Of a stretch of 64,000 nt of DNA, positions 1 to 64,000 are shown one piece after another. The DNA lies in contig JACMPK010000229.1 of NCBI GenBank assembly GCA_014377535.1, forward strand, positions 27,692-91,691. The letters run 5' to 3'. The position numbers and the translations under genes are program-made. The DNA comes from Gemmatimonadaceae bacterium (GTDB lineage: Bacteria > Gemmatimonadota > Gemmatimonadetes > Gemmatimonadales > Gemmatimonadaceae). Position 1 is the stretch's first letter. Each line of letters starts with the position of its first letter. Below the pieces are notes generated by a model that saw only the letters and a list, made by a program, of their open reading frames with translations, was not told the origin of the DNA and did no database searches.

Positions 1-120
1 CGCTGGTGGCGCACGCGATCCAGATCCGCGATGCGGCACCAGTGAGCGCACCCGACCAATCCACCGCGATGCAATCCATGCCGGTCGACGTCAGCGCGCG
101 AGCGCGTGCACGATCCGGAT

Positions 121-1662
121 TCAGCGGCGACGCGTGCCCGTCAGCGCACCAAGCAGCGTGCGCGTGAGCGTGCCGGCGATCGTGACGGCGATCGTCCGTG
201 CAACGGGTGAACGGAGAAACGCGCCGAGTGCGCTCTCCTCCCCGCGTGCGCCGGCTTTCGGCGCAGCCGCGGTCGTCGCGCTGGCGCTGGCGGACGCTCC
301 CAGCTGCGCCGCCTGCGCGGCGACGGCGTGCTTGCGCTCGAGCATCTCGCGTGCGGAGTCGCGATCCACCGCCGTCGCGTACTTCCGCGCCTGCGGTGTG
401 GTGAGTCGCGGCGCAATCTCCTCAGCCGTCAACGGTCCCATGCGCGACGATGGCGGCACGAGGTGACAGGCGAACGGCATCGTCGGCGTGCCCTTCGCCG
501 TCAGCGTAGACACCAGCGCCTCGCCCGTGCCGAGCGTCGTGAGAAGCGCCTCGATATCGTAGAAGCCGGTTTTCGGGATCGTGCGCGCCGTGGAGCGAAG
601 CTGCTTCTCATCGTCGGGCGTGAAGGCGCGCAACGCATGCTGCACGCGATTCCCCAGCTGGCCAAGCACGGTCTCTGGAATGTCGCGCGGATGCTGTGTG
701 ATGAAAAAGACGCCCACGCCCTTTGACCGGATCAGGCGCACGACCTTCTCGATCTCGTCGCGCATCGATTCGCTCGCGTCGTCGAACAGCAGGTGAGCCT
801 CATCGAAGAAGAACACCAGCTTCGGCTTGGCGAGGTCACCGACTTCGGGCAGCATCGCATACATCTCGGCCAGCATCCAGAGCATGAAGGTCGAAAACAG
901 CGCGGGTTTGTCCTGGACGTCGGCGAGCGAGAGCACCGAGATCAGGCCGCGCCCATCGCGCTCGACGGAGAACAGGTCGTTCAGGTCGAAGGCCGGCTCA
1001 CCGAAGAACCGGTCGGCACCCTGCGATTCCAGGCCGATGATGTTGCGCAGCAGCACACCGACCGTGGCCTTCGACATGCCGCCGTACTCCTTCAACTCCG
1101 CCGCGCCCTCGTCGCCAAGGTACTGCAGCACCTCGCGCAGGTCGCTCAGGTCCAGCAGCAGCAGGCCCTTGTCGTCGCAATACTTGAAGACGAGTGCGAG
1201 CACGCTGGACTGCGTCTCGTTCAATCCCAGCACCTTCGACATCAGCAGCGGGCCGAAATCGGAGACGGTGGCGCGAAGCTGACCACCGGTCTTGCCGGTG
1301 AGCGACAGCAGTTCGACCGGGAAGCCGGTGGGCTGCCAGACGTGACCGGTCGCCCTGGCGCGCTCGTCGATCTTCGGATGCGCGGTGCCCGCCAGCGCGA
1401 TGCCGCCCACATCGCCCTTCACGTCGGCCAGGAAGACCGGCACACCCTGCGCCGAGAGCTGCTCGGCCATCAGCTGCAGGGTCTTCGTCTTGCCGGTACC
1501 CGTCGCGCCGGCAATCAGGCCATGGCGCGTCATCATCGCGAGCGGCAGCCGCACGAGCGGCCGCGGATCGATCGCGCCCTCGTGCATCACCGCACCCAGA
1601 GTGTTGCCGGGCAGGTCAGTCGGAAAGGCGGAGATGGCAGCGGCCAGCAGGGCGTCGTTCAT
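121..1662 (-). CDS. HerA-like ATPase (DUF853 type)
   Basis: The product is a cytoplasmic P-loop ATPase of the HerA/FtsK-like superfamily, in the bacterial DUF853 branch often annotated as helicase HerA-like. A Walker A motif GATGTGKT lies about 55 residues in. A Walker B-like segment FFFDEAHLLF follows mid-protein, then ITQHPRDIPETVLGQLGNR, which is typical of this branch. The C-terminus is low-complexity, Ala/Arg-rich and weakly hydrophobic. The ORF track start at 1872 is too early because it overlaps the divergent gene at 1733. The ATG at 1662 (MNDALLAAAI) gives 513 aa and leaves a 70 bp divergent intergenic region. The family is thought to act on DNA, but the substrate of this subgroup is not known to me. 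Confidence 0.85.
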   Translation of the reverse strand: MNDALLAAAISAFPTDLPGNTLGAVMHEGAIDPRPLVRLPLAMMTRHGLIAGATGTGKTKTLQLMAEQLSAQGVPVFLADVKGDVGGIALAGTAHPKIDERARATGHVWQPTGFPVELLSLTGKTGGQLRATVSDFGPLLMSKVLGLNETQSSVLALVFKYCDDKGLLLLDLSDLREVLQYLGDEGAAELKEYGGMSKATVGVLLRNIIGLESQGADRFFGEPAFDLNDLFSVERDGRGLISVLSLADVQDKPALFSTFMLWMLAEMYAMLPEVGDLAKPKLVFFFDEAHLLFDDASESMRDEIEKVVRLIRSKGVGVFFITQHPRDIPETVLGQLGNRVQHALRAFTPDDEKQLRSTARTIPKTGFYDIEALLTTLGTGEALVSTLTAKGTPTMPFACHLVPPSSRMGPLTAEEIAPRLTTPQARKYATAVDRDSAREMLERKHAVAAQAAQLGASASASATTAAAPKAGARGEESALGAFLRSPVARTIAVTIAGTLTRTLLGALTGTRRR

Positions 1663-1732
1663 GGCGCGGGCGAGGACGGGGAAGCAACGGATGCAGACTC
1701 TGGCGGCGGACGGAATGATATAGAATTGCGGC

Positions 1733-2899
1733 ATGACACGCTCTGTCTCGACCCTGGTGATCGGTGGTGGTGTGATCGGCGCATCCGTTGCGTGGCACCT
1801 GCAGCAGCGCGGTGTGCGCGACGTGCTGGTGGTGGATGCGTCGCCGGGGCCCGGGTGTGGCAGCACCGGCAAGGCGACCGGCGGCTATCGCGGCCAGTTC
1901 GCAAACCGCATCAACGTGGAGCTGTCGTTGCTCTCACGCGCAAAGCTGCTGCGATTCGTGGACGACGTCGGCGTCGATCCCGAGTACCGTCCCGTAGGCT
2001 ACCTCTTCCTGGCCGATGACCAGGCGACGCTGAACAGTTTCCGCGCGGCTCGTGACATCCAGCATGCCGCCGGCCTGACCGAGGCCTGCGAGCTCACGCT
2101 GGACGAGGCGCAGCGCATCAATCCGCACGTGGTGCTGGATGGCGTTGTCGGTGCCGCATGGTGTCCCAGCGATGCGACCATCCGACCCTTGAACATCCTG
2201 CGTGGCTACCTCGATGCCGCGCGGCGCGGCGGGGTGCAGGTGCAGTGGAATGCGCCCGTAGAGGGCATGGAGCGTGAGGCCAATGGATGCATCACGCACG
2301 TTACGGTGGCGGGTGAGCGGATTGCCGTGGGGCAGGTCGTGAATGCAGCCGGTGCCTGGTCGGCCCGGATTGCGGCGATGGCTGGCGTGGACCTGCCCGT
2401 GACGCCTGCGCGCCGGCAGATCGCGTGCACCGAACCGCTGACGGCACTGGACGACAGCTTTCCGATGACCATCTGGACGCGGGATGCGTTTCACCTGCGC
2501 ATCCGTGACCGCCGCGCGCTGCTGAACTGGCCCGTCGACACGCTGCGTGACGATCCGTATGCGCTGGATGTGGACGAGCCCATGGTGGAGCGGGTCATGG
2601 CGATTGCACGTGAGCGCGTGCCGCTGATGCGCACGACCGCGCTGGATGCGTCGGCGCATTGGGTGGGCCTGTACGAAATGAGCCCCGACAAGACGGTGAT
2701 CTTCGGTCGCGCACGGTCCTGCGACAACCTGCTGCTGGTGAATGGCTCGTCGGGGCATGGCGTGATGCACTCGCCGATCCTGGGCCAGCTGGCGGCGGAG
2801 CTGCTCTGCGATGGTGTTACGCGTACGCTCGATGTGCATGCGCTGCGGCTGGAACGCTTTGCGGAGGGCGACGCCCAGCCGATCAGCGGACTGCTGTGA
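1733..2899 (+). CDS. FAD-dependent oxidoreductase (DAO / sarcosine-oxidase-like)
   Basis: 388 aa flavoprotein of the DAO family (D-amino acid, sarcosine or glycine oxidase-like). The N-terminal Rossmann dinucleotide motif VIGGGVIGASVAWHL is intact. The usual GSTGKATGGYRGQ segment after the first beta-alpha unit follows. A C-terminal FAD-contacting stretch NGSSGHGVMHSPILGQLAAE is also present. It probably oxidises an N-methyl or free amino acid in the cytoplasm; the substrate cannot be read from sequence. It is divergent from the HerA-like gene and stands alone before the DUF5916 gene. A dehydrogenase acting through an electron carrier is an alternative to a true oxidase. Confidence 0.85.
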   Translation: MTRSVSTLVIGGGVIGASVAWHLQQRGVRDVLVVDASPGPGCGSTGKATGGYRGQFANRINVELSLLSRAKLLRFVDDVGVDPEYRPVGYLFLADDQATLNSFRAARDIQHAAGLTEACELTLDEAQRINPHVVLDGVVGAAWCPSDATIRPLNILRGYLDAARRGGVQVQWNAPVEGMEREANGCITHVTVAGERIAVGQVVNAAGAWSARIAAMAGVDLPVTPARRQIACTEPLTALDDSFPMTIWTRDAFHLRIRDRRALLNWPVDTLRDDPYALDVDEPMVERVMAIARERVPLMRTTALDASAHWVGLYEMSPDKTVIFGRARSCDNLLLVNGSSGHGVMHSPILGQLAAELLCDGVTRTLDVHALRLERFAEGDAQPISGLL

Positions 2900-3026
2900 A
2901 CGCGTGACGCGTGTCGCGGGCGCAGCGCACGTCGAGCGTCCGAGGCCATGAAGCCGTTAGAATGAGCAAGCTGCGCCACGATATCAGGGTCGTGCGAGGC
3001 GCTGTCCGCCCTCCCGTTCCCGGTGC

Positions 3027-5426
3027 ATGCTGGTTTCACTGTTCGCGCTACTGCAGCTTGCCGCGCCCTCAAGTCCCATCCCGCCAGCGCCGCGTGCGGC
3101 GACTCCGGTCGCCGATACTCAGCTGGTCTACAGCGGCCGCGCGGGTGCGCTGAACGTGCGCGCGGTGCGCATCGACACGTCGGTCACGGTGGACGGTCAT
3201 CTCGACGAAGGCGTGTGGTCGCGGGCCGCGGTGCTGACGGCGTTCACCAGCTTCAACCCCGTGGACGGTCGCCGCGCACAGGACTCCACCGAGGTGCGCA
3301 TCTGGCATGCAGCCGACGCCATCTACGTCGGTGTCCGCGCGTGGGCAGCACCCGGCACCGTGCGTGCGACGCTGGCCGAGCGTGACAAGATCAGCAACGA
3401 CGACTGGGTGGCAATCTCGTTCGACACCTTCAACGACCGTCGCCGCGCGTTCACCTTCGGCGTGAATCCGCTGGGCGTGCAGGCCGATGGCATGCGCAAC
3501 GAACAGCAGGCGCCGCCGGGCGCATCGAAGGCGTCGCTGGCGACCGTGGACCTCACGCAGGACTACGTGTGGCAGTCGAAGGGGCGCCTGCTCGACGACG
3601 GCTACGAAGTGGAGCTGCGCATTCCGTTCAAGTCCATCCGCTTCCAGCGTGGCGAGGGACAGGATTGGGGCCTGCAGGTGGTGCGGCAGACGCAGCGCAC
3701 CGGCTTCCAGGACACCTGGGCCCCGACATCACGCGCGAAGCAGGCGTACCAGGCGCAGGCGGGCTACCTGCGCGGGCTGCGCGGCATGCGGCGCGGACTC
3801 GTGCTGGACGTCACACCCAACTCCATCGCGTTCGCCGACGGTGCGCGCGACTCGACGACCACGGCATGGAAGTACGGCACACGCGTGACGGCCGGCACCG
3901 ATGTGCGCTGGGGCGTGACGAGCAACTTCACGCTCAACGGCACCATCAATCCCGATTTCAGCCAGGTCGAGACCGACGTGGGGCAGATTCCCGGCGACGT
4001 GCGCTTTGCGTTGTTCTTTCCCGAGTTGCGCCCGTTCTTCGTGGAAGGCAGCGAACAGTTCGACGCGCCGAATCGCCTCGTGAACACGCGCCAGATCGCC
4101 GAGCCGCTGGGCGCGATCAAGCTCACGGGCAAGATCCCGAAGACCGACGTGGGCCTGCTCACCGCGATCGACGATGCAGCCGGCAGCGCCGATGGGTCCA
4201 CCCATCCGATCTTCACGATCCTGCGCCTGCGTCGCGACCTCGGCGACCAGAGCAACGTCGGCATGGTGTACACCGATCGCACGGAAGGCGCGTCGTTCAA
4301 CCGCGTGGCGGGGCTCGATTCGCGCCTGCAGTATCGCGGCGTGTACAGCAGCGAGCTGCGGCTCGCGGGCAGCATGACGCGTGACGCCACGAGGCGCCGC
4401 GATGGCGCGATCTGGGAAGCCAACAGCGGCCGCACCGGACGCTCGTACGGCTTCCGCTACACCGTGCAGGCCATCACGCCCGATTTCGAGACGCGCTCCG
4501 GCTTCGTGAACCGCAACGACTTCGTGCGTACCTCCGTGAACCAGCGGTGGACACGCTTCGGCCGGCGCGGCGGCTGGTGGGACCAGCAGCAGCAGTTCAG
4601 CACCACCAACATCACCTGGACCTACGACGGATTCCTGAAGCGCGCACGTCCGCTCGAGATCCGCTCCACGCTGGACAACCTGTTCGTGTTGCGCGGCGGC
4701 TGGCGATTGAACGTGATTCCCGAACTGCAGTCCACGCGCTTCGATCCACGCCGGTACGCGCGTGTCGTGACGCGTGGTGACGGCGCTGACACGACAGCCT
4801 TCACGCCCGGCAGCCCGCGCACGCAGGCCAACGTCGTGCTCTCGGCCAGCACGCCGCAGTGGCGCCGGCTCGGCGCAACGATGTCCACGACCCTGGGGCG
4901 TGAGGCGGAGTTCTTCGAGACCGCGGCCGTGCACCGGCGCGACATCGATGGAAGCGTGGACCTGCGCCCCACGTCGAAGCTGCGCGTCGGCGCGCTGCTG
5001 CGCTATCAACAGTTCGATCGGGTCCGCGACGGATCACCATTCAGTACGCAATTCGTGCCGCGCCTGCGCGTGGAGTACCAGTTCTCGCGGGCGCTCTTCC
5101 TGCGGGCGATCGGGCAGGGTGAGCTGCGGCGGCGCAGTGCGCTGCGCGACCCGCGCACGGAGCGGCCGCTCTACATCCGCGCGGGCGATGGCAGCCTGCG
5201 CGCACTCACCGCATCGCGCGCGCTCATCGGGCGTGCTGACCTGCTGCTGTCGTACCTGCCAAGTCCCGGTACGGTGGTGTTCATCGGGTACGGCAGCGCC
5301 GCCGACGCCACCGAGACGCAGCGCCCGTACGACGCGCGTCGCACGACCGACGGGCTGTTCGTGAAGGTCAGCTACCTCTTTCGTGTGAAGGGTCAGGCGC
5401 CTGCCACCGCCGTCGCGCGACCGTAG
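3027..5426 (+). CDS. DUF5916 outer-membrane protein with N-terminal CBM9-like domain
   Basis: 799 aa exported protein. A short hydrophobic N-terminus (MLVSLFALLQLAAPS) looks like a signal peptide. A CBM9-like carbohydrate-binding fold covers about residues 45-190; typical segments are TVDGHLDEGVWSRA and DDWVAISFDTFNDRRRAFTF. The remainder, with FFPELRPFFVEGSEQF and alternating aromatic/charged strands, matches the DUF5916 beta-barrel-like region. Such proteins are abundant in Gemmatimonadota and Bacteroidota and are presumed to sit in the outer membrane. The ligand is unknown. The ATG at 3027 is preferred because it precedes the signal peptide directly. The gene appears monocistronic. Confidence 0.85.
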   Translation: MLVSLFALLQLAAPSSPIPPAPRAATPVADTQLVYSGRAGALNVRAVRIDTSVTVDGHLDEGVWSRAAVLTAFTSFNPVDGRRAQDSTEVRIWHAADAIYVGVRAWAAPGTVRATLAERDKISNDDWVAISFDTFNDRRRAFTFGVNPLGVQADGMRNEQQAPPGASKASLATVDLTQDYVWQSKGRLLDDGYEVELRIPFKSIRFQRGEGQDWGLQVVRQTQRTGFQDTWAPTSRAKQAYQAQAGYLRGLRGMRRGLVLDVTPNSIAFADGARDSTTTAWKYGTRVTAGTDVRWGVTSNFTLNGTINPDFSQVETDVGQIPGDVRFALFFPELRPFFVEGSEQFDAPNRLVNTRQIAEPLGAIKLTGKIPKTDVGLLTAIDDAAGSADGSTHPIFTILRLRRDLGDQSNVGMVYTDRTEGASFNRVAGLDSRLQYRGVYSSELRLAGSMTRDATRRRDGAIWEANSGRTGRSYGFRYTVQAITPDFETRSGFVNRNDFVRTSVNQRWTRFGRRGGWWDQQQQFSTTNITWTYDGFLKRARPLEIRSTLDNLFVLRGGWRLNVIPELQSTRFDPRRYARVVTRGDGADTTAFTPGSPRTQANVVLSASTPQWRRLGATMSTTLGREAEFFETAAVHRRDIDGSVDLRPTSKLRVGALLRYQQFDRVRDGSPFSTQFVPRLRVEYQFSRALFLRAIGQGELRRRSALRDPRTERPLYIRAGDGSLRALTASRALIGRADLLLSYLPSPGTVVFIGYGSAADATETQRPYDARRTTDGLFVKVSYLFRVKGQAPATAVARP

Positions 5427-5553
5427 CAGGCCGCGTCTGCGGCGTGGGCAAGCCGCGCACAGCAATTGCTTTTTATCACGGGGCGTGACCGGCCGACGCG
5501 GCCGATCATGCGCGACCATGCGGTGTGGCGCCCACCTGTGCCCTGTGAAGTCC

Positions 5554-7899
5554 ATGATGCCCTCTCGATTCCGACGCGCACGCGGCGTTGCGACCCGGCA
5601 GTTCCTGTCGGCAGTTGCTGCCGTCACTGCATTTTCTGCCTGCTCCGGCGGCGGTGGCCGGAAGACGACGATCACGCGCCTCACCGAACCGGTCATCGCG
5701 TCAGTGGCGCTGACCGTGGCCGGTAGTGGTTCCGGCAGCGGGCGCGTGACGTCCACACCGGCGGGCATCGAGTGCGCCGTGTCGAGCGGCGCGGCGAGTG
5801 GCATCTGCTCCGCGCGCTTCACACCCGGCACGCTCGTGACCCTCGAGACGCTGCCCGGTGCCACATCGGTGTTCCTCGCGTTCGGCGGTGACTGCGCGCT
5901 GTCATCATGCCAGACCACGATGGAAGCGCCGCGCACCGTGACGGCGACGTTCGTCCCGAACGTTCTCGCCGTGCTCGCGAATGCTGCGTCGATCGGTACT
6001 GGGCGGATCGTCAGCACACCAGCGGGCATCGACTGCATGCTGAACGGCACGGCACCCGGCACGGGATCATGCAGCGCAAGCTTTCCCGGGGGCACCGCAG
6101 TCTCGCTGGCGCAGGACGCGGCGGCCGGTGCGGTGTTTCAAGCGTGGGGCACCAACTGCATCGGCGATCCGTGCACGGTGACGATGAATGGGCAGCGTAC
6201 CGTGGACGCCACATTCCGCCTGCCGTTGGTGCCGTCACCGGCGCCGACGCCGCCTCCCGCCCCGACACCGCCACCGCCACCGCCGGCCGATGTCCCCGCG
6301 ATGCTGACCGTCAGTCCGTCGCCGACGTCGCGCGGCAGTGGCACCATCACGAGCCTCCCGGCCGGCATCAACTGCCTGGTCGCTGACGGCTCCACCTCCG
6401 GTGTGTGCAGCCTGGCGTTCCCGATGAATACTGCCGTCACACTCTCGCAGGTCGCGCGCGGCATCAGCATCCTGCATGGCTGGGGCGGTGACTGCATCGG
6501 CAATCCGTGCCAGATGTCACTCGCACGGCCGCGCGTCGCGGAAATCACATATCGTCTGCCGCCGCCGGGTATCGTGACGGTCAGCGGGGTCGGGACGGGC
6601 ACGGGCGCCGTGACGAGTTCCCCATCAGGTATTTCATGCACAGTTACCGCTGGTGTGACGAGCGGCATCTGCAGTGCCTCGTTCGAGGTGGGCGGCACGG
6701 TCACCTTGGTCGCAGGCGGCACCGCGAACGCCAGCTTTGATGGCTTCAGTGGTGCCTGCACTGGCGGCAGCTGTGCCGTTGCGGGCGCAAGCAGCATGAC
6801 CAGCGTGGTGACGGCGGCATTCACGGCCGCGCCGCAGCGCCTCACGGTCACCGCAGGTGCGGGATCGGCTGGCGGTGGCGTGATCACGAGCACGCCCATC
6901 GGCATCAGCTGCGTGCTCGTGGGATCAGCCACGAGTGGCACCTGCACGGCACTCTTCGCGGCAAACACGGTCGTCACGATGCAGCCAGTCAGCAGCGGCA
7001 ACGCGCGCTTCGCCAGCTGGACCGGCGACTGCGTGGCCGACCCGTGTCAGGTGGTGATGTCGCAGCCACGAACCGCACTCGCCAGCTTCCACACGCAGGG
7101 GCTCACGATCAGCGCGGGCGGCAGCGGACATGGTGTCGTCACCAGCGTGCCCACGGGCATCAGTTGCACCGTCACCGCTGGACTCGTCGGCGGCATCTGC
7201 GCGGCGACGTTCCCGCCGAACACCGTCGTCGTGCTCACGGCGACACCGTCAGGCCTTTCGTCATTCTCCGGCTATTCAGGCGCATGCGCCGGCAGTACGT
7301 GCACGACGAGCGTCCTGCCCGGCATCACCGGCGCGGTGACCGCACAGTTCACCGCTCCACCCACACTGACGCTCGGCGCCAGTGCGGGCTCGGAAGGCGG
7401 CGGCACGTTGACCAGCAGCCCGTCTGGCCTGAGCTGCACCCTGAGCTGGACGTCGGCCACGGGCAGCTGCTCCACGGCCTATGCGCTCGGCACGAACATC
7501 ACGGTCACGCAGACGCCCGCCGGCGGCAGTGTGTTCCTGAACTGGGCCGGTGCATGCACAGGCGGCGGCACTTGCCAGGTCACGATGTCGCAAGTGCGTG
7601 CGGTGCAGGCCCTCTACCGGCGGGCCGTGCCCGGCGCGGTGACCGTGGCGACGGGCAGCGGCACCGGGAACGGGTCCGTCTCCAGCTCACCGGGCGGCGT
7701 CGCCTGCTCCATCACCGGTGGCGTGCGGAGCGGGATCTGTCGCGCGATCTTTCCCGTCGGATCGACCGTGACGCTGCTCGCGATTCCAGCGAGCGGTCAC
7801 ACCTTCACCGGCTTCACGGGTTCATGCACCGGCATGACGTGCACGCTGACCGTGCCGGAGAATGGGGACATCACGGTCGCGGCGAACTTCACCCGGTAA
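5554..7899 (+). CDS. Cys-rich lipoprotein with eight InlB-B-like repeats
   Basis: About 781 aa from the ATG at 5554 (MMPSRFRR); the track start at 5485 adds a non-signal leader. The N-terminus has a lipoprotein signal with lipobox TAFSAC followed by SGGGG. The mature part consists of eight units of about 75-95 residues. Each starts with a P.GI.C-type segment (TPAGIEC, LPAGINC, SPSGISC) followed by SG.C..F, then a short ..W.G.C....C.V.M ending. That gives about four cysteines per unit. This resembles the divergent InlB B-repeat (Flg_new_2) fold. A proline linker (PTPPPAPTPPPPPP) separates units 2 and 3. A surface, structural or adhesive role is inferred; there is no catalytic domain. Confidence 0.8.
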   Translation: MMPSRFRRARGVATRQFLSAVAAVTAFSACSGGGGRKTTITRLTEPVIASVALTVAGSGSGSGRVTSTPAGIECAVSSGAASGICSARFTPGTLVTLETLPGATSVFLAFGGDCALSSCQTTMEAPRTVTATFVPNVLAVLANAASIGTGRIVSTPAGIDCMLNGTAPGTGSCSASFPGGTAVSLAQDAAAGAVFQAWGTNCIGDPCTVTMNGQRTVDATFRLPLVPSPAPTPPPAPTPPPPPPADVPAMLTVSPSPTSRGSGTITSLPAGINCLVADGSTSGVCSLAFPMNTAVTLSQVARGISILHGWGGDCIGNPCQMSLARPRVAEITYRLPPPGIVTVSGVGTGTGAVTSSPSGISCTVTAGVTSGICSASFEVGGTVTLVAGGTANASFDGFSGACTGGSCAVAGASSMTSVVTAAFTAAPQRLTVTAGAGSAGGGVITSTPIGISCVLVGSATSGTCTALFAANTVVTMQPVSSGNARFASWTGDCVADPCQVVMSQPRTALASFHTQGLTISAGGSGHGVVTSVPTGISCTVTAGLVGGICAATFPPNTVVVLTATPSGLSSFSGYSGACAGSTCTTSVLPGITGAVTAQFTAPPTLTLGASAGSEGGGTLTSSPSGLSCTLSWTSATGSCSTAYALGTNITVTQTPAGGSVFLNWAGACTGGGTCQVTMSQVRAVQALYRRAVPGAVTVATGSGTGNGSVSSSPGGVACSITGGVRSGICRAIFPVGSTVTLLAIPASGHTFTGFTGSCTGMTCTLTVPENGDITVAANFTR

Positions 7900-8107
7900 T
7901 ACAGTGACGATTTCTGCCGATGTGCCGGGCCGCGTGAACCAGCACCTCCACGTTCCGAAATCATGACGGCCGGGCAGGGCAGCCTGTGTAGCTTCATGCA
8001 TCGGTGAGCCGGCCACAGGTTCAACGTCCGCGCCCTGCCCTTCACGAGATGCTCGCGCCTGAGTCACCAGCAATCGACCGTCACACTGTTCTGCACCGGA
8101 GCCTGCA

Positions 8108-10072
8108 ATGAAGCCGAGCTGGCTGCGTGCCGGTCGTCGCGCGGCCCAGCTGCTTGCAATGCTCGTCGTGACGACGCTCGTGCTGCCGTACGCATTCGTG
8201 CCGGCCTACGTCGCACACGGTGCCACGCCGTTCAGCGGATCCACGCTGTTCAATCCATATGCGCACATCGGCACCCGGTGGCAGCGCGCGAACTTCCATG
8301 CGCATTCGCGGGCGTGGGGTGGACTCACCTCAGGGCATCAGTCGGTCGATGCCGTGCGTGCCGCATACACGGCGCGCGGCTACGACGTCGCGGGCGTCTC
8401 GAACTATCACCTGATCTCGCGCGCGATCGGCGACACGAATATTCTGCCCATCTACGAGCATGGGTTCAGCATCCGAAAGACCCACCAGCTGGTGATCGGT
8501 GCACGCGAGGTGACGGCCATCGATTTTCCGCTCTGGCAGACCACCCGGGCCAAGCAGTTCCTGCTGGCGCAGCTGCATGACACTGCCGCACTGACGACGG
8601 TCGTGCATCCGTACCTGCGCACCGGATACGGCATCGGGGAGCTGGCCTCACTATCCGGATACGACCTGCTGGAGGTGCGCAGCCACTGGAACGATGCGTC
8701 ACGCTGGTGGGATGCCGTGCTCACGGCCGGCAACCCTGTGTGGGCCATCGGCAACGACGACTCGCACGACGTGCGCAACCCGCGCGCGATTGGTGTCGTC
8801 TGGACGATGGTGAATGCCGCCACGTCGCGGGCACCGCAGGTGATCGATGCGCTGCGCCAGGGCGCGATGTATGTCGTCGCCGGATCCGACAGCGGATCGG
8901 CCGCCCGCCTGACCAGCGTGGCGCTGAGCGGTGACACGATCGTGACCACCTTTGATCGTCCCATGCGCAGCATCGAGGTGATCACCGATGGCGGCATCGT
9001 GCGGACGCAAGTCAGCGACCGCAGCACCGTGCGCTATGCGCTCACTCCCGACGACCACTACGCCCGCGTCGTGGCGACCGATGCCGGAGGCACACTGTAC
9101 CTGAATCCCGTGATCCGGTCCTCGGGCCGGCCCGCGCCGTGGGCCGTTCCCGTGCTGCGTCCGCTCGCAAGCCTGCTGTTCCGGCTGGGCGCCTTCGTGC
9201 TCTGGCTTGCCGCGATCACGATGCTGATGCGTGGCAGCGTCGCACGTCGTCGCTCGCAGCGACGCGCGCGCCTGCTGCAGCGGCGCACCACCCGCGCAGC
9301 CGCGCTGCTCTCGATGCTGTCGCTGTCACCGGGCAGCGCGACGGCACAGTCAAATCCACAGTCACAGTCACAGGCACAAGCACCGGCACCGGCACCGGCC
9401 TTGGCCCCGCACGCAGCGCTACCGTTCCGCATCGGCGACTACCACGAGTACGACCTGAAGTTCGGCGCGATCACCGTCGGCAGCGGCTCGCTGTCCGTCT
9501 CCGGGCCCGACACGTTGCGCGGCCGCGAAGTGTTGCGGCTGCGGTACGAAATCACCGGCGGCATTCCGTTCTTTCGCGTGCACGACGTGATGGAGAGCTG
9601 GTTCGACACCGCGGCCATGCACAGCCTCCGCTTCACGCAGGAGCTCAACGAAGGCCCGAAGCACTACCACCGGCACTTCGACTTCTACCCCGACGAGAAG
9701 ATCGTGCTGGAGCGCGGCAAGCCGCGTGCTGCGACCGTCGCATCACCGCTCGACGAGGCGTCGTTCATCTTCTACGTGCGCACACTGCGCATGGCCGTGG
9801 GCGAGACGCTGAGCTTCTCGCGCTATTTTCGCGTGGACGCGAATCCGGTGACGATCCAGGTGCTGCGACGCGAGACGATCACGGTGCCGGCCGGGACGTT
9901 CAACGCCGTCGTGGTGCAGCCCATCATCCGTACGTCAGGCATCTTTTCCAAAGGTGGACAGGCAGAGCTCTGGTTCACCGATGATGCAGTGCACACGCTC
10001 ATCCAGATGAAGGCAAAGCTGTCGTTCGGGTCGTTGAGTCTCTACCTGCGTCCGTCGCGCAACCGCCACTGA
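8108..10072 (+). CDS. PHP-type phosphoesterase / membrane / DUF3108 fusion protein
   Basis: 654 aa with an unusual three-part build. Residues about 1-40 form a signal anchor. Residues about 55-330 form a PHP (polymerase and histidinol phosphatase) type domain with metal-ligand-like segments NFHAHS, VHPYLRTG and GNDDSHDVRN. A transmembrane helix near residue 360 (LLFRLGAFVLWLAAITMLM) and an Arg-rich cytoplasmic-looking stretch follow. After a second signal-like hydrophobic segment and a Gln/Ala/Pro linker comes a DUF3108 domain (about 440-650: PFRIGDYHEYDLKFGAITVG, IIRTSGIFSKGGQAELWFTD). DUF3108 proteins are periplasmic and of unknown role. The ATG at 8108 follows a GGAG six bases upstream. 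No stop or frameshift separates the two halves in this sequence. Confidence 0.75.
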   Translation: MKPSWLRAGRRAAQLLAMLVVTTLVLPYAFVPAYVAHGATPFSGSTLFNPYAHIGTRWQRANFHAHSRAWGGLTSGHQSVDAVRAAYTARGYDVAGVSNYHLISRAIGDTNILPIYEHGFSIRKTHQLVIGAREVTAIDFPLWQTTRAKQFLLAQLHDTAALTTVVHPYLRTGYGIGELASLSGYDLLEVRSHWNDASRWWDAVLTAGNPVWAIGNDDSHDVRNPRAIGVVWTMVNAATSRAPQVIDALRQGAMYVVAGSDSGSAARLTSVALSGDTIVTTFDRPMRSIEVITDGGIVRTQVSDRSTVRYALTPDDHYARVVATDAGGTLYLNPVIRSSGRPAPWAVPVLRPLASLLFRLGAFVLWLAAITMLMRGSVARRRSQRRARLLQRRTTRAAALLSMLSLSPGSATAQSNPQSQSQAQAPAPAPALAPHAALPFRIGDYHEYDLKFGAITVGSGSLSVSGPDTLRGREVLRLRYEITGGIPFFRVHDVMESWFDTAAMHSLRFTQELNEGPKHYHRHFDFYPDEKIVLERGKPRAATVASPLDEASFIFYVRTLRMAVGETLSFSRYFRVDANPVTIQVLRRETITVPAGTFNAVVVQPIIRTSGIFSKGGQAELWFTDDAVHTLIQMKAKLSFGSLSLYLRPSRNRH

Positions 10073-10196
10073 TCGCGCAGTGCGGCGTGTGGGCGTCGCC
10101 GCGCACCGCGAACACAGTCGCCAAAGGCAGCGCGCGACGACTTCTGCCGGCGCTGCAGCACTCGCGGCGCGTCCGGTTGGCGAACCGATGCGCGAA

Positions 10197-11771
10197 TCAC
10201 CGCACAGCTGACGGCAGCGACCAGCCTCGTCGCAGCTGCCACGCCGTGAACACGGCAAGCGTCAACGCCGTATCGGCGCCACGCAGCACCGGCATCACGC
10301 CCACGTACTCCAGTCGCTCGAAGCGGCTGCGCTGCGGTGCCGCCAGCACCGTCGCGCTGTCGCCCGTCACGTTCGACGGGACCTTCAGCAGCAGCAGCCC
10401 GTCCCGCGCAACGACAGTGTCAGCATCGAACGCGAAGCGAAAGTGCCGCGCATCGTCATTCAGCACGAGCACCGGGCGCGCAGGGCCGAGCGCATAGCCG
10501 ATCTTGGCGGCGCGCATCCAGTCGGCGGTCGCGATGAAGCGCGCTGGCGCGAGCAGTCCGCGCGCGGTCAGCGAATCACGCAGCGAGCGGTACTCGAGCA
10601 GCTCAAAGGCGGGATCGCGCGTGTGCAATGACGGCACCACGTTTGCCACCCAGCCCGTCGCGGCGTGGCTCACCACGATGCCGAGCAGTGCGACGAACAT
10701 GACGACCGCACCCGTCATGCTCCGCCGTGCGGTCTGCGGCGTGCGCAGCTCCCATCGCGCAGTCGCGTCGCCGAGCAAGGGGAGCAGCAGGAAGAATCCT
10801 GGCGCCGGCCAGTGTGGCAATCCGGCTCGCCCACCAAGTGATGCGAGCGTGAACACGAGCACCGGCGCCGCGCCGAGGCAACAGCAGAACCAGGTCATCC
10901 GGCGTGTGGGGCCGGCGCGCAGTCCGCGCACCATCACGAACACGAGCGGAACCCAGAACCAGGGCAGCACGTAACCCGCCTGCCCTGCGAGGTTCTGCAG
11001 CAATGCCGTGACCGGCGATCCCGAACCAGCAGCACGACCCGCCTGAAACCGGAACGACACCCACTCATGCTGTGCGTTCCAGACGAACACCGGCACCACG
11101 CAGAGCAGTGCGATCAACACCGCCACATACGGCGGCACAGTGCCGAGTGACCGGCGCGAACCCCTGTCCGTCAGCACGAACACGGCAACGCCAAGACCAA
11201 GGAGCGCGGCGTGGTACTTGGAAAGTCCCGCCAGGCCGAGTGCGAGACCCAGAAGCAGCCAGGGGGTCCAAGTGGTGCGGTGCGTGGCCGCGGTGTGCAC
11301 GCCGTCAGCGTCAGTGCGCGACACGGACGCCGCATGCGAGAGCGCGAGCGCCGCGGCAACGCTTCCGCAGAGCAAGGGACCATCCGGCAGCACCCAGCTC
11401 CCGCTACTGAGGCTGAACACCGGGATCACCTGCGCCGCGAGCGTCGCCCAGAAACCTGCGCGCGCGCCGAAAAGTCGCGCCGTGAGCAGGTACAGCAACC
11501 CGGAGGTGAGCGCGAACAGCAACACGAAGGGCCAGCGGAGCGAAAACGGCGATTCGCCGCCCAGCCATGCAGCCGCATGCGCCATCCAGAAAACCGCGGG
11601 TGGATGGTCGAAATAGCTCAGCGAGAGCGTACGGGACACCACCGCGGCGTACGACTCGTCGATGCCGAGTGGCAGTGCGGCGGCGACCAGGAGTCGAAGC
11701 ATGGTCGCCGACGTGATGAGTCCGATGACGGGCTTCGGAATGATTGCGGGCATGAGGATCAACAATACCAT
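10197..11771 (-). CDS. GT39/ArnT-like membrane glycosyltransferase
   Basis: 524 aa polytopic membrane protein from the ATG at 11771; the longer track ORF adds an unlikely hydrophilic leader. The first periplasmic loop carries the acidic pair expected of the polyprenyl-phosphate-sugar transferase superfamily (LGIDESYAAV). It is followed by LSYFDHPPAVFWMAH, a hallmark of ArnT/PMT-like GT39 proteins. About ten hydrophobic segments fill the first 400 residues, with a soluble periplasmic C-terminal domain after them. The protein is predicted to transfer a sugar from a lipid carrier to lipid or protein on the outer face of the inner membrane. Donor and acceptor are unknown. It faces the upstream PHP-DUF3108 gene convergently. 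Confidence 0.8.
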   Translation of the reverse strand: MVLLILMPAIIPKPVIGLITSATMLRLLVAAALPLGIDESYAAVVSRTLSLSYFDHPPAVFWMAHAAAWLGGESPFSLRWPFVLLFALTSGLLYLLTARLFGARAGFWATLAAQVIPVFSLSSGSWVLPDGPLLCGSVAAALALSHAASVSRTDADGVHTAATHRTTWTPWLLLGLALGLAGLSKYHAALLGLGVAVFVLTDRGSRRSLGTVPPYVAVLIALLCVVPVFVWNAQHEWVSFRFQAGRAAGSGSPVTALLQNLAGQAGYVLPWFWVPLVFVMVRGLRAGPTRRMTWFCCCLGAAPVLVFTLASLGGRAGLPHWPAPGFFLLLPLLGDATARWELRTPQTARRSMTGAVVMFVALLGIVVSHAATGWVANVVPSLHTRDPAFELLEYRSLRDSLTARGLLAPARFIATADWMRAAKIGYALGPARPVLVLNDDARHFRFAFDADTVVARDGLLLLKVPSNVTGDSATVLAAPQRSRFERLEYVGVMPVLRGADTALTLAVFTAWQLRRGWSLPSAVR

Positions 11772-12047
11772 CGATGCACGACGGGTCGGTTGGCTGTAGC
11801 GCCAGCCGCAGTGCGCCGGATGCGCGGCACCACGTGTGTCGTCGGGATGGCGCATCACTTGCCTGTCGTGAACGGCATGGCCACGGCCCTCGACGTTGTG
11901 CAGCTCCCCTGTCATCGAGCGCAGGAGGAATCATTGGCCGCAGGACGATGCGATCCGCTGCTGATCATGCGACACCGACGCGCTCAGTGGCGTGCCTGAT
12001 CTACGTACCAGCCGAACTAACCCGTCACATTCATCCAGACAGGCCGC

Positions 12048-13025
12048 ATGACCAGAGAGACAGTCCCTGACAGCATCGCCATCATTGGCTGCGGACACGT
12101 GGGATCGACCAGCGCGTATGCGTTGATGCTGCGCGGCGTGGCGCGGGACCTCGTGCTGCTCGACGCCAATCATGCGGTAGCGGAGGCGGAGGCGATGGAT
12201 CTGCAGCATGCCGTGCCGATGGGCCGACCCGTCCGCATCCGCGCCGGCGACTACGGAGACGCCGCCAGGGCCGGCATCGTGATCATCGCTGCAGGAGTGG
12301 GTGGCAAGCCGGGTGAGTCGCGGCTCGAGTTGCTGGAGCGCAACATCGACGTCGTGCGCGAGTGCATGACGGCGCTCTCTGCCGAGGGCTTCATGGGGAT
12401 AGTGCTGATGGCGACGAATCCGGTGGATGCGCTCGCACAGGTGGCGTACGAGCAGTCCGGCTTTCCCGCCTCGCGTGTGATCGGGTCCGGCACGGTGCTC
12501 GATTCGGCCCGACTTCGTGCAATGCTCGGAGAAGACCTGGGCGTCGAGGCGCGGTCGATCCATGCCTATGTCATTGGCGAACATGGCGATTCGGAGATCA
12601 TTGCGTGGAGCTCGGCGTCCGTCGCGGGAGTCCCCCTGCTTCAGTACGCTCGCGACGGTCAGCTCGCCGATCCCGGCGCAGTGCTGCACCGTGTGCGACA
12701 AGCTGCGCCCGACATCATCCGGAGCAAGGGCTTCACGTCGTTCGCCATCGCGTCATGCGTGACGCGCATCTGCGAGGCAATCATCCGCGATGAGCACTCC
12801 GTGCTTCCGGTCTCCACGCTGCTGACAGGTCAGTACGGCATCAGCGGTGTGTATCTGAGCTTGCCGTGTGTGGTCGGGCGCGCCGGTGTCGAGCGCGTCA
12901 TCGACATTCCGCTGGACGTCGCAGAGCACGCGGGGCTGCACCAGTCCGCCGGCGTGCTGCAACGAGCGCTCCAGTCGGTTCGGCACAGCTCAACGGTTGT
13001 TCGTCCGCAGCAGAAAATGACATGA
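12048..13025 (+). CDS. L-lactate dehydrogenase-like NAD-dependent 2-hydroxyacid dehydrogenase
   Basis: 325 aa member of the LDH/MDH family. The NAD fold starts with IAIIGCGHVGSTSAYAL. Catalytic features are intact: the GSGTVLDSARLR helix (Asp/Arg pair) and the active-site His in YVIGEHGDSE. The coenzyme-loop Arg is in GKPGESR. The position that decides LDH (Gln) versus MDH (Arg) specificity, just before KPGESR, is Gly here, so the substrate may not be lactate. The length and the HAYVIGEHGDSE segment fit L-LDH better than MDH. The gene lies 10 bp upstream of a cation ATPase on the same strand and is probably co-transcribed with it. Confidence 0.85.
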   Translation: MTRETVPDSIAIIGCGHVGSTSAYALMLRGVARDLVLLDANHAVAEAEAMDLQHAVPMGRPVRIRAGDYGDAARAGIVIIAAGVGGKPGESRLELLERNIDVVRECMTALSAEGFMGIVLMATNPVDALAQVAYEQSGFPASRVIGSGTVLDSARLRAMLGEDLGVEARSIHAYVIGEHGDSEIIAWSSASVAGVPLLQYARDGQLADPGAVLHRVRQAAPDIIRSKGFTSFAIASCVTRICEAIIRDEHSVLPVSTLLTGQYGISGVYLSLPCVVGRAGVERVIDIPLDVAEHAGLHQSAGVLQRALQSVRHSSTVVRPQQKMT

Positions 13026-13035
13026 GAGCCAGCCG

Positions 13036-15909
13036 GTGCAGGATCCAGCACGACGGGTCTCGCAGGAGAAGCTTGTGAGTGCAGAGCGCGCGGTAGCACC
13101 AGCTGCGCAAGCGCCGTCCGCGACCGGTTCGACTGCGCCATACCAGCAGACATCTGAAGCGGTCATCGCATCGCTTGGCACCAACGCCGAACGTGGCCTT
13201 GCCGCACAAGAGGCGGGCGAGCGACTCACGCGCGATGGCGCAAATGAACTGCAGGCGGAAGCACCTGTACCGGCGTGGCGACGCTTCGCGCAGCAGTTCA
13301 GCGGAGTGCTCGTCATCCTGCTGCTGCTGGCCGCGGCGATCTCGGCAGGGTTATGGCTCGTGGAGCGCGAGTCTGCGTTACCGTACGAGGCGCTGGCGAT
13401 CATGTCGGTCGTGCTGCTCAACGCAATCATCGGGTATGTGCAGGAGTCACGAGCGGCGAGTGCCGTCGCGGCGCTGCGCAAGATGTCCGCAGCGCAGGCG
13501 AGCGTCATTCGCGATGGCGAGCGTCGTGGTATCCCCGCCTCCGAGCTCGTCTGCGGCGACATCGTCGTGCTCGAGGAAGGGGACACGATTCCGGCCGACG
13601 CCCGGCTCATTCAGTCGAGCTCACTGCAGACGGCGGAAGCAGCGTTGACCGGCGAAAGCTTCCCCGTCGTCAAGGACATTGGGCCCATTTCCGGCGACGC
13701 GGACCTCGGTGACCGCCTGAACATGGTGTACAGCGGTACGACGGTCACCTCCGGCCGCGGCAGCGCCGTGGTCACACAGACCGCCATGGCCACGGAGATG
13801 GGGCGCATTGCCGGTCTGCTGAAGAACACGTCCGAGGATCCGACCCCGCTGCAGCGGGAGCTCGATCGCGTCGGACGACTGCTCGGCATCGTCGTGGTCG
13901 TGATAGCGGTAATCATGATTGGCACCATCATTCTGCTGAGCGGTGTGCGCACGCTGTCGGGTATGTTCGACGTGCTCATCCTCGGCGTGGCAATGGCCGT
14001 CGCCGCTGTTCCCGAAGGGCTGCCTGCCGTCGTCACCGCCGTTCTCGCGCTCGGTGTGCAGCGCATGGCCACGCGCCGCGCCATCGTGCGGCACCTTGCC
14101 GCCGTCGAGACACTCGGATCAGCCACGGTCATCGCGTCCGACAAGACGGGGACACTCACGCGCAACGAAATGACCGTGCGACGCATCGTCACGGCGAGCG
14201 GCCGCGTGCATGTCGGCGGCACCGGGTACGAACCCGTTGGAACGCTTGAAACCGACGGTGGCGGACCAGTCGAGGGTGATGTGCAACGCGAGCTCCTGCG
14301 TGCCCTCACAGCGGCGGATCGCGTCAACAATGCAACCATCCGGGAGCAGGATGGGCGATGGCTGGTGCAGGGAGACCCGACTGAAGGGGCCCTCATCGTG
14401 GCAGCGCGCAAGGCGGGCCTCCAACCCGCGGATCTCGAGGCGCACTTTCCCCGAGTCGCCGAGATCCCGTTCTCTGCCGAGCGGAAGTTGATGACGACCG
14501 TGCATCGTGGCGATGGCGCTGCCAGCGAATTTTCCGCCTTCATCAAGGGCGCTCCGGACGTGCTGCTCGCGCTCTGCTCGCATGAACTCACCGGAGAATC
14601 GGTGGTCGCGCTGAGCGACGCACGTCGCACGGAAATCGGGCAGGCGAACGACGCACTCGCCGGCGAGGCATTGCGTACGATCGGCGTCGCCGCGCGCATG
14701 ATTCCAGCCAGTCCGTCTCCCGGCGAGTACCGCAGCGAGGATCTCGAGCACGACCTGACGTTCCTCGGCCTCATCGGCATGATCGATCCACCCCGCGATG
14801 AGGCCAAGGACGCCGTGGCGCGCGCGCGGGCTGCCGGTATCCGGCCGATCATGATCACTGGCGATCACCCGCGGACGGCAGCCGTCATCGCTCGCGAACT
14901 CGGTATCTCGCTCGACGGGCGCGTGCTGGCCGGTGCTGATCTCGCCGCGTTGTCCGATGAGACGCTGACCGAATCCGTCCGCGACATCTCCGTGTTTGCG
15001 CGCGTCAGCCCCGAGCACAAGCTCCGGATCGTCAAGGCGCTTCAGCGTCGAGGCGAGATCGTCGCAATGACTGGTGACGGTGTCAACGACGCACCGGCAC
15101 TCAAGGCAGCCGACATCGGAATCGCGATGGGCATTACCGGAACGGACGTCGTGAAGGAGGTCGCCGATGTCGTCCTGATGGATGACAACTTTGCCACCAT
15201 CGTGACGGCCGTCGAGGAAGGCCGCGCCATCTTTTCCAACATCCGCAAGTTTCTGCGTTTCCTGCTGTCATCGAATATCGGTGAAGTGATGACGATGTTC
15301 GTGGGCGTGCTGTTTGCCGATTTTCTGGGGCTGCGCACGGACGGCGACACCCTGGTACTTCCGCTGTTGGCAACACAACTCCTGTGGATCAACATCGTGA
15401 CCGACGGATTGCCGGCACTCGCGCTTGGTATCGACCCCGCTGAATCCGGCTTGATGTCTCGACCACCGCGCCCACGCGCCGAGGGCGTACTCACACGCCG
15501 GATGTGGGGTGGTATCGCGTTTGTGGGAGGCATCATGGCGGTCGGGACCCTGCTCGTGCTCGACGCCGGGCTGCCCGGCGGGTTCATCGACGGCTCGGGA
15601 ACGATGCGACATGCGCAGACGATGGCATTCACGACGTTGGTGCTGTTTCAGCTGTTCAACGTCTTCAATGCCCGCTCCGATGAGACGAGTGCGTTCCACC
15701 AACTGTTCCGCAACAAGTGGCTCTGGAGCGCCCTGACCGTATCAGTGTCGCTGCAGATCGCAGTGATCAATGTCCCATTTCTGCAGGTCGCCTTCTCGAC
15801 GCAGGCGCTGACCTTCGGAGACTGGATGCAGTGCACCGTTGTCGCGAGCTGTGTCTTGTGGTTTCGCGACGCGAGCAAGTACGTCGGTCGCCTGTTCAAT
15901 TCCAATTGA
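13036..15909 (+). CDS. P2-type cation-transporting ATPase (calcium-ATPase type)
   Basis: 957 aa P-type ATPase with GTG start at 13036; a downstream start within the hydrophilic N-terminus is possible. All signature motifs are present in order: the actuator loop ALTGESFPVV, the M4 ion-site motif PEGLPAVV, the phosphorylation site SDKTGTLTRNE, nucleotide-domain KGAPD, MITGDHPRTA, and the hinge GDGVNDAPALK. PEGLPA rather than a CPx motif places it in the P2 group (SERCA/PMCA-like, PacL family). Ca2+ export from the cytoplasm is the best guess; Mg2+ or Na+ cannot be excluded. Six C-terminal membrane helices are visible. It starts 10 bp after the LDH-like gene. Confidence 0.9.
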   Translation: MQDPARRVSQEKLVSAERAVAPAAQAPSATGSTAPYQQTSEAVIASLGTNAERGLAAQEAGERLTRDGANELQAEAPVPAWRRFAQQFSGVLVILLLLAAAISAGLWLVERESALPYEALAIMSVVLLNAIIGYVQESRAASAVAALRKMSAAQASVIRDGERRGIPASELVCGDIVVLEEGDTIPADARLIQSSSLQTAEAALTGESFPVVKDIGPISGDADLGDRLNMVYSGTTVTSGRGSAVVTQTAMATEMGRIAGLLKNTSEDPTPLQRELDRVGRLLGIVVVVIAVIMIGTIILLSGVRTLSGMFDVLILGVAMAVAAVPEGLPAVVTAVLALGVQRMATRRAIVRHLAAVETLGSATVIASDKTGTLTRNEMTVRRIVTASGRVHVGGTGYEPVGTLETDGGGPVEGDVQRELLRALTAADRVNNATIREQDGRWLVQGDPTEGALIVAARKAGLQPADLEAHFPRVAEIPFSAERKLMTTVHRGDGAASEFSAFIKGAPDVLLALCSHELTGESVVALSDARRTEIGQANDALAGEALRTIGVAARMIPASPSPGEYRSEDLEHDLTFLGLIGMIDPPRDEAKDAVARARAAGIRPIMITGDHPRTAAVIARELGISLDGRVLAGADLAALSDETLTESVRDISVFARVSPEHKLRIVKALQRRGEIVAMTGDGVNDAPALKAADIGIAMGITGTDVVKEVADVVLMDDNFATIVTAVEEGRAIFSNIRKFLRFLLSSNIGEVMTMFVGVLFADFLGLRTDGDTLVLPLLATQLLWINIVTDGLPALALGIDPAESGLMSRPPRPRAEGVLTRRMWGGIAFVGGIMAVGTLLVLDAGLPGGFIDGSGTMRHAQTMAFTTLVLFQLFNVFNARSDETSAFHQLFRNKWLWSALTVSVSLQIAVINVPFLQVAFSTQALTFGDWMQCTVVASCVLWFRDASKYVGRLFNSN

Positions 15910-16418
15910 TTACAGCGAGTTACGGAGACAGCTCACTTGTGCACGTGCGTGTCTCTTTCCGGTGACGGTGCACGTATCCAAGTGCGTATTCGTATGTACT
16001 TTGCAACATGCGGCTCCACGCAAGCCGCGCCTGCACGCCAGTGACAAGGTTCATGCACCTGGCGGCCAACGTTCGCCAACCCGATCAAAGCCGTGTCGAG
16101 TGCGCTGAACATCCGGCTGCTCCGCTGATCGGGATGGCGGTCCAGCTTCACAGCCGTCGACGTGTGTCCGGTTTCTCAGCGTGTGGATCGAGGGGATGTG
16201 CATTGAACGACATCGAAGATCCAGAATCGACCTTCGCGATTCCCGGCCCCGCACCGTTTCGTTGCGGTGACCGTGCGATGGTGTGATTGTGTTGAGTGTG
16301 CCCCGGTGTGAAGCCCGGTGTGTATCAGCCAAGTCTTGCATTGTTCGGAATTGAGTGCACTGTCACCGTAATCTGTCCACCGCAATCTGCTGTGGCTGAT
16401 GATCATCACAGGACTCCC
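15910..16418 (+). other. Non-coding stretch before the kinase gene
   Basis: About 510 bp without a supportable gene; the ORFs listed here are short and lack family features. It should hold the promoter of the Ser/Thr kinase gene. A 13-mer TGCACTGTCACCG at 16356-16368 recurs after the kinase gene at 18282-18294. Nothing else is recognised. Confidence 0.5.
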
Positions 16419-18050
16419 ATGCACGAAGCCGATCTGGAAAGGGTGCGCACCGCTCTTGGCAGCCGCTACGCGATCGAGCGCGAGCTCGGGCGCGGCGGCA
16501 TGGGTGCGGTATACCTCGCACGCGACCTGCGCCTCGATCGCCCCGTCGCCCTGAAAGTGTTGCCGGCGGAATTCGCGGTCGACAGTGCACTTCGCGAGCG
16601 TTTTCTGCGTGAAACGCGCACCACGGCGTCCTTCTCGCACCCCAACATCGTGCCTGTACACGCCGTCGAGGAGAGCGACGAGCTTGTGGCGTTCGCGATG
16701 GGCTACGTCGAGGGCGAGAGCCTCGCCGAGCGCGTACGGCGGCTGGGTCCCTTGTCGGTGCGCGACCTTGTGCGGCTGCTGCAGGACGTGGGTTACGCAC
16801 TGGCCTACGCGCACGGCCGCGGCGTGGTGCACCGCGACATCAAGCCTGACAACGTCATGATCGAGCGAGCGACCGGTCGTGCACAGCTGATGGATTTCGG
16901 GATCGCGCGCGCGATCACGTCGGCTGCGGCCGCGGACGCCCGTGCAGGACTCACGCGCGTGGGCGAGGTGATCGGCACGCCGGAGTACATGAGTCCCGAG
17001 CAGGCGTCAGGCGATACGATCGACGGACGCAGCGACCTGTACTCACTCGGTCTCGTGGCCTTTTTTGCGGCGACGGGCCAGATCGCAATGGGAGGCCCGA
17101 CACCGCAACGCATCCTGATCCGGCAGCTGACGGAGCGGGTGCCATCACTGATCGACGTACGTCCCGATCTGCCTGACGCGCTCTGCGCGGCAGTGGACCG
17201 GTGCGTGATGAAGGAAGCCGACGACCGTTTCGCGTCGGCAGAAGCGCTGGTGGAAGCGATTGACGAGGCGCAGCTCGCGGCACCTGAGGTGCCGATCGTG
17301 ATCCGCGGTTATGCGCAGGAGCTGAACACGCTGCTGATGGTGCTCGCCTTCGTGACGCTGCTCGGCTGGTACGTCTTCAGCTCTGCACCGAAGGGAATGT
17401 CTGTGATCGACAGGGCATTGCCACTGATCGTATTTTTCGGCATCGGTCTGGCGCGCATGCTGCAGGCGTTGACGGCGGTGCGTCGCCTCGCCGAACTGGG
17501 GTTCGTGCCCGACGAGACGATGCGTGGACTGCACCTGATCGTGAATGAGCAGCAGTCGCTGCGTGATCAGCTTCGGCTCGATCCGACGATTCATCGCCGC
17601 CGTCGCAAGACGCTCGCCAGCACACTCGCAACGATTGGCGGTGCAACTGGCTTGCTCTGGTTTGCAGCATCACGTCGGGTACTGATCGCGCCGGGACGAT
17701 ACGACATCCCGCTGTACGCCACGGTGCTGTTGGTCTGCGCGTTGATGATGCTCGGCGTCGGCGCGGTGCTGTTGGTGCGATCACCGTTCCGTATGCCACC
17801 CGGCGAGCGCATGTTCCGACTGCTCTGGCTGGGGCCAGTGGGCCGGTTCTTCATCAACATGGGCACGCGAGGGGTCGCACCGGTGTCGGCGGCAGCACGG
17901 GCGCGTGACCCTGTGACGCTCGCGCCACGATTCGTCGCCGCCGACGCACAAACGCCGCGGCCGTTCCCGGCATCAATCGCGGCGTCGGTGCCATCGCTCG
18001 AGCAGCGTGTCACGGCACTCGAGCAGTGGCGCGACCGCGGCGCTCGCTGA
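16419..18050 (+). CDS. Membrane-anchored Ser/Thr protein kinase (PknB/Hanks type)
   Basis: 543 aa from the ATG at 16419 (MHEADLERVRTAL). The kinase domain spans about residues 15-280. It has the glycine loop GRGGMGAVYLA, the VALKVLP lysine, catalytic loop HRDIKPDNVM, DFGIARA, and the GTPEYMSPEQASG activation segment. The C-terminal half has four hydrophobic helices, for example LLMVLAFVTLLGWYVF and YATVLLVCALMMLGVGAVLL. No PASTA or beta-propeller sensor is present, so the sensory part is the membrane domain itself. It probably phosphorylates cytoplasmic targets in a stress or growth response. The TPR gene 450 bp downstream could be a partner, but nothing proves this. Confidence 0.9.
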   Translation: MHEADLERVRTALGSRYAIERELGRGGMGAVYLARDLRLDRPVALKVLPAEFAVDSALRERFLRETRTTASFSHPNIVPVHAVEESDELVAFAMGYVEGESLAERVRRLGPLSVRDLVRLLQDVGYALAYAHGRGVVHRDIKPDNVMIERATGRAQLMDFGIARAITSAAAADARAGLTRVGEVIGTPEYMSPEQASGDTIDGRSDLYSLGLVAFFAATGQIAMGGPTPQRILIRQLTERVPSLIDVRPDLPDALCAAVDRCVMKEADDRFASAEALVEAIDEAQLAAPEVPIVIRGYAQELNTLLMVLAFVTLLGWYVFSSAPKGMSVIDRALPLIVFFGIGLARMLQALTAVRRLAELGFVPDETMRGLHLIVNEQQSLRDQLRLDPTIHRRRRKTLASTLATIGGATGLLWFAASRRVLIAPGRYDIPLYATVLLVCALMMLGVGAVLLVRSPFRMPPGERMFRLLWLGPVGRFFINMGTRGVAPVSAAARARDPVTLAPRFVAADAQTPRPFPASIAASVPSLEQRVTALEQWRDRGAR

Positions 18051-18499
18051 GCCGATGCGATGGCAATTCGAGGTCGGTAACAGGTGGTGACAAGCAAGAA
18101 TCGGTGACGTAAAACGGGTGACGGTACACTGTATCATCGTGTCAAAGAAGTTCGCGCTCGAGAATTGGTGACAGTGCATGTAATCCCTACCAATTTCTCC
18201 TCTGAAGAAGTTCGCGGAGTCACTCATGCGGCGTGACGAAGCCTGCGTGGCGTTGTGACCAAGCTGTCAATGTCGAATGCGTGCACTGTCACCGCGTGTC
18301 CAAATGCGAGCGTTGCAGCTGGGGCGCATTCGCGACGTGCATCATGCGATGTGACAGGGGAGACGCACAGGGCGGCGCACGCCGAACGGTGAGATACGGG
18401 TACGCGCTGCGGTAAACGGATGACGTACCGTGACGCGAATTGGGTTGACTCGTTATCCGTGCATCGCGACCACTCCCCGCCTCAGCATTCCACATCCGC
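18051..18499 (+). repeat. Repeat-bearing intergenic region after the kinase gene
   Basis: 449 bp with no supportable ORF. It contains a direct repeat AAGAAGTTCGCG about 60 bp apart (near 18145 and 18206). It also holds an inverted pair GGTGACAGTGCA (18167-18178) and TGCACTGTCACCG (18282-18294). The latter 13-mer is also found upstream of the kinase gene at 16356-16368. The meaning is unknown: operators, or eroded ends of a mobile element around the kinase gene. Confidence 0.5.
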
Positions 18500-19336
18500 A
18501 TGGATTCCTCACCAGCCCTGCTCAAGGAGCGGGCCGCCGCTCTGGAGCTGCGCAAGCATCCAGAGCAGGCGCTTCGCCTCTACCACCAGTTACTCGACAA
18601 GTACGGCGGGACAGAACACGTCGACGTCACCGTGCGTAATCGGGTCGGAGATCTCCACCTGCGACTCAAGCAGATCGACGAAGCCGTCGCCCTGTTCGAG
18701 GTGAGTGCGGACGAGTATGCGAGTGGTGGGTTTCTCAGCAATGCGATCGCACTGTGCAACAAGATCCTCCGCTATCGTCCCGATCATGTGCCGACGTTTC
18801 GTCGCCTGGCACGGTTTTCCGCGGAGAAAGGCATGGTCGTCGATGCGCAGCGACATTATCTGCTGGTAGCCGACGCGCTGGAAGCGCGAGGCCAGCACAC
18901 CGAGGCACTCCAGGCACTCGAGGAGTTCGCCCGTCTGTCTCCCGACGATCCGCACGTGCGCTCCGTGGTGGTGGCACACTTGCTTCGCATCGGCTGTCCG
19001 TTGGAGGTCCTGCCGCACCTGACGGCCCTGCATCGGCTGCATCTCGCTGCCGGGCGACATCTCGACGCCGCGGCCGTAGCGGAGGCTGCGCTGGACATCG
19101 ACGAGCGTTGGACACCTGAGTCCGACGCACTCCCCGATCGCAAACTCGCCGATCTCCCGTTCCTCGTCCTCGATGGCGATTTCGAGAGTGAACTGCTCGA
19201 GCTGCCGGCTGGGATTTCACGAGGATCGTTTACCAACGATCGTCGGGGGCAGCCGGACCGTCGGCAAGGCGATCGTCGCAAGGCGCCTCGACGCGACACG
19301 ATGCGAGCCTCCGGGGCAGACGGCGTCATTCCCTAA
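18500..19336 (+). CDS. TPR-repeat protein with basic DRR-type C-terminal tail
   Basis: 278 aa soluble protein. At least four helix-turn-helix TPR-like units occupy residues about 5-190 (for example EQALRLYHQLLDKYG, SNAIALCNKILRYRPDHV, TEALQALEEFARLSPDD). The tail is strongly basic: DRRGQPDRRQGDRRKAPRRD. TPR proteins act as protein-interaction scaffolds; the partner here is unknown. The DRR-rich tail may bind nucleic acid or an acidic surface, which is inference only. There is no signal peptide, so it is probably cytoplasmic. It is followed directly by pseudogene debris. Confidence 0.7.
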   Translation: MDSSPALLKERAAALELRKHPEQALRLYHQLLDKYGGTEHVDVTVRNRVGDLHLRLKQIDEAVALFEVSADEYASGGFLSNAIALCNKILRYRPDHVPTFRRLARFSAEKGMVVDAQRHYLLVADALEARGQHTEALQALEEFARLSPDDPHVRSVVVAHLLRIGCPLEVLPHLTALHRLHLAAGRHLDAAAVAEAALDIDERWTPESDALPDRKLADLPFLVLDGDFESELLELPAGISRGSFTNDRRGQPDRRQGDRRKAPRRDTMRASGADGVIP

Positions 19337-19349
19337 ACGCAGCCCGACT

Positions 19350-19660
19350 CGACGGCCGCGAGGCAGCTGGGTGGAACTGGCGTCGTGCCGCTTCGTTCAA
19401 GCCGACGAGGCATTGCGCACAGCGAGTCCAAACACCTGGGCCGCTGGTGATGTGACCGGTGGGCCGGGTTGCGTGTGCGTGGCCGCGAGTGCGGGCCATG
19501 TTGCGGCGCAGAACGCACTGCAGACGCTGCACGCACGTGGCATGATGTACGACACCGGTGGCACGCTCGACCTGACAGCCGTGCCACGCGTCACGTTCAC
19601 GTCCCCGCAGATAATTTCCTCCGGCATGCACGCGGCTGGGAGGCCCAGCAACTGCAGCAT
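19350..19660 (+). pseudogene. Mercuric reductase (MerA)-like C-terminal fragment
   Basis: Within the track ORF 19173-19709, a stretch reads like the FAD-binding and start of the dimerisation part of MerA or another pyridine nucleotide-disulphide reductase. The segments are VQADEALRTASPNTWAAGDV, then VAASAGHVAAQNAL, then LDLTAVPRVTFTSPQI. The catalytic CXXC N-terminus is absent, and the C-terminal part ends soon after SSGM. The coding match starts near residue 66 of the ORF, with the preceding sequence being antisense to the TPR gene tail. It is a truncated remnant, probably left by a former mercury-resistance element. The exact ends are uncertain. Confidence 0.7.
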
Positions 19661-19976
19661 GTGCCGGGGCGGCATTGTGACGAAGATCACGCGTGCTGAC
19701 GCTACGTGACTGCGGCAAGCTGAAGCTCGAATTGCCCTCGTGCACGATGCCGTGCCGTCGCACTGGTTCTCGTCCGGGTAACGCAACGATCCAACTGAAC
19801 GAGACCTCGGCGACAGAGACGTCGATTTCGAGACCGCCGTGCACCACGCGCGCCCGGTGGCGCGTGGCCGACGTTACTCCTCCTCTGGGACGCTCGTCGA
19901 TGCCTTGAAGAACACCGTTGCGCCGTTGGCTTGTACTCTGCAGGTCTGTGCCGCACGCTTCCCCCCCCAACGTCAA

Positions 19977-20795
19977 ATGCACCCAAAGTTTACGCTCGCT
20001 TCCGGCTTGGCCGCCTTGCCGCTTTTGCTCGCAGGTTGCAGTGACGCCGCTGGGCCCGCCGACGGCTCGAGAGTCGCCGTGCGCTTCGGCCGCTCCGCCT
20101 CGAGCGCGTCGCTGTCCGTGTCGACATCTCGATCTGCGCAGGTCGGGACCGGCAACAGCGGGAGCATGGTCGTGCAGGGCACGAACGGCACGCTGACGAT
20201 CACCAACGTGAGCTTCATCGTCGCCGAGCTGGAACTTGAGTGTGTGGGTGAGGATGACGGCCCCCCGGGCTCTGCTTCATGCGCAGAATTCAAGGCGCCG
20301 CCCTCGTTCGTCCGGCTTCCCCTCGGTACGGGTGCAGTCGATGTTGCCAGCGCCGGCGTGCCGACCGGTTTGTACGACGAACTCGAGTTCGAAGTCGAGA
20401 ACCTCGAGTCGGATAGTGATGACGACGCCTCGGAGCGGGCCCAGATCGCCGCCTTGCGCTCTGTGATCCGTGCCGCGCACCCCGACTTTCCAGATCGGGC
20501 AAGCATGGTCGTCGAAGGCACGTTTACGCCAAGCGGAACCACTCAGCCAATTTCGTTCCGTACCTACTTCAATGCCGAGATCGAGGTGGAAATGGATTTG
20601 ACTCCACCGCTCAGCATCTCGAAGGTCGGCACCAGTCGCGCGCTCGCCGTTGACGTCCAGCCGGCGCTGTGGTTCCGTCGCGCCGACGGCACCGTGATGG
20701 ATCTCTCCCGCCTCGACTACACTCGCACAGGCGAACTGGTCGGTTTCGAGCTCGAAATGCAGCGCGGTTTCCGTAAGGTCGAGTTCAACAACTGA
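19977..20795 (+). CDS. Putative lipoprotein of unknown function
   Basis: 272 aa from the ATG at 19977 (MHPKFTLASGL); the track start is upstream of the signal peptide. The N-terminus is a lipoprotein signal ending in lipobox LLAGC. The mature part is rich in beta-strand-like segments and has a conserved-looking core (SFIVAELELECVGEDDGP, VPTGLYDELEFEVENLES). The pattern recalls secreted DUF4382-like proteins, but I cannot assign it firmly. A polyC tract lies just upstream of the start. It is the only intact gene between a MerA fragment and an IS30 remnant. Confidence 0.6.
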   Translation: MHPKFTLASGLAALPLLLAGCSDAAGPADGSRVAVRFGRSASSASLSVSTSRSAQVGTGNSGSMVVQGTNGTLTITNVSFIVAELELECVGEDDGPPGSASCAEFKAPPSFVRLPLGTGAVDVASAGVPTGLYDELEFEVENLESDSDDDASERAQIAALRSVIRAAHPDFPDRASMVVEGTFTPSGTTQPISFRTYFNAEIEVEMDLTPPLSISKVGTSRALAVDVQPALWFRRADGTVMDLSRLDYTRTGELVGFELEMQRGFRKVEFNN

Positions 20796-20969
20796 TCACG
20801 GACAGACTCGGCGCGGTTACACCTGCGTCGGATGGCACGGTACTGAGGAGGGCGTTTATTTCAGCGTTCTCCTCATTGCCGTTTCAACTTGCATTCTGTT
20901 CCGCGATGTAGGCTGGTGAGCGATCAGTGGTTTGCTGGCCTGACTTGCGCGAGAGTTGCGCCCGCTGAT

Positions 20970-21236
20970 TCAACCGGTGAAGAGGTCGAAGTACAACAGC
21001 GCGTCGACAGGCGTGAGAAAACCACGCGTCTTTCGTGAGCGCTGATTGAGTTCACGCGCGGTTCGATCACGCGCTGACTGTGACATCGTACGCAGGTCAG
21101 ATCCGTATGAGACATGTTGGCGAAGTAGTCCATTGGAATACTCGTTGGCACCGCGCTGCCATGAGCTTTGCGGATCGCAGAAGGACACAGCCATCTTCGT
21201 CGCCAGCGGCAGTTGCTGACAGCGTGCGAGCTCCAT
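20970..21236 (-). pseudogene. IS30-family transposase C-terminal remnant
   Basis: About 88 codons encode the C-terminal catalytic part of an IS30-type DDE transposase. Recognisable segments are VSFCDPQSSWQRGANEYSNG, GLLRQ, and then ARELNQRSRKTRGFLTPVDA. The FCDPxSxWQRGxNExxNGLLRQ block contains the final catalytic Glu. The N-terminal HTH and the first two Asp positions are missing, and the upstream sequence has shifted frame. No inverted ends are visible. It is a dead fragment. Confidence 0.8.
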
Positions 21237-21730
21237 GGCTCCTGAATCAAGATCATATCGACGCCGGAAAGGCTTGACAGCAGGTCGATGCGGATTGGCG
21301 GCGCATCCATCTGTGTCACCGCATCTGTGTCACCGCATCTGCGGCGGCGAGATGCTGCACATTGATCAGCGAAGCTGGCGCTCCGAACATCGTCATCGCG
21401 CGCATCAGTCGCTCGGTGTTCTCTGACGTGCTGTGATGGTGGAAATCGATAGCCGTGGTGGCGCGCACGTAGCCGTACATGCCGACGGCACACCCGCCAG
21501 CGGGCATGTATTCCACGCCTGCATTTTCAGGACAGGACGAAGCCGAGAAATTTTGTCCACGGCCACGGAGGTGCAGGTGAATCGCATCACGACGCAGGTG
21601 GCAGCCAGCGCCGTGAAATTGCCTGGAGCAACGGAAGAGCTGTATGCGCAGGCCGGGACGTTCGGCGACACGGTGGCGGAATTGCAGCCCGAGGATCCGG
21701 GTGTGTTGCGCGGTAATCAGTGTGGCGCGC
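21237..21730. other. Region without a supportable gene, probably decayed
   Basis: About 490 bp between the IS30 remnant and the amidohydrolase gene. Short ORFs exist on both strands but none shows a domain. A minus-strand run (AIDFHHHSTSENTERLM) looks protein-like yet has no start or family I can name. It is likely more decayed sequence. The direct repeat of CTGTGTCACCGCAT at about 21310-21340 is the only visible structure. Confidence 0.4.
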
Positions 21731-23389
21731 TTACGGCAACACGTTCCTCGTCACGCGTCCACCAACCAGCGTCAGCAAGCTGGTGGTGCCAGGCAGCATC
21801 GGCGGTGGGACGGTGAAGATGTTTTGCGAGAGCACCGCCAAATCAGCCAGCATGCCGGGCGCCAGCGTGCCCTTGTCCTTTTCGGCGTGCTGCGCATAAG
21901 CAGACGTCCGCGTGTACGCGATGACTGCCTGTTCCCGCGTCAGGGCGTGCGCGGGATTGGCTGGGTTGAGTATGGCGAACATCAGGTTCAGTCCCGTCTC
22001 CATGGGACCGTCGCTGCCGATGGCCAGCGGAATCCCAGCCTCCACGATACCGCGTAAAACCTCGGACCTCGAGGCGCGCGACTCGTCCCAGCGATTTCCG
22101 CGGAAGACGATAGAGAGATGCGTGGGATTTTGTACGACGACAATACCGAGCGCTTTCGCATCAGCAAATTGGTCGGCCATCAGGTTGTCGCCATGCTCGA
22201 TGCGTGGTCGGATTTTGCGCCAGACTGAATCCGGAGCCACGCTGCGGAGCGCAGTGAACAGCAGTGCAATGGTGCTGTCACCGCCGGCGTGCAGAATCGG
22301 CTGCTGACCGCGGTTGAGGGCATCGCGCAGCATCGCCTTCAGGGTGTCGAGCGGAAAGTTCGCGCGGCCGTACCAGCCGGCCTTGTCGGCATACGGCTCG
22401 CGCATCAGCGCCAGCCGCTCAACCGGCGTGCCGTCCAGCACCCACTTGATTCCAGCGACGCGCGAGAATGGGGAGTCGCGGTGTGCCGCGTTCCAGAGCG
22501 TGTCGCGGCGCCCAGCGCGCGTCTGCTCAAACGGGATCAGGTGATGCCGCAGTTGCAGGATGTCGGCCTGCTCGATCGCCGCGAGCTGCGTCGGCGTCGT
22601 ATTCGTGCCCATGTTCTGCGCGCTTGTGATCCCGTTGCGTGCTGCACTGGCCGCGAAGGCCGTGTACGTACGGATGGCAGGCGCCGTTCCGCGTGCGGCG
22701 CTCATTCGGGCGTCGGCGCCGAAGAGCGCATACTCGTCGATGCGCCCTGTGGCGCGGCCCGATGCATCGCGCTCAATCCAACCACCCACTGGATCATTGA
22801 TCGTGTCGACACCCGCCGCGATGAGCGCTGACGTGTTGAGCACGGCACCATGTCCCGTGAAACCGTGGAGGGAGACCGGATGCTTTGGCGCGACGCGATC
22901 CAGCATCGCCCGGCGTGCATCAGGATCGGCGAGGACCCGCTCGCCGACGTCCGTCATGATCCACGTGCCGGATGGCGTCCGGCTCGCGATCGCCCGCACC
23001 GAGTCGACGACGACGGCGAAGGACGGATCAGGCATCGTCGAGTCACCAGTCGCGAAGGAAGTCCCCCGCGTGCCCGGGCCCACGTGCATGTGCGCGTCGT
23101 TGAACCCAGGTACCACTACGCGTCCGCCAAGTGCGACACGCTTCGTCGCAGTCGTCGCGAGCGCAGTGATCTGGGCATCGCTGCCCACGGCGAGGATGCG
23201 TTCGCCGCTGATGGCAATCGCGGTGGCCCAGGGGCGTGTCGAATCCGCGGTGAAGATGCGACCGCCGGTGAGGATCATCGTCGGCGCCCCACCCGTGGCC
23301 TGGGCGCTGAGAGCCGGTCCTGCCGCCACCGTCAGGCCGACCAGCAGAGCAGCGAGACTGCGTGTCCGGGCGCGTGATTCTGGTCGCAT
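21731..23389 (-). CDS. Secreted amidohydrolase (YtcJ-like metal-dependent hydrolase)
   Basis: 552 aa. The N-terminus carries a signal peptide (LAALLVGLTVAAGPALSAQA). It is followed by the composite domain start TMILTGGRIFTADSTRPWA and the metal-site motif VVPGFNDAHMHVG (HxH on strand 1). Further amidohydrolase features are HGFTGHGAVLN, a metal His in ILHAGGDS, RIEHGDNL and AIGSDGPMETGLNLM. The size and order fit the YtcJ/ATZ-like amidohydrolase family exported to the periplasm. The substrate is unknown; members cleave N-acyl, formamide or similar C-N bonds. It is monocistronic, with a promoter expected in the following gap. Confidence 0.85.
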   Translation of the reverse strand: MRPESRARTRSLAALLVGLTVAAGPALSAQATGGAPTMILTGGRIFTADSTRPWATAIAISGERILAVGSDAQITALATTATKRVALGGRVVVPGFNDAHMHVGPGTRGTSFATGDSTMPDPSFAVVVDSVRAIASRTPSGTWIMTDVGERVLADPDARRAMLDRVAPKHPVSLHGFTGHGAVLNTSALIAAGVDTINDPVGGWIERDASGRATGRIDEYALFGADARMSAARGTAPAIRTYTAFAASAARNGITSAQNMGTNTTPTQLAAIEQADILQLRHHLIPFEQTRAGRRDTLWNAAHRDSPFSRVAGIKWVLDGTPVERLALMREPYADKAGWYGRANFPLDTLKAMLRDALNRGQQPILHAGGDSTIALLFTALRSVAPDSVWRKIRPRIEHGDNLMADQFADAKALGIVVVQNPTHLSIVFRGNRWDESRASRSEVLRGIVEAGIPLAIGSDGPMETGLNLMFAILNPANPAHALTREQAVIAYTRTSAYAQHAEKDKGTLAPGMLADLAVLSQNIFTVPPPMLPGTTSLLTLVGGRVTRNVLP

Positions 23390-23760
23390 CGTGTGAGTCA
23401 GGTCATGAGAATCGATGGCGTGCCGGTCGCTGATCCGGTAGTGTAGCGTCGAACACCGTCGTCGTCACGTAACGAGCCAAATTCCACATCGCTCTCTGCG
23501 CCGGGTACAGGCCCGCATATGCAGTCGGCCACGTGCGCCGCAGGGCATCATGCTGACAGGGTGAATGCTCTCTCGTAAGTCGACCGCATATTCTCTCGTA
23601 ATTCACGCGACGATGGTCGTGAGTGAACACGTCGCCGGAGCACGACACAAAGGGCCCCACCATGCAGTGGAGCACTTGGTGCAAAAGGCTTATGTTACAT
23701 AAAGATTACATACGTAAGACTCGACCATCGAGTCGATCCTCGCCATAGCAACTCTCAGTA
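23390..23760. other. Intergenic gap upstream of the amidohydrolase gene
   Basis: About 370 bp with no convincing gene. The base composition is less GC-rich near 23690-23750 (tatgttacataaagattaca), at the junction with the IS5-type remnant. It probably contains the amidohydrolase promoter. Nothing else is recognised. Confidence 0.4.
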
Positions 23761-24087
23761 TTGGCACCCTCCCGCTGCCGCCCGACGCGGGCGCAACCCC
23801 AGGGGTCGTGTCTGGACAAGGGTTACGACCGCCGTGAAGTCTACGCGCTGCTCGCGGGCCTGCGGTTCACGCCGCATGTGCGCGCCCGCGGCGAGGAGGC
23901 GGTGGCCAAACGCAGGCGAGAGCAGCGCGCGCGGCGCGGAGTGGTGGAGCGCACGCGTCACTGGACGAATCGCTTCCTGGCGTTGCTGGTGCGCTGGGAG
24001 AAGCGCGCGGCAAACTACCGTGCATCCTTGTGCTTCGCCTGCGACTGCGTCTCCACCTGCTTCCAGCGCGCTGACCTGTTGGTATAA
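23761..24087 (+). pseudogene. IS5-family transposase C-terminal remnant
   Basis: The frame encodes the end of an IS5-type (DDE_Tnp_1/4) transposase: CLDKGYDRREVYALLAGLRF, then ARRGVVERTRHWTNRFLALL and VRWEKRAANY. The second catalytic Asp (DKGYD) and the Glu in VVERT are visible. Everything upstream of DKGYD is missing, and the first codons are unrelated. A later frame ends at the TAA after LLV. It is a dead fragment of an insertion sequence with no visible inverted ends. Confidence 0.8.
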
Positions 24088-24125
24088 ACCATCAGCCGCT
24101 GACGTGGCATCCTCGCCGCGCCGCC

Positions 24126-24629
24126 TCATCCGATCGTTCCAGCGCCGTAGATCAGTACGACAAGGCCCGGGCCGTGAAGAAGGAGAGCCAGCAAGCCGAA
24201 GTAAAACTGGACGTCGGGCGTGATCCACTTGTCCCGCATTGCCCGGCGCAGCAGCCATATCGAAAAGGGGACGTTCAGGCACAAAGCTGTCAGCAGGCCT
24301 GGCGTATAATCCCACAGCGCCAACGCGGCTCCCACGTGGAAGACCACATTCAGGAGCATGGTGGTTTGGACGAGGACAAGCAGCTCGACGGCGAGCTTGG
24401 ATACGCAGCGCAGGGCGCCGAGCGCGACGAAGAGGTAGGGAATCACAGTGACCACGCCGAGCGCGATCAGGAACTGGGGGTAGTTGACCGGAGCGAGGAA
24501 CCCGACGGGGGAAGCTGTCAAGACCGCGTTCACCGCAGGCAGCGCCGCCCGCATGAACAGCGCCTCTTCCAGGTTGTGAGCCGTCATACAAAGCGGGACC
24601 AGCCAAAGAACGCGAGGGTTGGGGGTCAT
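24126..24629 (-). CDS. HXXEE-domain membrane protein
   Basis: 167 aa integral membrane protein with five or six hydrophobic helices. The N-terminal motif TAHNLEEALFM matches the HxxEE signature that names this family. A second conserved-looking helix is LLNVVFHVGAALALWDYTPG. Function is unknown; the conserved His/Glu residues within helices suggest metal binding or a membrane enzyme. The start overlaps the end of the upstream DUF6855-like gene by 4 bp, so the two are probably co-translated. Confidence 0.75.
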   Translation of the reverse strand: MTPNPRVLWLVPLCMTAHNLEEALFMRAALPAVNAVLTASPVGFLAPVNYPQFLIALGVVTVIPYLFVALGALRCVSKLAVELLVLVQTTMLLNVVFHVGAALALWDYTPGLLTALCLNVPFSIWLLRRAMRDKWITPDVQFYFGLLALLLHGPGLVVLIYGAGTIG

Positions 24630-24940
24630 GACGGCCAGTCACCTGCGCAGGAGAAGCAGCGCGCGAAGCGACGACTGAAGGAAGCCTGGCGCTTCGGCCA
24701 GTTCGCGGCGGCGGCGGAGCCAAGCTCCATCCGATTGCCGTGCGCGTGGAGCATCGCATGCAGATGACCGAGGTAGCGCGCGACATGGAGGAGAACCGTC
24801 TTGCCGACCCTGCACTCAAGGAAGTTCTCCCCATCCTTTACGTAGCGATGTTTTGTGAATTCGGAGGCAGGCGGCGGCGTTTTCAACACCCATGGATCGT
24901 CAGGCGTGCCTTTGGCTTGGGCGGGTTTTGTTGCGGCCAT
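24626..24940 (-). CDS. Small DUF6855-like protein, C-terminus atypical
   Basis: 104 aa soluble protein. The first 75 residues (GTPDDPWVLKTPPPASEFTK, then LGHLHAMLHAHGNRMELG) resemble the small DUF6855 family. The last 30 residues (SFSRRFARCFSC) are basic and diverge from what I recall of longer relatives, so the C-terminus may be frameshifted or shortened. Function is unknown. It ends 4 bp inside the HXXEE gene and begins 33 bp from an 18 bp perfect palindrome. Confidence 0.55.
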   Translation of the reverse strand: MAATKPAQAKGTPDDPWVLKTPPPASEFTKHRYVKDGENFLECRVGKTVLLHVARYLGHLHAMLHAHGNRMELGSAAAANWPKRQASFSRRFARCFSCAGDWPS

Positions 24941-24972
24941 TGCAGGGCTCCTCGGTCACCAAAGTATCAGTC

Positions 24973-25013
24973 AATGACCGGGTGTCAGTCGGATGGACTG
25001 ACACCCGGTCATT
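24973..25013. promoter_or_regulatory. 18 bp perfect inverted repeat, likely operator
   Basis: The left arm AATGACCGGGTGTCAGTC (24973-24990) and the right arm GACTGACACCCGGTCATT (24996-25013) are exact reverse complements around a 5 nt centre GGATG. It lies just upstream of the DUF6855-like/HXXEE gene pair on the minus strand. There is no T-run on either side, so a TetR-type operator fits better than a terminator. No TetR gene remains nearby. Confidence 0.6.
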
Positions 25014-25137
25014 AAAGCGTCATCCGTATCCTGCTCGAATCCGCCGGTGGCAGACACTAGTACGCACCCCTTTCACGGTGTTGGGCGAGGGGGACTTTCT
25101 TAAGGGAAAAGGGCTCGATACGGGGTTCGCCGTGTCG

Positions 25138-26724
25138 CTAATACTGGTCGGAATCGGCCTCGCAGAAGCACTTCGAGCGGTCGCTCGTGCGCGGCGGTCG
25201 CTCGGTGACCCTTGTTCTCGCCCTATCCAGCTTGCGGTTGCCGCTTCTCAGGCAGAACATCTGAACATCCTGAAAGGGGCGACACCAAGACCGGCGCGCC
25301 TTGAGTAGCACGTCGGGATATTGCGATGCCGACGCCTCAAGCAGCGGCTGCGCCGTCGCGCCCTTCAAATAGCGGTCAAAGAAGGCGCGCGAATAAGCAT
25401 TGATGATGTTATGAGCGCGCCGCGCGCCGATGGGGCCGTCGAGACCGAGCCACATGTCGAGTGGTGGCGACACGAAATAGGGAAAGTCAGAGAGGTTCTG
25501 ATGAAACATTCCGTGGACAAGCACGAGATAACCGTCCCCTGGAAGCCGATCGAAGACGTGTCGCATCGTGGACTGTGTTTCGTCGATATCCGTCTGCGTC
25601 CAACCCTCAAGGTGCATGGTCTCCGCGTCGCGACTAATCCACATGGTCGGCTGCCGCAGCCCGTCGCGAACGACATCGGTTGGCATATAGACATCCATCG
25701 GAAGGCAGGCTTGAAGCCGCCGATCGCCAAGACACGCTTGCGCAGCGACGGCGCCGCCCAGCGATACGCCAAATACGCCGGCGCGATCGAGGTCCAGCCG
25801 GCCGGTCAGGACGCCGCTGGGATCCGACCGGTTGATCCCCGCGAGCTGGTTCAACGTGAAGCTGACGTCCTGCGCAAGGAAAGGCAGGACGCGGTCCTGG
25901 AACCGGCGATCTGACATACGTGGGTCGTAGCTCGCCCGGCGTCTATCCGGGAAATCCACGCCAGCCGCCGCGTACGGATGGTCGATTGCTGCGACGACGT
26001 AGCCGTGTGACACGAGCTCCTCGACCTGGAACGTGTTGTGCTGGCGGACGCCGCCGCGCCCGTGCGAAAAGATCAGTACGGGGAACGCACCGGCGCCATC
26101 CGCCATCGGTGCAGATGGCATGGCATTGGTCATGTCATACTTCAGATGCGCGAAGACCCAGCCCGGCATTCGCAGCAGCCGAGCCACCGGCGCCAATGCT
26201 GAGCCGTCCTGCAAGTAGGGGGCGCGGGTCGCGGACGCATTGGCCTTGGCCGGGTACCAAATCTGCACCATCAGCTGGCGCCGATCATTCGGGTCTGCGG
26301 TGAATATCTCTGCACGGTCGGCATCGATCCAATGATAGGTCAGCGTGCCGATCGCGTATGGCCCGGTCGGAGCCGGAAAGCGGAACACCGGAAATGCGAA
26401 GGGCAAGAGGCAAGTGAGTACGAGCGCAACGGCGCCGAGCGTGATGCCTGCTTGGCGTTCAAGACGTCGCAGGGGGCGGTGCGCACTGTCGTCCGCCGCT
26501 CCCTTGACGTTGGGTAAGAGTGATATCAGCAGAAACGATACTGTCACTGCGTAGGCCGGCGCCATCTGCCAGCGTGCGCCTTCCAACAGCACCTGTGCGC
26601 CTGTCGCGAGCAATGCAGTGAAGGACAGGAAGCGTGTGATGCGCTTGGCGCGCAGCCGAGGAAAAGCGAGCGCAATAAAAGTTGCTGAATTGACAAGCAA
26701 CAACAAAGATTCAAGCGTCCTCAT
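25138..26724 (-). CDS. Membrane-anchored alpha/beta hydrolase (PAF-acetylhydrolase-like)
   Basis: 528 aa. Residues 1-110 contain four hydrophobic helices. The soluble alpha/beta hydrolase domain follows, with oxyanion segment LIFSHGRGGVRQHNTFQVEE, nucleophile elbow FGVSLGGAVA (GxSxG, Ser nucleophile) and a late His in LVLVHGMFHQNLSDFP. Arrangement and size resemble plasma PAF acetylhydrolase/dienelactone hydrolase-like esterases. The substrate is probably a short-acyl ester or lipid, which is inference. The start codon overlaps by ATGA the stop of a truncated membrane-protein gene, so it was once the second gene of an operon. The last 30 residues after QDVQMFC look unlike the family and may be readthrough past the original end. 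Confidence 0.75.
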   Translation of the reverse strand: MRTLESLLLLVNSATFIALAFPRLRAKRITRFLSFTALLATGAQVLLEGARWQMAPAYAVTVSFLLISLLPNVKGAADDSAHRPLRRLERQAGITLGAVALVLTCLLPFAFPVFRFPAPTGPYAIGTLTYHWIDADRAEIFTADPNDRRQLMVQIWYPAKANASATRAPYLQDGSALAPVARLLRMPGWVFAHLKYDMTNAMPSAPMADGAGAFPVLIFSHGRGGVRQHNTFQVEELVSHGYVVAAIDHPYAAAGVDFPDRRRASYDPRMSDRRFQDRVLPFLAQDVSFTLNQLAGINRSDPSGVLTGRLDLDRAGVFGVSLGGAVAAQACLGDRRLQACLPMDVYMPTDVVRDGLRQPTMWISRDAETMHLEGWTQTDIDETQSTMRHVFDRLPGDGYLVLVHGMFHQNLSDFPYFVSPPLDMWLGLDGPIGARRAHNIINAYSRAFFDRYLKGATAQPLLEASASQYPDVLLKARRSWCRPFQDVQMFCLRSGNRKLDRARTRVTERPPRTSDRSKCFCEADSDQY

Positions 26725-26855
26725 GGGCGACTTGGGTCATCTGCGAAGCGTGCAAGGGCTGACCCCCATAACGCCACAACGATCCCCGTCACGAGCGCCA
26801 AGATCACAAACATCACGAATGCGTCATGGAATGATTCATAATTCTGAATGAGGCC
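26721..26855 (-). pseudogene. C-terminal stub of a multi-pass membrane protein
   Basis: About 44 codons remain open upstream of the hydrolase: QNYESFHDAFVMFVILALVT then GIVVALWGSALARFADDPSR, ending in TGA that overlaps the hydrolase ATG. It is a last transmembrane helix plus short cytoplasmic tail, in the style of an MFS or RND/MMPL transporter. The frame is closed by TGA at 26856-26858, next to presumed IS sequence. The rest of the gene is gone. Confidence 0.55.
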
Positions 26856-26879
26856 TCAAGGCATATCGATCATCGTGTG

Positions 26880-27180
26880 AAACTGCACGGCGACCAAGAC
26901 GCTTTGGCTAGCCCGGATTTCTCACCGGGGTATTGCATAACAGCCGCCCTATGTGGCATAAGGCGTTTGTCGAGAACGCCTTACACACACATCGGAGACG
27001 GCTGTTATGTCCACAGAGTGTGACCGAGGCCACGGTTGCCGCCGGTACGCCGAAACGGGAAAGACGCATTGGCTCGATACCTCGAAAAAAGAATGCGAGC
27101 GAACTGCGGCAAAGGGATCGTTTCTCGCCTCATCAACATCAGTCGGCGCGCGCTCAGGCGTTCTTGTCACCCAAGGACGT
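26880..27180 (+). pseudogene. Probable insertion-sequence remnant
   Basis: The stretch has features of an IS left end and leader. CCCGGATTTCTCACCGGGG forms a short palindrome near 26912, and an inverted pair AAGGCGTT.../AACGCCTT lies near 26960. A possible start ATGTCCACAGAGTGTGACC sits at 27007. The frame that follows is not a recognisable transposase. The layout recalls IS1380-type ends, but I cannot confirm this without a search. The left end of the first tRNA-anchored cassette should lie about here and may have been overwritten. Confidence 0.3.
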
Positions 27181-27505
27181 TGAGTGCCGCACGAACCGCC
27201 ATCAATGTCGCCGGCACACTCCGTTGCACCGCACCCCACACGATCCGGTCATCCAATGCATCGTATGCATGCGCGAGCCGATCCCGGAATCCGGCCAGGT
27301 CGCGCCACGGCACATTCGAAAACCGCTCGCGAAGATCGTCGGTCACGTGTTTCGCCGCTTCACCCATGATCTCGAGATTCCGCAGCGTGGCGTCATATCG
27401 CAATCCATCGGCAACGAACTCTTCGAACGTCAACGCGCCAGTGTAATCAAGCATCCGTTCGGCGCAGCTGACGATCCGCTCGAAGTCGACCCGAGGATCA
27501 CGCAA
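27167..27505 (-). CDS. hepT: HepT-like HEPN toxin (DUF86)
   Basis: 112 aa. It is a HEPN-domain protein with the RX4HXY ribonuclease motif intact (FRDRLAHAYDAL). The N-terminus is DPRVDFERIVSCAERMLDYT, and RNLEIMGEAAKHV is the usual DUF86 helix. In characterised HEPN-MNT pairs the HepT protein is an RNase toxin that MntA silences by adenylylating the Tyr of this motif. It is encoded directly after and overlapping (8 nt) an MNT gene. The pair lies to the left of the first tRNA-Gln fragment and is probably the oldest cassette cargo. A second, decayed copy lies at 33275-33640. Confidence 0.85.
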   Translation of the reverse strand: MRDPRVDFERIVSCAERMLDYTGALTFEEFVADGLRYDATLRNLEIMGEAAKHVTDDLRERFSNVPWRDLAGFRDRLAHAYDALDDRIVWGAVQRSVPATLMAVRAALNVLG

Positions 27506-27785
27506 TGCGAACCGCGTCCGCTTCGACCTGCGCCCGCAGTCTCGGGGTGAGCTTCTTCAGCGAGACGACGTCGACGCGGCGTCCCAGCAGCGACTCGAGG
27601 TCGTCCGTGAAGTCGAGGAACGTGGGCAGGGTGATCCGGTCAGGGTCGAACTCCACGATCAGATCGACGTCGCTGGTCTCTGTCGCTTCACCACGCGCCA
27701 TCGAGCCGAACAGCAGCAGGTCTCGGACACCATACCATCGCCGCCAGTCGCCCCCGGTTCGAACGGAGAACGGCGAGAACCGCAT
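27498..27785 (-). CDS. mntA: MntA-like nucleotidyltransferase antitoxin, 5' end frameshifted
   Basis: 95 aa as annotated. The nucleotidyltransferase signature GSX10DXD is present (FGSMARGEATETSDVDLIVE). The expected N-terminal helix is found just upstream but in another frame: PVRDAVLAVLRSNRGRLAAM from an ATG at about 27831. One extra G at ATG(G)TATGG separates it from YGVRDLLLFGS. As read here the first 22 residues (MRFSPFSVRTGG) are out-of-frame sequence, so the protein is either N-terminally altered or made inefficiently. In the pair, MntA normally AMPylates HepT. The terminator-like hairpin and tRNA-Gln fragment lie upstream. Confidence 0.75.
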   Translation of the reverse strand: MRFSPFSVRTGGDWRRWYGVRDLLLFGSMARGEATETSDVDLIVEFDPDRITLPTFLDFTDDLESLLGRRVDVVSLKKLTPRLRAQVEADAVRIA

Positions 27786-27884
27786 CGCGGACCGGGACGG
27801 TCGCGGAGAGGACTGTGGCCGGCGGCATCATCCGAGAAATCTGGCGCCTGCGCCCCGCTGGTGACAGCAAACCAACCGGAAAAA

Positions 27885-27918
27885 CGAAAACCCGGCCGCC
27901 AATTTCGCCAGCCGGGCC
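27885..27918 (-). terminator. Terminator-like hairpin beside tRNA-Gln fragment 1
   Basis: On the minus strand GGCCCGGCTGGCG pairs with TGGCGGCCGGG and is followed by TTTTCGTTTTT. It sits immediately after the tRNA-Gln 3' half, as a terminator would follow a tRNA gene. A nearly identical hairpin occurs at 34028-34056. Confidence 0.7.
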
Positions 27919-27926
27919 CTCATCTA

Positions 27927-27995
27927 TTGCCCCTCCTGGGCTCGAACCAGGACTCTTCTGATCCAGAATGTGGCTGACCGGAAGAAGTGTGTGAC
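27927..27995 (-). repeat. tRNA-Gln 3'-half repeat 1 with conserved flank (att-like)
   Basis: The first 42 bases of this 69 bp repeat are an exact copy of the tRNA-Gln gene from its anticodon loop to the 3' end (plus-strand start TTGCCCCTCCTGGGCTCGAA). They are followed by a non-tRNA flank GTGGCTGACCGGAAGAAG ending in GTGTGAC. The flank is shared, with few changes, by five other copies. The junction is at the anticodon loop TCCAGAA (27962-27968), a classic tyrosine-integrase crossover place. Confidence 0.9.
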
Positions 27996-28119
27996 CAGCC
28001 ATCCAACCTGCTTACGCACCGACGCATGCGAGCGACGAGCCATCCTGCGGCCGTGGTCGAGGCTTCGGTCGCAGCCTACCTCAGCGCTGTTACGTCGATT
28101 ACGCCCGCAGACCACACGC

Positions 28120-28300
28120 GCAACGTATAAACTGCCGATAGTATTATTTTATGCAGCTTATAGACTGCTTGTTTTATCATATGCAGTCTTCAACATGCTA
28201 TTGATTGTCATTTAGGCAGTGTTTACTATGCCTTTAGGTAGAATTCCCTGAGCTCGTCCACTCCGCCTACGCCGCGCTTTCCGCTCCACCAATCGCCGCC
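28120..28300 (+). promoter_or_regulatory. AT-rich leader of the mobile mystery A/B operon
   Basis: This segment is far less GC-rich than its surroundings (for example TATTATTTTATGCAGCTTAT). It contains repeated TATGCAG words and a dyad GGCAGTGTTTACTATGCC at about 28214-28231. Promoter and autoregulatory operator for the HTH protein downstream is the natural reading. The exact -10/-35 cannot be fixed. Confidence 0.55.
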
Positions 28301-28822
28301 ATGCCCGTCCGCGCCGACACACAATGGCTCCGACTTCGTCAGGCCATCGCCCTGCTTGAGCCATGGCAGACACTGCGCTCGGCGCGCGCACCCAGCCAAG
28401 GCTGGGTGTCCACGATCCGTCGGGGGCTCGGCATGAGCAGCGCGCAACTCGCTGTGCGGATGCAATTCAGTCGGCAGTCGCTCGAGGCGCTCGAGGCACG
28501 CGAAGTCGCCGGCACAGCGACCATCGAGGCCCTCCGTCGCGCCGCTGACGCGCTCGATTGCGATCTTGTCTACGCCCTCGTTCCGCGGCAGGGGTCACTC
28601 GACGACGTCGTCACGGCACAAGCGCGCCGGGTCGCCACGCGGCTCGTCGGTCGCGCCGGACACACGATGGCGCTCGAGCAACAGACCGTCGCGGGGAGCG
28701 AGACGGAGCAGCAGATCGCAGTCCTCACCCGCCGCCTCCTGGCCGAATGGCCGCGGGGTCTCTGGGATGAGATCGCCCATCTGTCGCCCCGCGACGAACG
28801 CCCGGCTGGCGACGTGGCATGA
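28301..28822 (+). CDS. Mobile mystery protein A (XRE-type HTH)
   Basis: 173 aa. The core is a Cro/C1-type helix-turn-helix: WVSTIRRGLGMSSAQLAVRM, then FSRQSLEALEAREVAGTATI and LRRAADALDCDLVYALVPR. This is characteristic of mobile mystery protein A, which always travels with mobile mystery protein B. It is presumed to be the antitoxin or regulator of the Fic partner and to bind its own AT-rich promoter. The stop overlaps the start of the Fic gene by ATGA. The name reflects its known habit of lying on mobile DNA, in line with the cassette context here. Confidence 0.85.
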   Translation: MPVRADTQWLRLRQAIALLEPWQTLRSARAPSQGWVSTIRRGLGMSSAQLAVRMQFSRQSLEALEAREVAGTATIEALRRAADALDCDLVYALVPRQGSLDDVVTAQARRVATRLVGRAGHTMALEQQTVAGSETEQQIAVLTRRLLAEWPRGLWDEIAHLSPRDERPAGDVA

Positions 28823-29463
28823 CGTCGCCAGCCGGGAATGGTGTCTCGCCGGTGCGGTGGGGCACTTTCGCTGTCGGCGTTCACGTCGCCGGTGCCACGC
28901 CGGTCGATCCCGACGAGGCGGCGGACCTCATCCCCAGCGGCGTCGAGACGGTCGACCAGCTCAATGCCTTCGAACAGACGAACATCCTGTCCGCGACGGA
29001 GTGGGCCCTTCGCCATCGGCGGCGTCACACACCGGCGACGGTGCTCAGCGAAGCGTTCCTGTTCGGCCTGCATCGTCGCATGTTCGACGAAACGTGGCGA
29101 TGGGCGGGCGAACCTCGCCGCACCGACAAGAACATCGGCGTCCATTGGCCGACCATTCGCATCGCGCTGCGCGAGCGCGTGAAGGACGCGCAGTTGTGGC
29201 TGGCCGAATCGGTCTTCACGACTGACGAGGTGGCACTGCGTCTGCACCACGGCGTCGTGCTGGTCCATCCCTTCTCGAACGGGAACGGTCGGTGGAGCCG
29301 CCTGGTGGCAGACACCCTGATGCATGCACACCAGCAGTCACCATTCGACTGGGGCGCGGCGCACCTGACGAGCACCGGGGAAGCTCGAACGGCGTACCTC
29401 ACGGCTCTCCGGGCGGCAGATCGCGGAGACTTTGCCCCGCTAATGCGATTCGCACGCTCGTAA
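28819..29463 (+). CDS. Mobile mystery protein B (Fic-domain protein)
   Basis: 214 aa. The Fic catalytic motif HPFxxGNGR is intact (VLVHPFSNGNGRWSR), with the upstream helix LFGLHRRMFDETWRWAGEPR typical of Fic folds. Fic enzymes transfer AMP or another nucleotide moiety onto target proteins. An N-terminal inhibitory (S/T)xxxE(G/N)-like helix is not obvious to me, so inhibition may come from protein A. The gene is translationally coupled to protein A. A toxin-antitoxin or host-interaction role is inferred; the target is unknown. Confidence 0.85.
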   Translation: MTSPAGNGVSPVRWGTFAVGVHVAGATPVDPDEAADLIPSGVETVDQLNAFEQTNILSATEWALRHRRRHTPATVLSEAFLFGLHRRMFDETWRWAGEPRRTDKNIGVHWPTIRIALRERVKDAQLWLAESVFTTDEVALRLHHGVVLVHPFSNGNGRWSRLVADTLMHAHQQSPFDWGAAHLTSTGEARTAYLTALRAADRGDFAPLMRFARS

Positions 29464-29630
29464 CTACTGTGAACCACGAGCGCTGTTGGATCTCCGATCC
29501 GCGGCCAGCCCCGCACGGCAGCAACGCTGACACAAACGCCGGGGTTGCCCGCTCGTGGTGCGGGGCTGAACGGTCGCATGCATCAATCTCGCGCGCGTTG
29601 CCGATTCTTAAGCGCACCACAAGACCAAAC

Positions 29631-29662
29631 GACCGCCGGCGCCTCTTCGGAACCGACGGTCG
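29631..29662 (-). terminator. Terminator-like hairpin beside tRNA-Gln fragment 2
   Basis: GACCGCCGG and CCGACGGTC form a stem with one G-U pair around the loop CGCCTCTTCGGAA. On the minus strand GGTCGTTTGG follows. It is placed directly after the tRNA 3' half of repeat 2, and a related hairpin occurs at 32283-32313. Confidence 0.55.
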
Positions 29663-29670
29663 CTCAGCTA

Positions 29671-29739
29671 TTGCCCCTCCTGGGCTCGAACCAGGACTCT
29701 TCTGATCCAGAATGTGGCTGACCAGAAGAAATGTGTGAC
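29671..29739 (-). repeat. tRNA-Gln 3'-half repeat 2 with conserved flank
   Basis: Exact tRNA-Gln 3' half (TTGCCCCTCCTGGGCTCGAA and on to TCCAGAAT), then flank GTGGCTGACCAGAAGAAA and TGTGTGACTGG. The flank is identical over about 30 bp to repeat 5, the closest pair in the set. Confidence 0.9.
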
Positions 29740-29964
29740 TGGGGCGTCGGCACGACGCTGGCATCGGACCGAGCGTGGCTCGGCAAGGAAGACCGCCGCA
29801 GGCGGACGCCGACACAGCGACTCATTTCAGCCCTGCGGGGCACTCAGCCCCTGCGGCGGAGAGGACCGACAAACGGGCGCCTTGCGAACGCGCCAGCGCA
29901 TCAGCATCTCGCTGCACGTGTCGGGTAGCGCACGGCCAGACTGCGCGCTGGCAAAGACCGACAA

Positions 29965-30834
29965 TCAGACAACAGACGGCCGCGCATCCATTCCGGGGTC
30001 GGCCTGCACGCGTGCGTACCAAGCGTCGTCGTCCAGCGCACCCCACTCGACCCAGGCCTCGTCGCTGAGCGACGCGCGCCACTGCAGGAAGGGCGCAGCG
30101 TCGGGCCCCACCGGGTGCCTGAATTGCCAGCTGCCGCCGTCGGCAATCTCGACCAGCTTGTCGGCCACCACGTCAGGCGGTGTCGGCTGCTGCAGCGCGG
30201 CGACGAACATCGCGGCCATGCGCCGCTGGTTGGGGTAGGCCGACGCATCGCCCGCCACGCTGATGTGGCGTGCCATGTCAGTATCGATAATGCCGGGCTC
30301 GACCACGCAGACGCGGATGCCGAAGGGCTTGACCTCCTGCGCCAGACACTCAGAGACGGCCTCGAGTGCAAACTTCGACGCCGCGTACGCACCCATCGGT
30401 GACGTCGCGAGCTTGCCGGAAATCGACGTCACGTTGACGATGCAGCCGCTGCGCCGCGCGCGCATGCCCGGCAGCACAGCCTGGATGCAGCGGATGGCGC
30501 CGAAGCAGTTGGTTTCCATCACGTCGCGGAAGGCCGAGACAGGCATCTCTTCTACCGACCCCGTGCGCTCGATGCCGGCATTATTAACCAGCACGTCGAC
30601 CGGCCCCAACTCGGCCTCGATGCGGCGCACCGCCTGCTGCACCGAGGCATCGTCATCGACGTCCATGGTGAAGACCGACACGGCCAGACGCTCGGAGGCC
30701 GCCGCGCGCGCGAGTTCGGGCGCTGCCGCCGGGTTGCGCATGGTGGCAGCCACCGTGTGGCCGGCACGCGCGAAGGCCAGTGCGGTGGCAAGGCCGATAC
30801 CTCGGCTGGTGCCTGTGACGAGAACGGTGCTCAT
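29965..30834 (-). CDS. Short-chain dehydrogenase/reductase (classical SDR)
   Basis: 289 aa. The NAD(P) motif VTGTSRGIGLATALAF, the structural NNAGIERTG, the catalytic Ser in NVTSISG and the YAASK pair are all present, as expected of the classical SDR family. An extended C-terminal region of about 60 residues follows the core. The substrate is unknown, but a carbonyl or alcohol is reduced or oxidised with NAD(P)H. It is the sole gene of cassette B and differs from the toxin-antitoxin cargo of its neighbours. Confidence 0.85.
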   Translation of the reverse strand: MSTVLVTGTSRGIGLATALAFARAGHTVAATMRNPAAAPELARAAASERLAVSVFTMDVDDDASVQQAVRRIEAELGPVDVLVNNAGIERTGSVEEMPVSAFRDVMETNCFGAIRCIQAVLPGMRARRSGCIVNVTSISGKLATSPMGAYAASKFALEAVSECLAQEVKPFGIRVCVVEPGIIDTDMARHISVAGDASAYPNQRRMAAMFVAALQQPTPPDVVADKLVEIADGGSWQFRHPVGPDAAPFLQWRASLSDEAWVEWGALDDDAWYARVQADPGMDARPSVV

Positions 30835-31318
30835 GGCGGACTCCTCGGCTGTGGAGGCTCGTGGGGGTTGAACGTCATAGACATGCAGAGTTTAGTCCGC
30901 GTGTGTGCGGCAGGCCATGCCGCCAGGCCGCGGCCACAGCATCCTGTTGGCGATGGACTCGACTCGCGGCGGCCACGACTCACTGCCGCGATTGGAAGCA
31001 CTTGGCGCCAGTGGCGCATTTCGCCGTCGAGCCCATCGTCCTGGTGATGGGATCGGCGAGGGCATCACTGTACTCGCGGCGCACGACTTGGTGAAACCGA
31101 GCTTGGTTCAGCCTGGCTGTCGGCGTAATGTGGCAATGCGCGCTCTCACCGCGCGAAACGCTGCAGCCGCATCTGGCGGGTTGCCGATTCAGTGTCTCGA
31201 CAACCCCAGCTCGTAATGGCTAGGCACTGTGAACAACCTGTCCGTCAACTACAGCGAGTTCAGCGGCGAAAGCGCCCCGAACGAAACCGAGGGTAACCCA
31301 AGCAACACCCAAGCGAAA
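30835..31318. other. Non-coding part of cassette B
   Basis: About 480 bp. Short overlapping ORFs on the plus strand have no recognisable domain. The SDR promoter should lie at its left end. Otherwise nothing is seen; it may be a decayed second gene. Confidence 0.4.
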
Positions 31319-31319
31319 A

Positions 31320-31343
31320 ACGGCACCCCGCAAGGAGTGCCGT
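31320..31343 (-). terminator. Terminator-like hairpin beside tRNA-Gln fragment 3
   Basis: On the minus strand ACGGCACTCC-TTGC-GGGGTGCCGT is followed by TTTTCG, a good intrinsic terminator shape. It resembles the hairpin after the intact tRNA-Gln (GGCACCC stem). Confidence 0.75.
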
Positions 31344-31364
31344 AAATCGCTGTACCACTTTCTA

Positions 31365-31433
31365 TTGCCCCTCCTGGGCTCGAACCAGGACTCTTCTGAT
31401 AAAGAATGTGGCTGAACAGAGCAGCCGTGTGAC
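31365..31433 (-). repeat. tRNA-Gln 3'-half repeat 3, altered overlap
   Basis: Same structure as the other copies, but the anticodon-loop segment reads TAAAGAA instead of TCCAGAA (31400-31406), and the flank is GTGGCTGAACAGAGCAGC. The rest of the tRNA 3' half is exact. If the loop is the strand-exchange region, this copy could no longer pair with the others. Confidence 0.85.
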
Positions 31434-31510
31434 CAACGCCGCACGGTGGTTGCCGATGACGAGAAAGACGTGCACCAGATCGCTCGACGTCGGTCGCGAC
31501 GCCAGCACGC

Positions 31511-31834
31511 TCAATCGAGTATCGTCACTCCGTGCTTTCGAATGACGGTCAGCATCTTCAGCGCGAGACCGCTCGGCCGCTTCGCACCGATCTCCCACTT
31601 TTCGACAGTGCTGGCACTGGTGTTGAGTCTACGCGCGAACAGGGCCTGACTCAGTCGCGCACTCTCACGAATCTTTTTGATCTGCGCCGGCGTCAGTGGT
31701 TCAGGATCGACGAACGCGGCTTCATCGAAGTCTCGCATCGTCGCCTTGCTGATCGCCCCGACCCTGTGCACGGCCGCAGCGGCGGTATGGATCGCCTCGA
31801 ACGCGTCGCTCGTGTATCTAGTTCTTGTCGCCAT
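31511..31834 (-). CDS. HigA-type XRE antitoxin
   Basis: 107 aa from the ATG at 31834; the track start is within the toxin gene. The C-terminal half is an XRE helix-turn-helix with PLTPAQIKKIRESARLSQAL, then FARRLNTSASTVEKWEIGAK and RPSGLALKML. It neutralises the upstream-encoded RelE/HigB toxin and represses the operon, probably through the palindrome at 32208-32226. The start lies 17 nt inside the toxin gene, indicating coupled translation. It is highly similar to the antitoxin of cassette F. Confidence 0.85.
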   Translation of the reverse strand: MATRTRYTSDAFEAIHTAAAAVHRVGAISKATMRDFDEAAFVDPEPLTPAQIKKIRESARLSQALFARRLNTSASTVEKWEIGAKRPSGLALKMLTVIRKHGVTILD

Positions 31835-32198
31835 GGCAAATCTCCACGAGATCCTTGTCATTGAGCAAAGCGCCGACGCGGACCGCTGTCAGCTGCTCAT
31901 ACGCCTTCGCGAGATCACGGAAACCCTTTAGCTCGGCATCGGTGATGTTGGCCCGGTCTTTCTTCGCGAACAGGTACGTGAGTACCCAATACCGCCGTCC
32001 CTTCGCCAAGATGATGCTGCGGTAGAGGTTCCCGCCGACACGTTTCTTGTACACGCCACTTCCGAGATCGTCGCACTTGCCGTCGCGTGCCTGCCGGACG
32101 GCCAGACACAATTCGGCGCCACCAATCCCAGCCTTGCCGGCCGCCTTGGAGAACCACGCTGTCTTGAAGACCCGCTCATGTGGATGCGGATTGGGCAT
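31818..32198 (-). CDS. RelE/HigB-family toxin
   Basis: 126 aa from the ATG at 32198 (MPNPHPHERVFKTAW). Conserved segments are VFKTAWFSKAAGKAGI, LGSGVYKKRVGGNLYRSIIL and YWVLTYLFAKKDRANI. They mark the RelE-like (PF06296-type) toxin that comes before its XRE antitoxin, the HigBA order. Such toxins cleave mRNA, usually on the ribosome. The longer track ORF would add a signal-like leader that overlaps the operator, so it is rejected. Confidence 0.85.
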   Translation of the reverse strand: MPNPHPHERVFKTAWFSKAAGKAGIGGAELCLAVRQARDGKCDDLGSGVYKKRVGGNLYRSIILAKGRRYWVLTYLFAKKDRANITDAELKGFRDLAKAYEQLTAVRVGALLNDKDLVEICHGDKN

Positions 32199-32207
32199 CT
32201 GTGGATA

Positions 32208-32226
32208 TGTAGCACTCAGTGCTACA
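32208..32226. promoter_or_regulatory. 19 bp palindromic operator of HigBA cassette C
   Basis: TGTAGCACTCAGTGCTACA is a perfect 9 bp dyad with one central base. It is 9 nt upstream of the toxin ATG. The identical sequence at the identical distance precedes the toxin of cassette F. It is very likely the HigA binding site. Confidence 0.8.
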
Positions 32227-32282
32227 CAAAACAAGACGCCGGTGAAGACTCTGCGGAACATGGCAATGCTCTAAAGACAAAC

Positions 32283-32313
32283 GACCGTCAGCGCCCTCTC
32301 AGCGCCGACGGTC
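32283..32313 (-). terminator. Terminator-like hairpin beside tRNA-Gln fragment 4
   Basis: GACCGTCAGCGC and GCGCCGACGGTC form a stem around CCTCTCA with one mismatch. On the minus strand GTCGTTTGTCTTT follows. It is placed after the tRNA 3' half of repeat 4. Confidence 0.6.
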
Positions 32314-32321
32314 GCTTACCT

Positions 32322-32390
32322 GTTACCCTCCTGGGCTCGAACCAGGACTCTTCTGATCCAGAATGTGGCTGAACAGAAGAAACGTGTGAC
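32322..32390 (-). repeat. tRNA-Gln 3'-half repeat 4, acceptor end degraded
   Basis: From CCCTCCTGGGCTCGAACCAG to TCCAGAAT it is exact, but the acceptor end reads TGTTACCC where the tRNA has TTGCCCC. The flank is GTGGCTGAACAGAAGAAAC then GTGTGACTGAG. The acceptor strand could not pair with the tRNA 5' end, as expected for a displaced, unselected copy. Confidence 0.85.
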
Positions 32391-32424
32391 TGAGCCGCAC
32401 GGCACGAGGCAGGTTCGTTCTGAC

Positions 32425-33207
32425 TTACGGCTGGAGTATCACGCCCGCCAGCACGCTTCCGGCATCGGTGACGGCGAACTCACTGACTGCAATGAGGACC
32501 ACTGCCATGACCGCGTAGCCTGCCGTGAGCGCGCGGTCGGTAGCACCACTCAAGACGGAGCGAACCAATACCAGCACGGCACCGAACGTCAGGATGGGAC
32601 CGTAGATCCCTTGCGATCCTGCCTCGCCAAACACGGGAAACAACACCGGCATGCGAACGGTCGCACCGGCGAGGATACTCAAGCTTGCGAGCAACATCGC
32701 GGACTTGTGAAGCTTCGGTCGTTTCCGCAGGAGCACGCCGGCGAAGACGAAGAGCGAGAAGAGCGCCACTTCGGAGAGCATGACGAGCAGAAACTGTTGA
32801 TACGTCATGCCCCAGAAGGGTGCGGTCGGCATTTCCCGAACCGATTCGACGGCGAGCATCATTCCGCTGGTGGCAGCCACAGCCGCGACCAGAATCCCAT
32901 ACCAGCCGAGTCGCATGTGCACACGCAGCCGTCGGGCGGGCACGAGCAGCGACTGCACGAGAAAGAGCAGCAACCACGCCGACAACGCCGTACCGTGGAC
33001 GAATACGAGCGCCGCTAATTGCGGCGATATCGTCCGCCCTGCCATGCCCTTTCCCCGCAGATAGTACGGGTGAAAGCCCGCGACCATGAGCGCCAGCATG
33101 ATGATCGCCGCGACAGCAAAGAAATAGCGCCCGCGCTGCGGTCGGCGCGTCCGAGCGCCCATCGCTGCGTGCGCGACGCCTTCGTGCTCGGTGGCCGTGG
33201 CACTCAT
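32425..33207 (-). CDS. Multi-pass membrane protein of unknown function
   Basis: 260 aa from the ATG at 33207, which has GGAG 11 nt upstream; the track start is in the preceding decayed HEPN gene. Seven hydrophobic helices are visible, starting with FFAVAAIIMLALMVAGF. Polar conserved-looking residues sit in the loops and helix ends: HPYY, VHGTALSAW, LRVHMRLGWYG, RKRPKLHKSAM. Repeated His residues near helix ends recall heme- or metal-binding membrane proteins, but I cannot name a family. It is unusual as cassette cargo. Confidence 0.7.
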   Translation of the reverse strand: MSATATEHEGVAHAAMGARTRRPQRGRYFFAVAAIIMLALMVAGFHPYYLRGKGMAGRTISPQLAALVFVHGTALSAWLLLFLVQSLLVPARRLRVHMRLGWYGILVAAVAATSGMMLAVESVREMPTAPFWGMTYQQFLLVMLSEVALFSLFVFAGVLLRKRPKLHKSAMLLASLSILAGATVRMPVLFPVFGEAGSQGIYGPILTFGAVLVLVRSVLSGATDRALTAGYAVMAVVLIAVSEFAVTDAGSVLAGVILQP

Positions 33208-33274
33208 TTGTGGTCCGCTCCGATCATTGGGTCGATCATGGGTCAAAGTCCTTGAACGCTGGCTACGTGGAATG

Positions 33275-33640
33275 TCACCGACCGTGATCAACTCGCACGA
33301 CATCGACGTCAGTCGGCAGGTCGAGCGCCGCACGAACCGCCATCACCGTCTCCGGCACGCTGCGTTGCACCGCATCCCACACAACCCGGTCGTCGAGCGC
33401 ATCACAGGCATGCGTGAGCCGATCCCGGAATCCGGCCAAGTCGCGCCACGGTACGTCCGCGAACCGCTCGCGGACTGCGTCGGTCACGCGTTTCGCGGCC
33501 TCAGCCATGATCTCGAGATTCCGCAGCGTGGCGTCGTAACGCAGTCCGTCGGCAACGAACTCCTCGAACGTCAGCGCGTCGGTGTATTCGAGCACCCGCG
33601 GCGCAGAGGACGATCCGCTCGAAGTCGATTCGTGGATCAC
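33275..33640 (-). pseudogene. Decayed HepT-like HEPN toxin, second copy
   Basis: Clear paralogue of the gene at 27167-27505, sharing long runs such as ALTFEEFVADGLRYDATLRN. The RX4HXY motif reads RDRLTHAC, so the Tyr that MntA modifies is Cys. The N-terminus is out of frame: the sequence for RDPRIDFERIVLCA is present but shifted relative to RVLEYTDAL by a small deletion. The toxin is therefore probably non-functional or altered. It overlaps the MNT copy by 4 nt. Confidence 0.75.
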
Positions 33641-33876
33641 GCAACGCGAACCGCCTCGGCTTCGACCTGCGCGCGCAGTCTCGGGGTGAGCTTCTTCAGC
33701 GAGACGACGTCGACGCGGCGCCCCAGCAGTGCCTCGAGGTCGTCCGTGAAGTCAAGGAAGGTGGGTAGCGTGATCCGGTCCGGGTCGAGCTCCACGACCA
33801 GATCGACGTCACTGGCCGCTGTCGCTTCACCACGCGCCACCGAGCCGAACAGCAGCAGGTCGCGGACACCATACAT
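33637..33876 (-). pseudogene. MntA-like nucleotidyltransferase, N-terminally frameshifted
   Basis: 79 aa open part with the signature FGSVARGEATAASDVDLVVE. The N-terminal helix (PVRDAVLAVLRSNRG) lies upstream in another frame from an ATG at about 33967. Here the shift is one G missing from a G-run (CCGGGGCGAC versus CCGGGGGCGAC in copy 1), a different lesion from that of the first copy. A short product starting at ATG-TAT-GGT is possible. It is close to copy 1 over the remainder. Confidence 0.7.
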
Positions 33877-34027
33877 CGCGACCAGTCGCCCCGGTTCGAA
33901 CGGAGCACGGCAAGAACCGCATCGCGGACTGGGTCGGTCGCGGAGAGGACTGTGGCCGGCGGCTTCATCCGAGAAAACTGGCGCCTGCGCGCCGCTGGTG
34001 ACAGCAGGCCACCCGGGAAAAGGAAAA

Positions 34028-34056
34028 CCCGGCCGCCAATTTCGGCGGCCGGGCCC
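34028..34056 (-). terminator. Terminator-like hairpin beside tRNA-Gln fragment 5
   Basis: GGCCCGGCCGCCGAAATTGG and CGGCCGGG form a strong stem on the minus strand followed by TTTTCCTTTTCC. It is nearly the same as the hairpin beside repeat 1. Confidence 0.7.
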
Positions 34057-34063
34057 TCTTCAA

Positions 34064-34132
34064 TTGCCCCTCCTGGGCTCGAACCAGGACTCTTCTGATC
34101 CAGAATGTGGCTGACCAGAAGAAATGTGTGAC
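34064..34132 (-). repeat. tRNA-Gln 3'-half repeat 5 with conserved flank
   Basis: Exact tRNA-Gln 3' half and flank GTGGCTGACCAGAAGAAA then TGTGTGACTGGGGC. The match to repeat 2 continues a few bases beyond the usual flank. Confidence 0.9.
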
Positions 34133-34382
34133 TGGGGCATTGCGCCTGTGCGGCAGCGCTCCGCACTCCACTATCTGTCGCCGGACGCCTTCGAGGCCGA
34201 GCACGCCCGCACCCATTCCGCCGCTTAAATCGCGACCCCTAATTGTCCGCCCAATATGGGTCACTCCAAGTCCAGGTATCGGCCATCAATGACAGTGTTG
34301 CTGATCGTCAGTACGTGCGAGCCGGTCGTTGCCAAGCCTCGAACCGAGCAGCAGTGTCTTCGATAAACGTAGGCCGGACGAA

Positions 34383-35096
34383 TTAGGCTGAGCGACGCCG
34401 GCGCGCGATCACGGCCAGTAACATGAAACCCGTCGCCATGAGAACGTAGGTCTGCGGCTCCGGCACGATGCCAACACGAGCCGTGATCGTCTGTGGCCTC
34501 GTATCGAACGCGATGTTCACGCCGCGGAACGTATTGTACACTACGGCACCATAGGTCAGTGGAGCAGGAGGTGGGTCCAGCTGCAACACTGTGTAATCCG
34601 ATTGGTCACAGCAATCGAACGGGAGTGAAGTCTCGGTCAGCCCTGTGTAGGAGAAGAGCATCCGCCCAGACGTGACACGCGGCGCGGACGACGACAGCAG
34701 CAGTTCAAAGGAGAACAACGGGCCAGCGGGCGCCGCAGATCTCGGCAGCGTGAACGGTGCCCCCGTAAACGTCTTCGTCAACGTGCCCATGACGTAATCG
34801 GTATCGCGCGCATTCGTCGCGACGATTGACTGAGTGGACGCAGTGAAGCTGATCGTCATCGAACTCGTGGCGCCGAACAAGGTCAACGAGTTACCGGTGA
34901 CTGAGCACCCGTTCCCGGGAAGGAAAAATGCTGCGCCGACGCAGCGGAACATTGCACTCGTCGTGAGGTTGTGCGTGTAACCCCATTCCCCGTTCGGGAG
35001 TCGCCCCCATCCTTGTGCTGCCGACGGAGACGCGAAGCCCATGAGCGCGGTCGTTAACAACGTGAGTGATCGGAGCGACATTTTTGGCCGATGCAT
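34383..35096 (-). CDS. PEP-CTERM sorting-domain exported protein
   Basis: 237 aa from the ATG at 35096; a start at 35081 (MSLRSLTLL) is equally possible. There is a signal peptide (LTLLTTALMGFASPSAAQ) and a C-terminal PEP-CTERM tripartite signal: VPEPQTY, a transmembrane helix (LMATGFMLLAVIA) and RRRRSA. PEP-CTERM proteins are processed by exosortase and released to or anchored on the cell surface, often with exopolysaccharide. The central domain is beta-rich and unassigned, with a Cys pair (FDCCDQ). It is unusual as small-cassette cargo, since its export needs a resident exosortase. Confidence 0.8.
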   Translation of the reverse strand: MHRPKMSLRSLTLLTTALMGFASPSAAQGWGRLPNGEWGYTHNLTTSAMFRCVGAAFFLPGNGCSVTGNSLTLFGATSSMTISFTASTQSIVATNARDTDYVMGTLTKTFTGAPFTLPRSAAPAGPLFSFELLLSSSAPRVTSGRMLFSYTGLTETSLPFDCCDQSDYTVLQLDPPPAPLTYGAVVYNTFRGVNIAFDTRPQTITARVGIVPEPQTYVLMATGFMLLAVIARRRRSA

Positions 35097-35416
35097 AAGG
35101 AGGTGTTGTTTGTAGCAACGCGACAAGTAATAGTCGACGGGATAGAGAAGCAAGGGTCGGTGTACGTTTGCGGCACTGCCCGTGCATCGCGCTGGGCGGG
35201 CGGATTAAAGCGCGCGCTCGCAAACCTTTCCTGATCACGGCGTCTCGCGAGTCCCGCTCCGGTGCTCGACTGCCGTGCGCCTGGAGCAATCCGAGTCCAA
35301 GCCTCACGATGTACTCGAGATCGGCGAAGTTGCTTGCCTCGCCGCGTGCAATCATTGCGCCCAACGGGCCTGTGATCACGATGGGCCGCGCCGAAACGAG
35401 TGACAAGCTACTAGTG
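35097..35416. other. Unassigned part of cassette E
   Basis: About 320 bp. ORFs here lack family features. A perfect AAGGAGGTG lies on the plus strand at 35097-35105 but no gene follows it. A minus-frame run GAMIARGEASNFADLEYIV faintly resembles an MNT signature, too weakly to call. Confidence 0.35.
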
Positions 35417-35482
35417 ACCCTCCTGGGCTCGAACCAGGACTCTTCTGATCCAGAATGTGGCTGAGGGGTGGTCAGGTATGAC
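35417..35482 (-). repeat. tRNA-Gln 3'-half repeat 6, divergent flank and acceptor
   Basis: Exact from CCCTCCTGGGCTCGAACCAG to TCCAGAATGTGGCTGA, but the acceptor end reads GTGACCC and the flank continues GGGGTGGTCAGGTATGACC, the most divergent of the set. It borders the cassette nearest to the intact tRNA. Confidence 0.8.
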
Positions 35483-35554
35483 CGTCTAGCAACCCTAGGG
35501 GCGATGGTTTCGGCGCCACGTCGTCCGAAGCAACGAGGCTGCGCTCCGATCAGT

Positions 35555-35878
35555 TCAATCGAGGACCGACAGCCCATGCTTCTTCACCACCGCCAGCATT
35601 TTGAGCGCCAGCCCACTTGGCCGCTTGGCGCCGATTTCCCACTTCTCCACCGTGCTTGAGCTGGTGTTGAGCCGGCGCGCAAAGGCCGCCTGACTGAGTC
35701 GCGTCTTTTCGCGAATCTTCTTGATCTGCGATGGCGTCAGCGGCTCTGGCTCAACAAGGGCGGCGGCATCAAAGTGGCGCATCGTTTGCTTGCTGATTGC
35801 GCCGACCTGGTGCACCGCGGCCGCCGCGGTATGGATCGCCTCAAACGCCTCGCTCTTGTACTTCGCCTTAGTCGCCAT
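35555..35878 (-). CDS. HigA-type XRE antitoxin (cassette F)
   Basis: 107 aa from the ATG at 35878 (MATKAKYKSEAFEAI). XRE helix-turn-helix: PLTPSQIKKIREKTRLSQAA, FARRLNTSSSTVEKWEIGAK. Nearly every position of the second half is shared with the antitoxin of cassette C. It is expected to bind the RelE-type toxin encoded just upstream and to repress at the 36251-36269 palindrome. It overlaps the toxin gene by 11 nt. Confidence 0.85.
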   Translation of the reverse strand: MATKAKYKSEAFEAIHTAAAAVHQVGAISKQTMRHFDAAALVEPEPLTPSQIKKIREKTRLSQAAFARRLNTSSSTVEKWEIGAKRPSGLALKMLAVVKKHGLSVLD

Positions 35879-36242
35879 GACAGATCTCCACGAATGCCTT
35901 GTCTTCGAGCAGGTCGGCGAGGTTGTCCGCCGTGAGCCGCTGATAAGATTTCGCGAGGTCACGAAATCCCTGTAATTCCGCCGCATCGATATTGGCGCGG
36001 TCCTTCTTTGCGAATAGATACGTAAGGATCCAGTATCGACCGCCCTTCGACAGAATTATGCTGCGATAGAGGTTCCGACTCACGCGCTTCTTGTACACAC
36101 CATTCCCGAGATCATCACACTGGCCGGCTCGTGCCTGAGCAACCGCCGCACACAGCTCGTCGTCACCGATCTGCGCCTTCCGGGCCGCATTCGCGAACCA
36201 TGCCGTTTTGAAGACCCGCTCCCGGCGCGGTGAACTTGCCAT
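35868..36242 (-). CDS. RelE/HigB-family toxin (cassette F)
   Basis: 124 aa from the ATG at 36242 (MASSPRRERVFKTAW). Diagnostic segments are VFKTAWFANAARKAQI, LGNGVYKKRVSRNLYRSIIL and YWILTYLFAKKDRANI. It belongs to the same RelE-like family as the cassette C toxin, diverged at the N-terminus and C-terminal third. mRNA cleavage is the family activity. The track ORF start upstream would cover the operator and is rejected. Confidence 0.85.
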   Translation of the reverse strand: MASSPRRERVFKTAWFANAARKAQIGDDELCAAVAQARAGQCDDLGNGVYKKRVSRNLYRSIILSKGGRYWILTYLFAKKDRANIDAAELQGFRDLAKSYQRLTADNLADLLEDKAFVEICHGD

Positions 36243-36250
36243 GCGAAAAG

Positions 36251-36269
36251 TGTAGCACTCAGTGCTACA
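36251..36269. promoter_or_regulatory. 19 bp palindromic operator of HigBA cassette F
   Basis: TGTAGCACTCAGTGCTACA, identical to 32208-32226 and again 9 nt upstream of the toxin ATG. The surrounding bases differ, so the match is not simple recent duplication. Confidence 0.8.
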
Positions 36270-36351
36270 GCCGACAAGGCGTAGAGCGCCAGACTGCAGC
36301 GGCCCGAACTGTTCGGCGCAGGTTACCCCACCGTGACCTTCGCAGTCCCGC

Positions 36352-36391
36352 AACGATCAACGGCACCCCGCGAAGGGTGCCGTTGATCGTT
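36352..36391 (-). terminator. Intrinsic terminator-like hairpin after tRNA-Gln
   Basis: AACGATCAACGGCACCC and GGGTGCCGTTGATCGTT are perfect 17 bp arms around CGCGAA, lying 14 bp after the tRNA 3' end. There is no long T-run, but position and strength fit termination or processing of the tRNA transcript. Confidence 0.75.
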
Positions 36392-36404
36392 CTCCAACAA
36401 ATGA

Positions 36405-36477
36405 TTGCCCCTCCTGGGCTCGAACCAGGACTCTTCTGATCCAGAATCAGACATGTTGCCAGTTACACCAAGGGGCA
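36405..36477 (-). tRNA. tRNA-Gln (anticodon CUG)
   Basis: 73 nt cloverleaf on the minus strand. The acceptor 5' TGCCCCT pairs with 3' AGGGGCA. The anticodon arm is TCTGA-TTCTGGA-TCAGA with anticodon CTG, and the T arm is CCTGG-TTCGAGC-CCAGG. No CCA is encoded. Its 3' half is the sequence repeated six times to the left; only this copy has the 5' half. Confidence 0.92.
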
Positions 36478-36594
36478 CCACAACCCGTCCACCTCGCGGC
36501 TTCCAGATCCCCAAAACTAGGCGCCCGAGGCATGCGCTTCAAGGGTACCGCGCGACTCTACAGCAATCAGCAACGGTTCAGTCGGTGAGACGAC

Positions 36595-37953
36595 ATGGCC
36601 GGAGTAGATTCTCGCGCAGTGACCCGCCTTCTCCGCCATACCCGATCCGCCGCCACACTCGTCATCGGCGCCCTGCTTACCAACGCCTGCAAGCCGGGAT
36701 GGGATGCGTTCGGGACGACGCCGGCGAGGGCGCAGGTGAATGGCGTACAGTTCGCCGACGCCCTGTACCGCCGCTACCTGATCGTGGAGCGGACGCCGTT
36801 CTACGCCGCCGCGCGCGCCAAGCTCGGCAAGCGCGCGCTCTCGCCGTCGGCGGTGTTTGACGATACCACGGCGTGGACGACCCGGCCCGATGAGCGCACG
36901 CGGGTGCTGATGGCCGAGGGCGTCGCGACGGCTGATGGACGCTACCGCTTCACGCCGCGACCAAGCGCCGCGTTTCCCGATCGTCTGGCCGACGCGCGGC
37001 ACCTCACCCAGCTCACCAGACTCACGAAGGACGGCGAGTACGAGTGGCGAACGGCAGTCGACTTCGCGCTCGGCAGCGTGACGCCGACGGACTGGGGCAC
37101 GGGGTTCCGCGCACTGCTCGGCAGCGCCGAGGGGCGAACCGATGCCGACCTGCGCGCCGACCTGCGGAGCACACTGCCTCGCACGGCGACGGCGCTGGGT
37201 CGCATGTTCTCGCTTGACACGCTGCGCGCGCAGCGGCAGGCAGACGGCACAACCGCCATCACCATCGTGACGAGACTGCATCCCGACGGGCTCAAGCCGC
37301 AGTTCCCGCTGTATGCGAAGTTCGTGTCGAAGTTCGTCGGCCCGGCCGCATACCATGTCGTGCTGCGCGACACGCGCGGCGTACGTTGGGTCGATGCGCG
37401 TGCCGGCGACAAGGCGTTCACGATCCGCCTGCGCGTGAAGGACGGCGGTGTGGTGCCGCTGGACGGTCCGGTGCGCGGTATGCCGGATACGCTGCGTCTT
37501 TCGATGGATGCAAGCACGAAGTTCTCGATCTTCACCATCGGAATGCGCGGGATGAAGGGTTCCGTGGTGTTCCTCCGCAGCGCGGCAGAACGTGGCTGGG
37601 CGCTGCGATTCGACGAAGCGCCTGAGTGGCAGCTGCCACTGGGCGCGGCGGCAATGCTGAAATCCCCGCTGCGACGCCCGTTCGAGCAGGGCGGCATCGT
37701 GGGCAAGGTGAGCTTCCGCCTCGGTGCCGGCGGACAGACCTACATCACGCGAGACTTCCGCGTGGCGGTGCAGGAATCGGCCGTGACGCGATTCCTGGGC
37801 GGTTTCAGCGGCTCGGCGTTCAGCGAGTTCGATGGTCCGGCCGAACGCGAGGAAAACCGCTTCAATGCCGAACTGTTTCAAGCGATGCGGGATGACCTGC
37901 GGGCTATGCGATATGGCGCCGCTCTGGCAGACAGTCCGAGCCAGACACACTAG
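36595..37953 (+). CDS. Putative lipoprotein of unknown function
   Basis: 452 aa. The N-terminus carries an Arg-rich stretch, a hydrophobic segment and a lipobox (VIGALLTNAC). The rest is soluble, with segments such as VERTPFYAAARAKLG, PQFPLYAKFVSKFVGPAAYH and MSMDASTK-like strands, and no domain I can name. I would expect a periplasmic or outer-membrane location. The gene starts 118 bp from tRNA-Gln on the chromosomal side of the array, so it probably belongs to the core genome rather than a cassette. Confidence 0.6.
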   Translation: MAGVDSRAVTRLLRHTRSAATLVIGALLTNACKPGWDAFGTTPARAQVNGVQFADALYRRYLIVERTPFYAAARAKLGKRALSPSAVFDDTTAWTTRPDERTRVLMAEGVATADGRYRFTPRPSAAFPDRLADARHLTQLTRLTKDGEYEWRTAVDFALGSVTPTDWGTGFRALLGSAEGRTDADLRADLRSTLPRTATALGRMFSLDTLRAQRQADGTTAITIVTRLHPDGLKPQFPLYAKFVSKFVGPAAYHVVLRDTRGVRWVDARAGDKAFTIRLRVKDGGVVPLDGPVRGMPDTLRLSMDASTKFSIFTIGMRGMKGSVVFLRSAAERGWALRFDEAPEWQLPLGAAAMLKSPLRRPFEQGGIVGKVSFRLGAGGQTYITRDFRVAVQESAVTRFLGGFSGSAFSEFDGPAEREENRFNAELFQAMRDDLRAMRYGAALADSPSQTH

Positions 37954-38225
37954 CGCTGCCCGAATCAGCGGATTGCACCTCGCAGGGTCCCGAGCGGGTC
38001 GAGCGTTGGTGCACACGTCAATCGTCCGCCATCATCACATCTACGTGATGCGCACCCCCCCCTTGAGTTCCGGCAAGCGTTTTCCGCATGAGGACTTCCG
38101 GAAACACGAAAGGGCGACGAATCCAGTGGATTCACCGCCCTTTCCGAATTGGGCCACGCTCGCTGCTCATTGGAACTCTCCGTCCTACCGAACAACGGCG
38201 GGCAATGCGTCAAACAATCACACGA

Positions 38226-38298
38226 TGGAGCTGAGGGGAATCGAACCCCTGACCTCTGCAGTGCGATTGCAGCGCTCTACCAACTGAGCTACAGCCCC
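38226..38298 (-). tRNA. tRNA-Ala (anticodon CGC)
   Basis: 73 nt. The acceptor GGGGCTG pairs with CAGCTCC (one G-U), the D arm is GCTCAGTTGGTAGAGC, the anticodon arm is CTGCA-ATCGCAC-TGCAG with anticodon CGC, and the T arm is CAGGGGTTCGATTCCCCT. No CCA is encoded. No duplicated fragments of this tRNA are seen in the window. Confidence 0.92.
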
Positions 38299-38477
38299 GA
38301 CTCGCAGGCAACCGAACACACATGTGTACAGACACCTCGCACAGTCATCGGAAGCTATTCACGAAGAGCGATCTGGTCAACCAACATCTCGCCCATCTTT
38401 CCAACCTGCGATGGAACTCCATCCGCAACTCGAACATCTGTACCCTTCAGATCCTGATGGTTCCATCATCCGCGTCC

Positions 38478-39887
38478 ATGCATACACTCGACTCGACATT
38501 CGTCCGCGACCAGCTGGCGCTGCGTGCCTGCCCGCTGAACGAGGTGCGCCTGCAGCCGGAAGGCGAGTATGTGCTGTACTGGATGCAGAGCACGATGCGA
38601 TTCGAGGAGAACTGGGCACTGCGGTTCGCGACGCTTGAGGCCGACCGCGTGGGTAAGCCGCTCGTGATCTATCAGGGACTGAATCCGCACTACGAACATG
38701 CCAACGACCGCACCCACACGATGATCGTGGGCAACGCCGTGGAACTGGGCCGACGAGCGGACGCGCTGGGGTACACGTACCTCTTTCACCTGCGGACGAC
38801 GGTCGCAGGCGACAATCGCGTCGTGGACCGGCTCGCGACCCGTGCGTCGCTCGTCGTGACTGACGCATTTCCGACGGCCGGCGTCGATTCGCGCTCGGCG
38901 CGCGTGGCAGCGCGGATCGGTTGCCGGATGATGGCGGTGGATTCACATGGCGTGATTGCGGCAGCGGCGTTCCAGAAGGAGGAATTTGCCGCCCGCACGA
39001 TCCGTCCGAAGATCGCGAAACTGCGCGACTTCTCGCTGGAACCTGTACGTGACCAGCCGCCGCGGCTGTCCGTGAGCAATTCGTTGCGGGCGTCACTGGA
39101 GCTAGACGCGCTCGTGCTCGACGCGCTGGACGTGGCGGCGGCCGTGGCCTCGTGCGAGATCGACCACACCGTGGCAGCCGTGGTTGACCGCGCGCCAGGA
39201 CTGACGGCGGCACGTGCACAACTCTCCGCATTCTGCGCAGACACGCTGTCCGACTATTCCACCCGTCGCAACGCGCCCGCGGATTCGGCAGGCTCCAGCA
39301 GACTCTCGCCCTACCTGCATTACGGGCAGATCAGCGCGGCCGAAGTGGCGCGTACCGCACGCGAGACCGGCGCACCGGCGGAAGTCGAAAAGTTCTTCGA
39401 CGAGCTGCTCACCTGGCGCGAGCTGTCCCTGAACTTCTGCACGAGAAACCGGAAGTTCGCGACGCTGGACGGGCTCCCGAACTGGGTGCGCGCAAACATG
39501 GCGCGCCATGCGGCGGATCCACGCGAGCATGTCTACGATCTGGCGACCTTCGAGGCCGCGGCCACACATCACCCGCTCTGGAATGCGGCGCAGCGCGAGC
39601 TGATGGCCACGGGCTCGATCCATAATGTGATGCGCATGTACTGGGGCAAGTACATCGTGCTCTGGAGCGCGAGCTACGAGGAAGCGCTGCGGATCATGAT
39701 CACGCTGAACAACAAGTACGCGCTGGACGGTCGCGACCCGAACAGCTACGGCGGCATCCAGTGGTGCCTGGGCAAGTTCGACCGTCCCTGGCAGCGACGT
39801 CCGGTGCTGGGCACCATCCGCTACATGTCCATCGACCTGGCCTACAAGAAGTTCGACGCGCGGACGTACGAGCGGCGCTGGAGCTGA
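38478..39887 (+). CDS. phr: Class II deoxyribodipyrimidine photolyase
   Basis: About 469 aa from the ATG at 38478 (MHTLDSTFV); 38457 is an alternative. The N-terminal Rossmann antenna domain starts VLYWMQSTMRFEENWALRFA. The FAD-binding C-terminal half shows class II hallmarks: SRLSPYLHYGQISAAEVA, FFDELLTWRELSLNF, NVMRMYWGKYIVLW and GRDPNSYGGIQWCLGKFDRP. The enzyme repairs UV-induced cyclobutane pyrimidine dimers using blue light. It stands alone between tRNA-Ala and a small stress gene. Confidence 0.9.
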   Translation: MHTLDSTFVRDQLALRACPLNEVRLQPEGEYVLYWMQSTMRFEENWALRFATLEADRVGKPLVIYQGLNPHYEHANDRTHTMIVGNAVELGRRADALGYTYLFHLRTTVAGDNRVVDRLATRASLVVTDAFPTAGVDSRSARVAARIGCRMMAVDSHGVIAAAAFQKEEFAARTIRPKIAKLRDFSLEPVRDQPPRLSVSNSLRASLELDALVLDALDVAAAVASCEIDHTVAAVVDRAPGLTAARAQLSAFCADTLSDYSTRRNAPADSAGSSRLSPYLHYGQISAAEVARTARETGAPAEVEKFFDELLTWRELSLNFCTRNRKFATLDGLPNWVRANMARHAADPREHVYDLATFEAAATHHPLWNAAQRELMATGSIHNVMRMYWGKYIVLWSASYEEALRIMITLNNKYALDGRDPNSYGGIQWCLGKFDRPWQRRPVLGTIRYMSIDLAYKKFDARTYERRWS

Positions 39888-40081
39888 CTGCAGCAGCTGA
39901 CATGCGACACCGCTGCGCATCCCATGAAAGGTTGGGACCGCTCGCATGCTGGGGAGCGGAAACGACAAAGGGCGTACCGTCACCGAGTCGGAACACCCTT
40001 TGCCACGTCTTCCACGACCACCGATGTCATCTCGCGGCGCAGTGACGCCTGCAGAATCAACCAGGGATCAGCCCAGCCAGA

Positions 40082-40381
40082 CTAGCGTCGCGTCTCGTCC
40101 GTACCGCTGCGACGATTGCGGCTGCGTGCACCGCCCCCTTCGCGTCCGATCGATGCCATGTGTGCACGATCGCGGCTCACGATCTCGCCACCCTTCTTGC
40201 CCGCATCGCGTGCTTCATCGCGGGACCATTCGTGCGCGGTCCCCTTGGCGTGTGCTGCGCGACCGCCCTTTGAGGCGATCTCCTTCTGCCGACTGGGGTC
40301 CATGCTCGCAAACCCGCGCGTGCTCTTTCGCGGCTTCTCGTCGCCAATAGGCGCCGACCCGCGGTCCGTCGTCTCTGCCAT
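40082..40381 (-). CDS. KGG-repeat stress protein (YciG/Con-10 type)
   Basis: 99 aa from the ATG at 40381; the track ORF is too long. It has repeated KGG motifs in the Con-10/YciG arrangement: GFASMDPSRQKEIASKGGRA, DAGKKGGEIVSRDRAHMASI and GREGG. These very hydrophilic proteins are linked with general stress and starvation in other bacteria; the molecular role is unclear. The sequence is basic and probably disordered. It is divergent from ribonuclease Z. Confidence 0.8.
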   Translation of the reverse strand: MAETTDRGSAPIGDEKPRKSTRGFASMDPSRQKEIASKGGRAAHAKGTAHEWSRDEARDAGKKGGEIVSRDRAHMASIGREGGGARSRNRRSGTDETRR

Positions 40382-40748
40382 GCAGCGTCCTCCTGCCCCG
40401 TGAAAGGATGGCACCGTGAGTCCCGGACAAAGAAGCATGGTTATAGACCTGCACTGCCCCTCCGCTTGCACGGGGCCTGTCCAGATCATGTCAACCAGAT
40501 CCTGCTCCGAGATGTCCAATCGATGATGGAGCTGCCATCACCGCCAGGTCTCTGATGCTGTCTGCCAGGTACGACTCCGTAGCCTGTGCAGGACTTGCAC
40601 TTTGAACATATGCACAATGCGGGCCGCTGGACGAGCTTGGTCTTGGGGCATCTGCAGGCATTCCTGACTGAACGGCAAAGGTCGCTACAAGCTTGCAGAA
40701 AACTCCCACGCTCGAGCTTGCCAGAGGGAGCCGGACTATATTCGGCCC
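40382..40748. other. Divergent intergenic region, KGG gene / rnz
   Basis: About 367 bp with no supportable gene. It should contain both promoters. The word GCTTGCA/TGCAAGC and CTCGAGCTTG occur near 40690-40720, with no clear structure. Confidence 0.4.
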
Positions 40749-41693
40749 ATGTCACTGTCGCTCCGATTCCTCGGCACCTCCGCCGCACGCCCGACGGTCG
40801 AGCGAAACGTCTCGTCGATCGCGTTGGTTCGTGAAGGTGAAACCCTGCTCTTCGACTGCGGCGAAGGCACGCAGCGACAGATGATGCGTTACGGAGTGGG
40901 ATTCACCACGTCCGACATTTTTTTCACGCATTTTCATACGGACCATGTGCTCGGCGTCATCGGATTGACACGCACCATGGCCCTGCAGGGACGTACGGAG
41001 CTTCTGCGACTCTACGGTCCACCCGGCGCGCACAAGGCGTTGCGGGCGTGCATCGCGTTCGGGGGTGAACGCCTCACGTTCCCGGTAGAAATTGCCGAGC
41101 TGGAGGCGAATTCTTCGTTGGAACGCAACGAATACAGCATCCATACCCTGCCCGCAGAGCATCGCGGCGCGTCTGCGCTCGGTTATGCGCTGATCGAGAA
41201 GTGGAGGCTGGGACGATTCAATCCCGACCTTGCACGCGAGATCGGCATTCCTGAAGGACCGCTGTGGGGACAGTTGCATCGTGGCGAAAACGTGACGCTG
41301 CCCGACGGCCGCGACATCAACGCGACGACGCTCGTCGGCGCGCCGCGCGCCGGTCGCAAGATCGTGATCTCCGGCGACACGCGCCCCACCGCGGCATTGC
41401 GCGACATGGCCATGCACGCCGATGTCATCGTGCACGAAGCGACGTTCGGCGACGATGAGGCAGCACGCGCCGTCGAGACGGGACACAGCACCGCACGTGA
41501 AGCGGCGACGATTGCGCGTGATGCGCAGGCCCGCCGGCTACTGCTCACGCACTTTTCCGCGCGCTACTCGCGCGATCCGGGTGAACTGGTCACGCAGGCG
41601 CAGAGTGTCTTCAGCGCAACGGTCGCTGCGCGAGACGGCCTGGAAATCGAGGTGCCACACCACAGCGAAGTGGGTGAAGCGTCATTGCGCTGA
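40749..41693 (+). CDS. rnz: Ribonuclease Z
   Basis: 314 aa metallo-beta-lactamase-fold protein. The N-terminus LRFLGTSAARPTVERNVSSI, the metal motif FFTHFHTDHVLGVIGL (HxHxDH), and the later VISGDTRPTAA, VHEATFGDDE and LLTHFSARY with its metal-binding His are in the order and spacing of tRNase Z. It removes 3' trailers from tRNA precursors, which matters here because neither tRNA in this window encodes CCA. Length fits the short bacterial form. Confidence 0.9.
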   Translation: MSLSLRFLGTSAARPTVERNVSSIALVREGETLLFDCGEGTQRQMMRYGVGFTTSDIFFTHFHTDHVLGVIGLTRTMALQGRTELLRLYGPPGAHKALRACIAFGGERLTFPVEIAELEANSSLERNEYSIHTLPAEHRGASALGYALIEKWRLGRFNPDLAREIGIPEGPLWGQLHRGENVTLPDGRDINATTLVGAPRAGRKIVISGDTRPTAALRDMAMHADVIVHEATFGDDEAARAVETGHSTAREAATIARDAQARRLLLTHFSARYSRDPGELVTQAQSVFSATVAARDGLEIEVPHHSEVGEASLR

Positions 41694-41734
41694 CCATGCC
41701 CGGTTGCGCGTCGCACCGACGTACGCCTGTCAGC

Positions 41735-42214
41735 TCAGGGGCGGGATGGATCGTCTTCGTCGGCGTCGTCGAGGCCCAGGAGCACGTCGGCGTCACGACC
41801 TTCCCATCGAGTCACGCTCTCCTCGCCCGGCACCCAGAGCAGGCGCGCTGGAATGCCGTCGACGACGCTCAGCCACTCCACGCGCCCCGAGCGCGGTGAA
41901 CGGCAGCTCGCGCCAAGTGTCACCAGTTCCTGCCGCATCGCATCGACTTCCGCCGCATGACGCTTCACGTCGCGACGCGCCGCCCGCGCCACTGGCGACT
42001 CCATCTCCGCGTCGGGAGCGGCCAGCACCGTGTCATACCGAATGACGGCCGCGCGCCAGGCTTCACATTCCACGCGCAAGTCTGCCACAATACGGCGCAC
42101 CAACGGCAGCATCTGAGTGGCGAGCGCCATCGTGACCGATGCCGGCTCGGCCCGCGGCTCGATGGTCACGGGCAGCGGACGTGCACCCGAACTGGAATCT
42201 CCACCGATGTTCAT
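41735..42214 (-). CDS. DUF2203 family protein
   Basis: 159 aa from the ATG at 42214 (MNIGGDSSSG). A helical N-terminal part (TQMLPLVRRIVADLRVECEA) is followed by the family end segment: LGASCRSPRSGRVEWLSVVD then ARLLWVPGEESVTRWEGRDA. Function is unknown. Its ATG overlaps the stop of the upstream lipoprotein gene (ATGA), so the two are co-translated. Confidence 0.7.
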   Translation of the reverse strand: MNIGGDSSSGARPLPVTIEPRAEPASVTMALATQMLPLVRRIVADLRVECEAWRAAVIRYDTVLAAPDAEMESPVARAARRDVKRHAAEVDAMRQELVTLGASCRSPRSGRVEWLSVVDGIPARLLWVPGEESVTRWEGRDADVLLGLDDADEDDPSRP

Positions 42215-43374
42215 AATGCGGCCTGCCTGGGTGCTGTGGGGCGCGTACGGCTGGGCAGCGACGCTGCACGAACCAACTCGGAATAATAGCTCGACTCGCT
42301 GAAGGCGCGCTGCAGTGCGCCGCGCCATGTTCCTACCGGACTCACGAGCGAGTCGCTGATCGTGATCACGCGCCGCACGGGTCCGCGCATGCGCGTGACC
42401 GGACGTGGACCCGCGCTCGTGCGCACGGCGACGAAGGCGACTTCGCTGCTGTCATACCGCAGGTCGAGCGAGATCGGTCCCACCTCGACGCGTGACGACG
42501 AGTCGGGCAGCTGCTTCGGCAGCATGCGACGAGCGGCCGACCACCAGGCCGGAGCAGCGAGCACAATCGGCTCGAGCGAGTAGCGATGCGTGTCTCGATC
42601 CTCGTCAATCACCTGCTCGTCGTGCACGAGGAAGCGCGCCGCGAGCGAGTCACCGCTGCGCGCGAGGGTGAAGCTCAGCGAGTCGAATGACAGGGACGCC
42701 ATGGCGCGACTCGCTTCCTTGCCGAGGGGACCGGCGCGGCGTCCCGCCAGCACGATGGCACTGGCGAGATCTCGGCGCGCTGCACCAATCGCGGACTGCG
42801 CCGCGGCGGGCGCGATCACGTCGCCGAGGGCGAGACGCCGACCAGTGGGCAGGTCTACCGTGGCGCGGTACGTGTCATGGGTGCCCAGCTCACCCACGGT
42901 GCGATCGACATGCACATCGATGCCGAGAGTGGTGCCGACCACATCGGCCGCCGTGATGCTGGCCTCGACGGCCCGGGGCGCGTCGTCGGCGGGTTCATCA
43001 GCCTCCAGCCGCTCCGCACCGGGATGCGCGCGCACGTACGCCATCGCCTCGCGCAGCACGGTGGAATCTGCATACACCAGCGTGCTGTCGCCGCTCACGA
43101 GGTCGCGACGGAAGACGCGGCTCACGAGAAACGTGACGTCGCGGAAGTTGACGGGCTCCTCGGCGACGTAGATCTCGATGAGTCGACCGCCGAGTGTGGC
43201 GATCAGCATTGGTGCGCGCTGCACAATGACGGTATCGGCGGAGCTGCGCACCCACGCCGTCGAATCGTCGGAGACCAGCAGGAATTCTGCGGTCGGTCGT
43301 GCGCTGTCGCGCGCTGCCGGCGCACAGGCAGCCATGAGTGCGACGCAGGCGATGCAGAGCCCGGCCCGACGCAT
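42211..43374 (-). CDS. Putative lipoprotein with RsiV/DUF3298-like region
   Basis: 387 aa from the ATG at 43374 (MRRAGLCIACVALMAAC). The very long track ORF to 46287 runs antisense through two other genes and is not real. A lipobox VALMAAC precedes a soluble periplasmic part. The middle region (ASITAADVVGTTLGIDVHVD, RATVDLPTGRRLALGDVIAP) resembles the DUF3298/RsiV-like fold found in secreted and anti-sigma proteins. It lies 2 bp downstream of a dehydrogenase gene and is coupled to the DUF2203 gene. The role is unknown. Confidence 0.65.
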   Translation of the reverse strand: MRRAGLCIACVALMAACAPAARDSARPTAEFLLVSDDSTAWVRSSADTVIVQRAPMLIATLGGRLIEIYVAEEPVNFRDVTFLVSRVFRRDLVSGDSTLVYADSTVLREAMAYVRAHPGAERLEADEPADDAPRAVEASITAADVVGTTLGIDVHVDRTVGELGTHDTYRATVDLPTGRRLALGDVIAPAAAQSAIGAARRDLASAIVLAGRRAGPLGKEASRAMASLSFDSLSFTLARSGDSLAARFLVHDEQVIDEDRDTHRYSLEPIVLAAPAWWSAARRMLPKQLPDSSSRVEVGPISLDLRYDSSEVAFVAVRTSAGPRPVTRMRGPVRRVITISDSLVSPVGTWRGALQRAFSESSYYSELVRAASLPSRTRPTAPRQAAL

Positions 43375-43376
43375 TT

Positions 43377-44279
43377 TCACTGGCGGAGCTCGACCCCGGC
43401 CCAACGCTCCACGAGCTTCACGGCCTCGACATGGTCCGCCTCGTCGCCAAGCTCGAGGTGTGCGATACGCATCAGGTCGGCGGCAAGCTGCAGCGCCGGC
43501 GAGGCACCCTTCTGACCGCGCGCGATAGATGCGGCGATGCCGGCGTCCTTGTCCAGCAGTGCAAGCCGGAACGTGCGCGGGAATGCGCCCGTCAGCACAC
43601 GCTCGGGGAACAGGTTCATGGAGGCGTTCGAGCGGCCGGACGAGGCGTTGATCACGTCGAGTGCAACCTGTGGCGTGACGCCCGCCTTCATCGCAACCAC
43701 GAGACCTTCGGCCGTGGACCAGATATGCAGCGCCAGCAACGCATTGTTGACCGCCTTGAGCGCATGTCCCGCGCCCACCTCGCCGCAATGCACGATCTTG
43801 CCCGCGAAGCTCTCGAGCGCCGGGCGCGCACGGTCGAGTGCCGCGGCGGTGCCACCAACCATCACGGTCAGTGTCCCCGCTTCCGCACCGACCACGCCAC
43901 CACTGACCGGTGCGTCGATGAAGTCCACACCGCGCGCGGCCAGGTCGGCGGCAATACGACGGCTGGTATCCGGATCGCCTGAGGTGCAATCCACGAAGAG
44001 CACGCCCGGCTCGAGCGCCTGCAGCATCGCCTGCCCATCGGCGTTCAGCAGCGCCGCCACATCCGAGGATTCGGGCAGGCAGGTGATCACGATCGAGGCG
44101 CCGCGCACGGCATCGGCCGGCGATGTCGCGACGCGCGCACCCGCGGCGGCAGCGGCGCTGCCGGTCGCCCGTTGGACGGTGCGATTCCAGACGGTGAGCG
44201 TGTGGCCGGCGCGCCCCAGATGCGCGGCCATGGGTGCGCCGATGGCGCCGAGTCCGAGAAAGGCGACGGTGAGAGACAT
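43377..44279 (-). CDS. 3-hydroxyisobutyrate dehydrogenase-like oxidoreductase
   Basis: 300 aa from the ATG at 44279. The NAD(P) motif VAFLGLGAIGAPMAAHLGRA, the substrate loop DAPVSGGVVGAEAGTLTVMV, and the catalytic Lys region GAGHALKAVNNALLALH define the beta-hydroxyacid dehydrogenase family (MmsB, GarR, glyoxylate/succinic semialdehyde reductase). The exact substrate is uncertain. It is the first gene of a three-gene minus-strand operon with the lipoprotein and the DUF2203 gene. Confidence 0.85.
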   Translation of the reverse strand: MSLTVAFLGLGAIGAPMAAHLGRAGHTLTVWNRTVQRATGSAAAAAGARVATSPADAVRGASIVITCLPESSDVAALLNADGQAMLQALEPGVLFVDCTSGDPDTSRRIAADLAARGVDFIDAPVSGGVVGAEAGTLTVMVGGTAAALDRARPALESFAGKIVHCGEVGAGHALKAVNNALLALHIWSTAEGLVVAMKAGVTPQVALDVINASSGRSNASMNLFPERVLTGAFPRTFRLALLDKDAGIAASIARGQKGASPALQLAADLMRIAHLELGDEADHVEAVKLVERWAGVELRQ

Positions 44280-44317
44280 GGCCAAACCTAGTGCCACGGC
44301 TGACGTAGCTTTGCGGC

Positions 44318-44563
44318 ATGCGGACGATCGTGATGATTGACGGGATGCAGGCGGTGCACTGCGTGCGCGCGGTGCAGACGGCGCTCGCGATGGTGCCCGG
44401 CATCAGCTGGTGCGACGTGTCGATGGGTCGCGTTGAGGTGGAGCACGACGGTCGCGCCGTGGAGCCGCTGCTACGCGAGGCCATCGGTGTGGCGGGATTT
44501 GCGGTGCGCACCGTGCACGCGGAGCGCGCGGTGCGTCGGTTGCCGATCATCGGCGACTCGTGA
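44318..44563 (+). CDS. HMA-like small protein lacking the first metal Cys
   Basis: 81 aa. It has the shape of a heavy-metal-associated domain (CopZ/MerP-like): IVMIDGMQAVHCVRAVQTAL then MVPGISWCDVSMGRVEVEHD. In the GMxCxxC metal site the first Cys is Ala (GMQAVHC), leaving a single Cys. Either metal binding is lost or a different ligand is used. It starts 38 bp from the divergent dehydrogenase and could be an orphan chaperone. A spurious ORF is less likely given the complete beta-alpha-beta pattern. Confidence 0.65.
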   Translation: MRTIVMIDGMQAVHCVRAVQTALAMVPGISWCDVSMGRVEVEHDGRAVEPLLREAIGVAGFAVRTVHAERAVRRLPIIGDS

Positions 44564-44739
44564 TGCAGGGTCGGCTGCGCGGGGTTACGACCGCTGGGGG
44601 GCAGGCCTAAATTTGCCGAGCGAGCGAGTTGGCGCCCCGGCGCGGCTGGCTGAATTCCTGGCGACCGGACGGTCGTCTCCTTCCGTGACGTCGGCTGTCG
44701 TGCCTGATCTGGCCGAGCAGCCGCCCGAGTGACCGGCAC

Positions 44740-46158
44740 ATGATGGCCAAAAAACGACGCGACGACGATCTGCCGATCGCCGCGCTGCTGGCCCCGGACA
44801 TCCTCGCGCTTCTCCTCGAGGCGCCGGAAGCGGTGGCCGCCGAGACGGAGGAGATGCATCCGGCCGACCTGGCGGATGTCGCGGAAGCGATTCCGCGCGA
44901 CCGTGTCGTGGCGCTGCTGAATGCGCTGGGTGCCGAGCGCGCCGCCGACGTGCTGGAGTACCTGGACGAGGACCTGCGCAGCGACGTGCTGGAGACGATG
45001 ACGACGCGCCAGGCCGCGCAGCTCGTCACCGAGATGACACCGGACGATCGCGCCGAGGTGCTGGACGAGCTGGAGGAGGATGTCGCCGACGAGATTCTCT
45101 CGGCACTCCCTCCGGAGCAGCAGCGCGAGACGGAGCAGCTGCTCGCGTACGACGTGGACACCGCCGGCCGACTGATGACGACCGAGTTCGTGTCGGTGCC
45201 GTCGTCGCAGCGAGTGGAGGATGCGCTCGCCAGTGTGCGCTCCATCGCGCGCATCGGTCGCAAGGAAGCGATGTACACGATCTACAGCACCGACGACGTG
45301 GGTCGGGTGAATGGCGTGATGTCGCTGCGTGAACTGCTGGCGGCGCCGGATGGTCAGATCGTGTCGGAGATCGCCTGGTCGGAAGTCGTGACCGTGACCG
45401 TGCATGCCGGCCGCGAGGAGATCGTGGAACGGACATCGAAGTACGATCTCGTGGCCGTGCCGGTGGTGGACGAGAACATGCGGCTGGTGGGCGTGGTGAC
45501 GGTGGACGACGTGATCGACATCGTGCAGGAAGACGCGACGGAGGACGTGCAGAAGCTGGGCGGCATGGAGGCGCTGGACGATCCATACATCGACACCGGA
45601 TTCTTCACGCTGCTGCGCAAGCGCGCGAGCTGGCTGACGATTCTCTTCATCGGCGAGATGTTCACGGCGGTGGCGATGGGCCGCTTCGAGGGCGAGATCC
45701 AGCGTGCGGCCGTGCTCGCGCTGTTCGTGCCGCTGATCATCAGTTCGGGCGGCAACTCCGGCTCGCAGGCGACGTCGCTGCTGATTCGTGCCCTCGCGTT
45801 GCGTGAGGTGCGCCTGCGCGATTGGTGGCGCGTGGCCATGCGAGAGCTGCCGAGTGGTCTGCTGCTTGGCGCGCTGCTTGGCGTGATCGGGTTTGCGCGG
45901 ATTGAAGTGTGGCAGTCGGTCGGGCTGTCGAATTATGGCGACGGCCATACGCTCCTTGCGCTCACCGTGGCGCTGTCGTTGATCAGCGTGGTGACGTTCG
46001 GCACTCTGGTCGGCGCGATGCTGCCGTTTGCGCTCAAACGCGTGGGACTGGATCCGGCGAGTGCCTCGGCACCGCTCGTCGCCACGCTGGTGGACGTGAC
46101 CGGCCTCGTGATCTACTTCACGCTGGCCCTGCTGCTGTTGCGCGGCACGTATCTCTGA
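44740..46158 (+). CDS. mgtE: Magnesium transporter MgtE
   Basis: 472 aa. The MgtE N-domain is a set of short helical repeats (HPADLADVAEAIPRDRVVAL, VLEYLDEDLRSDVLETM), followed by two CBS domains (about 150-280, for example LVAVPVVDENMRLVGVVTVD). A C-terminal five-helix channel carries the signature PLIISSGGNSGSQATSLLIR. It gates Mg2+ entry in response to cytoplasmic Mg2+ bound between N and CBS domains. The start could be one codon later. It is followed 8 bp on by an EamA transporter. Confidence 0.92.
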   Translation: MMAKKRRDDDLPIAALLAPDILALLLEAPEAVAAETEEMHPADLADVAEAIPRDRVVALLNALGAERAADVLEYLDEDLRSDVLETMTTRQAAQLVTEMTPDDRAEVLDELEEDVADEILSALPPEQQRETEQLLAYDVDTAGRLMTTEFVSVPSSQRVEDALASVRSIARIGRKEAMYTIYSTDDVGRVNGVMSLRELLAAPDGQIVSEIAWSEVVTVTVHAGREEIVERTSKYDLVAVPVVDENMRLVGVVTVDDVIDIVQEDATEDVQKLGGMEALDDPYIDTGFFTLLRKRASWLTILFIGEMFTAVAMGRFEGEIQRAAVLALFVPLIISSGGNSGSQATSLLIRALALREVRLRDWWRVAMRELPSGLLLGALLGVIGFARIEVWQSVGLSNYGDGHTLLALTVALSLISVVTFGTLVGAMLPFALKRVGLDPASASAPLVATLVDVTGLVIYFTLALLLLRGTYL

Positions 46159-46165
46159 TGCGCCT

Positions 46166-47089
46166 GTGGACGACACAGTCGTGACGACCGCACCCGTGAT
46201 GAAGGCGACAGCGGTCACGCACCCGTTGCGCGGCACGGTGCTCGTGCTGATCAGCGCCGCGTCGTTCGGGACCACGTTGATTTTCACGCAACGCGCGATC
46301 GACGGCGGTGTGACGCTCAGCGCGCTGCTCCTCTATCGCTACATCTTCGGCACAATCCTGCTTGGCCTGGTGGCCGGAGGCGTGCGCCAGGTGCTGGCCG
46401 TGGGCGAGCGGAAGTGGCGCCTGCTGCTGATCGGCGGGCTCGCGCAGACTGCGATCGCCGGGCTCACGGTCGGCGCGGTGACGCGCATCCCCGCCGCCAG
46501 CGTCGCCTTTCTCTTCTACACCTATCCGACCTGGGTCGCGCTGCTCGCGATCGTGCGACGGACGGAAACGGTGGACCGGTGGAACGCGGCGGCGCTCGCG
46601 CTGTCGCTGGCCGGGATCGTGACGATCGTCGGCAACCCGGTTGCCTCGAATCTCGACCCGCGCGGCGTGGCTCTCGCACTCACGGCCGCCGTGGTCTATG
46701 CGGTGTTGATTCCCTGGTTGGCCAAGATTCAAGACAAACTGAAGCCTGCGGCCGCGATGACCTGGATCGCACTCGGCGCGGCGATCTGCTTTCTCGTCGC
46801 CGCGCTGGTGTTGCAGACGCCGCTCATGCCGGTGACGTCCGCGTTGCTGATCAACGCCGGCGCACTCGCGCTGATCGCGACGACGCTGGCATTCACGACC
46901 TTCCTGGCCGGTCTCGCGATCCTGGGGCCGGTGCGCACGTCGATCGTGAGCACGGTGGAGCCGTTCTGGACGGCACTGCTCGCAGGCCTCGTGCTGGGGC
47001 AGGCCGTCGGCCCGCGCACATGGATTGGTGGTGCAATGATCGCAGCCGCGATGCTCGTGCTGCAGCGGAAGCGGGCGACGTCAGCCTGA
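46166..47089 (+). CDS. EamA/DMT-family transporter
   Basis: 307 aa with GTG start at 46166; the ATG at 46199 (MKATAVTHPL) is the alternative. Ten transmembrane helices form two EamA repeats, as seen in LVLISAASFGTTLIFTQRAI, then RIPAASVAFLFYTYPTWVAL and TIVGNPVASNLDPRG. The second half ends TVEPFWTALLAGLVLGQAVG. Drug/metabolite transporters export or import small metabolites; the substrate is unknown. It is 7 bp after mgtE and probably co-transcribed. Confidence 0.85.
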   Translation: MDDTVVTTAPVMKATAVTHPLRGTVLVLISAASFGTTLIFTQRAIDGGVTLSALLLYRYIFGTILLGLVAGGVRQVLAVGERKWRLLLIGGLAQTAIAGLTVGAVTRIPAASVAFLFYTYPTWVALLAIVRRTETVDRWNAAALALSLAGIVTIVGNPVASNLDPRGVALALTAAVVYAVLIPWLAKIQDKLKPAAAMTWIALGAAICFLVAALVLQTPLMPVTSALLINAGALALIATTLAFTTFLAGLAILGPVRTSIVSTVEPFWTALLAGLVLGQAVGPRTWIGGAMIAAAMLVLQRKRATSA

Positions 47090-47110
47090 CCGTGCCGGTG
47101 TCGACGTGAC

Positions 47111-47860
47111 TCAGGTGTCGTCGACGCGCGGCTTGTGACGATTGCGGTCGGTGTAGGCGAAGATTCCCGCGCCGATCAAGGCGATGGCGGCGAAGCTGAA
47201 CCACTGCACGGCGTAACTCCTGTGCGCGCCTTCGGACGGCGGCGGCGGCATGAGGCGAGGCGGGATGTTGCCCTTCGGTGACGTGTCGCCAAGCTGCACC
47301 AGGTGCACACGCGCAATTGGATAGGGCATGCCCTGCTGCACGACATGGAAGTCGAGCGTGCGCATCAGCTTCGGGCTCGTGACGCCGGGAGCAGCACTGT
47401 CGGAGCTCAAGGCCGGCAGCGCAAACGCGAGGATGTCGGCGGTATCGCGTTCGCGCCATGCCGGCTGGTCGATCCGCTTGCCGTCAGGCGAGTAGACCCA
47501 GCCACGATTCACGAGGTAGGCGGTATCACGACCAGCGATGCGCAGTGGCGTGAGGAGGTTCACACCGGGTGAGCCGCCGCGTATGCGTTGCGTGACGACG
47601 ACTTCGTTGGCGTAATCGAACACGCCGCGCAACGTGACCCGGCGATATCGCATGGCCGCGCTGTCGTGCGGCAGCAATGCCACGGGAACGGGTACGGCGC
47701 CGAAGTTCGCTGCCACTTCCGCATTCAGGGCCCGACGCTGTGCCAAACGGTCCAGCTGCCAGAAGCCGAGCCGCGCGAACAGCGTTGCCAGCGCGACAGC
47801 GATCACGACGAATACGATCACCCGCACGCGAACCGTGCCGCGCGTTCCGTCAGTCGGCAT
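47111..47860 (-). CDS. SURF1-family cytochrome oxidase assembly protein
   Basis: 249 aa from the ATG at 47860. N-terminal helix (VIVFVVIAVALATLFARLG) followed by the SURF1 signature FWQLDRLAQRRALNAEV, a periplasmic domain with GVNLLTPLRIAGRDTAYLVN and RGWVYSPDG, and a C-terminal helix after SYAVQWFSFAAIALIG. SURF1 helps insert heme a into cytochrome c oxidase subunit I. No oxidase genes are in this window. It overlaps the DUF72 gene by one base (TGATG). Confidence 0.88.
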   Translation of the reverse strand: MPTDGTRGTVRVRVIVFVVIAVALATLFARLGFWQLDRLAQRRALNAEVAANFGAVPVPVALLPHDSAAMRYRRVTLRGVFDYANEVVVTQRIRGGSPGVNLLTPLRIAGRDTAYLVNRGWVYSPDGKRIDQPAWRERDTADILAFALPALSSDSAAPGVTSPKLMRTLDFHVVQQGMPYPIARVHLVQLGDTSPKGNIPPRLMPPPPSEGAHRSYAVQWFSFAAIALIGAGIFAYTDRNRHKPRVDDT

Positions 47861-48672
47861 CAGAACAGTGTCATCTGTTCGCCAAGCTGGTCGGGTGTGA
47901 CTGGCGTCTGACCGAGGAGGCGCTGGAGCTGCCGCACGCTTTCGGGACTGTGGCCCGAGAAGTGGTTGTTCACGAACCCATAGATCGTCTTCACGCGCTC
48001 GGTCAGTCCCGTGATGGCGTTGGCCCACGCGTGCAGCTCGCGCGTGCGGTCCACCTGGATGTGGCTGTAGTCAGTGAAGTCGCGGTTCGGCCCCATCCAC
48101 CGCAGATAGGCGGTATCCGACGTTGGATTCTCTGCCAGTGCCAGCATCTGCTTGCGCGGAATCCAGCGGGCATCGGTGAGCGTGAGCGCGACGTTGTACT
48201 CACGCAGAAGCGCCAGGACGCCGTCATTGATCCAGCCGCGCTGCCGGAACTCAATGGCGAACGGGATTTCCTTCGTGGGGAGCGTGGGGAGGAACGAGAC
48301 GAGCGCAGGCAGTTCCGATGGCGCGAAGTCCGGCCCGAGCTGGATCAGGACGATGCCGAGCTTGTCGTCGAGTTCGCGCGCGCGATCGAGGAAGAGGGCG
48401 GTGAGGTCAGCCGACTCGCGCAGGCGATTGTCGTGCGTGATTTCCTGCGGAAGCTTGAGTGCGAACTTGAAGCCGTCCGGTACGCGTGCGGCCCAGCCAC
48501 GGACGCTGCGGACGGCGGGGATTGCATAGAACGTGGAATCGATCTCGACAGACTCGAACGCACGGGAGTACACGCCGAGGTAATCGGGTGCTTTCGTGCC
48601 GGACGGATAGAACGAGCCGAGCCAGGCGTCGTAATTCCAGCCCTGCGTGCCGAGCCGGATGGAGGCTGCCAT
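47860..48672 (-). CDS. DUF72 family protein
   Basis: 270 aa TIM-barrel-like protein of the DUF72 (YecE) family. It opens with IRLGTQGWNYDAWLGSFYPS, then SVEIDSTFYAIP, FAIEFRQRGWINDG, and close to the end TIYGFVNNHFSGHSPESVRQ. All are family landmarks. Biochemical role unknown. Start at the ATG 48672. It is coupled to the SURF1 gene by a TGATG overlap. Confidence 0.85.
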   Translation of the reverse strand: MAASIRLGTQGWNYDAWLGSFYPSGTKAPDYLGVYSRAFESVEIDSTFYAIPAVRSVRGWAARVPDGFKFALKLPQEITHDNRLRESADLTALFLDRARELDDKLGIVLIQLGPDFAPSELPALVSFLPTLPTKEIPFAIEFRQRGWINDGVLALLREYNVALTLTDARWIPRKQMLALAENPTSDTAYLRWMGPNRDFTDYSHIQVDRTRELHAWANAITGLTERVKTIYGFVNNHFSGHSPESVRQLQRLLGQTPVTPDQLGEQMTLF

Positions 48673-48784
48673 GGCTCAAAGGTGGCCTGCGGATCGGGAT
48701 GGGCCAAGGGGGAACAGCGGTTCCGGAGTGAGTTCCGGCATGCACACGTTTCCTTCGCGCCAGTTTCAAGACAGCAGCAGGGCA

Positions 48785-50278
48785 TCAACGATACGTTTCG
48801 TAGAATCCGATCCCCTCACCGGCCAGCGCGACGCCGCCGACCCGACCGCTGAGGCGAGCCCTGCCCTTCATCTGCAGGAACCAGGGCGTCACCAACTGCC
48901 GCGCGTAATCGCCCTCGCCGCGGCCCACGAGTCCACCGCGCGTGTCCGAAGCGACCGCGTCGTCGATGGTCAGCCTGAGATCGAGCGTATCGTTGCCGCG
49001 CACCTCGAAGAGTCGCGCCGTTGCCGGGCCGCGACCGGGACCGGCGACGACCCGCGTGTCGTCATACTGGATCTGACGTGGCCGGAAGACGGCGCGGAAT
49101 CCGAGCGAATCCACCAGATACACGAACAGCGGCGCATCCACGTTGCCAGACGATGCCGGTGGACGCACACGACCGTACAGGATCGTGAAGCTGCCAGCAC
49201 GCGCGGCGCCCCAATCCCAGGTCACGCCCTGCCACGTGCCCCAATTGTGATCGTGATACGCCTGCGCGGCGTCGAACCGCTCGCACCGCGATGCGACGCA
49301 GATGGAGCCCGTCGCCGCGGCGCGCAGGCCCAGCACCGCGTAACCTGATGGCGTGTCGCCGCCCATGAGCGTGGCGCCGGGGAAGTACGCGCGCGGTGCC
49401 GGCGTCACTGCCAGCTCGAGGCGAAGCTCATCGCCGCTGCCATCCTCCGCGCGCGCAATGCCGCGCAGTGCGTAGTGCCCATCGGCCTGCACTTCCACGT
49501 TGCCCGACGCGCCGAACGAAAGATTCGCGTCGCGCGTGCTGAAGCGCACCTGCGACTTTGGCACCGTCATCGAGAACCGGCGTGCGGGCCTGCCGGCGGC
49601 GTGCGTGGTGACGAGCACCTGACCGGCCCAATCGCCCGCCGGCACCTGTCCCGCGACGATGAACGTGATGAAATACCACCGGCTCGCGTCGGGCGACAGC
49701 ACATTGAAATAGTGCCACTCACCCCAGCTTTGCGGAGTCGCAAGGTCGGGCGGCGGCAGATGGAAATGATCGGCATCGTGCCGCAGCCCGGCCAGCGATG
49801 GCGCGATCCACCGGCGATCGCCGTCGTCGTTGATCCAGCTGCCGTCAGCAAGCAGCGCAGGAGCGCCGACATCACGCGTGGCATCTGGGATTTCACCGGA
49901 TGCACGGACCGGCAACTCACGACCGTTCGCCAGCGTGACATACAGCAACTTGGACTCGATCTGCGGTGCCACTGCGCGCACGAGCGCGGCGTTCCGCGGC
50001 GCACCGAGCAGTTGCTGATGCAGAAAGCGGGCGTTCGCGATGGAGAAGAACATGCCGCCGACACCGCCGGTCTTCATCACCTCAACGTCGAGGCCCTCGG
50101 GCAGCACCGTCACGTCGCCGCCGCCGACGAGCTTCTCGTCGCTGGCCTGCGCAATCATGGCATCGCCGACGGAGAGCAGCACGATCATCACCGCCACGCC
50201 AAGCCCGTAACCGGCAAGCAGGAACAGCGTGCGCAGCTTGCGGAAGCCAAGGTTCCGCAGCGCCAGCTGCCAGATCAC
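48785..50278 (-). CDS. Permease-stub / lipocalin (AttH/CrtC-like) fusion
   Basis: 497 aa. Residues 1-140 look like the first helix and periplasmic start of an FtsX/MacB-type permease (LRNLGFRKLRTLFLLAGYGL, then GGDVTVLPEGLD). The three C-terminal permease helices are absent. Residues about 165-497 form an AttH/CrtC-like double lipocalin domain (WGEWHYFNVLSPDASRWYFI, YHDHNWGTWQGVTWDWGAAR, GFRAVFRPRQI). In the Agrobacterium att locus, AttEFGH consists of an ABC ATPase, permeases and this kind of lipocalin partner. It is the last gene of the ABC run and overlaps the ATPase gene by 4 bp. A lipophilic ligand is inferred. Confidence 0.75.
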   Translation of the reverse strand: MIWQLALRNLGFRKLRTLFLLAGYGLGVAVMIVLLSVGDAMIAQASDEKLVGGGDVTVLPEGLDVEVMKTGGVGGMFFSIANARFLHQQLLGAPRNAALVRAVAPQIESKLLYVTLANGRELPVRASGEIPDATRDVGAPALLADGSWINDDGDRRWIAPSLAGLRHDADHFHLPPPDLATPQSWGEWHYFNVLSPDASRWYFITFIVAGQVPAGDWAGQVLVTTHAAGRPARRFSMTVPKSQVRFSTRDANLSFGASGNVEVQADGHYALRGIARAEDGSGDELRLELAVTPAPRAYFPGATLMGGDTPSGYAVLGLRAAATGSICVASRCERFDAAQAYHDHNWGTWQGVTWDWGAARAGSFTILYGRVRPPASSGNVDAPLFVYLVDSLGFRAVFRPRQIQYDDTRVVAGPGRGPATARLFEVRGNDTLDLRLTIDDAVASDTRGGLVGRGEGDYARQLVTPWFLQMKGRARLSGRVGGVALAGEGIGFYETYR

Positions 50279-50958
50279 GCGAGACCTCCGCTGATGATCG
50301 CGCCGTCACGCATCTGGATACGTCGTCCGGCGGCGTCGGCCATCTGGGCGTCATGCGTCACCACGACGATGGTGGTGCCGTCACGATTGAGGCGGCGGAA
50401 GAGCTCGATCATCTCGAGCCCCGTGGCGGCATCGAGCTCGCCGGTCGGTTCATCGGCCAGCAGCAGCGCGGGACGATTCGCGAGTGCACGTGCAATGGCG
50501 ACGCGCTGCTGCTCGCCGCCGCTGAGCTGTGACGGTCGGTGATGGGCGCGTTCAGCGAGTCCGACATAGCCGAGCAGTTCGCGCACGCGCGCACGACGTT
50601 CCTCGCGTGGCAGCCTGGCCTCGGCCATCGGCAGCTCGACGTTCTCGGCAGCACTCAGTGCGGGCATGAGATAGAAGCGCTGGAAGACGAAACCGATTTG
50701 ACGGAGACGAAACGCCGTGGCATCGCCGTCACTCATTCGATCGATGCGCTGACTGGCGATGGTGAGTGCGCCGCTGTCGGGCGTATCCACGGCGCCGATG
50801 AGGTTCAGCAGCGTGCTCTTGCCACAGCCCGATGGACCCACGATCGCGACCCACTCGCCCTGATTCACGTCGAAGCTGACGCCGCGCAGCGCATGCACCG
50901 CACCGCTGCCCATGCTGTAGTCACGCGCGAGATCGCGCACCTGCACGATGGCGGTCAT
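50275..50958 (-). CDS. ABC transporter ATPase (LolD/MacB type, AttE-like)
   Basis: 227 aa. Walker A GPSGCGKSTLLN, signature LSGGEQQRVAIARAL, Walker B LLLADEPTGELD and the H-loop VVTHDA are complete. The N-terminus RDYSMGSGAVHALRGVSFDV is typical of the LolD/MacB/FtsE group, which works with FtsX-type permeases by mechanotransmission rather than classic import. Its partners are the three downstream and upstream genes, each joined by 4 bp or 1 bp overlaps. Confidence 0.9.
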   Translation of the reverse strand: MTAIVQVRDLARDYSMGSGAVHALRGVSFDVNQGEWVAIVGPSGCGKSTLLNLIGAVDTPDSGALTIASQRIDRMSDGDATAFRLRQIGFVFQRFYLMPALSAAENVELPMAEARLPREERRARVRELLGYVGLAERAHHRPSQLSGGEQQRVAIARALANRPALLLADEPTGELDAATGLEMIELFRRLNRDGTTIVVVTHDAQMADAAGRRIQMRDGAIISGGLA

Positions 50959-52145
50959 GCGACGGCCTCACGACGAAGGGTACCTGCGATGGGTAGCGAC
51001 GCGGCGCGCCAGGCGGGATAGATGCCGGCAAGCATGCCGGCGAGTGCTAGCAGGCCAAGCGCGATAGCGGCATCGCGCGGCTGGAACACGAAGAAGTGAA
51101 ACGTGGCAGGCAGGCCCGGAAAGTCGGACAAAATGCGCTCGAGCCACCTCGCCGTCACGAGACCGATGCCGATACCGGCCAGTGCGCCGACGCCGGTGAG
51201 AATCACACCTTCCGTGACGACCTGTCGCACGATGCTGCCCTTCGCGACGCCGATGGCACGCAGCACGGCAATCTCGCCGGCACGTTCGTTGACGCCGATG
51301 GTGATCAGCGTGGTCACGAGCAGCACACCGACCGCCAACGAGATGCTGCCGAGCACCAGGGCGAGCTGCTTGAAGTATCCAAGTCGCTGCTCGACGGCCG
51401 ATGTCGCGCCTTCGAGGGAGATGGCAGACACGCGGGCGCTGACTTTCTCCACGCGCGCTCGCACGACTTCCGGATCAACGCCGTCTGCGGCCTTCACCAT
51501 CACGAGCGACACACGATCACGTCGCTCGCGGCCGCCCATCGCCTGCAACACTGGAAGCTGCACTGCCAACGTTGGCTGGGTTGCGGCGATGTAGAAGAAG
51601 CGCGCGACGCCGCGCACCACGAGGCGCCGCTGACCCACGACGGTTCGCAGCTGCGGATCGTAGCCGACGGCCAACAGGACCGTGTCACCGAGCACGTGGC
51701 CCGTGGCGGCAAGCCAGCGATCGTTCGCGATGAGGCCCGTACTGTCCGAGAGATCCGTGCCACGCAGCAGCTCGTAATCGCCTTGCACATTCGGGAAGAG
51801 GCCCAGCGTGAAGGCACTCACGTTCGAGTCGACGGGCGACGCGGTCTGCACCTGGGCGCCAAGTACCGGGCTGACGGCAGTGACGCCCTGCAAGCGTGCA
51901 ATCGCCGCGACGAGCGCCGTCGCGCTGTCGATCGTCGCGTCGCTGTCGAACGGCAGTGTGCCCTTCGGTGCGACGCGCAGCTGATAGCCCTTGAGCATCA
52001 GGAATCCCTGAAAGTTCTCACGCATGCCGGTCGCGAGCATCACCATGTCGAGCAACAGCGCGGCCGACACCGCGATGCCAAGCAGCGCGAGCAGGGTGCG
52101 CGCAGGATGGCGCCAGAGTGCAAGCACCGCGAGACGAATGGGCAT
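50955..52145 (-). CDS. FtsX-like ABC permease (AttF/G-like)
   Basis: 396 aa from the ATG at 52145. One N-terminal helix (TLLALLGIAVSAALLLDMVM), a large periplasmic domain, then three C-terminal helices with the conserved cytoplasmic loop GVNERAGEIAVLRAIGVAKG. This is the full MacB/LolC-type permease fold. It pairs with the ATPase next door. Start overlaps the upstream permease stop as TGATG. Confidence 0.87.
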   Translation of the reverse strand: MPIRLAVLALWRHPARTLLALLGIAVSAALLLDMVMLATGMRENFQGFLMLKGYQLRVAPKGTLPFDSDATIDSATALVAAIARLQGVTAVSPVLGAQVQTASPVDSNVSAFTLGLFPNVQGDYELLRGTDLSDSTGLIANDRWLAATGHVLGDTVLLAVGYDPQLRTVVGQRRLVVRGVARFFYIAATQPTLAVQLPVLQAMGGRERRDRVSLVMVKAADGVDPEVVRARVEKVSARVSAISLEGATSAVEQRLGYFKQLALVLGSISLAVGVLLVTTLITIGVNERAGEIAVLRAIGVAKGSIVRQVVTEGVILTGVGALAGIGIGLVTARWLERILSDFPGLPATFHFFVFQPRDAAIALGLLALAGMLAGIYPAWRAASLPIAGTLRREAVA

Positions 52146-53005
52146 CAGCGCCCCAGTAGCGTGAGCGCCGGAACGCGCACCAGCCGTCGCGCCGCGAACC
52201 AACCCGCAACGATACCGAGCAGCACCGAGAGCAGGCAGGCAAACACCACGGTCTCAGGCGTGACCAGCGTGAAGGCCAACGTGGTGCGATGCACGCCCTG
52301 AAAGTACCAGTTCACGAGCCGCGCGACGATCACGCCGAAAACGACACCGGCGATGGACCCAAGCAGCGCGATGATTCCCGCCTCGAGCACCACCGATCGT
52401 ACGATGGTGCTGGCCGAGATGCCCATCATGCGCAGCGCGGCCACATCGCGTCGGCGTTCGTCGATCTTGAGCAGCAGAATGCACAGCAGGAACGCGGCGC
52501 TCGCGACGATCGTGATCACGCCGATGGCGCGATTGAATCGTCGTACGACCTGGAAGGTGCGGCTGGTGCGCACGGCGATGTCGGCGCTGGGCCAGGCACG
52601 GAACCCGAACGCGGCGTTGTTGATTACAGCCAGCAGCGAGGCACGCGCCGAGTCACCGCTGGAGCGTACGGCAAACCGGTCGACACGGTCGCCGTACGAG
52701 ATCAGTCGCTGCAGCTGGTCGAGGTGCACGCGCGCACGGTATTCCTGTCGCGCAATTTCGCTTGGGTCGGCACGCCGCGAAAGCAGTGCTGACACCACGA
52801 CACGCTCGGCGAGCGCGTCGTTCGGCAGTGCGGAGATACGCACGGTGTCGCCCAGCTTCAGGCCCTCGTCGAGTGCAAGGCGCGCATCGAGTGCGATGGT
52901 GCGAACGACGGCGGGTCGCGTCGGTGCGGAATCGATTACCTGTGCACCAAGGTTTCCGGCGCACAATAGCGCGCCAAGGATGGCGCGGGCCCACAGGTGC
53001 TTCAC
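52145..53005 (-). CDS. Short FtsX-like ABC permease
   Basis: 286 aa. The N-terminus (ARAILGALLCAGNLGAQ) is short, signal-like rather than a full anchor. A compact periplasmic part precedes three C-terminal helices and the cytoplasmic loop IDERRRDVAALRMMGISAST, as in FtsX permeases. It is about 100 residues shorter than the neighbour. It follows the DtxR-like gene with a 4 bp overlap, so the regulator and transporter are translated together. Confidence 0.8.
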   Translation of the reverse strand: MKHLWARAILGALLCAGNLGAQVIDSAPTRPAVVRTIALDARLALDEGLKLGDTVRISALPNDALAERVVVSALLSRRADPSEIARQEYRARVHLDQLQRLISYGDRVDRFAVRSSGDSARASLLAVINNAAFGFRAWPSADIAVRTSRTFQVVRRFNRAIGVITIVASAAFLLCILLLKIDERRRDVAALRMMGISASTIVRSVVLEAGIIALLGSIAGVVFGVIVARLVNWYFQGVHRTTLAFTLVTPETVVFACLLSVLLGIVAGWFAARRLVRVPALTLLGR

Positions 53006-53700
53006 AACGCGGCGGCGATGCGGACAGCGCGCGCGGCGACGGGGCCGATCTGACGAAGAACGCCGCCCACCATCACGTCGATAGGGCCGTCGTAGGGAGC
53101 GCGCGCTTGCACGTGTACCATGGCACCTGGTCGCAGTTCGAGTTCACCGAGATAACGCAGCATGACGGGATCCTTGTCGCTAACGCTCATCACGGTGCCA
53201 CGGGTGCCCACGGGAAAATCGGCGAGCGTGCGGTGTCGAGTCTCGTCCACCACACCGTCACGCGTGGGAATCGGCGCGCCATGCGGATCGAAAAGTGGAT
53301 CGCCGAGTGCGCGAGCCATGCGATCGATGAGCGTATCGGAGGCCGCATGTTCCAACTGCTCGGCCTCGGCATGCACGTCGTCCCAGGGCACACCGAGCAC
53401 CGTGGCGAGGTAGCTCTCGAGCACGCGATGCCGACGCAGTGTGCGGAGCGCGGCGATACGGCCGTCCGCCGTGAGACGTGCGCCGCGGTACGGCTCATGC
53501 TCGAGCAACCCCTGTGACGCGAGACGCCGCACCATGCCGCTGACGCTGGCCGGTGCGAGCGTGAGGCGCTCGGCAAGCGCATTGGTCGTGGCGGGATCAC
53601 CGCCCTGTTCGAGGTCGTAGATCGCCTTGAGGTAATCCTCGACCGGCGCCGTGAGCGGCGTGACTGGTGCGACCGGAGCGGTGCGGCGCGCGGGCGTCAT
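53002..53700 (-). CDS. DtxR/MntR-family metal-dependent regulator
   Basis: 232 aa from the ATG at 53700. Winged HTH (VEDYLKAIYDLEQGG, RLTLAPASVSGMVRRLASQG, VRRLASQGLLEHEPYRG), dimerisation/metal domain (LRRHRVLESYLATVLGVPWD, HAEAEQLEHAASDTLIDRMA) and a C-terminal FeoA/SH3-like domain (GTRGTVMSVSDKDPVMLRYL). The family represses transport genes when loaded with Mn2+ or Fe2+. Context with mntH upstream suggests Mn2+. A candidate operator lies at 55614-55631. Confidence 0.88.
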   Translation of the reverse strand: MTPARRTAPVAPVTPLTAPVEDYLKAIYDLEQGGDPATTNALAERLTLAPASVSGMVRRLASQGLLEHEPYRGARLTADGRIAALRTLRRHRVLESYLATVLGVPWDDVHAEAEQLEHAASDTLIDRMARALGDPLFDPHGAPIPTRDGVVDETRHRTLADFPVGTRGTVMSVSDKDPVMLRYLGELELRPGAMVHVQARAPYDGPIDVMVGGVLRQIGPVAARAVRIAAAL

Positions 53701-53737
53701 CGTGGTGCCACCACGCGGTGACGCATGCGATGCGAGG

Positions 53738-54190
53738 TCACGTGGCCGATGGCACGGTCGTGCGAACCGCGGAGCCTCGCACGAGCAGGACAGGTACCAG
53801 TGAGCGATGACGCACCTGATTCGCGACGCTGCCGCGCACGACGTCATTGAGAAAGCCGTGACCGTGCGTCGCCATGGCGATCAGGTCGCACTGTTCGCGT
53901 TGCGCAGCAGCGCAGATCTCGGTGGCTGCATCGCCACTGGCCAGCACGGCATCGACCTCGAGCGCCGCCGCAGCGAGATCGGCCGCGCACTGGTCAAGGT
54001 ACTCACGATCAACGCGCAGTTCTTCCGACTCGCGCAGCTTGAGCGCGTGCATGTTGCGTGCGGCAAAACCATCGGCCACATGAATGAGTGTGACCTTCGC
54101 GCGGCACATCAGGGCCAGCGCGCGCACATGACTGAGGATCGCCTCGTCGTACGGCGAGTTCTCGAGTGGGACCAGCAGATGGTGATACAT
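53738..54190 (-). CDS. Universal stress protein (UspA family)
   Basis: 150 aa, a single Usp domain. LLVPLENSPYDEAILSHVRA opens the fold and the ATP-binding loop appears as MATHGHGFLNDVVRGSVANQ, with the G-2x-G-9x-G(S/T) pattern roughly kept. It probably binds ATP and acts under stress. It lies 2 bp downstream of mntH and 37 bp upstream of the dtxR-like gene on the same strand, hence in the same operon. Confidence 0.88.
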   Translation of the reverse strand: MYHHLLVPLENSPYDEAILSHVRALALMCRAKVTLIHVADGFAARNMHALKLRESEELRVDREYLDQCAADLAAAALEVDAVLASGDAATEICAAAQREQCDLIAMATHGHGFLNDVVRGSVANQVRHRSLVPVLLVRGSAVRTTVPSAT

Positions 54191-54192
54191 GG

Positions 54193-55596
54193 TCAGCTCA
54201 GCCAGTCACGGGCAATCTGAAACAGCAGCCAGGCATTCAGCGACGCGATCACGACGGCAATGGTCCAGGCGAGGACCGTCAGCCATCGCGCGTTGACAAA
54301 CTCGCCCATTTTGGCACGGTCCGACGTGAATGACACCAGCGGGAAGACTGCGAAAGACAGCTGCAGGCTGAGGATCACCTGACTCAGCACCAGAAGCTGC
54401 GACGTGCCACGCGCGCCGTACAAGATACTGACGACCACGGCCGGAACAATCGCGATGAGTCGCGTGATGAGGCGTCGCACCCACGGCTGCAACCGGATGT
54501 TGAGGAATCCCTCCATGACGATCTGTCCGGCGAGCGTACCGGTCAAGGTGGAATTCTGCCCTGACGCCAGCAGCGCGAGTGCGAAGACCGTGCTCGCGCC
54601 GGCGCCGAGGAGCGGTGTGAGCAGCTTCCACGCATCCTGAATCTCGGCGACGTTGCTGTTGCCGGTGCCGTGAAACGTCGCCGCGGCGACGATCAGGATC
54701 GCCGCGTTGATGCCGAGTGCGAAGGTGAGCGCGATCGTCGAATCGGCAAACGCATAGCGTACCGCTTCGCGCTTGCCCGCGACCGTTTCCTCGTACTTGC
54801 GTGTCTGCACGATGCTGGAGTGCAGGTAGAGGTTGTGCGGCATGACTGTCGCCCCGAGGATGCCGATGGCGATGTAGAGCATGCTGCTGTCGTGCAGGAT
54901 TGCGGGCCCCGGGATGAAGCCGCGCATCACCGCGCCAACGTCGGGACGGGCGAGGATCAGCTCGAACAGGAAGCAGACGCCCACGACCGCGACGAGGGCG
55001 ATGACCATGGCCTCGAGCAGCCGGAACCCCTTGTTCTGCAGCCAGAGCACGATCAGGACATCGAGTGCCGTGATGGTGACGCCGAGCGGCAGCGGGATGT
55101 TGAAGAGCAGCTGGAGTGCGATGGCCGTTCCGATCACTTCGGCGAGGTCGCAGGCTGCGATGGCCAGTTCGGCGATGACCCAGAGCGCGAACGACATGCG
55201 CTTCGGGTAGGCGTCGCGGCAGGCCTGTGCGAGGTCGCGCCCTGTGACGATGCCGAGCTTGGAGGCGAGTCCCTGCAGCAGCACCGCCATCAGGTTGCTC
55301 AGCAGGATCACGTAGAGCAGCGCGTAGCCGAACTGTGCGCCACCCGCCAGATCGGTGGCCCAGTTGCCCGGGTCCATGTATCCCACGGCGACGAGGTATC
55401 CCGGTCCGCCGAAGGACAGGAGTTTCCGGAACCAGTTGCCGCGGCTGACGGGCACGCTGCGGTAGACCTCCGCGAGCGACGGCGCCTCGCGGGTGCGGCG
55501 CCAGCCGGGGATGGCGGTGCTCGCGGGGACCACGATGGCGTCGGCGTCATCGACGACATCGTGGGGTTCGGTCGGTGTGGGGTTGCCGAGGGTCAT
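54193..55596 (-). CDS. mntH: Nramp-family Mn2+/H+ symporter
   Basis: 467 aa, eleven predicted helices. The metal-binding helix 1 motif [20 protein letters not shown] (DPGNW) and helix 6 motif [20 protein letters not shown] (MPHN) are intact, as is the [20 protein letters not shown] segment. It imports Mn2+ (also Fe2+) driven by protons. It heads the minus-strand run with the usp and dtxR-like genes and has a palindromic operator candidate 18-35 bp upstream of the start. Confidence 0.93.
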
Positions 55597-55613
55597 GGAT
55601 GGCCGAAGAAGTG

Positions 55614-55631
55614 ATTTCGTCTATACGAAAT
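55614..55631. promoter_or_regulatory. Candidate DtxR/MntR operator upstream of mntH
   Basis: ATTTCGT-CTAT-ACGAAAT is a perfect 7 bp dyad with 4 bp centre, AT-rich in a GC-rich context, immediately upstream of mntH. Its size and place suit a DtxR/MntR-type box; the regulator is encoded in the same operon. Confidence 0.65.
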
Positions 55632-55815
55632 TATCGACGCCTCCGGGGCGAACGTCCAGTCCCCCCAAGTGCGAATCGCGGCGAACTGAACCATGGCACG
55701 GCTTCTGCCATTAACATTTACGTCGGGGCGGACGTCCGCCCCGATGTCCCAGTGCTGCCGGATCACCCGCTGGCCGCCTCATTCTTTGATTCACCTGCGA
55801 CCCCTGGACCCGATC

Positions 55816-56661
55816 ATGCGGAACCGTTCCATCCTGCGCGCTGCCACCGCGCTCACTACCGTGCTCTCCCTGGCGGCCTGCGGCGACAATACGCCGACTG
55901 ACTCGTCATCCACCGTGTCGGCGTCGGTCGCCGCCGCCACCACGCAAGACGTCGCGACGGTTGCCGCCGACGCTGCAAAAGAGGATGTCGAAACGTTCAA
56001 GGCGAATCGCGGAGCCTTCGGCATCGCGCAGCTCGGTGATTTCGAGCGCTTCGCCGCGTGGGCCGCCTGTCCGTACGACGCCACTGCCAAGCGCTTTCTC
56101 TGCTTCGAGAAAGTCCGCGGGCCATTCGCCACCACGCGCAGCTACGCCTTCGTCGATCAGGCGGGGGTCGCCCAGAGCGCGTACAGCGTCACCACCACGG
56201 CTGCAGCCAATTTCAAGTGGGCGATGGACGGCACGATCACCAAGAACAAGTGGAGCGGCAGCGTCTCCCGCAGCCGAGACCTGACCGTCAGCGGTCTGCT
56301 CGGCGCCAACACGACGATCACGATCAACGGCACGAGCTCCACGGAACGTCAACGCACGAAGTTCGCAAAGGACGGCGCGTCTGGCGCGAACGCGGTCGAC
56401 CGCGAGTACCAGCTGGATGGATCGACGGTCATCAAGGATGTCGTCACGCCCGCCGTCCGACTCCCCGATGCGTGGCCGGCCAGCGGGACGATTACCCGGA
56501 CGCACAACGTGACGCGCATTGACGCCGTGAACGGCACGAAGAGCTCCACGCGCACCTCGGTCGTCACGTTCAACGGTACGCAGACGGTTCCGCTGGTCGT
56601 CAACGGCACCGCGTTCACGCTCGATCTGGCGACGGGCGAAGCGATTAGAAAGACGCCGTGA
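55816..56661 (+). CDS. Putative lipoprotein of unknown function
   Basis: 281 aa from the ATG at 55816. Lipoprotein signal with lipobox LSLAAC, then a Ser/Thr/Ala-rich linker and a beta-rich body (TTAAANFKWAMDGTITKNKW, VTRIDAVNGTKSSTRTSVVT). No named family. Periplasmic or outer-membrane location is expected. It is divergent from mntH and ends 70 bp before a strong terminator. Confidence 0.65.
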   Translation: MRNRSILRAATALTTVLSLAACGDNTPTDSSSTVSASVAAATTQDVATVAADAAKEDVETFKANRGAFGIAQLGDFERFAAWAACPYDATAKRFLCFEKVRGPFATTRSYAFVDQAGVAQSAYSVTTTAAANFKWAMDGTITKNKWSGSVSRSRDLTVSGLLGANTTITINGTSSTERQRTKFAKDGASGANAVDREYQLDGSTVIKDVVTPAVRLPDAWPASGTITRTHNVTRIDAVNGTKSSTRTSVVTFNGTQTVPLVVNGTAFTLDLATGEAIRKTP

Positions 56662-56733
56662 CGCTGATCGCACTTTCCGTATAACGGGCATCATCCGGGG
56701 TCATCACGGAAGGTGCGGTGTAAGCGTAAAAAC

Positions 56734-56779
56734 AAAGGCTGTAGGAACTGCACTCGCGAGAGCAGTTCCTACAGCCTTT
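56734..56779. terminator. Bidirectional intrinsic terminator
   Basis: AAAGGCTGTAGGAACTGC and GCAGTTCCTACAGCCTTT form 18 bp perfect arms around ACTCGCGAGA. A T-run (TTTTTTG) follows on the plus strand and a shorter, A-rich-derived one (TTTGTTTTT) on the minus strand. It separates the convergent lipoprotein and Nudix genes. Confidence 0.9.
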
Positions 56780-56823
56780 TTTGTATTCCTCCGCGAAATC
56801 CGCGATGGAAAAGACGACACGCG

Positions 56824-57408
56824 CTATACGGACCCACGCGCGACCGCAAGCAGTTGCGTGACGAGCCGCTCGGTCATTCCCCACACGACATCATCGCCCG
56901 ACCGGTACGCCGGAAAACGAAATCGCGACCCGCCGCGGTCGAAGACGTGCTCCATCGTACTCGCCGGATCCAGCAACCGCTGCACCGGCACCCAGAACGT
57001 GGAATGCACCTCCACCTCGTTCGGCACCAGCGTCACGTCGGCGCGCAGCGCGAATACGTATGGCCGCACCGCGATCGACGGCAACGCTGCCGCGCCCGGC
57101 CTCAGGTCATCCAGCACACCGAGCAGCCGAGCATGCGCGTCCAGATCCAGGGCGAGCTCCTCTCGGGTCTCGCGTCGCGCCGTGACCTCCAGCGACGCAT
57201 CGGCAACGTCCATCCGTCCGCCGGGGAAGGCCACATGCCCGCTCCACGGATCGCCTATGCGCACGGCCCGGCGAATGAACAACAGGTCCGCATCATCGAC
57301 CGTCGTGCCACGCAACACCAGCGCGACCGCGGCCCACCGCAGCCCCACATCCTGCGGCTCCTCCACGCGATCGTGCAACCGCAACGCCAGCTCCAGCGAC
57401 TGTATCAT
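56824..57408 (-). CDS. Nudix CoA pyrophosphatase-like hydrolase
   Basis: 194 aa from the ATG at 57408 (MIQSLELALRL); earlier starts overlap the rhodanese gene. The CoA-ase signature HVAFPGGRMDVADASLEVTA runs into the Nudix helix RRETREELAL (REx2EE). Upstream LLFIRRAVRIGDPWSGHVAF and later SIAVRPYVFAL fit the NudL/YeaB group, which hydrolyses CoA and its derivatives to 3',5'-ADP and phosphopantetheine. Confidence 0.85.
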   Translation of the reverse strand: MIQSLELALRLHDRVEEPQDVGLRWAAVALVLRGTTVDDADLLFIRRAVRIGDPWSGHVAFPGGRMDVADASLEVTARRETREELALDLDAHARLLGVLDDLRPGAAALPSIAVRPYVFALRADVTLVPNEVEVHSTFWVPVQRLLDPASTMEHVFDRGGSRFRFPAYRSGDDVVWGMTERLVTQLLAVARGSV

Positions 57409-57439
57409 CACGGACCGCCTACCCGGCACCGCGAGCGCC

Positions 57440-57796
57440 TCATCCCTCGATGTCACCATTCGCATCGACCCAACCACGGAACCCGTCCGACATCGACGCC
57501 ACATTTGTATAACCCATCTGCATCAGCGATTCGGCCGCCAGTGCCGACCGATTCCCGCTGGCGCAGTACAGCACCACGGGCACCTCGCGCGCCACGGCCT
57601 GATCAATCTTGCTCTCCAGCGTGCCGCGCGACATGTGCACGGCACCGGCCGCATGCCCAAGGTTCCACTCGCGATCCTCACGCACGTCGATCAGCACGAC
57701 CGACGGGTCTGACGCACGCATCGCAAGGGTCTGGGCCGGTGTCACTTCCTTGATGCGCGACTTGGCGTCGGCGATGAGTTCTGCAGCACTCTTCAT
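57440..57796 (-). CDS. Single-domain rhodanese-like protein
   Basis: 118 aa. Rhodanese fold with VVLIDVREDREWNLGHAAGA and the active-site loop LYCASGNRSALAAESL, where Cys is the persulfide carrier. It moves sulfane sulfur between small thiols and proteins; the physiological acceptor is not evident. It precedes the Nudix gene by 31 bp on the same strand, probably one transcript. Confidence 0.88.
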   Translation of the reverse strand: MKSAAELIADAKSRIKEVTPAQTLAMRASDPSVVLIDVREDREWNLGHAAGAVHMSRGTLESKIDQAVAREVPVVLYCASGNRSALAAESLMQMGYTNVASMSDGFRGWVDANGDIEG

Positions 57797-57901
57797 GTCA
57801 CGTCCCTTCTTCTATGTGTTGAGCGGAAGACCAGCCACATGGCACCCGTCGTCGCGCAACGATCACGCCACGATGCATCTCCTCGAACGTTCGCTGCGCG
57901 G

Positions 57902-58834
57902 TCACTGCGCATTCACCGCACCCTCCGCGGTCCACAACGCACACGCATCGACATCGAGCGTCGCCGACGCGCCGAGCGGGATTGTCCACTGGTCTGCAAT
58001 ATGGCCGATCGGCAGGTTGCCAAGACAGGGCACACCGAGCCGCTGCGCCAGCTCGTCGATCAACTCGTCCACGCCCGGTGCATCGACATTCTCATCGACG
58101 GGCACCAGCGTGAACTGACCGACAGCCAGCCCGACACACCCGCGCAACGCGCCGGACTGCTCGAGCTGCCGCAGCATGCGATCCACACGATATGCCGGCT
58201 CATGCAGATCCTCCAGCACCACGATCGCACCACGCGCCGACATGGCATCAGGCGTTCCGCACAGCGCAGCGAGCAGCGACAGGTTCCCGCCAACCAGCCG
58301 ACCGGCCACGCGCCCGCCACGCACGGCCCGCGCCTCAGGCCACACGCCACATGGCTCACCACCCTGCGTTACCGCGGCACGCAGGGAATCACGACTCATC
58401 GAGGGCAATGCTGCCCGCGCAGTATGCGCATGAAAGGTCACGATTCGGGCACGTGCCGCAATCGCACAGTGCAGCACCGTGACATCCGAATACCCGATCA
58501 CGACCTTGGGCCGCAACGCGAACGACTCCAGCGACAAGCACGACACGATCCGCGTCAGACCGTACCCGCCACGCACACACCACACGGCATCGATGGTGTG
58601 ATCGTCCAGCGCCCACTGCAGATCGGTAATGCGCTGCTCATCACTCCCGGCCAGGTAGCCCTGTCGGGCAAGGACGCTCGCGCCACGAAGTGGCTCCCAT
58701 CCCATGCCGCGCACATGCAGCTCGGCGCGCACGACATCGGCCTCGCCCACCAACGGCCCCGACGCGCACACGAGCGCAACACGCGCCCCAGCCCCCAACA
58801 CTGCCGGCCATCGCACTTTCGATGATGTCTGCAT
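57902..58834 (-). CDS. ldcA: S66-family LD-carboxypeptidase
   Basis: 310 aa from the ATG at 58834 (MQTSSKVRW). Segments VALVCASGPLVGEADVVRAE, DAVWCVRGGYGLTRI, the nucleophile region VVIGYSDVTVLH, and late GQFTLVPVDENVDAPGV with LGNLPIGHIADQWTIPLG follow the S66 order. The enzyme trims the terminal D-Ala from muropeptide tetrapeptides in the cytoplasm during wall recycling. It is divergent from the methyltransferase gene with only 45 bp between them. Confidence 0.85.
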   Translation of the reverse strand: MQTSSKVRWPAVLGAGARVALVCASGPLVGEADVVRAELHVRGMGWEPLRGASVLARQGYLAGSDEQRITDLQWALDDHTIDAVWCVRGGYGLTRIVSCLSLESFALRPKVVIGYSDVTVLHCAIAARARIVTFHAHTARAALPSMSRDSLRAAVTQGGEPCGVWPEARAVRGGRVAGRLVGGNLSLLAALCGTPDAMSARGAIVVLEDLHEPAYRVDRMLRQLEQSGALRGCVGLAVGQFTLVPVDENVDAPGVDELIDELAQRLGVPCLGNLPIGHIADQWTIPLGASATLDVDACALWTAEGAVNAQ

Positions 58835-58879
58835 GATCGGGATGCTAAGCCTTGCGCCAACCGGCGCTACCGTCGCGCC

Positions 58880-61800
58880 ATGCTCACCACGCGCGCCGCA
58901 CACACGCTCCTCGCCAACGCGACCTCCGCAGCCGGCCTCCTCGCGCTGGCCCGTGCACTGGGCTTCGACTCGTCTCCGCACACGCTCACCCGACGCACCA
59001 TCCACTCGCTGGGCATCACGGCCGATTCAACACTCGCGACGCGCGCCACCCGCGCCACCCGCGTCACCCGCGGCGACGACGCGGCGATCCTGTTGGTCGA
59101 ACAGCTGCAGCCTGACGACTGGCGCGCCACACTCCACCGCCTCGCCACGCACCTGGATCGGCTCACGGACCCGCGACGCTGGCTGGTCCTGTTGCAATGT
59201 GCGAGCAACGGCCCACTAGTGCTGGCCTGTTGGCTGAGCTCCACGCGCGGCCCACGACTCGCCGTGCTCACGACCTCCCCGACCCACCCGCTCGATTCAG
59301 ATGCACAGACGATCGCCGCACTTTCGGCAGCCTGGCATTGCGACCCGACACTGACCTGCCTGCGCTGGCACGACCTGCTGGGCCGACACGCGATCGGCCG
59401 CCGGTTCTTCCGGGCACTGGACGAGCATGTCACCGACATCGCCGAAAGCTGGCCGGCACGCGTCGAGCACGACGACCGACGCACGCTCGCCCTGATCCAC
59501 GTGGCACGACTGCTCTTCCTCAAGTTCCTGGAAACGAAAGGGTGGCTCGACGACGACCGCAACTTTCTGGCACGACACGCCGAAGACAGGCTCGCCACGG
59601 GCGGCCGACTCTGGCACCGACTGGTCGCACCCCTGACCTTCGGCACCCTCAACACACCACGCCGACACCGCGCACCCGCAGCACGCGCCTTCGGCAACGT
59701 GCCGTTCCTCAACGGCGGACTCTTCGCCTGCTCGCCGGCGGAACGACGCGCACGCCAGCCCGCCATCCACGACGAACAGCTGACGCCACTGCTGCTGAAT
59801 ACGCTGGCGCGCTACCGCTTCACAGCGCGCGAAGATGCATCGTCATGGTCCGAAGCCGCCATTGACCCCGATCTCCTGGGCCGCACATTTGAAGCGCTCA
59901 TGGACACGAACGAACGTCGCGGCTCCGGCACGTTCTACACGCCGGCAGCACTGGTCACCTCGCTGGTCGACGACGCACTGACACATGCGATCGACGCCAA
60001 CCACGACGCACTCGGCAACGCACTCGGCAACGCACTGGCGGGACGACTCGTGGCACCGCGCGACGCCGCGGCAATCCTCGACCGACTCACCACCTTCCGC
60101 GTCGTCGACCCGGCCTGCGGCTCCGGAGGACTCCTCGTCGCCACCCTCGAACGTCTGGCGGCACTCCGCCAGCAACTCGGCGATCCACGCCCGCCCGCCA
60201 CGATTCGACGCGAAATCCTCACGACATCCATCTTCGGCGTCGACATCGCACCGATGGCCGTCTGGCTCTGCGAACTCAGGCTCTGGCTCTCCATCGTCAT
60301 CGACGACGACACGACCGACGCGCGACAGATCACGCCGCTCCCGAACCTGGACCACCACATCCACATCGGCGATGCCCTCGGCCATGACGCATTCGATGAC
60401 CAACCACTCGCCCGGTCGGCACGCCTGGCCACACTCCGCCAGTACTACGCCACCAGCACAGGAGCGAAGAAGAAAACGGCCGCGACACGCATCGATGCAC
60501 TGACACGCGACAACGCACGCAAACTGACACTGCGCACGATATCCGCACTCCACAACGAACGTACGGATTTGCTCCGATCTGCACGCGAACGATCGCTCTT
60601 CGGCACCCGCACAGGACTCTCCGCCACCCAACGACGACGCCTCGCCTCCGTGCGCGCGCTGCTCGCGCAATCCCGACGCCGACTGCGACGAGTGGATGAT
60701 GGAGGCGCCGTCGACTTCGAGTTCCGCACGCACTTCACCGACGCCGCCGCACACGGTGGCTTCGACCTGGTCATCGGTAACCCACCCTGGGTCCGCTCAC
60801 ACCACCTTGACGCCACGACACGCGCCAACCTCCGCACACGATTCGCCACAGTCACACGACACGCCTCCGGCACTCGCGCCTTCGGTGTCCAAACGGATAT
60901 CGCCATTCCGTTCACCCAACGCGGCCTGGAACTGACGCGACCCAACGGCATCATGGCCTTCCTGCTCCCGGCCAAACTCTGGCGCTCCATCTCGGCTGGC
61001 GCCCTGCGACACCACCTGCTCACGCACGCCACACCACTCCGACTGCGCGATCACTCGCTCGACGCTGCCGGATTCTCCGCCGCCGTCTACCCGTCGGCCA
61101 TCGTCGTGCGACGCGCACCACCACCCGTCGCCGACGCAAATGCACGCGCACACGCAAAGGCGCGCTCGAACGCCGCACCCGTGGAATGCCACGTGACCGA
61201 CGCCAGCGGCACACCACACCACTTCATCATCGCCTCACACGCGCTGCCGGCCTCCACCGAGATCGGTGCGCCGTGGCGCATCATCCCGGACGACGTCCGC
61301 GCTGCAGCCGACACCATCTCACACGCCGGCAGCCGTTGGATGGACTCGATCCTGCCCTCACCCTCCCTGGGCATCAAGACAGGCTGCAACGAGGCATTCC
61401 TGCTGCCGGACTCGGAAGTCCCGGACGCGCTCCGCACGTGGACGCGACCAGTGATGCGCGGCGATCACGTTCGCCCCTGGCACACGCCCGACAGCACGAC
61501 ACGCATCGTCGTGCCGCACGACAAGGCCGGCCGCACCCTCACACGACTGCCGCCACCACTCGCGTCACACTTCGCACCACACGAACGCGCACTCCTCGCA
61601 CGCACCGACCTCCGACCACGTGAACCATGGTGGGCGCTCTTCCGCACCGAACTGCTCGCCACGACCGGCTGGCGCGTGGTCTGGGCCGACATCGGCCGCA
61701 CCCTCCGCGCCACAGTGCTCGCTCCACACACAACCACCGTGCCACTCAACACCTGCTACGGCGTGCGACTGCATGACCCGATCGACGCACACACGCTCGC

Positions 61801-62107
61801 CGCCCTGCTCAACGCACCAACGACGACGGCATGGCTCTCGCTGATCGCCGAACCCGCCCGCGGGGGCTACCACCGCTTCATGGGTTGGACAGTCCTCGCA
61901 CTCCCGATGCCGGACTGGAACCGCACCCGCACACTCCTCGCACCACTCACTGCACGCGCACGACGCGGTGAATCGGTGAGCGTCGATACGCTCCACCACG
62001 CAACGCTCGAAGCATACGGTATCCGCCACGACGACGTCGCAACGCTCCTCGCATGGACGAGCGCAGCACTGCGCAGCCACCGCACCCACCAATCACAAGC
62101 ATCATGA
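58880..62107 (+). CDS. Eco57I/TaqI-like N6-adenine DNA methyltransferase (putative defence)
   Basis: 1075 aa. N-terminal helical region with ARLLFLKFLETKGWLDDDRN, a segment usual in Eco57I-like and PglX/DrmM-like enzymes. Methyltransferase motif I is FRVVDPACGSGGLLVATLER (about residue 410) and motif IV is DLVIGNPPWVRSHHL (about 633). A roughly 200-residue insert lies between them. The C-terminal TaqI-like specificity region shows GIKTGCNEAFLLPDSEV and VMRGDHVRPW. It should methylate adenine in a specific DNA sequence. No clear endonuclease motif is seen by eye. The composition is rich in Thr, His, Arg and Ala, with a C-rich coding strand, unlike neighbours. A SNF2 helicase follows after 10 bp. 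Confidence 0.85.
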   Translation: MLTTRAAHTLLANATSAAGLLALARALGFDSSPHTLTRRTIHSLGITADSTLATRATRATRVTRGDDAAILLVEQLQPDDWRATLHRLATHLDRLTDPRRWLVLLQCASNGPLVLACWLSSTRGPRLAVLTTSPTHPLDSDAQTIAALSAAWHCDPTLTCLRWHDLLGRHAIGRRFFRALDEHVTDIAESWPARVEHDDRRTLALIHVARLLFLKFLETKGWLDDDRNFLARHAEDRLATGGRLWHRLVAPLTFGTLNTPRRHRAPAARAFGNVPFLNGGLFACSPAERRARQPAIHDEQLTPLLLNTLARYRFTAREDASSWSEAAIDPDLLGRTFEALMDTNERRGSGTFYTPAALVTSLVDDALTHAIDANHDALGNALGNALAGRLVAPRDAAAILDRLTTFRVVDPACGSGGLLVATLERLAALRQQLGDPRPPATIRREILTTSIFGVDIAPMAVWLCELRLWLSIVIDDDTTDARQITPLPNLDHHIHIGDALGHDAFDDQPLARSARLATLRQYYATSTGAKKKTAATRIDALTRDNARKLTLRTISALHNERTDLLRSARERSLFGTRTGLSATQRRRLASVRALLAQSRRRLRRVDDGGAVDFEFRTHFTDAAAHGGFDLVIGNPPWVRSHHLDATTRANLRTRFATVTRHASGTRAFGVQTDIAIPFTQRGLELTRPNGIMAFLLPAKLWRSISAGALRHHLLTHATPLRLRDHSLDAAGFSAAVYPSAIVVRRAPPPVADANARAHAKARSNAAPVECHVTDASGTPHHFIIASHALPASTEIGAPWRIIPDDVRAAADTISHAGSRWMDSILPSPSLGIKTGCNEAFLLPDSEVPDALRTWTRPVMRGDHVRPWHTPDSTTRIVVPHDKAGRTLTRLPPPLASHFAPHERALLARTDLRPREPWWALFRTELLATTGWRVVWADIGRTLRATVLAPHTTTVPLNTCYGVRLHDPIDAHTLAALLNAPTTTAWLSLIAEPARGGYHRFMGWTVLALPMPDWNRTRTLLAPLTARARRGESVSVDTLHHATLEAYGIRHDDVATLLAWTSAALRSHRTHQSQAS

Positions 62108-62117
62108 CACACGAGGC

Positions 62118-64000
62118 ATGACACCGATGCAGCATGAAACAAGGGGCGCCGACACGACACGCGTGCCGGACGGTCACGATGATGACGGCATCGACCCGTT
62201 GGTGCGACACCTCGCCCGCTGCGCCCTCCGCACCCGCGCACTGCTCCACGACACGCCATCACCACAACTCGGCAACATCACGTTGCTGCCGCATCAGGTG
62301 ACGGCCGTACGCTGGCTCATGCCACGTATCCGTCGCTACGGCGGCGCACTGCTCGCCGACCCGCCCGGACTGGGAAAGACGTATGTCGCCCTCGCCGTCG
62401 CGAGAGAATTCGCCTGTCGACCACTCGTGATCGCGCCCGCAGCACTCCGCAGCCGCTGGACCGACGCCGCACGCACGACCGGCATACCCCTCGACTTCGT
62501 CAGCACCGAACGCCTCAGCGCACCCGCCACACCGCACCTCGCCGCACACCCCCTCGTGATCATCGACGAGGCACATCACCTCCGGACTCCCTCGACCAGA
62601 CGACACCACCGGACGACGAAACTCTGCGCCGACGCGAAAGTGCTGCTGCTGAGCGCGACACCGATACACAACTCGACCGACGACCTGCTGCACGTCACAC
62701 GGCTGTTCCACACTCCGGCAACACACGCCTCCACATCCTCGGCACGCCACCTGCTCACCCTCCGCCGCACAGTGGCCGACATCCACGCGGCACGACTGTC
62801 TGATGCGACCGCACTCGTGATTCCCGTCGTGCGACACCGCGCGCCGATCACGATGCCACCACGCGTGACGTCGCTGCCGGCAGACATCATGGCTCTCCCG
62901 CCCCTCCGCACAAACGAACGCGATGGGCACAGCCTGCTACAACTGGGCCTTCTGCACGCGCTTCGCTCGAGCGACGCCGCCGCGCGCGCACACATCCGGC
63001 ACCGAATAGCCGCCACGATCGGCATGGAGCAGGCCGCACGCGCGCACATCCAGCCAACGCGCGACGTTCGACGCGCCTGGCGATCGAGCGAGGCCGATAT
63101 CCAGCTTGCGATGCCCGAATTGCTCGGACGAACCTGCAGCACCGTTCCGCCACACCTTGCGGCAGATGCGGCGACCCAGCGCATTGCACTCGAGGCGCTG
63201 CTTCCGGCGCTCACTGGCATCGATGACCGCCGACGCTGCACCGCGCTCCGGCGACTCGCGCGATGGTCCACGAGACCTGTCGTCGCGTTCACGCAGTTCA
63301 GCGCGACGGCCGAACAATTCTTCCGCGAACTGCGCACACAGCCGGGCATCGCACTGCTCACCGGCAACGAAGCCAGGCTCGTCTCTGGAACCATCAGCCG
63401 CGCCGACGTGCTGCAACGCCTGCTGGACCCCCACCACCGGCACCGCCACGACGTCGTGCGACTGCTCATCACGACCGACGTGCTGAGCGAAGGCCTCTCG
63501 CTGTCCGGCGTCGCGACGATCGTTCACCTCGACCTGCCCTGGACCGCCGCACGCCTCGATCAGCGCATCGGCCGCGCAGCACGCATCGGCGCACCCGTGA
63601 CGGAGGTGCAGACCGTCTCGCTCCCCGCTCCGCTGCCCGCAGCGGCATACGCGGCCATCACCACACTTCTCGCGCGAAAACGACGCTTCATGGGCGCACT
63701 GGATCCACATGACGACATGGGCGCGCAGATCATTGAACTGCTCGTCGCACTCGCACGACACGTCAGCGCTCAGACACCCGCGCGAAAAGGATGGGTCACC
63801 ATGCGGTCCCGCGACATTGCACACCACCGCTGCCTCGCCATCGTGCGCCTGCGCGCTCGCACCATGCTGCTCGCCTCCGATGAACGCGGCCTGCGAGCAC
63901 CATGCATCGCGGACTGGCAGGCACTCGCGGCAGCGCAGGCGACCGAGCCGCAAGCAGGCCAGATCGCGGCGCTCAGGCGACGCCTGACGGCATGGCAGGC
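62118..64000 (+). CDS. SNF2-type helicase, partial at the window edge (missing from ORF track)
   Basis: I translated this frame by hand from the ATG at 62118; it stays open for 627 codons to the edge, so the end is outside. Helicase motifs run in order: LLPHQVTAVRWL (Q/I region), Walker A LADPPGLGKTYVALA, PLVIAPAALRSRW, Walker B VIIDEAHHLRTPS, motif III LLLSATPIHNSTDDLL, and in the second lobe LITTDVLSEGLSL and motif VI LDQRIGRAARIG. This is the SNF2/RapA-like group. With the adjacent adenine methyltransferase it recalls class 1 DISARM (DrmD with DrmMI). DrmA/B/C would then lie beyond 64000. Inference only. Confidence 0.85.
   Translation, partial: MTPMQHETRGADTTRVPDGHDDDGIDPLVRHLARCALRTRALLHDTPSPQLGNITLLPHQVTAVRWLMPRIRRYGGALLADPPGLGKTYVALAVAREFACRPLVIAPAALRSRWTDAARTTGIPLDFVSTERLSAPATPHLAAHPLVIIDEAHHLRTPSTRRHHRTTKLCADAKVLLLSATPIHNSTDDLLHVTRLFHTPATHASTSSARHLLTLRRTVADIHAARLSDATALVIPVVRHRAPITMPPRVTSLPADIMALPPLRTNERDGHSLLQLGLLHALRSSDAAARAHIRHRIAATIGMEQAARAHIQPTRDVRRAWRSSEADIQLAMPELLGRTCSTVPPHLAADAATQRIALEALLPALTGIDDRRRCTALRRLARWSTRPVVAFTQFSATAEQFFRELRTQPGIALLTGNEARLVSGTISRADVLQRLLDPHHRHRHDVVRLLITTDVLSEGLSLSGVATIVHLDLPWTAARLDQRIGRAARIGAPVTEVQTVSLPAPLPAAAYAAITTLLARKRRFMGALDPHDDMGAQIIELLVALARHVSAQTPARKGWVTMRSRDIAHHRCLAIVRLRARTMLLASDERGLRAPCIADWQALAAAQATEPQAGQIAALRRRLTAWQ

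What the first reader, a model, noticed from the sequence alone, without database searches (positions are those of the whole stretch)
58880..64000. Candidate phage-defence locus: large adenine methyltransferase plus SNF2 helicase
A 1075-codon Eco57I/TaqI-like methyltransferase and a SNF2-type helicase are 10 bp apart on the same strand, with no obvious nuclease so far. Known: class 1 DISARM pairs an adenine methylase (DrmMI) with a SNF2 helicase (DrmD), followed by DrmA, DrmB and a PLD nuclease DrmC. The helicase frame was missing from the ORF track because it runs off the edge.
Basis: partly seen in the sequence, partly recalled or inferred. Interest (0 to 1): 0.65.

Follow-up and report, generated by a model that had tools for sequence, protein, structure and literature searches.

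The report
Nuclease-free methylase and helicase core pair
Two neighbouring genes, a DNA-adenine methylase and a SNF2-type DNA motor, look like the nuclease-free remains of an ancient restriction system; instead of coming and going like phage-defence genes, they have become a single-copy, inherited fixture of nearly every genome of their bacterial order (Gemmatimonadales).

Summary
A 1075-aa Eco57I/MmeI-type N6-adenine MTase (58880-62107) lies 10 bp upstream of a SNF2 helicase ORF that runs off the window. The assembly contig ends at base 64000, so relatives had to supply the rest. It is not DISARM: both proteins score far below every curated DrmD, DpdE and PglX cut-off and DrmMI is not matched, DrmB is absent from the assembly, and in relatives the pair is followed by housekeeping genes. 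The pair is near-universal and single-copy in order Gemmatimonadales (146/163 genomes, 55/57 genera), sits in one conserved chromosomal neighbourhood, and its MTase distances track rpoB (Mantel r=0.91). In other phyla the same MTase family adjoins a PLD-nuclease-SNF2 fusion with an intact HxK motif, i.e. a complete restriction system. In sister families the PLD domain persists without HxK; in Gemmatimonadales it is gone. Best explanation: a restriction-modification system that lost its nuclease stepwise and became a fixed DNA-methylation (plus motor) module. Elimination against the published Gemmatirosa methylome suggests, but does not prove, that this MTase makes RGATCY m6A there, without the helicase. 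Function (epigenetic housekeeping versus nuclease-free defence) is untested.

The parts
58880..62107 (+). N6-adenine DNA methyltransferase, 1075 aa, Eco57I/MmeI-like architecture
   Evidence: AlphaFold2 model pLDDT 82, nearest folds CamA, MmeI, BrxX, BseCI
58880..59479 (+). N-terminal domain (aa 1-200), where MmeI carries its nuclease; fast-evolving, no invariant D/ExK
   Evidence: only G28, L167, R175 invariant besides M1; mean identity 0.36 in the family
59501..59725 (+). helical spacer (aa 208-282), weak MmeI_hel similarity
   Evidence: PF20465 E=0.013 in the window protein, 2.3e-4 in the Gemmatirosa orthologue
59867..61114 (+). catalytic MTase domain (aa 330-745)
   Evidence: PF02384, PF07669
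60107..60130 (+). motif I, DPACGSGG (SAM binding)
   Evidence: invariant or nearly so in A1, 20 sequences
60779..60790 (+). motif IV, NPPW (adenine-N6 catalysis)
   Evidence: invariant in A1
61157..62065 (+). target-recognition region (aa 760-1062); encoded as a separate ORF in genus g17
   Evidence: split at residue ~755 in G018/G148/G149; conservation scales with the catalytic domain
62118..64000 (+). SNF2-type SF2 helicase/translocase, truncated by the contig end (627 of an expected ~700-750 aa)
   Evidence: no PLD or other nuclease domain in full-length relatives
62355..62381 (+). Walker A (ADPPGLGKT)
   Evidence: G84, G86, K87 invariant
62565..62576 (+). DEAH box (Walker B)
   Evidence: invariant
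63561..63584 (+). motif VI (QRIGRAAR)
   Evidence: Q482, R483, G485, R486, R489 invariant
57902..58834 (-). LD-carboxypeptidase (peptidase S66), divergent conserved neighbour; start codon approximate
   Evidence: PF02016/PF17676; conserved upstream in most Gemmatimonadaceae loci and in L099/L100 of family f2
57440..57796 (-). rhodanese-domain protein, conserved neighbour
   Evidence: PF00581
56824..57504 (-). neighbour read as a NUDIX hydrolase from its sequence (not Pfam-tested here); conserved position
   Evidence: conserved in most relatives

Best explanation
The pair is the nuclease-free descendant of an ATP-dependent restriction-modification system (Eco57I-class MTase plus PLD-SNF2 helicase). 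In the ancestor of this part of Gemmatimonadota the PLD nuclease decayed; in Gemmatimonadales it was lost completely while MTase and motor stayed. The module was then fixed in one chromosomal locus and inherited vertically. Most likely working mode: the MTase methylates N6-adenine at a lineage-stable motif as a core epigenetic mark (possibly RGATCY), and the SNF2 translocase acts with it on DNA, for example by moving along DNA or displacing bound proteins to help site access. SHOWN: family, motifs, pairing, near-universality, vertical inheritance, absence of the nuclease domain, degenerate PLD in sister family f8. INFERRED: the direction of change (loss rather than gain), active methylation, the motif, and the helicase's role.
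For: Distribution: MTase profile hits 146/163 order genomes and 55/57 genera, nearly always one copy, plus six f9 genomes and nine f8 genomes, with only sporadic weak hits in f6, f7 and f10. Pairing: adjacent, same strand, usually within about 100 bp or overlapping. Vertical inheritance: the tree sorts into families with the minimum 5 changes; Mantel r=0.907 against rpoB (21 genomes) and 0.805 within the family (14), 0/5000 permutations each. Fixed locus: NUDIX-rhodanese-LdcA on one side, HAD/sigma/DUF4097/Bax1-I/pterin dehydratase on the other. Ancestry: relatives in many other phyla sit next to PLD-SNF2 fusions with invariant HxK and GSSN. Decay: f8 has a separate ~177-aa gene (fused in f6 L114) aligning with that PLD domain at 97% probability, E 7e-11, lacking HxK; no PLD-profile hit beside the pair in Gemmatimonadales. 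Target-domain identity scales with catalytic identity here (0.47 at 0.55) but stays low in the PLD systems (0.39 at 0.54). Methylome: Gemmatirosa has three active m6A motifs (PMC3974934); genome G017, with the same four replicon sizes, has only an HsdM with HsdS, an MmeI and this MTase in five m6A Pfam families, leaving RGATCY for this one. Fold: best PDB matches are CamA, a known orphan MTase.
Against: No experiment shows methylation or helicase function. RGATCY rests on elimination; MT-A70 and other MTase families were not searched in G017. RGATCY is not unusual in abundance (O/E 0.89). Loss from all six sampled Gemmatimonadaceae genomes of 2.4 Mb or less shows it is dispensable. dN/dS 0.25-0.42 is higher than I would expect of strict housekeeping genes. 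A nuclease in trans cannot be excluded. The f9 N-terminal domain is not significantly similar to PLD. The PLD comparison set is small and mixed.
Confidence: 0.6

Rival explanations
1. A working anti-phage system that needs no dedicated nuclease: the MTase marks self DNA and the SNF2 translocase blocks or strips unmarked incoming DNA, as proposed for BREX and DISARM.
For: Both enzymes keep all catalytic motifs; the nearest named families are BREX, DISARM and Dpd components; DrmC nuclease is dispensable in DISARM (PMC9142583); the helicase evolves faster than the MTase.
Against: Near-universal, single-copy, vertical, fixed locus without defence neighbours, unlike the patchy distribution of R-M genes (PMC6471742); no BrxC, PglZ, DrmA or DrmB seen at the loci; Gemmatirosa keeps the MTase but has lost the helicase.
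Confidence: 0.25
2. Restriction still occurs, with a nuclease supplied by the MTase N-terminal domain (as in type IIG/MmeI) or by an unlinked host PLD enzyme.
For: Best PADLOC label is type IIG REase-MTase, 1.8e-39; overall MmeI-like fold order; the N-terminal domain occupies the place of the MmeI nuclease.
Against: No invariant acidic/ExK residues in aa 1-200 across the 20 aligned sequences, the least conserved part; MmeI_N not detected.
Confidence: 0.1
3. Class 1 DISARM fragment, with DrmA, DrmB and DrmC lost at the contig end.
For: MTase plus SNF2 helicase arrangement; weak DrmMI and DrmD similarity.
Against: DrmD 72.9 bits vs 610 cut-off, DrmMI not matched in NCBIfam; DrmB family absent from the assembly; relatives show housekeeping genes after the helicase.
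Confidence: 0.02

Closest known systems
PLD-SNF2 helicase + Eco57I MTase loci in other phyla (PADLOC C3a139 'HKD+Snf2' next to 'REase_MTase_IIG')
   Same: Homologous MTase and SNF2 helicase, adjacent genes
   Different: They carry an HxK PLD nuclease fused to the helicase, usually in the order helicase-MTase, and several have an extra opposite-strand target-domain gene; Gemmatimonadales has no nuclease and the order MTase-helicase
CamA of Clostridioides difficile
   Same: Core-genome orphan m6A MTase; best fold match
   Different: 577 aa, no helicase partner, recognises CAAAAA (motif recalled from memory)
MmeI (type IIL)
   Same: Domain order N-domain, helical spacer, MTase, TRD; fold match 1e-18
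   Different: No recognisable nuclease motif; has a separate SNF2 partner
CglI / NgoAVII R-M
   Same: Known pairing of a PLD nuclease with an SF2 ATPase and a MTase (PMC4267653)
   Different: C5 MTase, DEAD-Z1 helicase, B3 recognition domain; nuclease present
Class 1 DISARM
   Same: MTase plus SNF2 helicase
   Different: Core DrmA and DrmB absent; DrmD cut-off not reached
BREX (PglX with BrxHI/BrxHII)
   Same: Large m6A MTase; Swi2/Snf2-type helicase in type 3
   Different: PglX 55 bits vs 400 cut-off; no BrxC or PglZ at the loci

Membership tests
Class 1 DISARM | DrmA and DrmB (DUF1998/MZB) core | tested here: not met
   PF09369 absent from the own assembly (90.6% complete), positive in 8 of 14 control genomes; neither core gene seen next to the pair in relatives
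Class 1 DISARM | DrmD helicase over the curated cut-off | tested here: not met
   72.9 bits vs 610 (NF038317), 64.0 vs 950 (NF038318)
Class 1 DISARM | DrmMI methylase | tested here: not met
   PADLOC DrmMI 2.9e-22 but type IIG 1.8e-39; no DrmMI among NCBIfam matches
BREX | PglX over the curated cut-off, with BrxC and PglZ | tested here: not met
   PglX 55 bits vs 400; no BrxC or PglZ in the neighbour Pfam scans; genome-wide presence not searched
Dpd (DpdE helicase) | DpdE over the curated cut-off | tested here: not met
   98 bits vs 500
PLD-SNF2 + Eco57I MTase restriction family | homologous MTase and SNF2 helicase, adjacent | tested here: met
PLD-SNF2 + Eco57I MTase restriction family | PLD nuclease with HxK | tested here: not met
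   no PLD-profile hit at Gemmatimonadales loci; degenerate without HxK in f8 and L114
Type IIG/IIL R-M (MmeI-like) | N-terminal PD-(D/E)xK nuclease | tested here: not met
   MmeI_N not detected; no invariant catalytic residues in aa 1-200
Core-genome orphan MTase (CamA/Dam/CcrM-like) | near-universal in the clade, vertically inherited, no cognate nuclease gene | tested here: met
Core-genome orphan MTase (CamA/Dam/CcrM-like) | active genome methylation with a regulatory effect | not testable with these tools
   only indirect elimination against the Gemmatirosa methylome

The most novel reading that the evidence does not exclude
A restriction system was turned into a lineage-wide epigenetic machine that kept its SNF2 motor after losing its nuclease: a two-component methylase-translocase that writes a core, Dam-like m6A mark (RGATCY) in Gemmatimonadota.
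Probability: 0.35. Interest if true: 0.78.

Novelty: new variant of a known kind. Interest (0 to 1): 0.6.

Why it matters
Restriction systems are usually patchy and mobile; orphan methylases are known descendants of them, but I know of no lineage-wide case in which the helicase motor survived while the nuclease decayed. The graded series (active PLD in other phyla, dead PLD in sister families, no PLD in Gemmatimonadales) would make the conversion of a defence system into a housekeeping one directly testable. It also warns that defence-finder hits on MTase plus SNF2 pairs can be core genes.

Tried and rejected
Reading to the right of 64000: impossible, the contig ends there. DISARM, BREX and Dpd membership: rejected by curated cut-offs. 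First rpoB Mantel test gave r about 0 because the longest-ORF rule picked wrong frames; repeated with rpoB identified by its signature. Profile comparison of the f9 N-terminal domain with active PLD: not significant, so f9 is not counted as shown. Motif abundance of RGATCY and ATGCAC: uninformative. Plasmid and phage searches: no close relatives. CP007130 is not held in the plasmid collection. Helicase model has low overall confidence (pLDDT 69) and was used only to look for an extra domain. Literature searches found no description of this pair in Gemmatimonadota.

Full report
WHAT IS THERE. The ORF at 58880-62107 (+) encodes 1075 aa; 10 bp after its stop an ORF starts at 62118 and is still open at the window end. 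Pfam gives Eco57I, N6_Mtase and MmeI_Mtase for the first, SNF2-rel_dom and Helicase_C for the second.

NOT DISARM. PADLOC's best match for the MTase is type IIG (1.8e-39), DrmMI only 2.9e-22; the helicase matches DpdE, DrmD and BrxHI about equally, i.e. generic SNF2 similarity. The curated NCBIfam cut-offs are missed by far (DrmD 72.9 vs 610, DpdE 98 vs 500, PglX 55 vs 400). DUF1998/MZB is absent from the assembly. In relatives the pair is followed by a HAD phosphatase or an ECF sigma factor, DUF4097, Bax1-I and pterin-4a dehydratase.

A CORE GENE PAIR. The helicase has a match in 59 of 60 related genomes, though the weaker matches are other helicases. The MTase profile hits 146 of 163 genomes of the order (55 of 57 genera), almost always once; apparent second hits are mostly contig breaks or frameshifts. 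Six of the Gemmatimonadaceae genomes without it are 1.8-2.4 Mb; no genome of that family at or below 2.4 Mb in the sample has it. In the phylum, strong hits extend to families f8 and f9 of the same class, but only weak sporadic ones occur in f6, f7 and f10, L114 of f6 excepted. The two genes are adjacent and co-oriented, usually overlapping or within about 100 bp. The neighbourhood is conserved across genera, partly even in family f2. The MTase tree sorts into families with the fewest possible changes, and its distances correlate with rpoB (r=0.907, 21 genomes; r=0.805 within the family, 14 genomes; 0 of 5000 permutations). Family f1 is Gemmatimonadaceae: G002's 24,491-base contig matches record JACMLX010000027.1.

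WHERE IT CAME FROM. Distant relatives of the MTase in Poribacteria, Spirochaetes, Bacteroidota, Clostridia, Proteobacteria and Chloroflexi lie beside a SNF2 helicase of about 1100 aa whose first ~250 aa are a PLD nuclease with invariant HxK and GSSN in 13 of 13 aligned sequences. That is a restriction system in the broad style of CglI/NgoAVII, where PLD nuclease and SF2 ATPase cooperate (PMC4267653). In family f8 of Gemmatimonadota a separate gene of ~177 aa sits between MTase and helicase; in L114 (f6) the same domain is fused to the helicase. It aligns with the active PLD domain over its whole length (97% probability, E 7e-11) but lacks HxK, and this holds in all nine f8/f6 loci found. In f9 an N-terminal domain of ~170 aa is fused to the helicase; its relation to PLD is suggestive only. 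In Gemmatimonadales the helicase core starts within a few tens of residues of the ORF start in most loci and no PLD-like ORF lies next to the pair. The simplest reading is stepwise loss; the tree is unrooted in the strict sense, so gain of a PLD domain elsewhere is not formally excluded.

HOW IT MAY WORK. The MTase keeps the SAM motif DPACGSG and NPPW in all genera sampled, the helicase all SF2 motifs, and both are under purifying selection in the genus (dN/dS 0.25-0.42). The MTase model (pLDDT 82) is closest to CamA, then MmeI, BrxX and BseCI. The target-recognition region evolves in step with the catalytic domain, whereas in the PLD systems it stays at about 0.39 identity at similar or higher catalytic identity (the high-identity bins hold few pairs). 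This fits a stable recognition sequence. In genus g17 the target region is a separate ORF.

A TEST FROM A PUBLISHED METHYLOME. Genome G017 has contigs of 20,952, 5,311,527, 1,106,233 and 1,040,503 bases, the replicon sizes of Gemmatirosa kalamazoonensis KBS708 (PMC3974934). That strain has three active m6A motifs: RGATCY, ATGCAC and CCAGN7TCA. Five m6A-MTase Pfam families find three genes in G017: an HsdM with HsdS (fits CCAGN7TCA), a complete MmeI (fits the asymmetric ATGCAC, as MmeI-family enzymes recognise asymmetric sites; from general knowledge), and this MTase. By elimination this MTase makes RGATCY, a palindrome with a GATC core, at >99% of sites. In G017 the helicase is missing and the sigma-factor gene follows directly, so the methylase would act alone there. 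Families not searched, such as MT-A70, leave a gap.

JUDGEMENT. Shown: identity, motifs, pairing, near-universality, vertical inheritance, fixed locus, absence of the nuclease, dead PLD in f8. Inferred: loss as the direction, active methylation, the RGATCY motif, cooperation of motor and methylase, and a housekeeping rather than defensive role. A nuclease-free defence role remains the main rival (about 0.25).

Noticed in passing
L169 (G014:C3:28000-44000), 1961-13500: A ~12 kb insert separates a C-terminally truncated MTase from the helicase. It holds a Cas1 (Pfam 2.3e-42, L169 4299-6194 -) and a family-B DNA polymerase-like ORF (DNA_pol_B_2 E=0.0018, below the cut-off; 8039-11116 +): a possible bacterial casposon-like element.
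   Followed up: partly
L088 (G018) 10825-14258; also G148, G149: In genus g17 the MTase is two ORFs overlapping by 4 bp, split at residue ~755, the boundary of catalytic and target-recognition domains, like separate M and S subunits.
   Followed up: partly
L041 13083-14048 (-), L044 7714-8532 (-), L045, L048, L049, L055, L057: In PLD-type relatives an opposite-strand ORF just downstream of the MTase matches only its target-recognition part: a likely invertible, phase-variable specificity cassette.
   Followed up: no
L116 (G017:C2:5075000-5094999): Gemmatirosa-like genome keeps the MTase at the conserved locus but has lost the helicase; the sigma-factor gene follows directly.
   Followed up: yes
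G000 and G001 whole genomes: In the window's own assembly and in G001 this MTase is the only Eco57I/N6_Mtase-family gene detected.
   Followed up: partly
L115 (G212:C185) 4958-8110: A Gemmatimonadota genome of family f6 carries a helicase with an HxK-bearing PLD domain, so intact PLD-helicase systems also occur patchily in the phylum.
   Followed up: no
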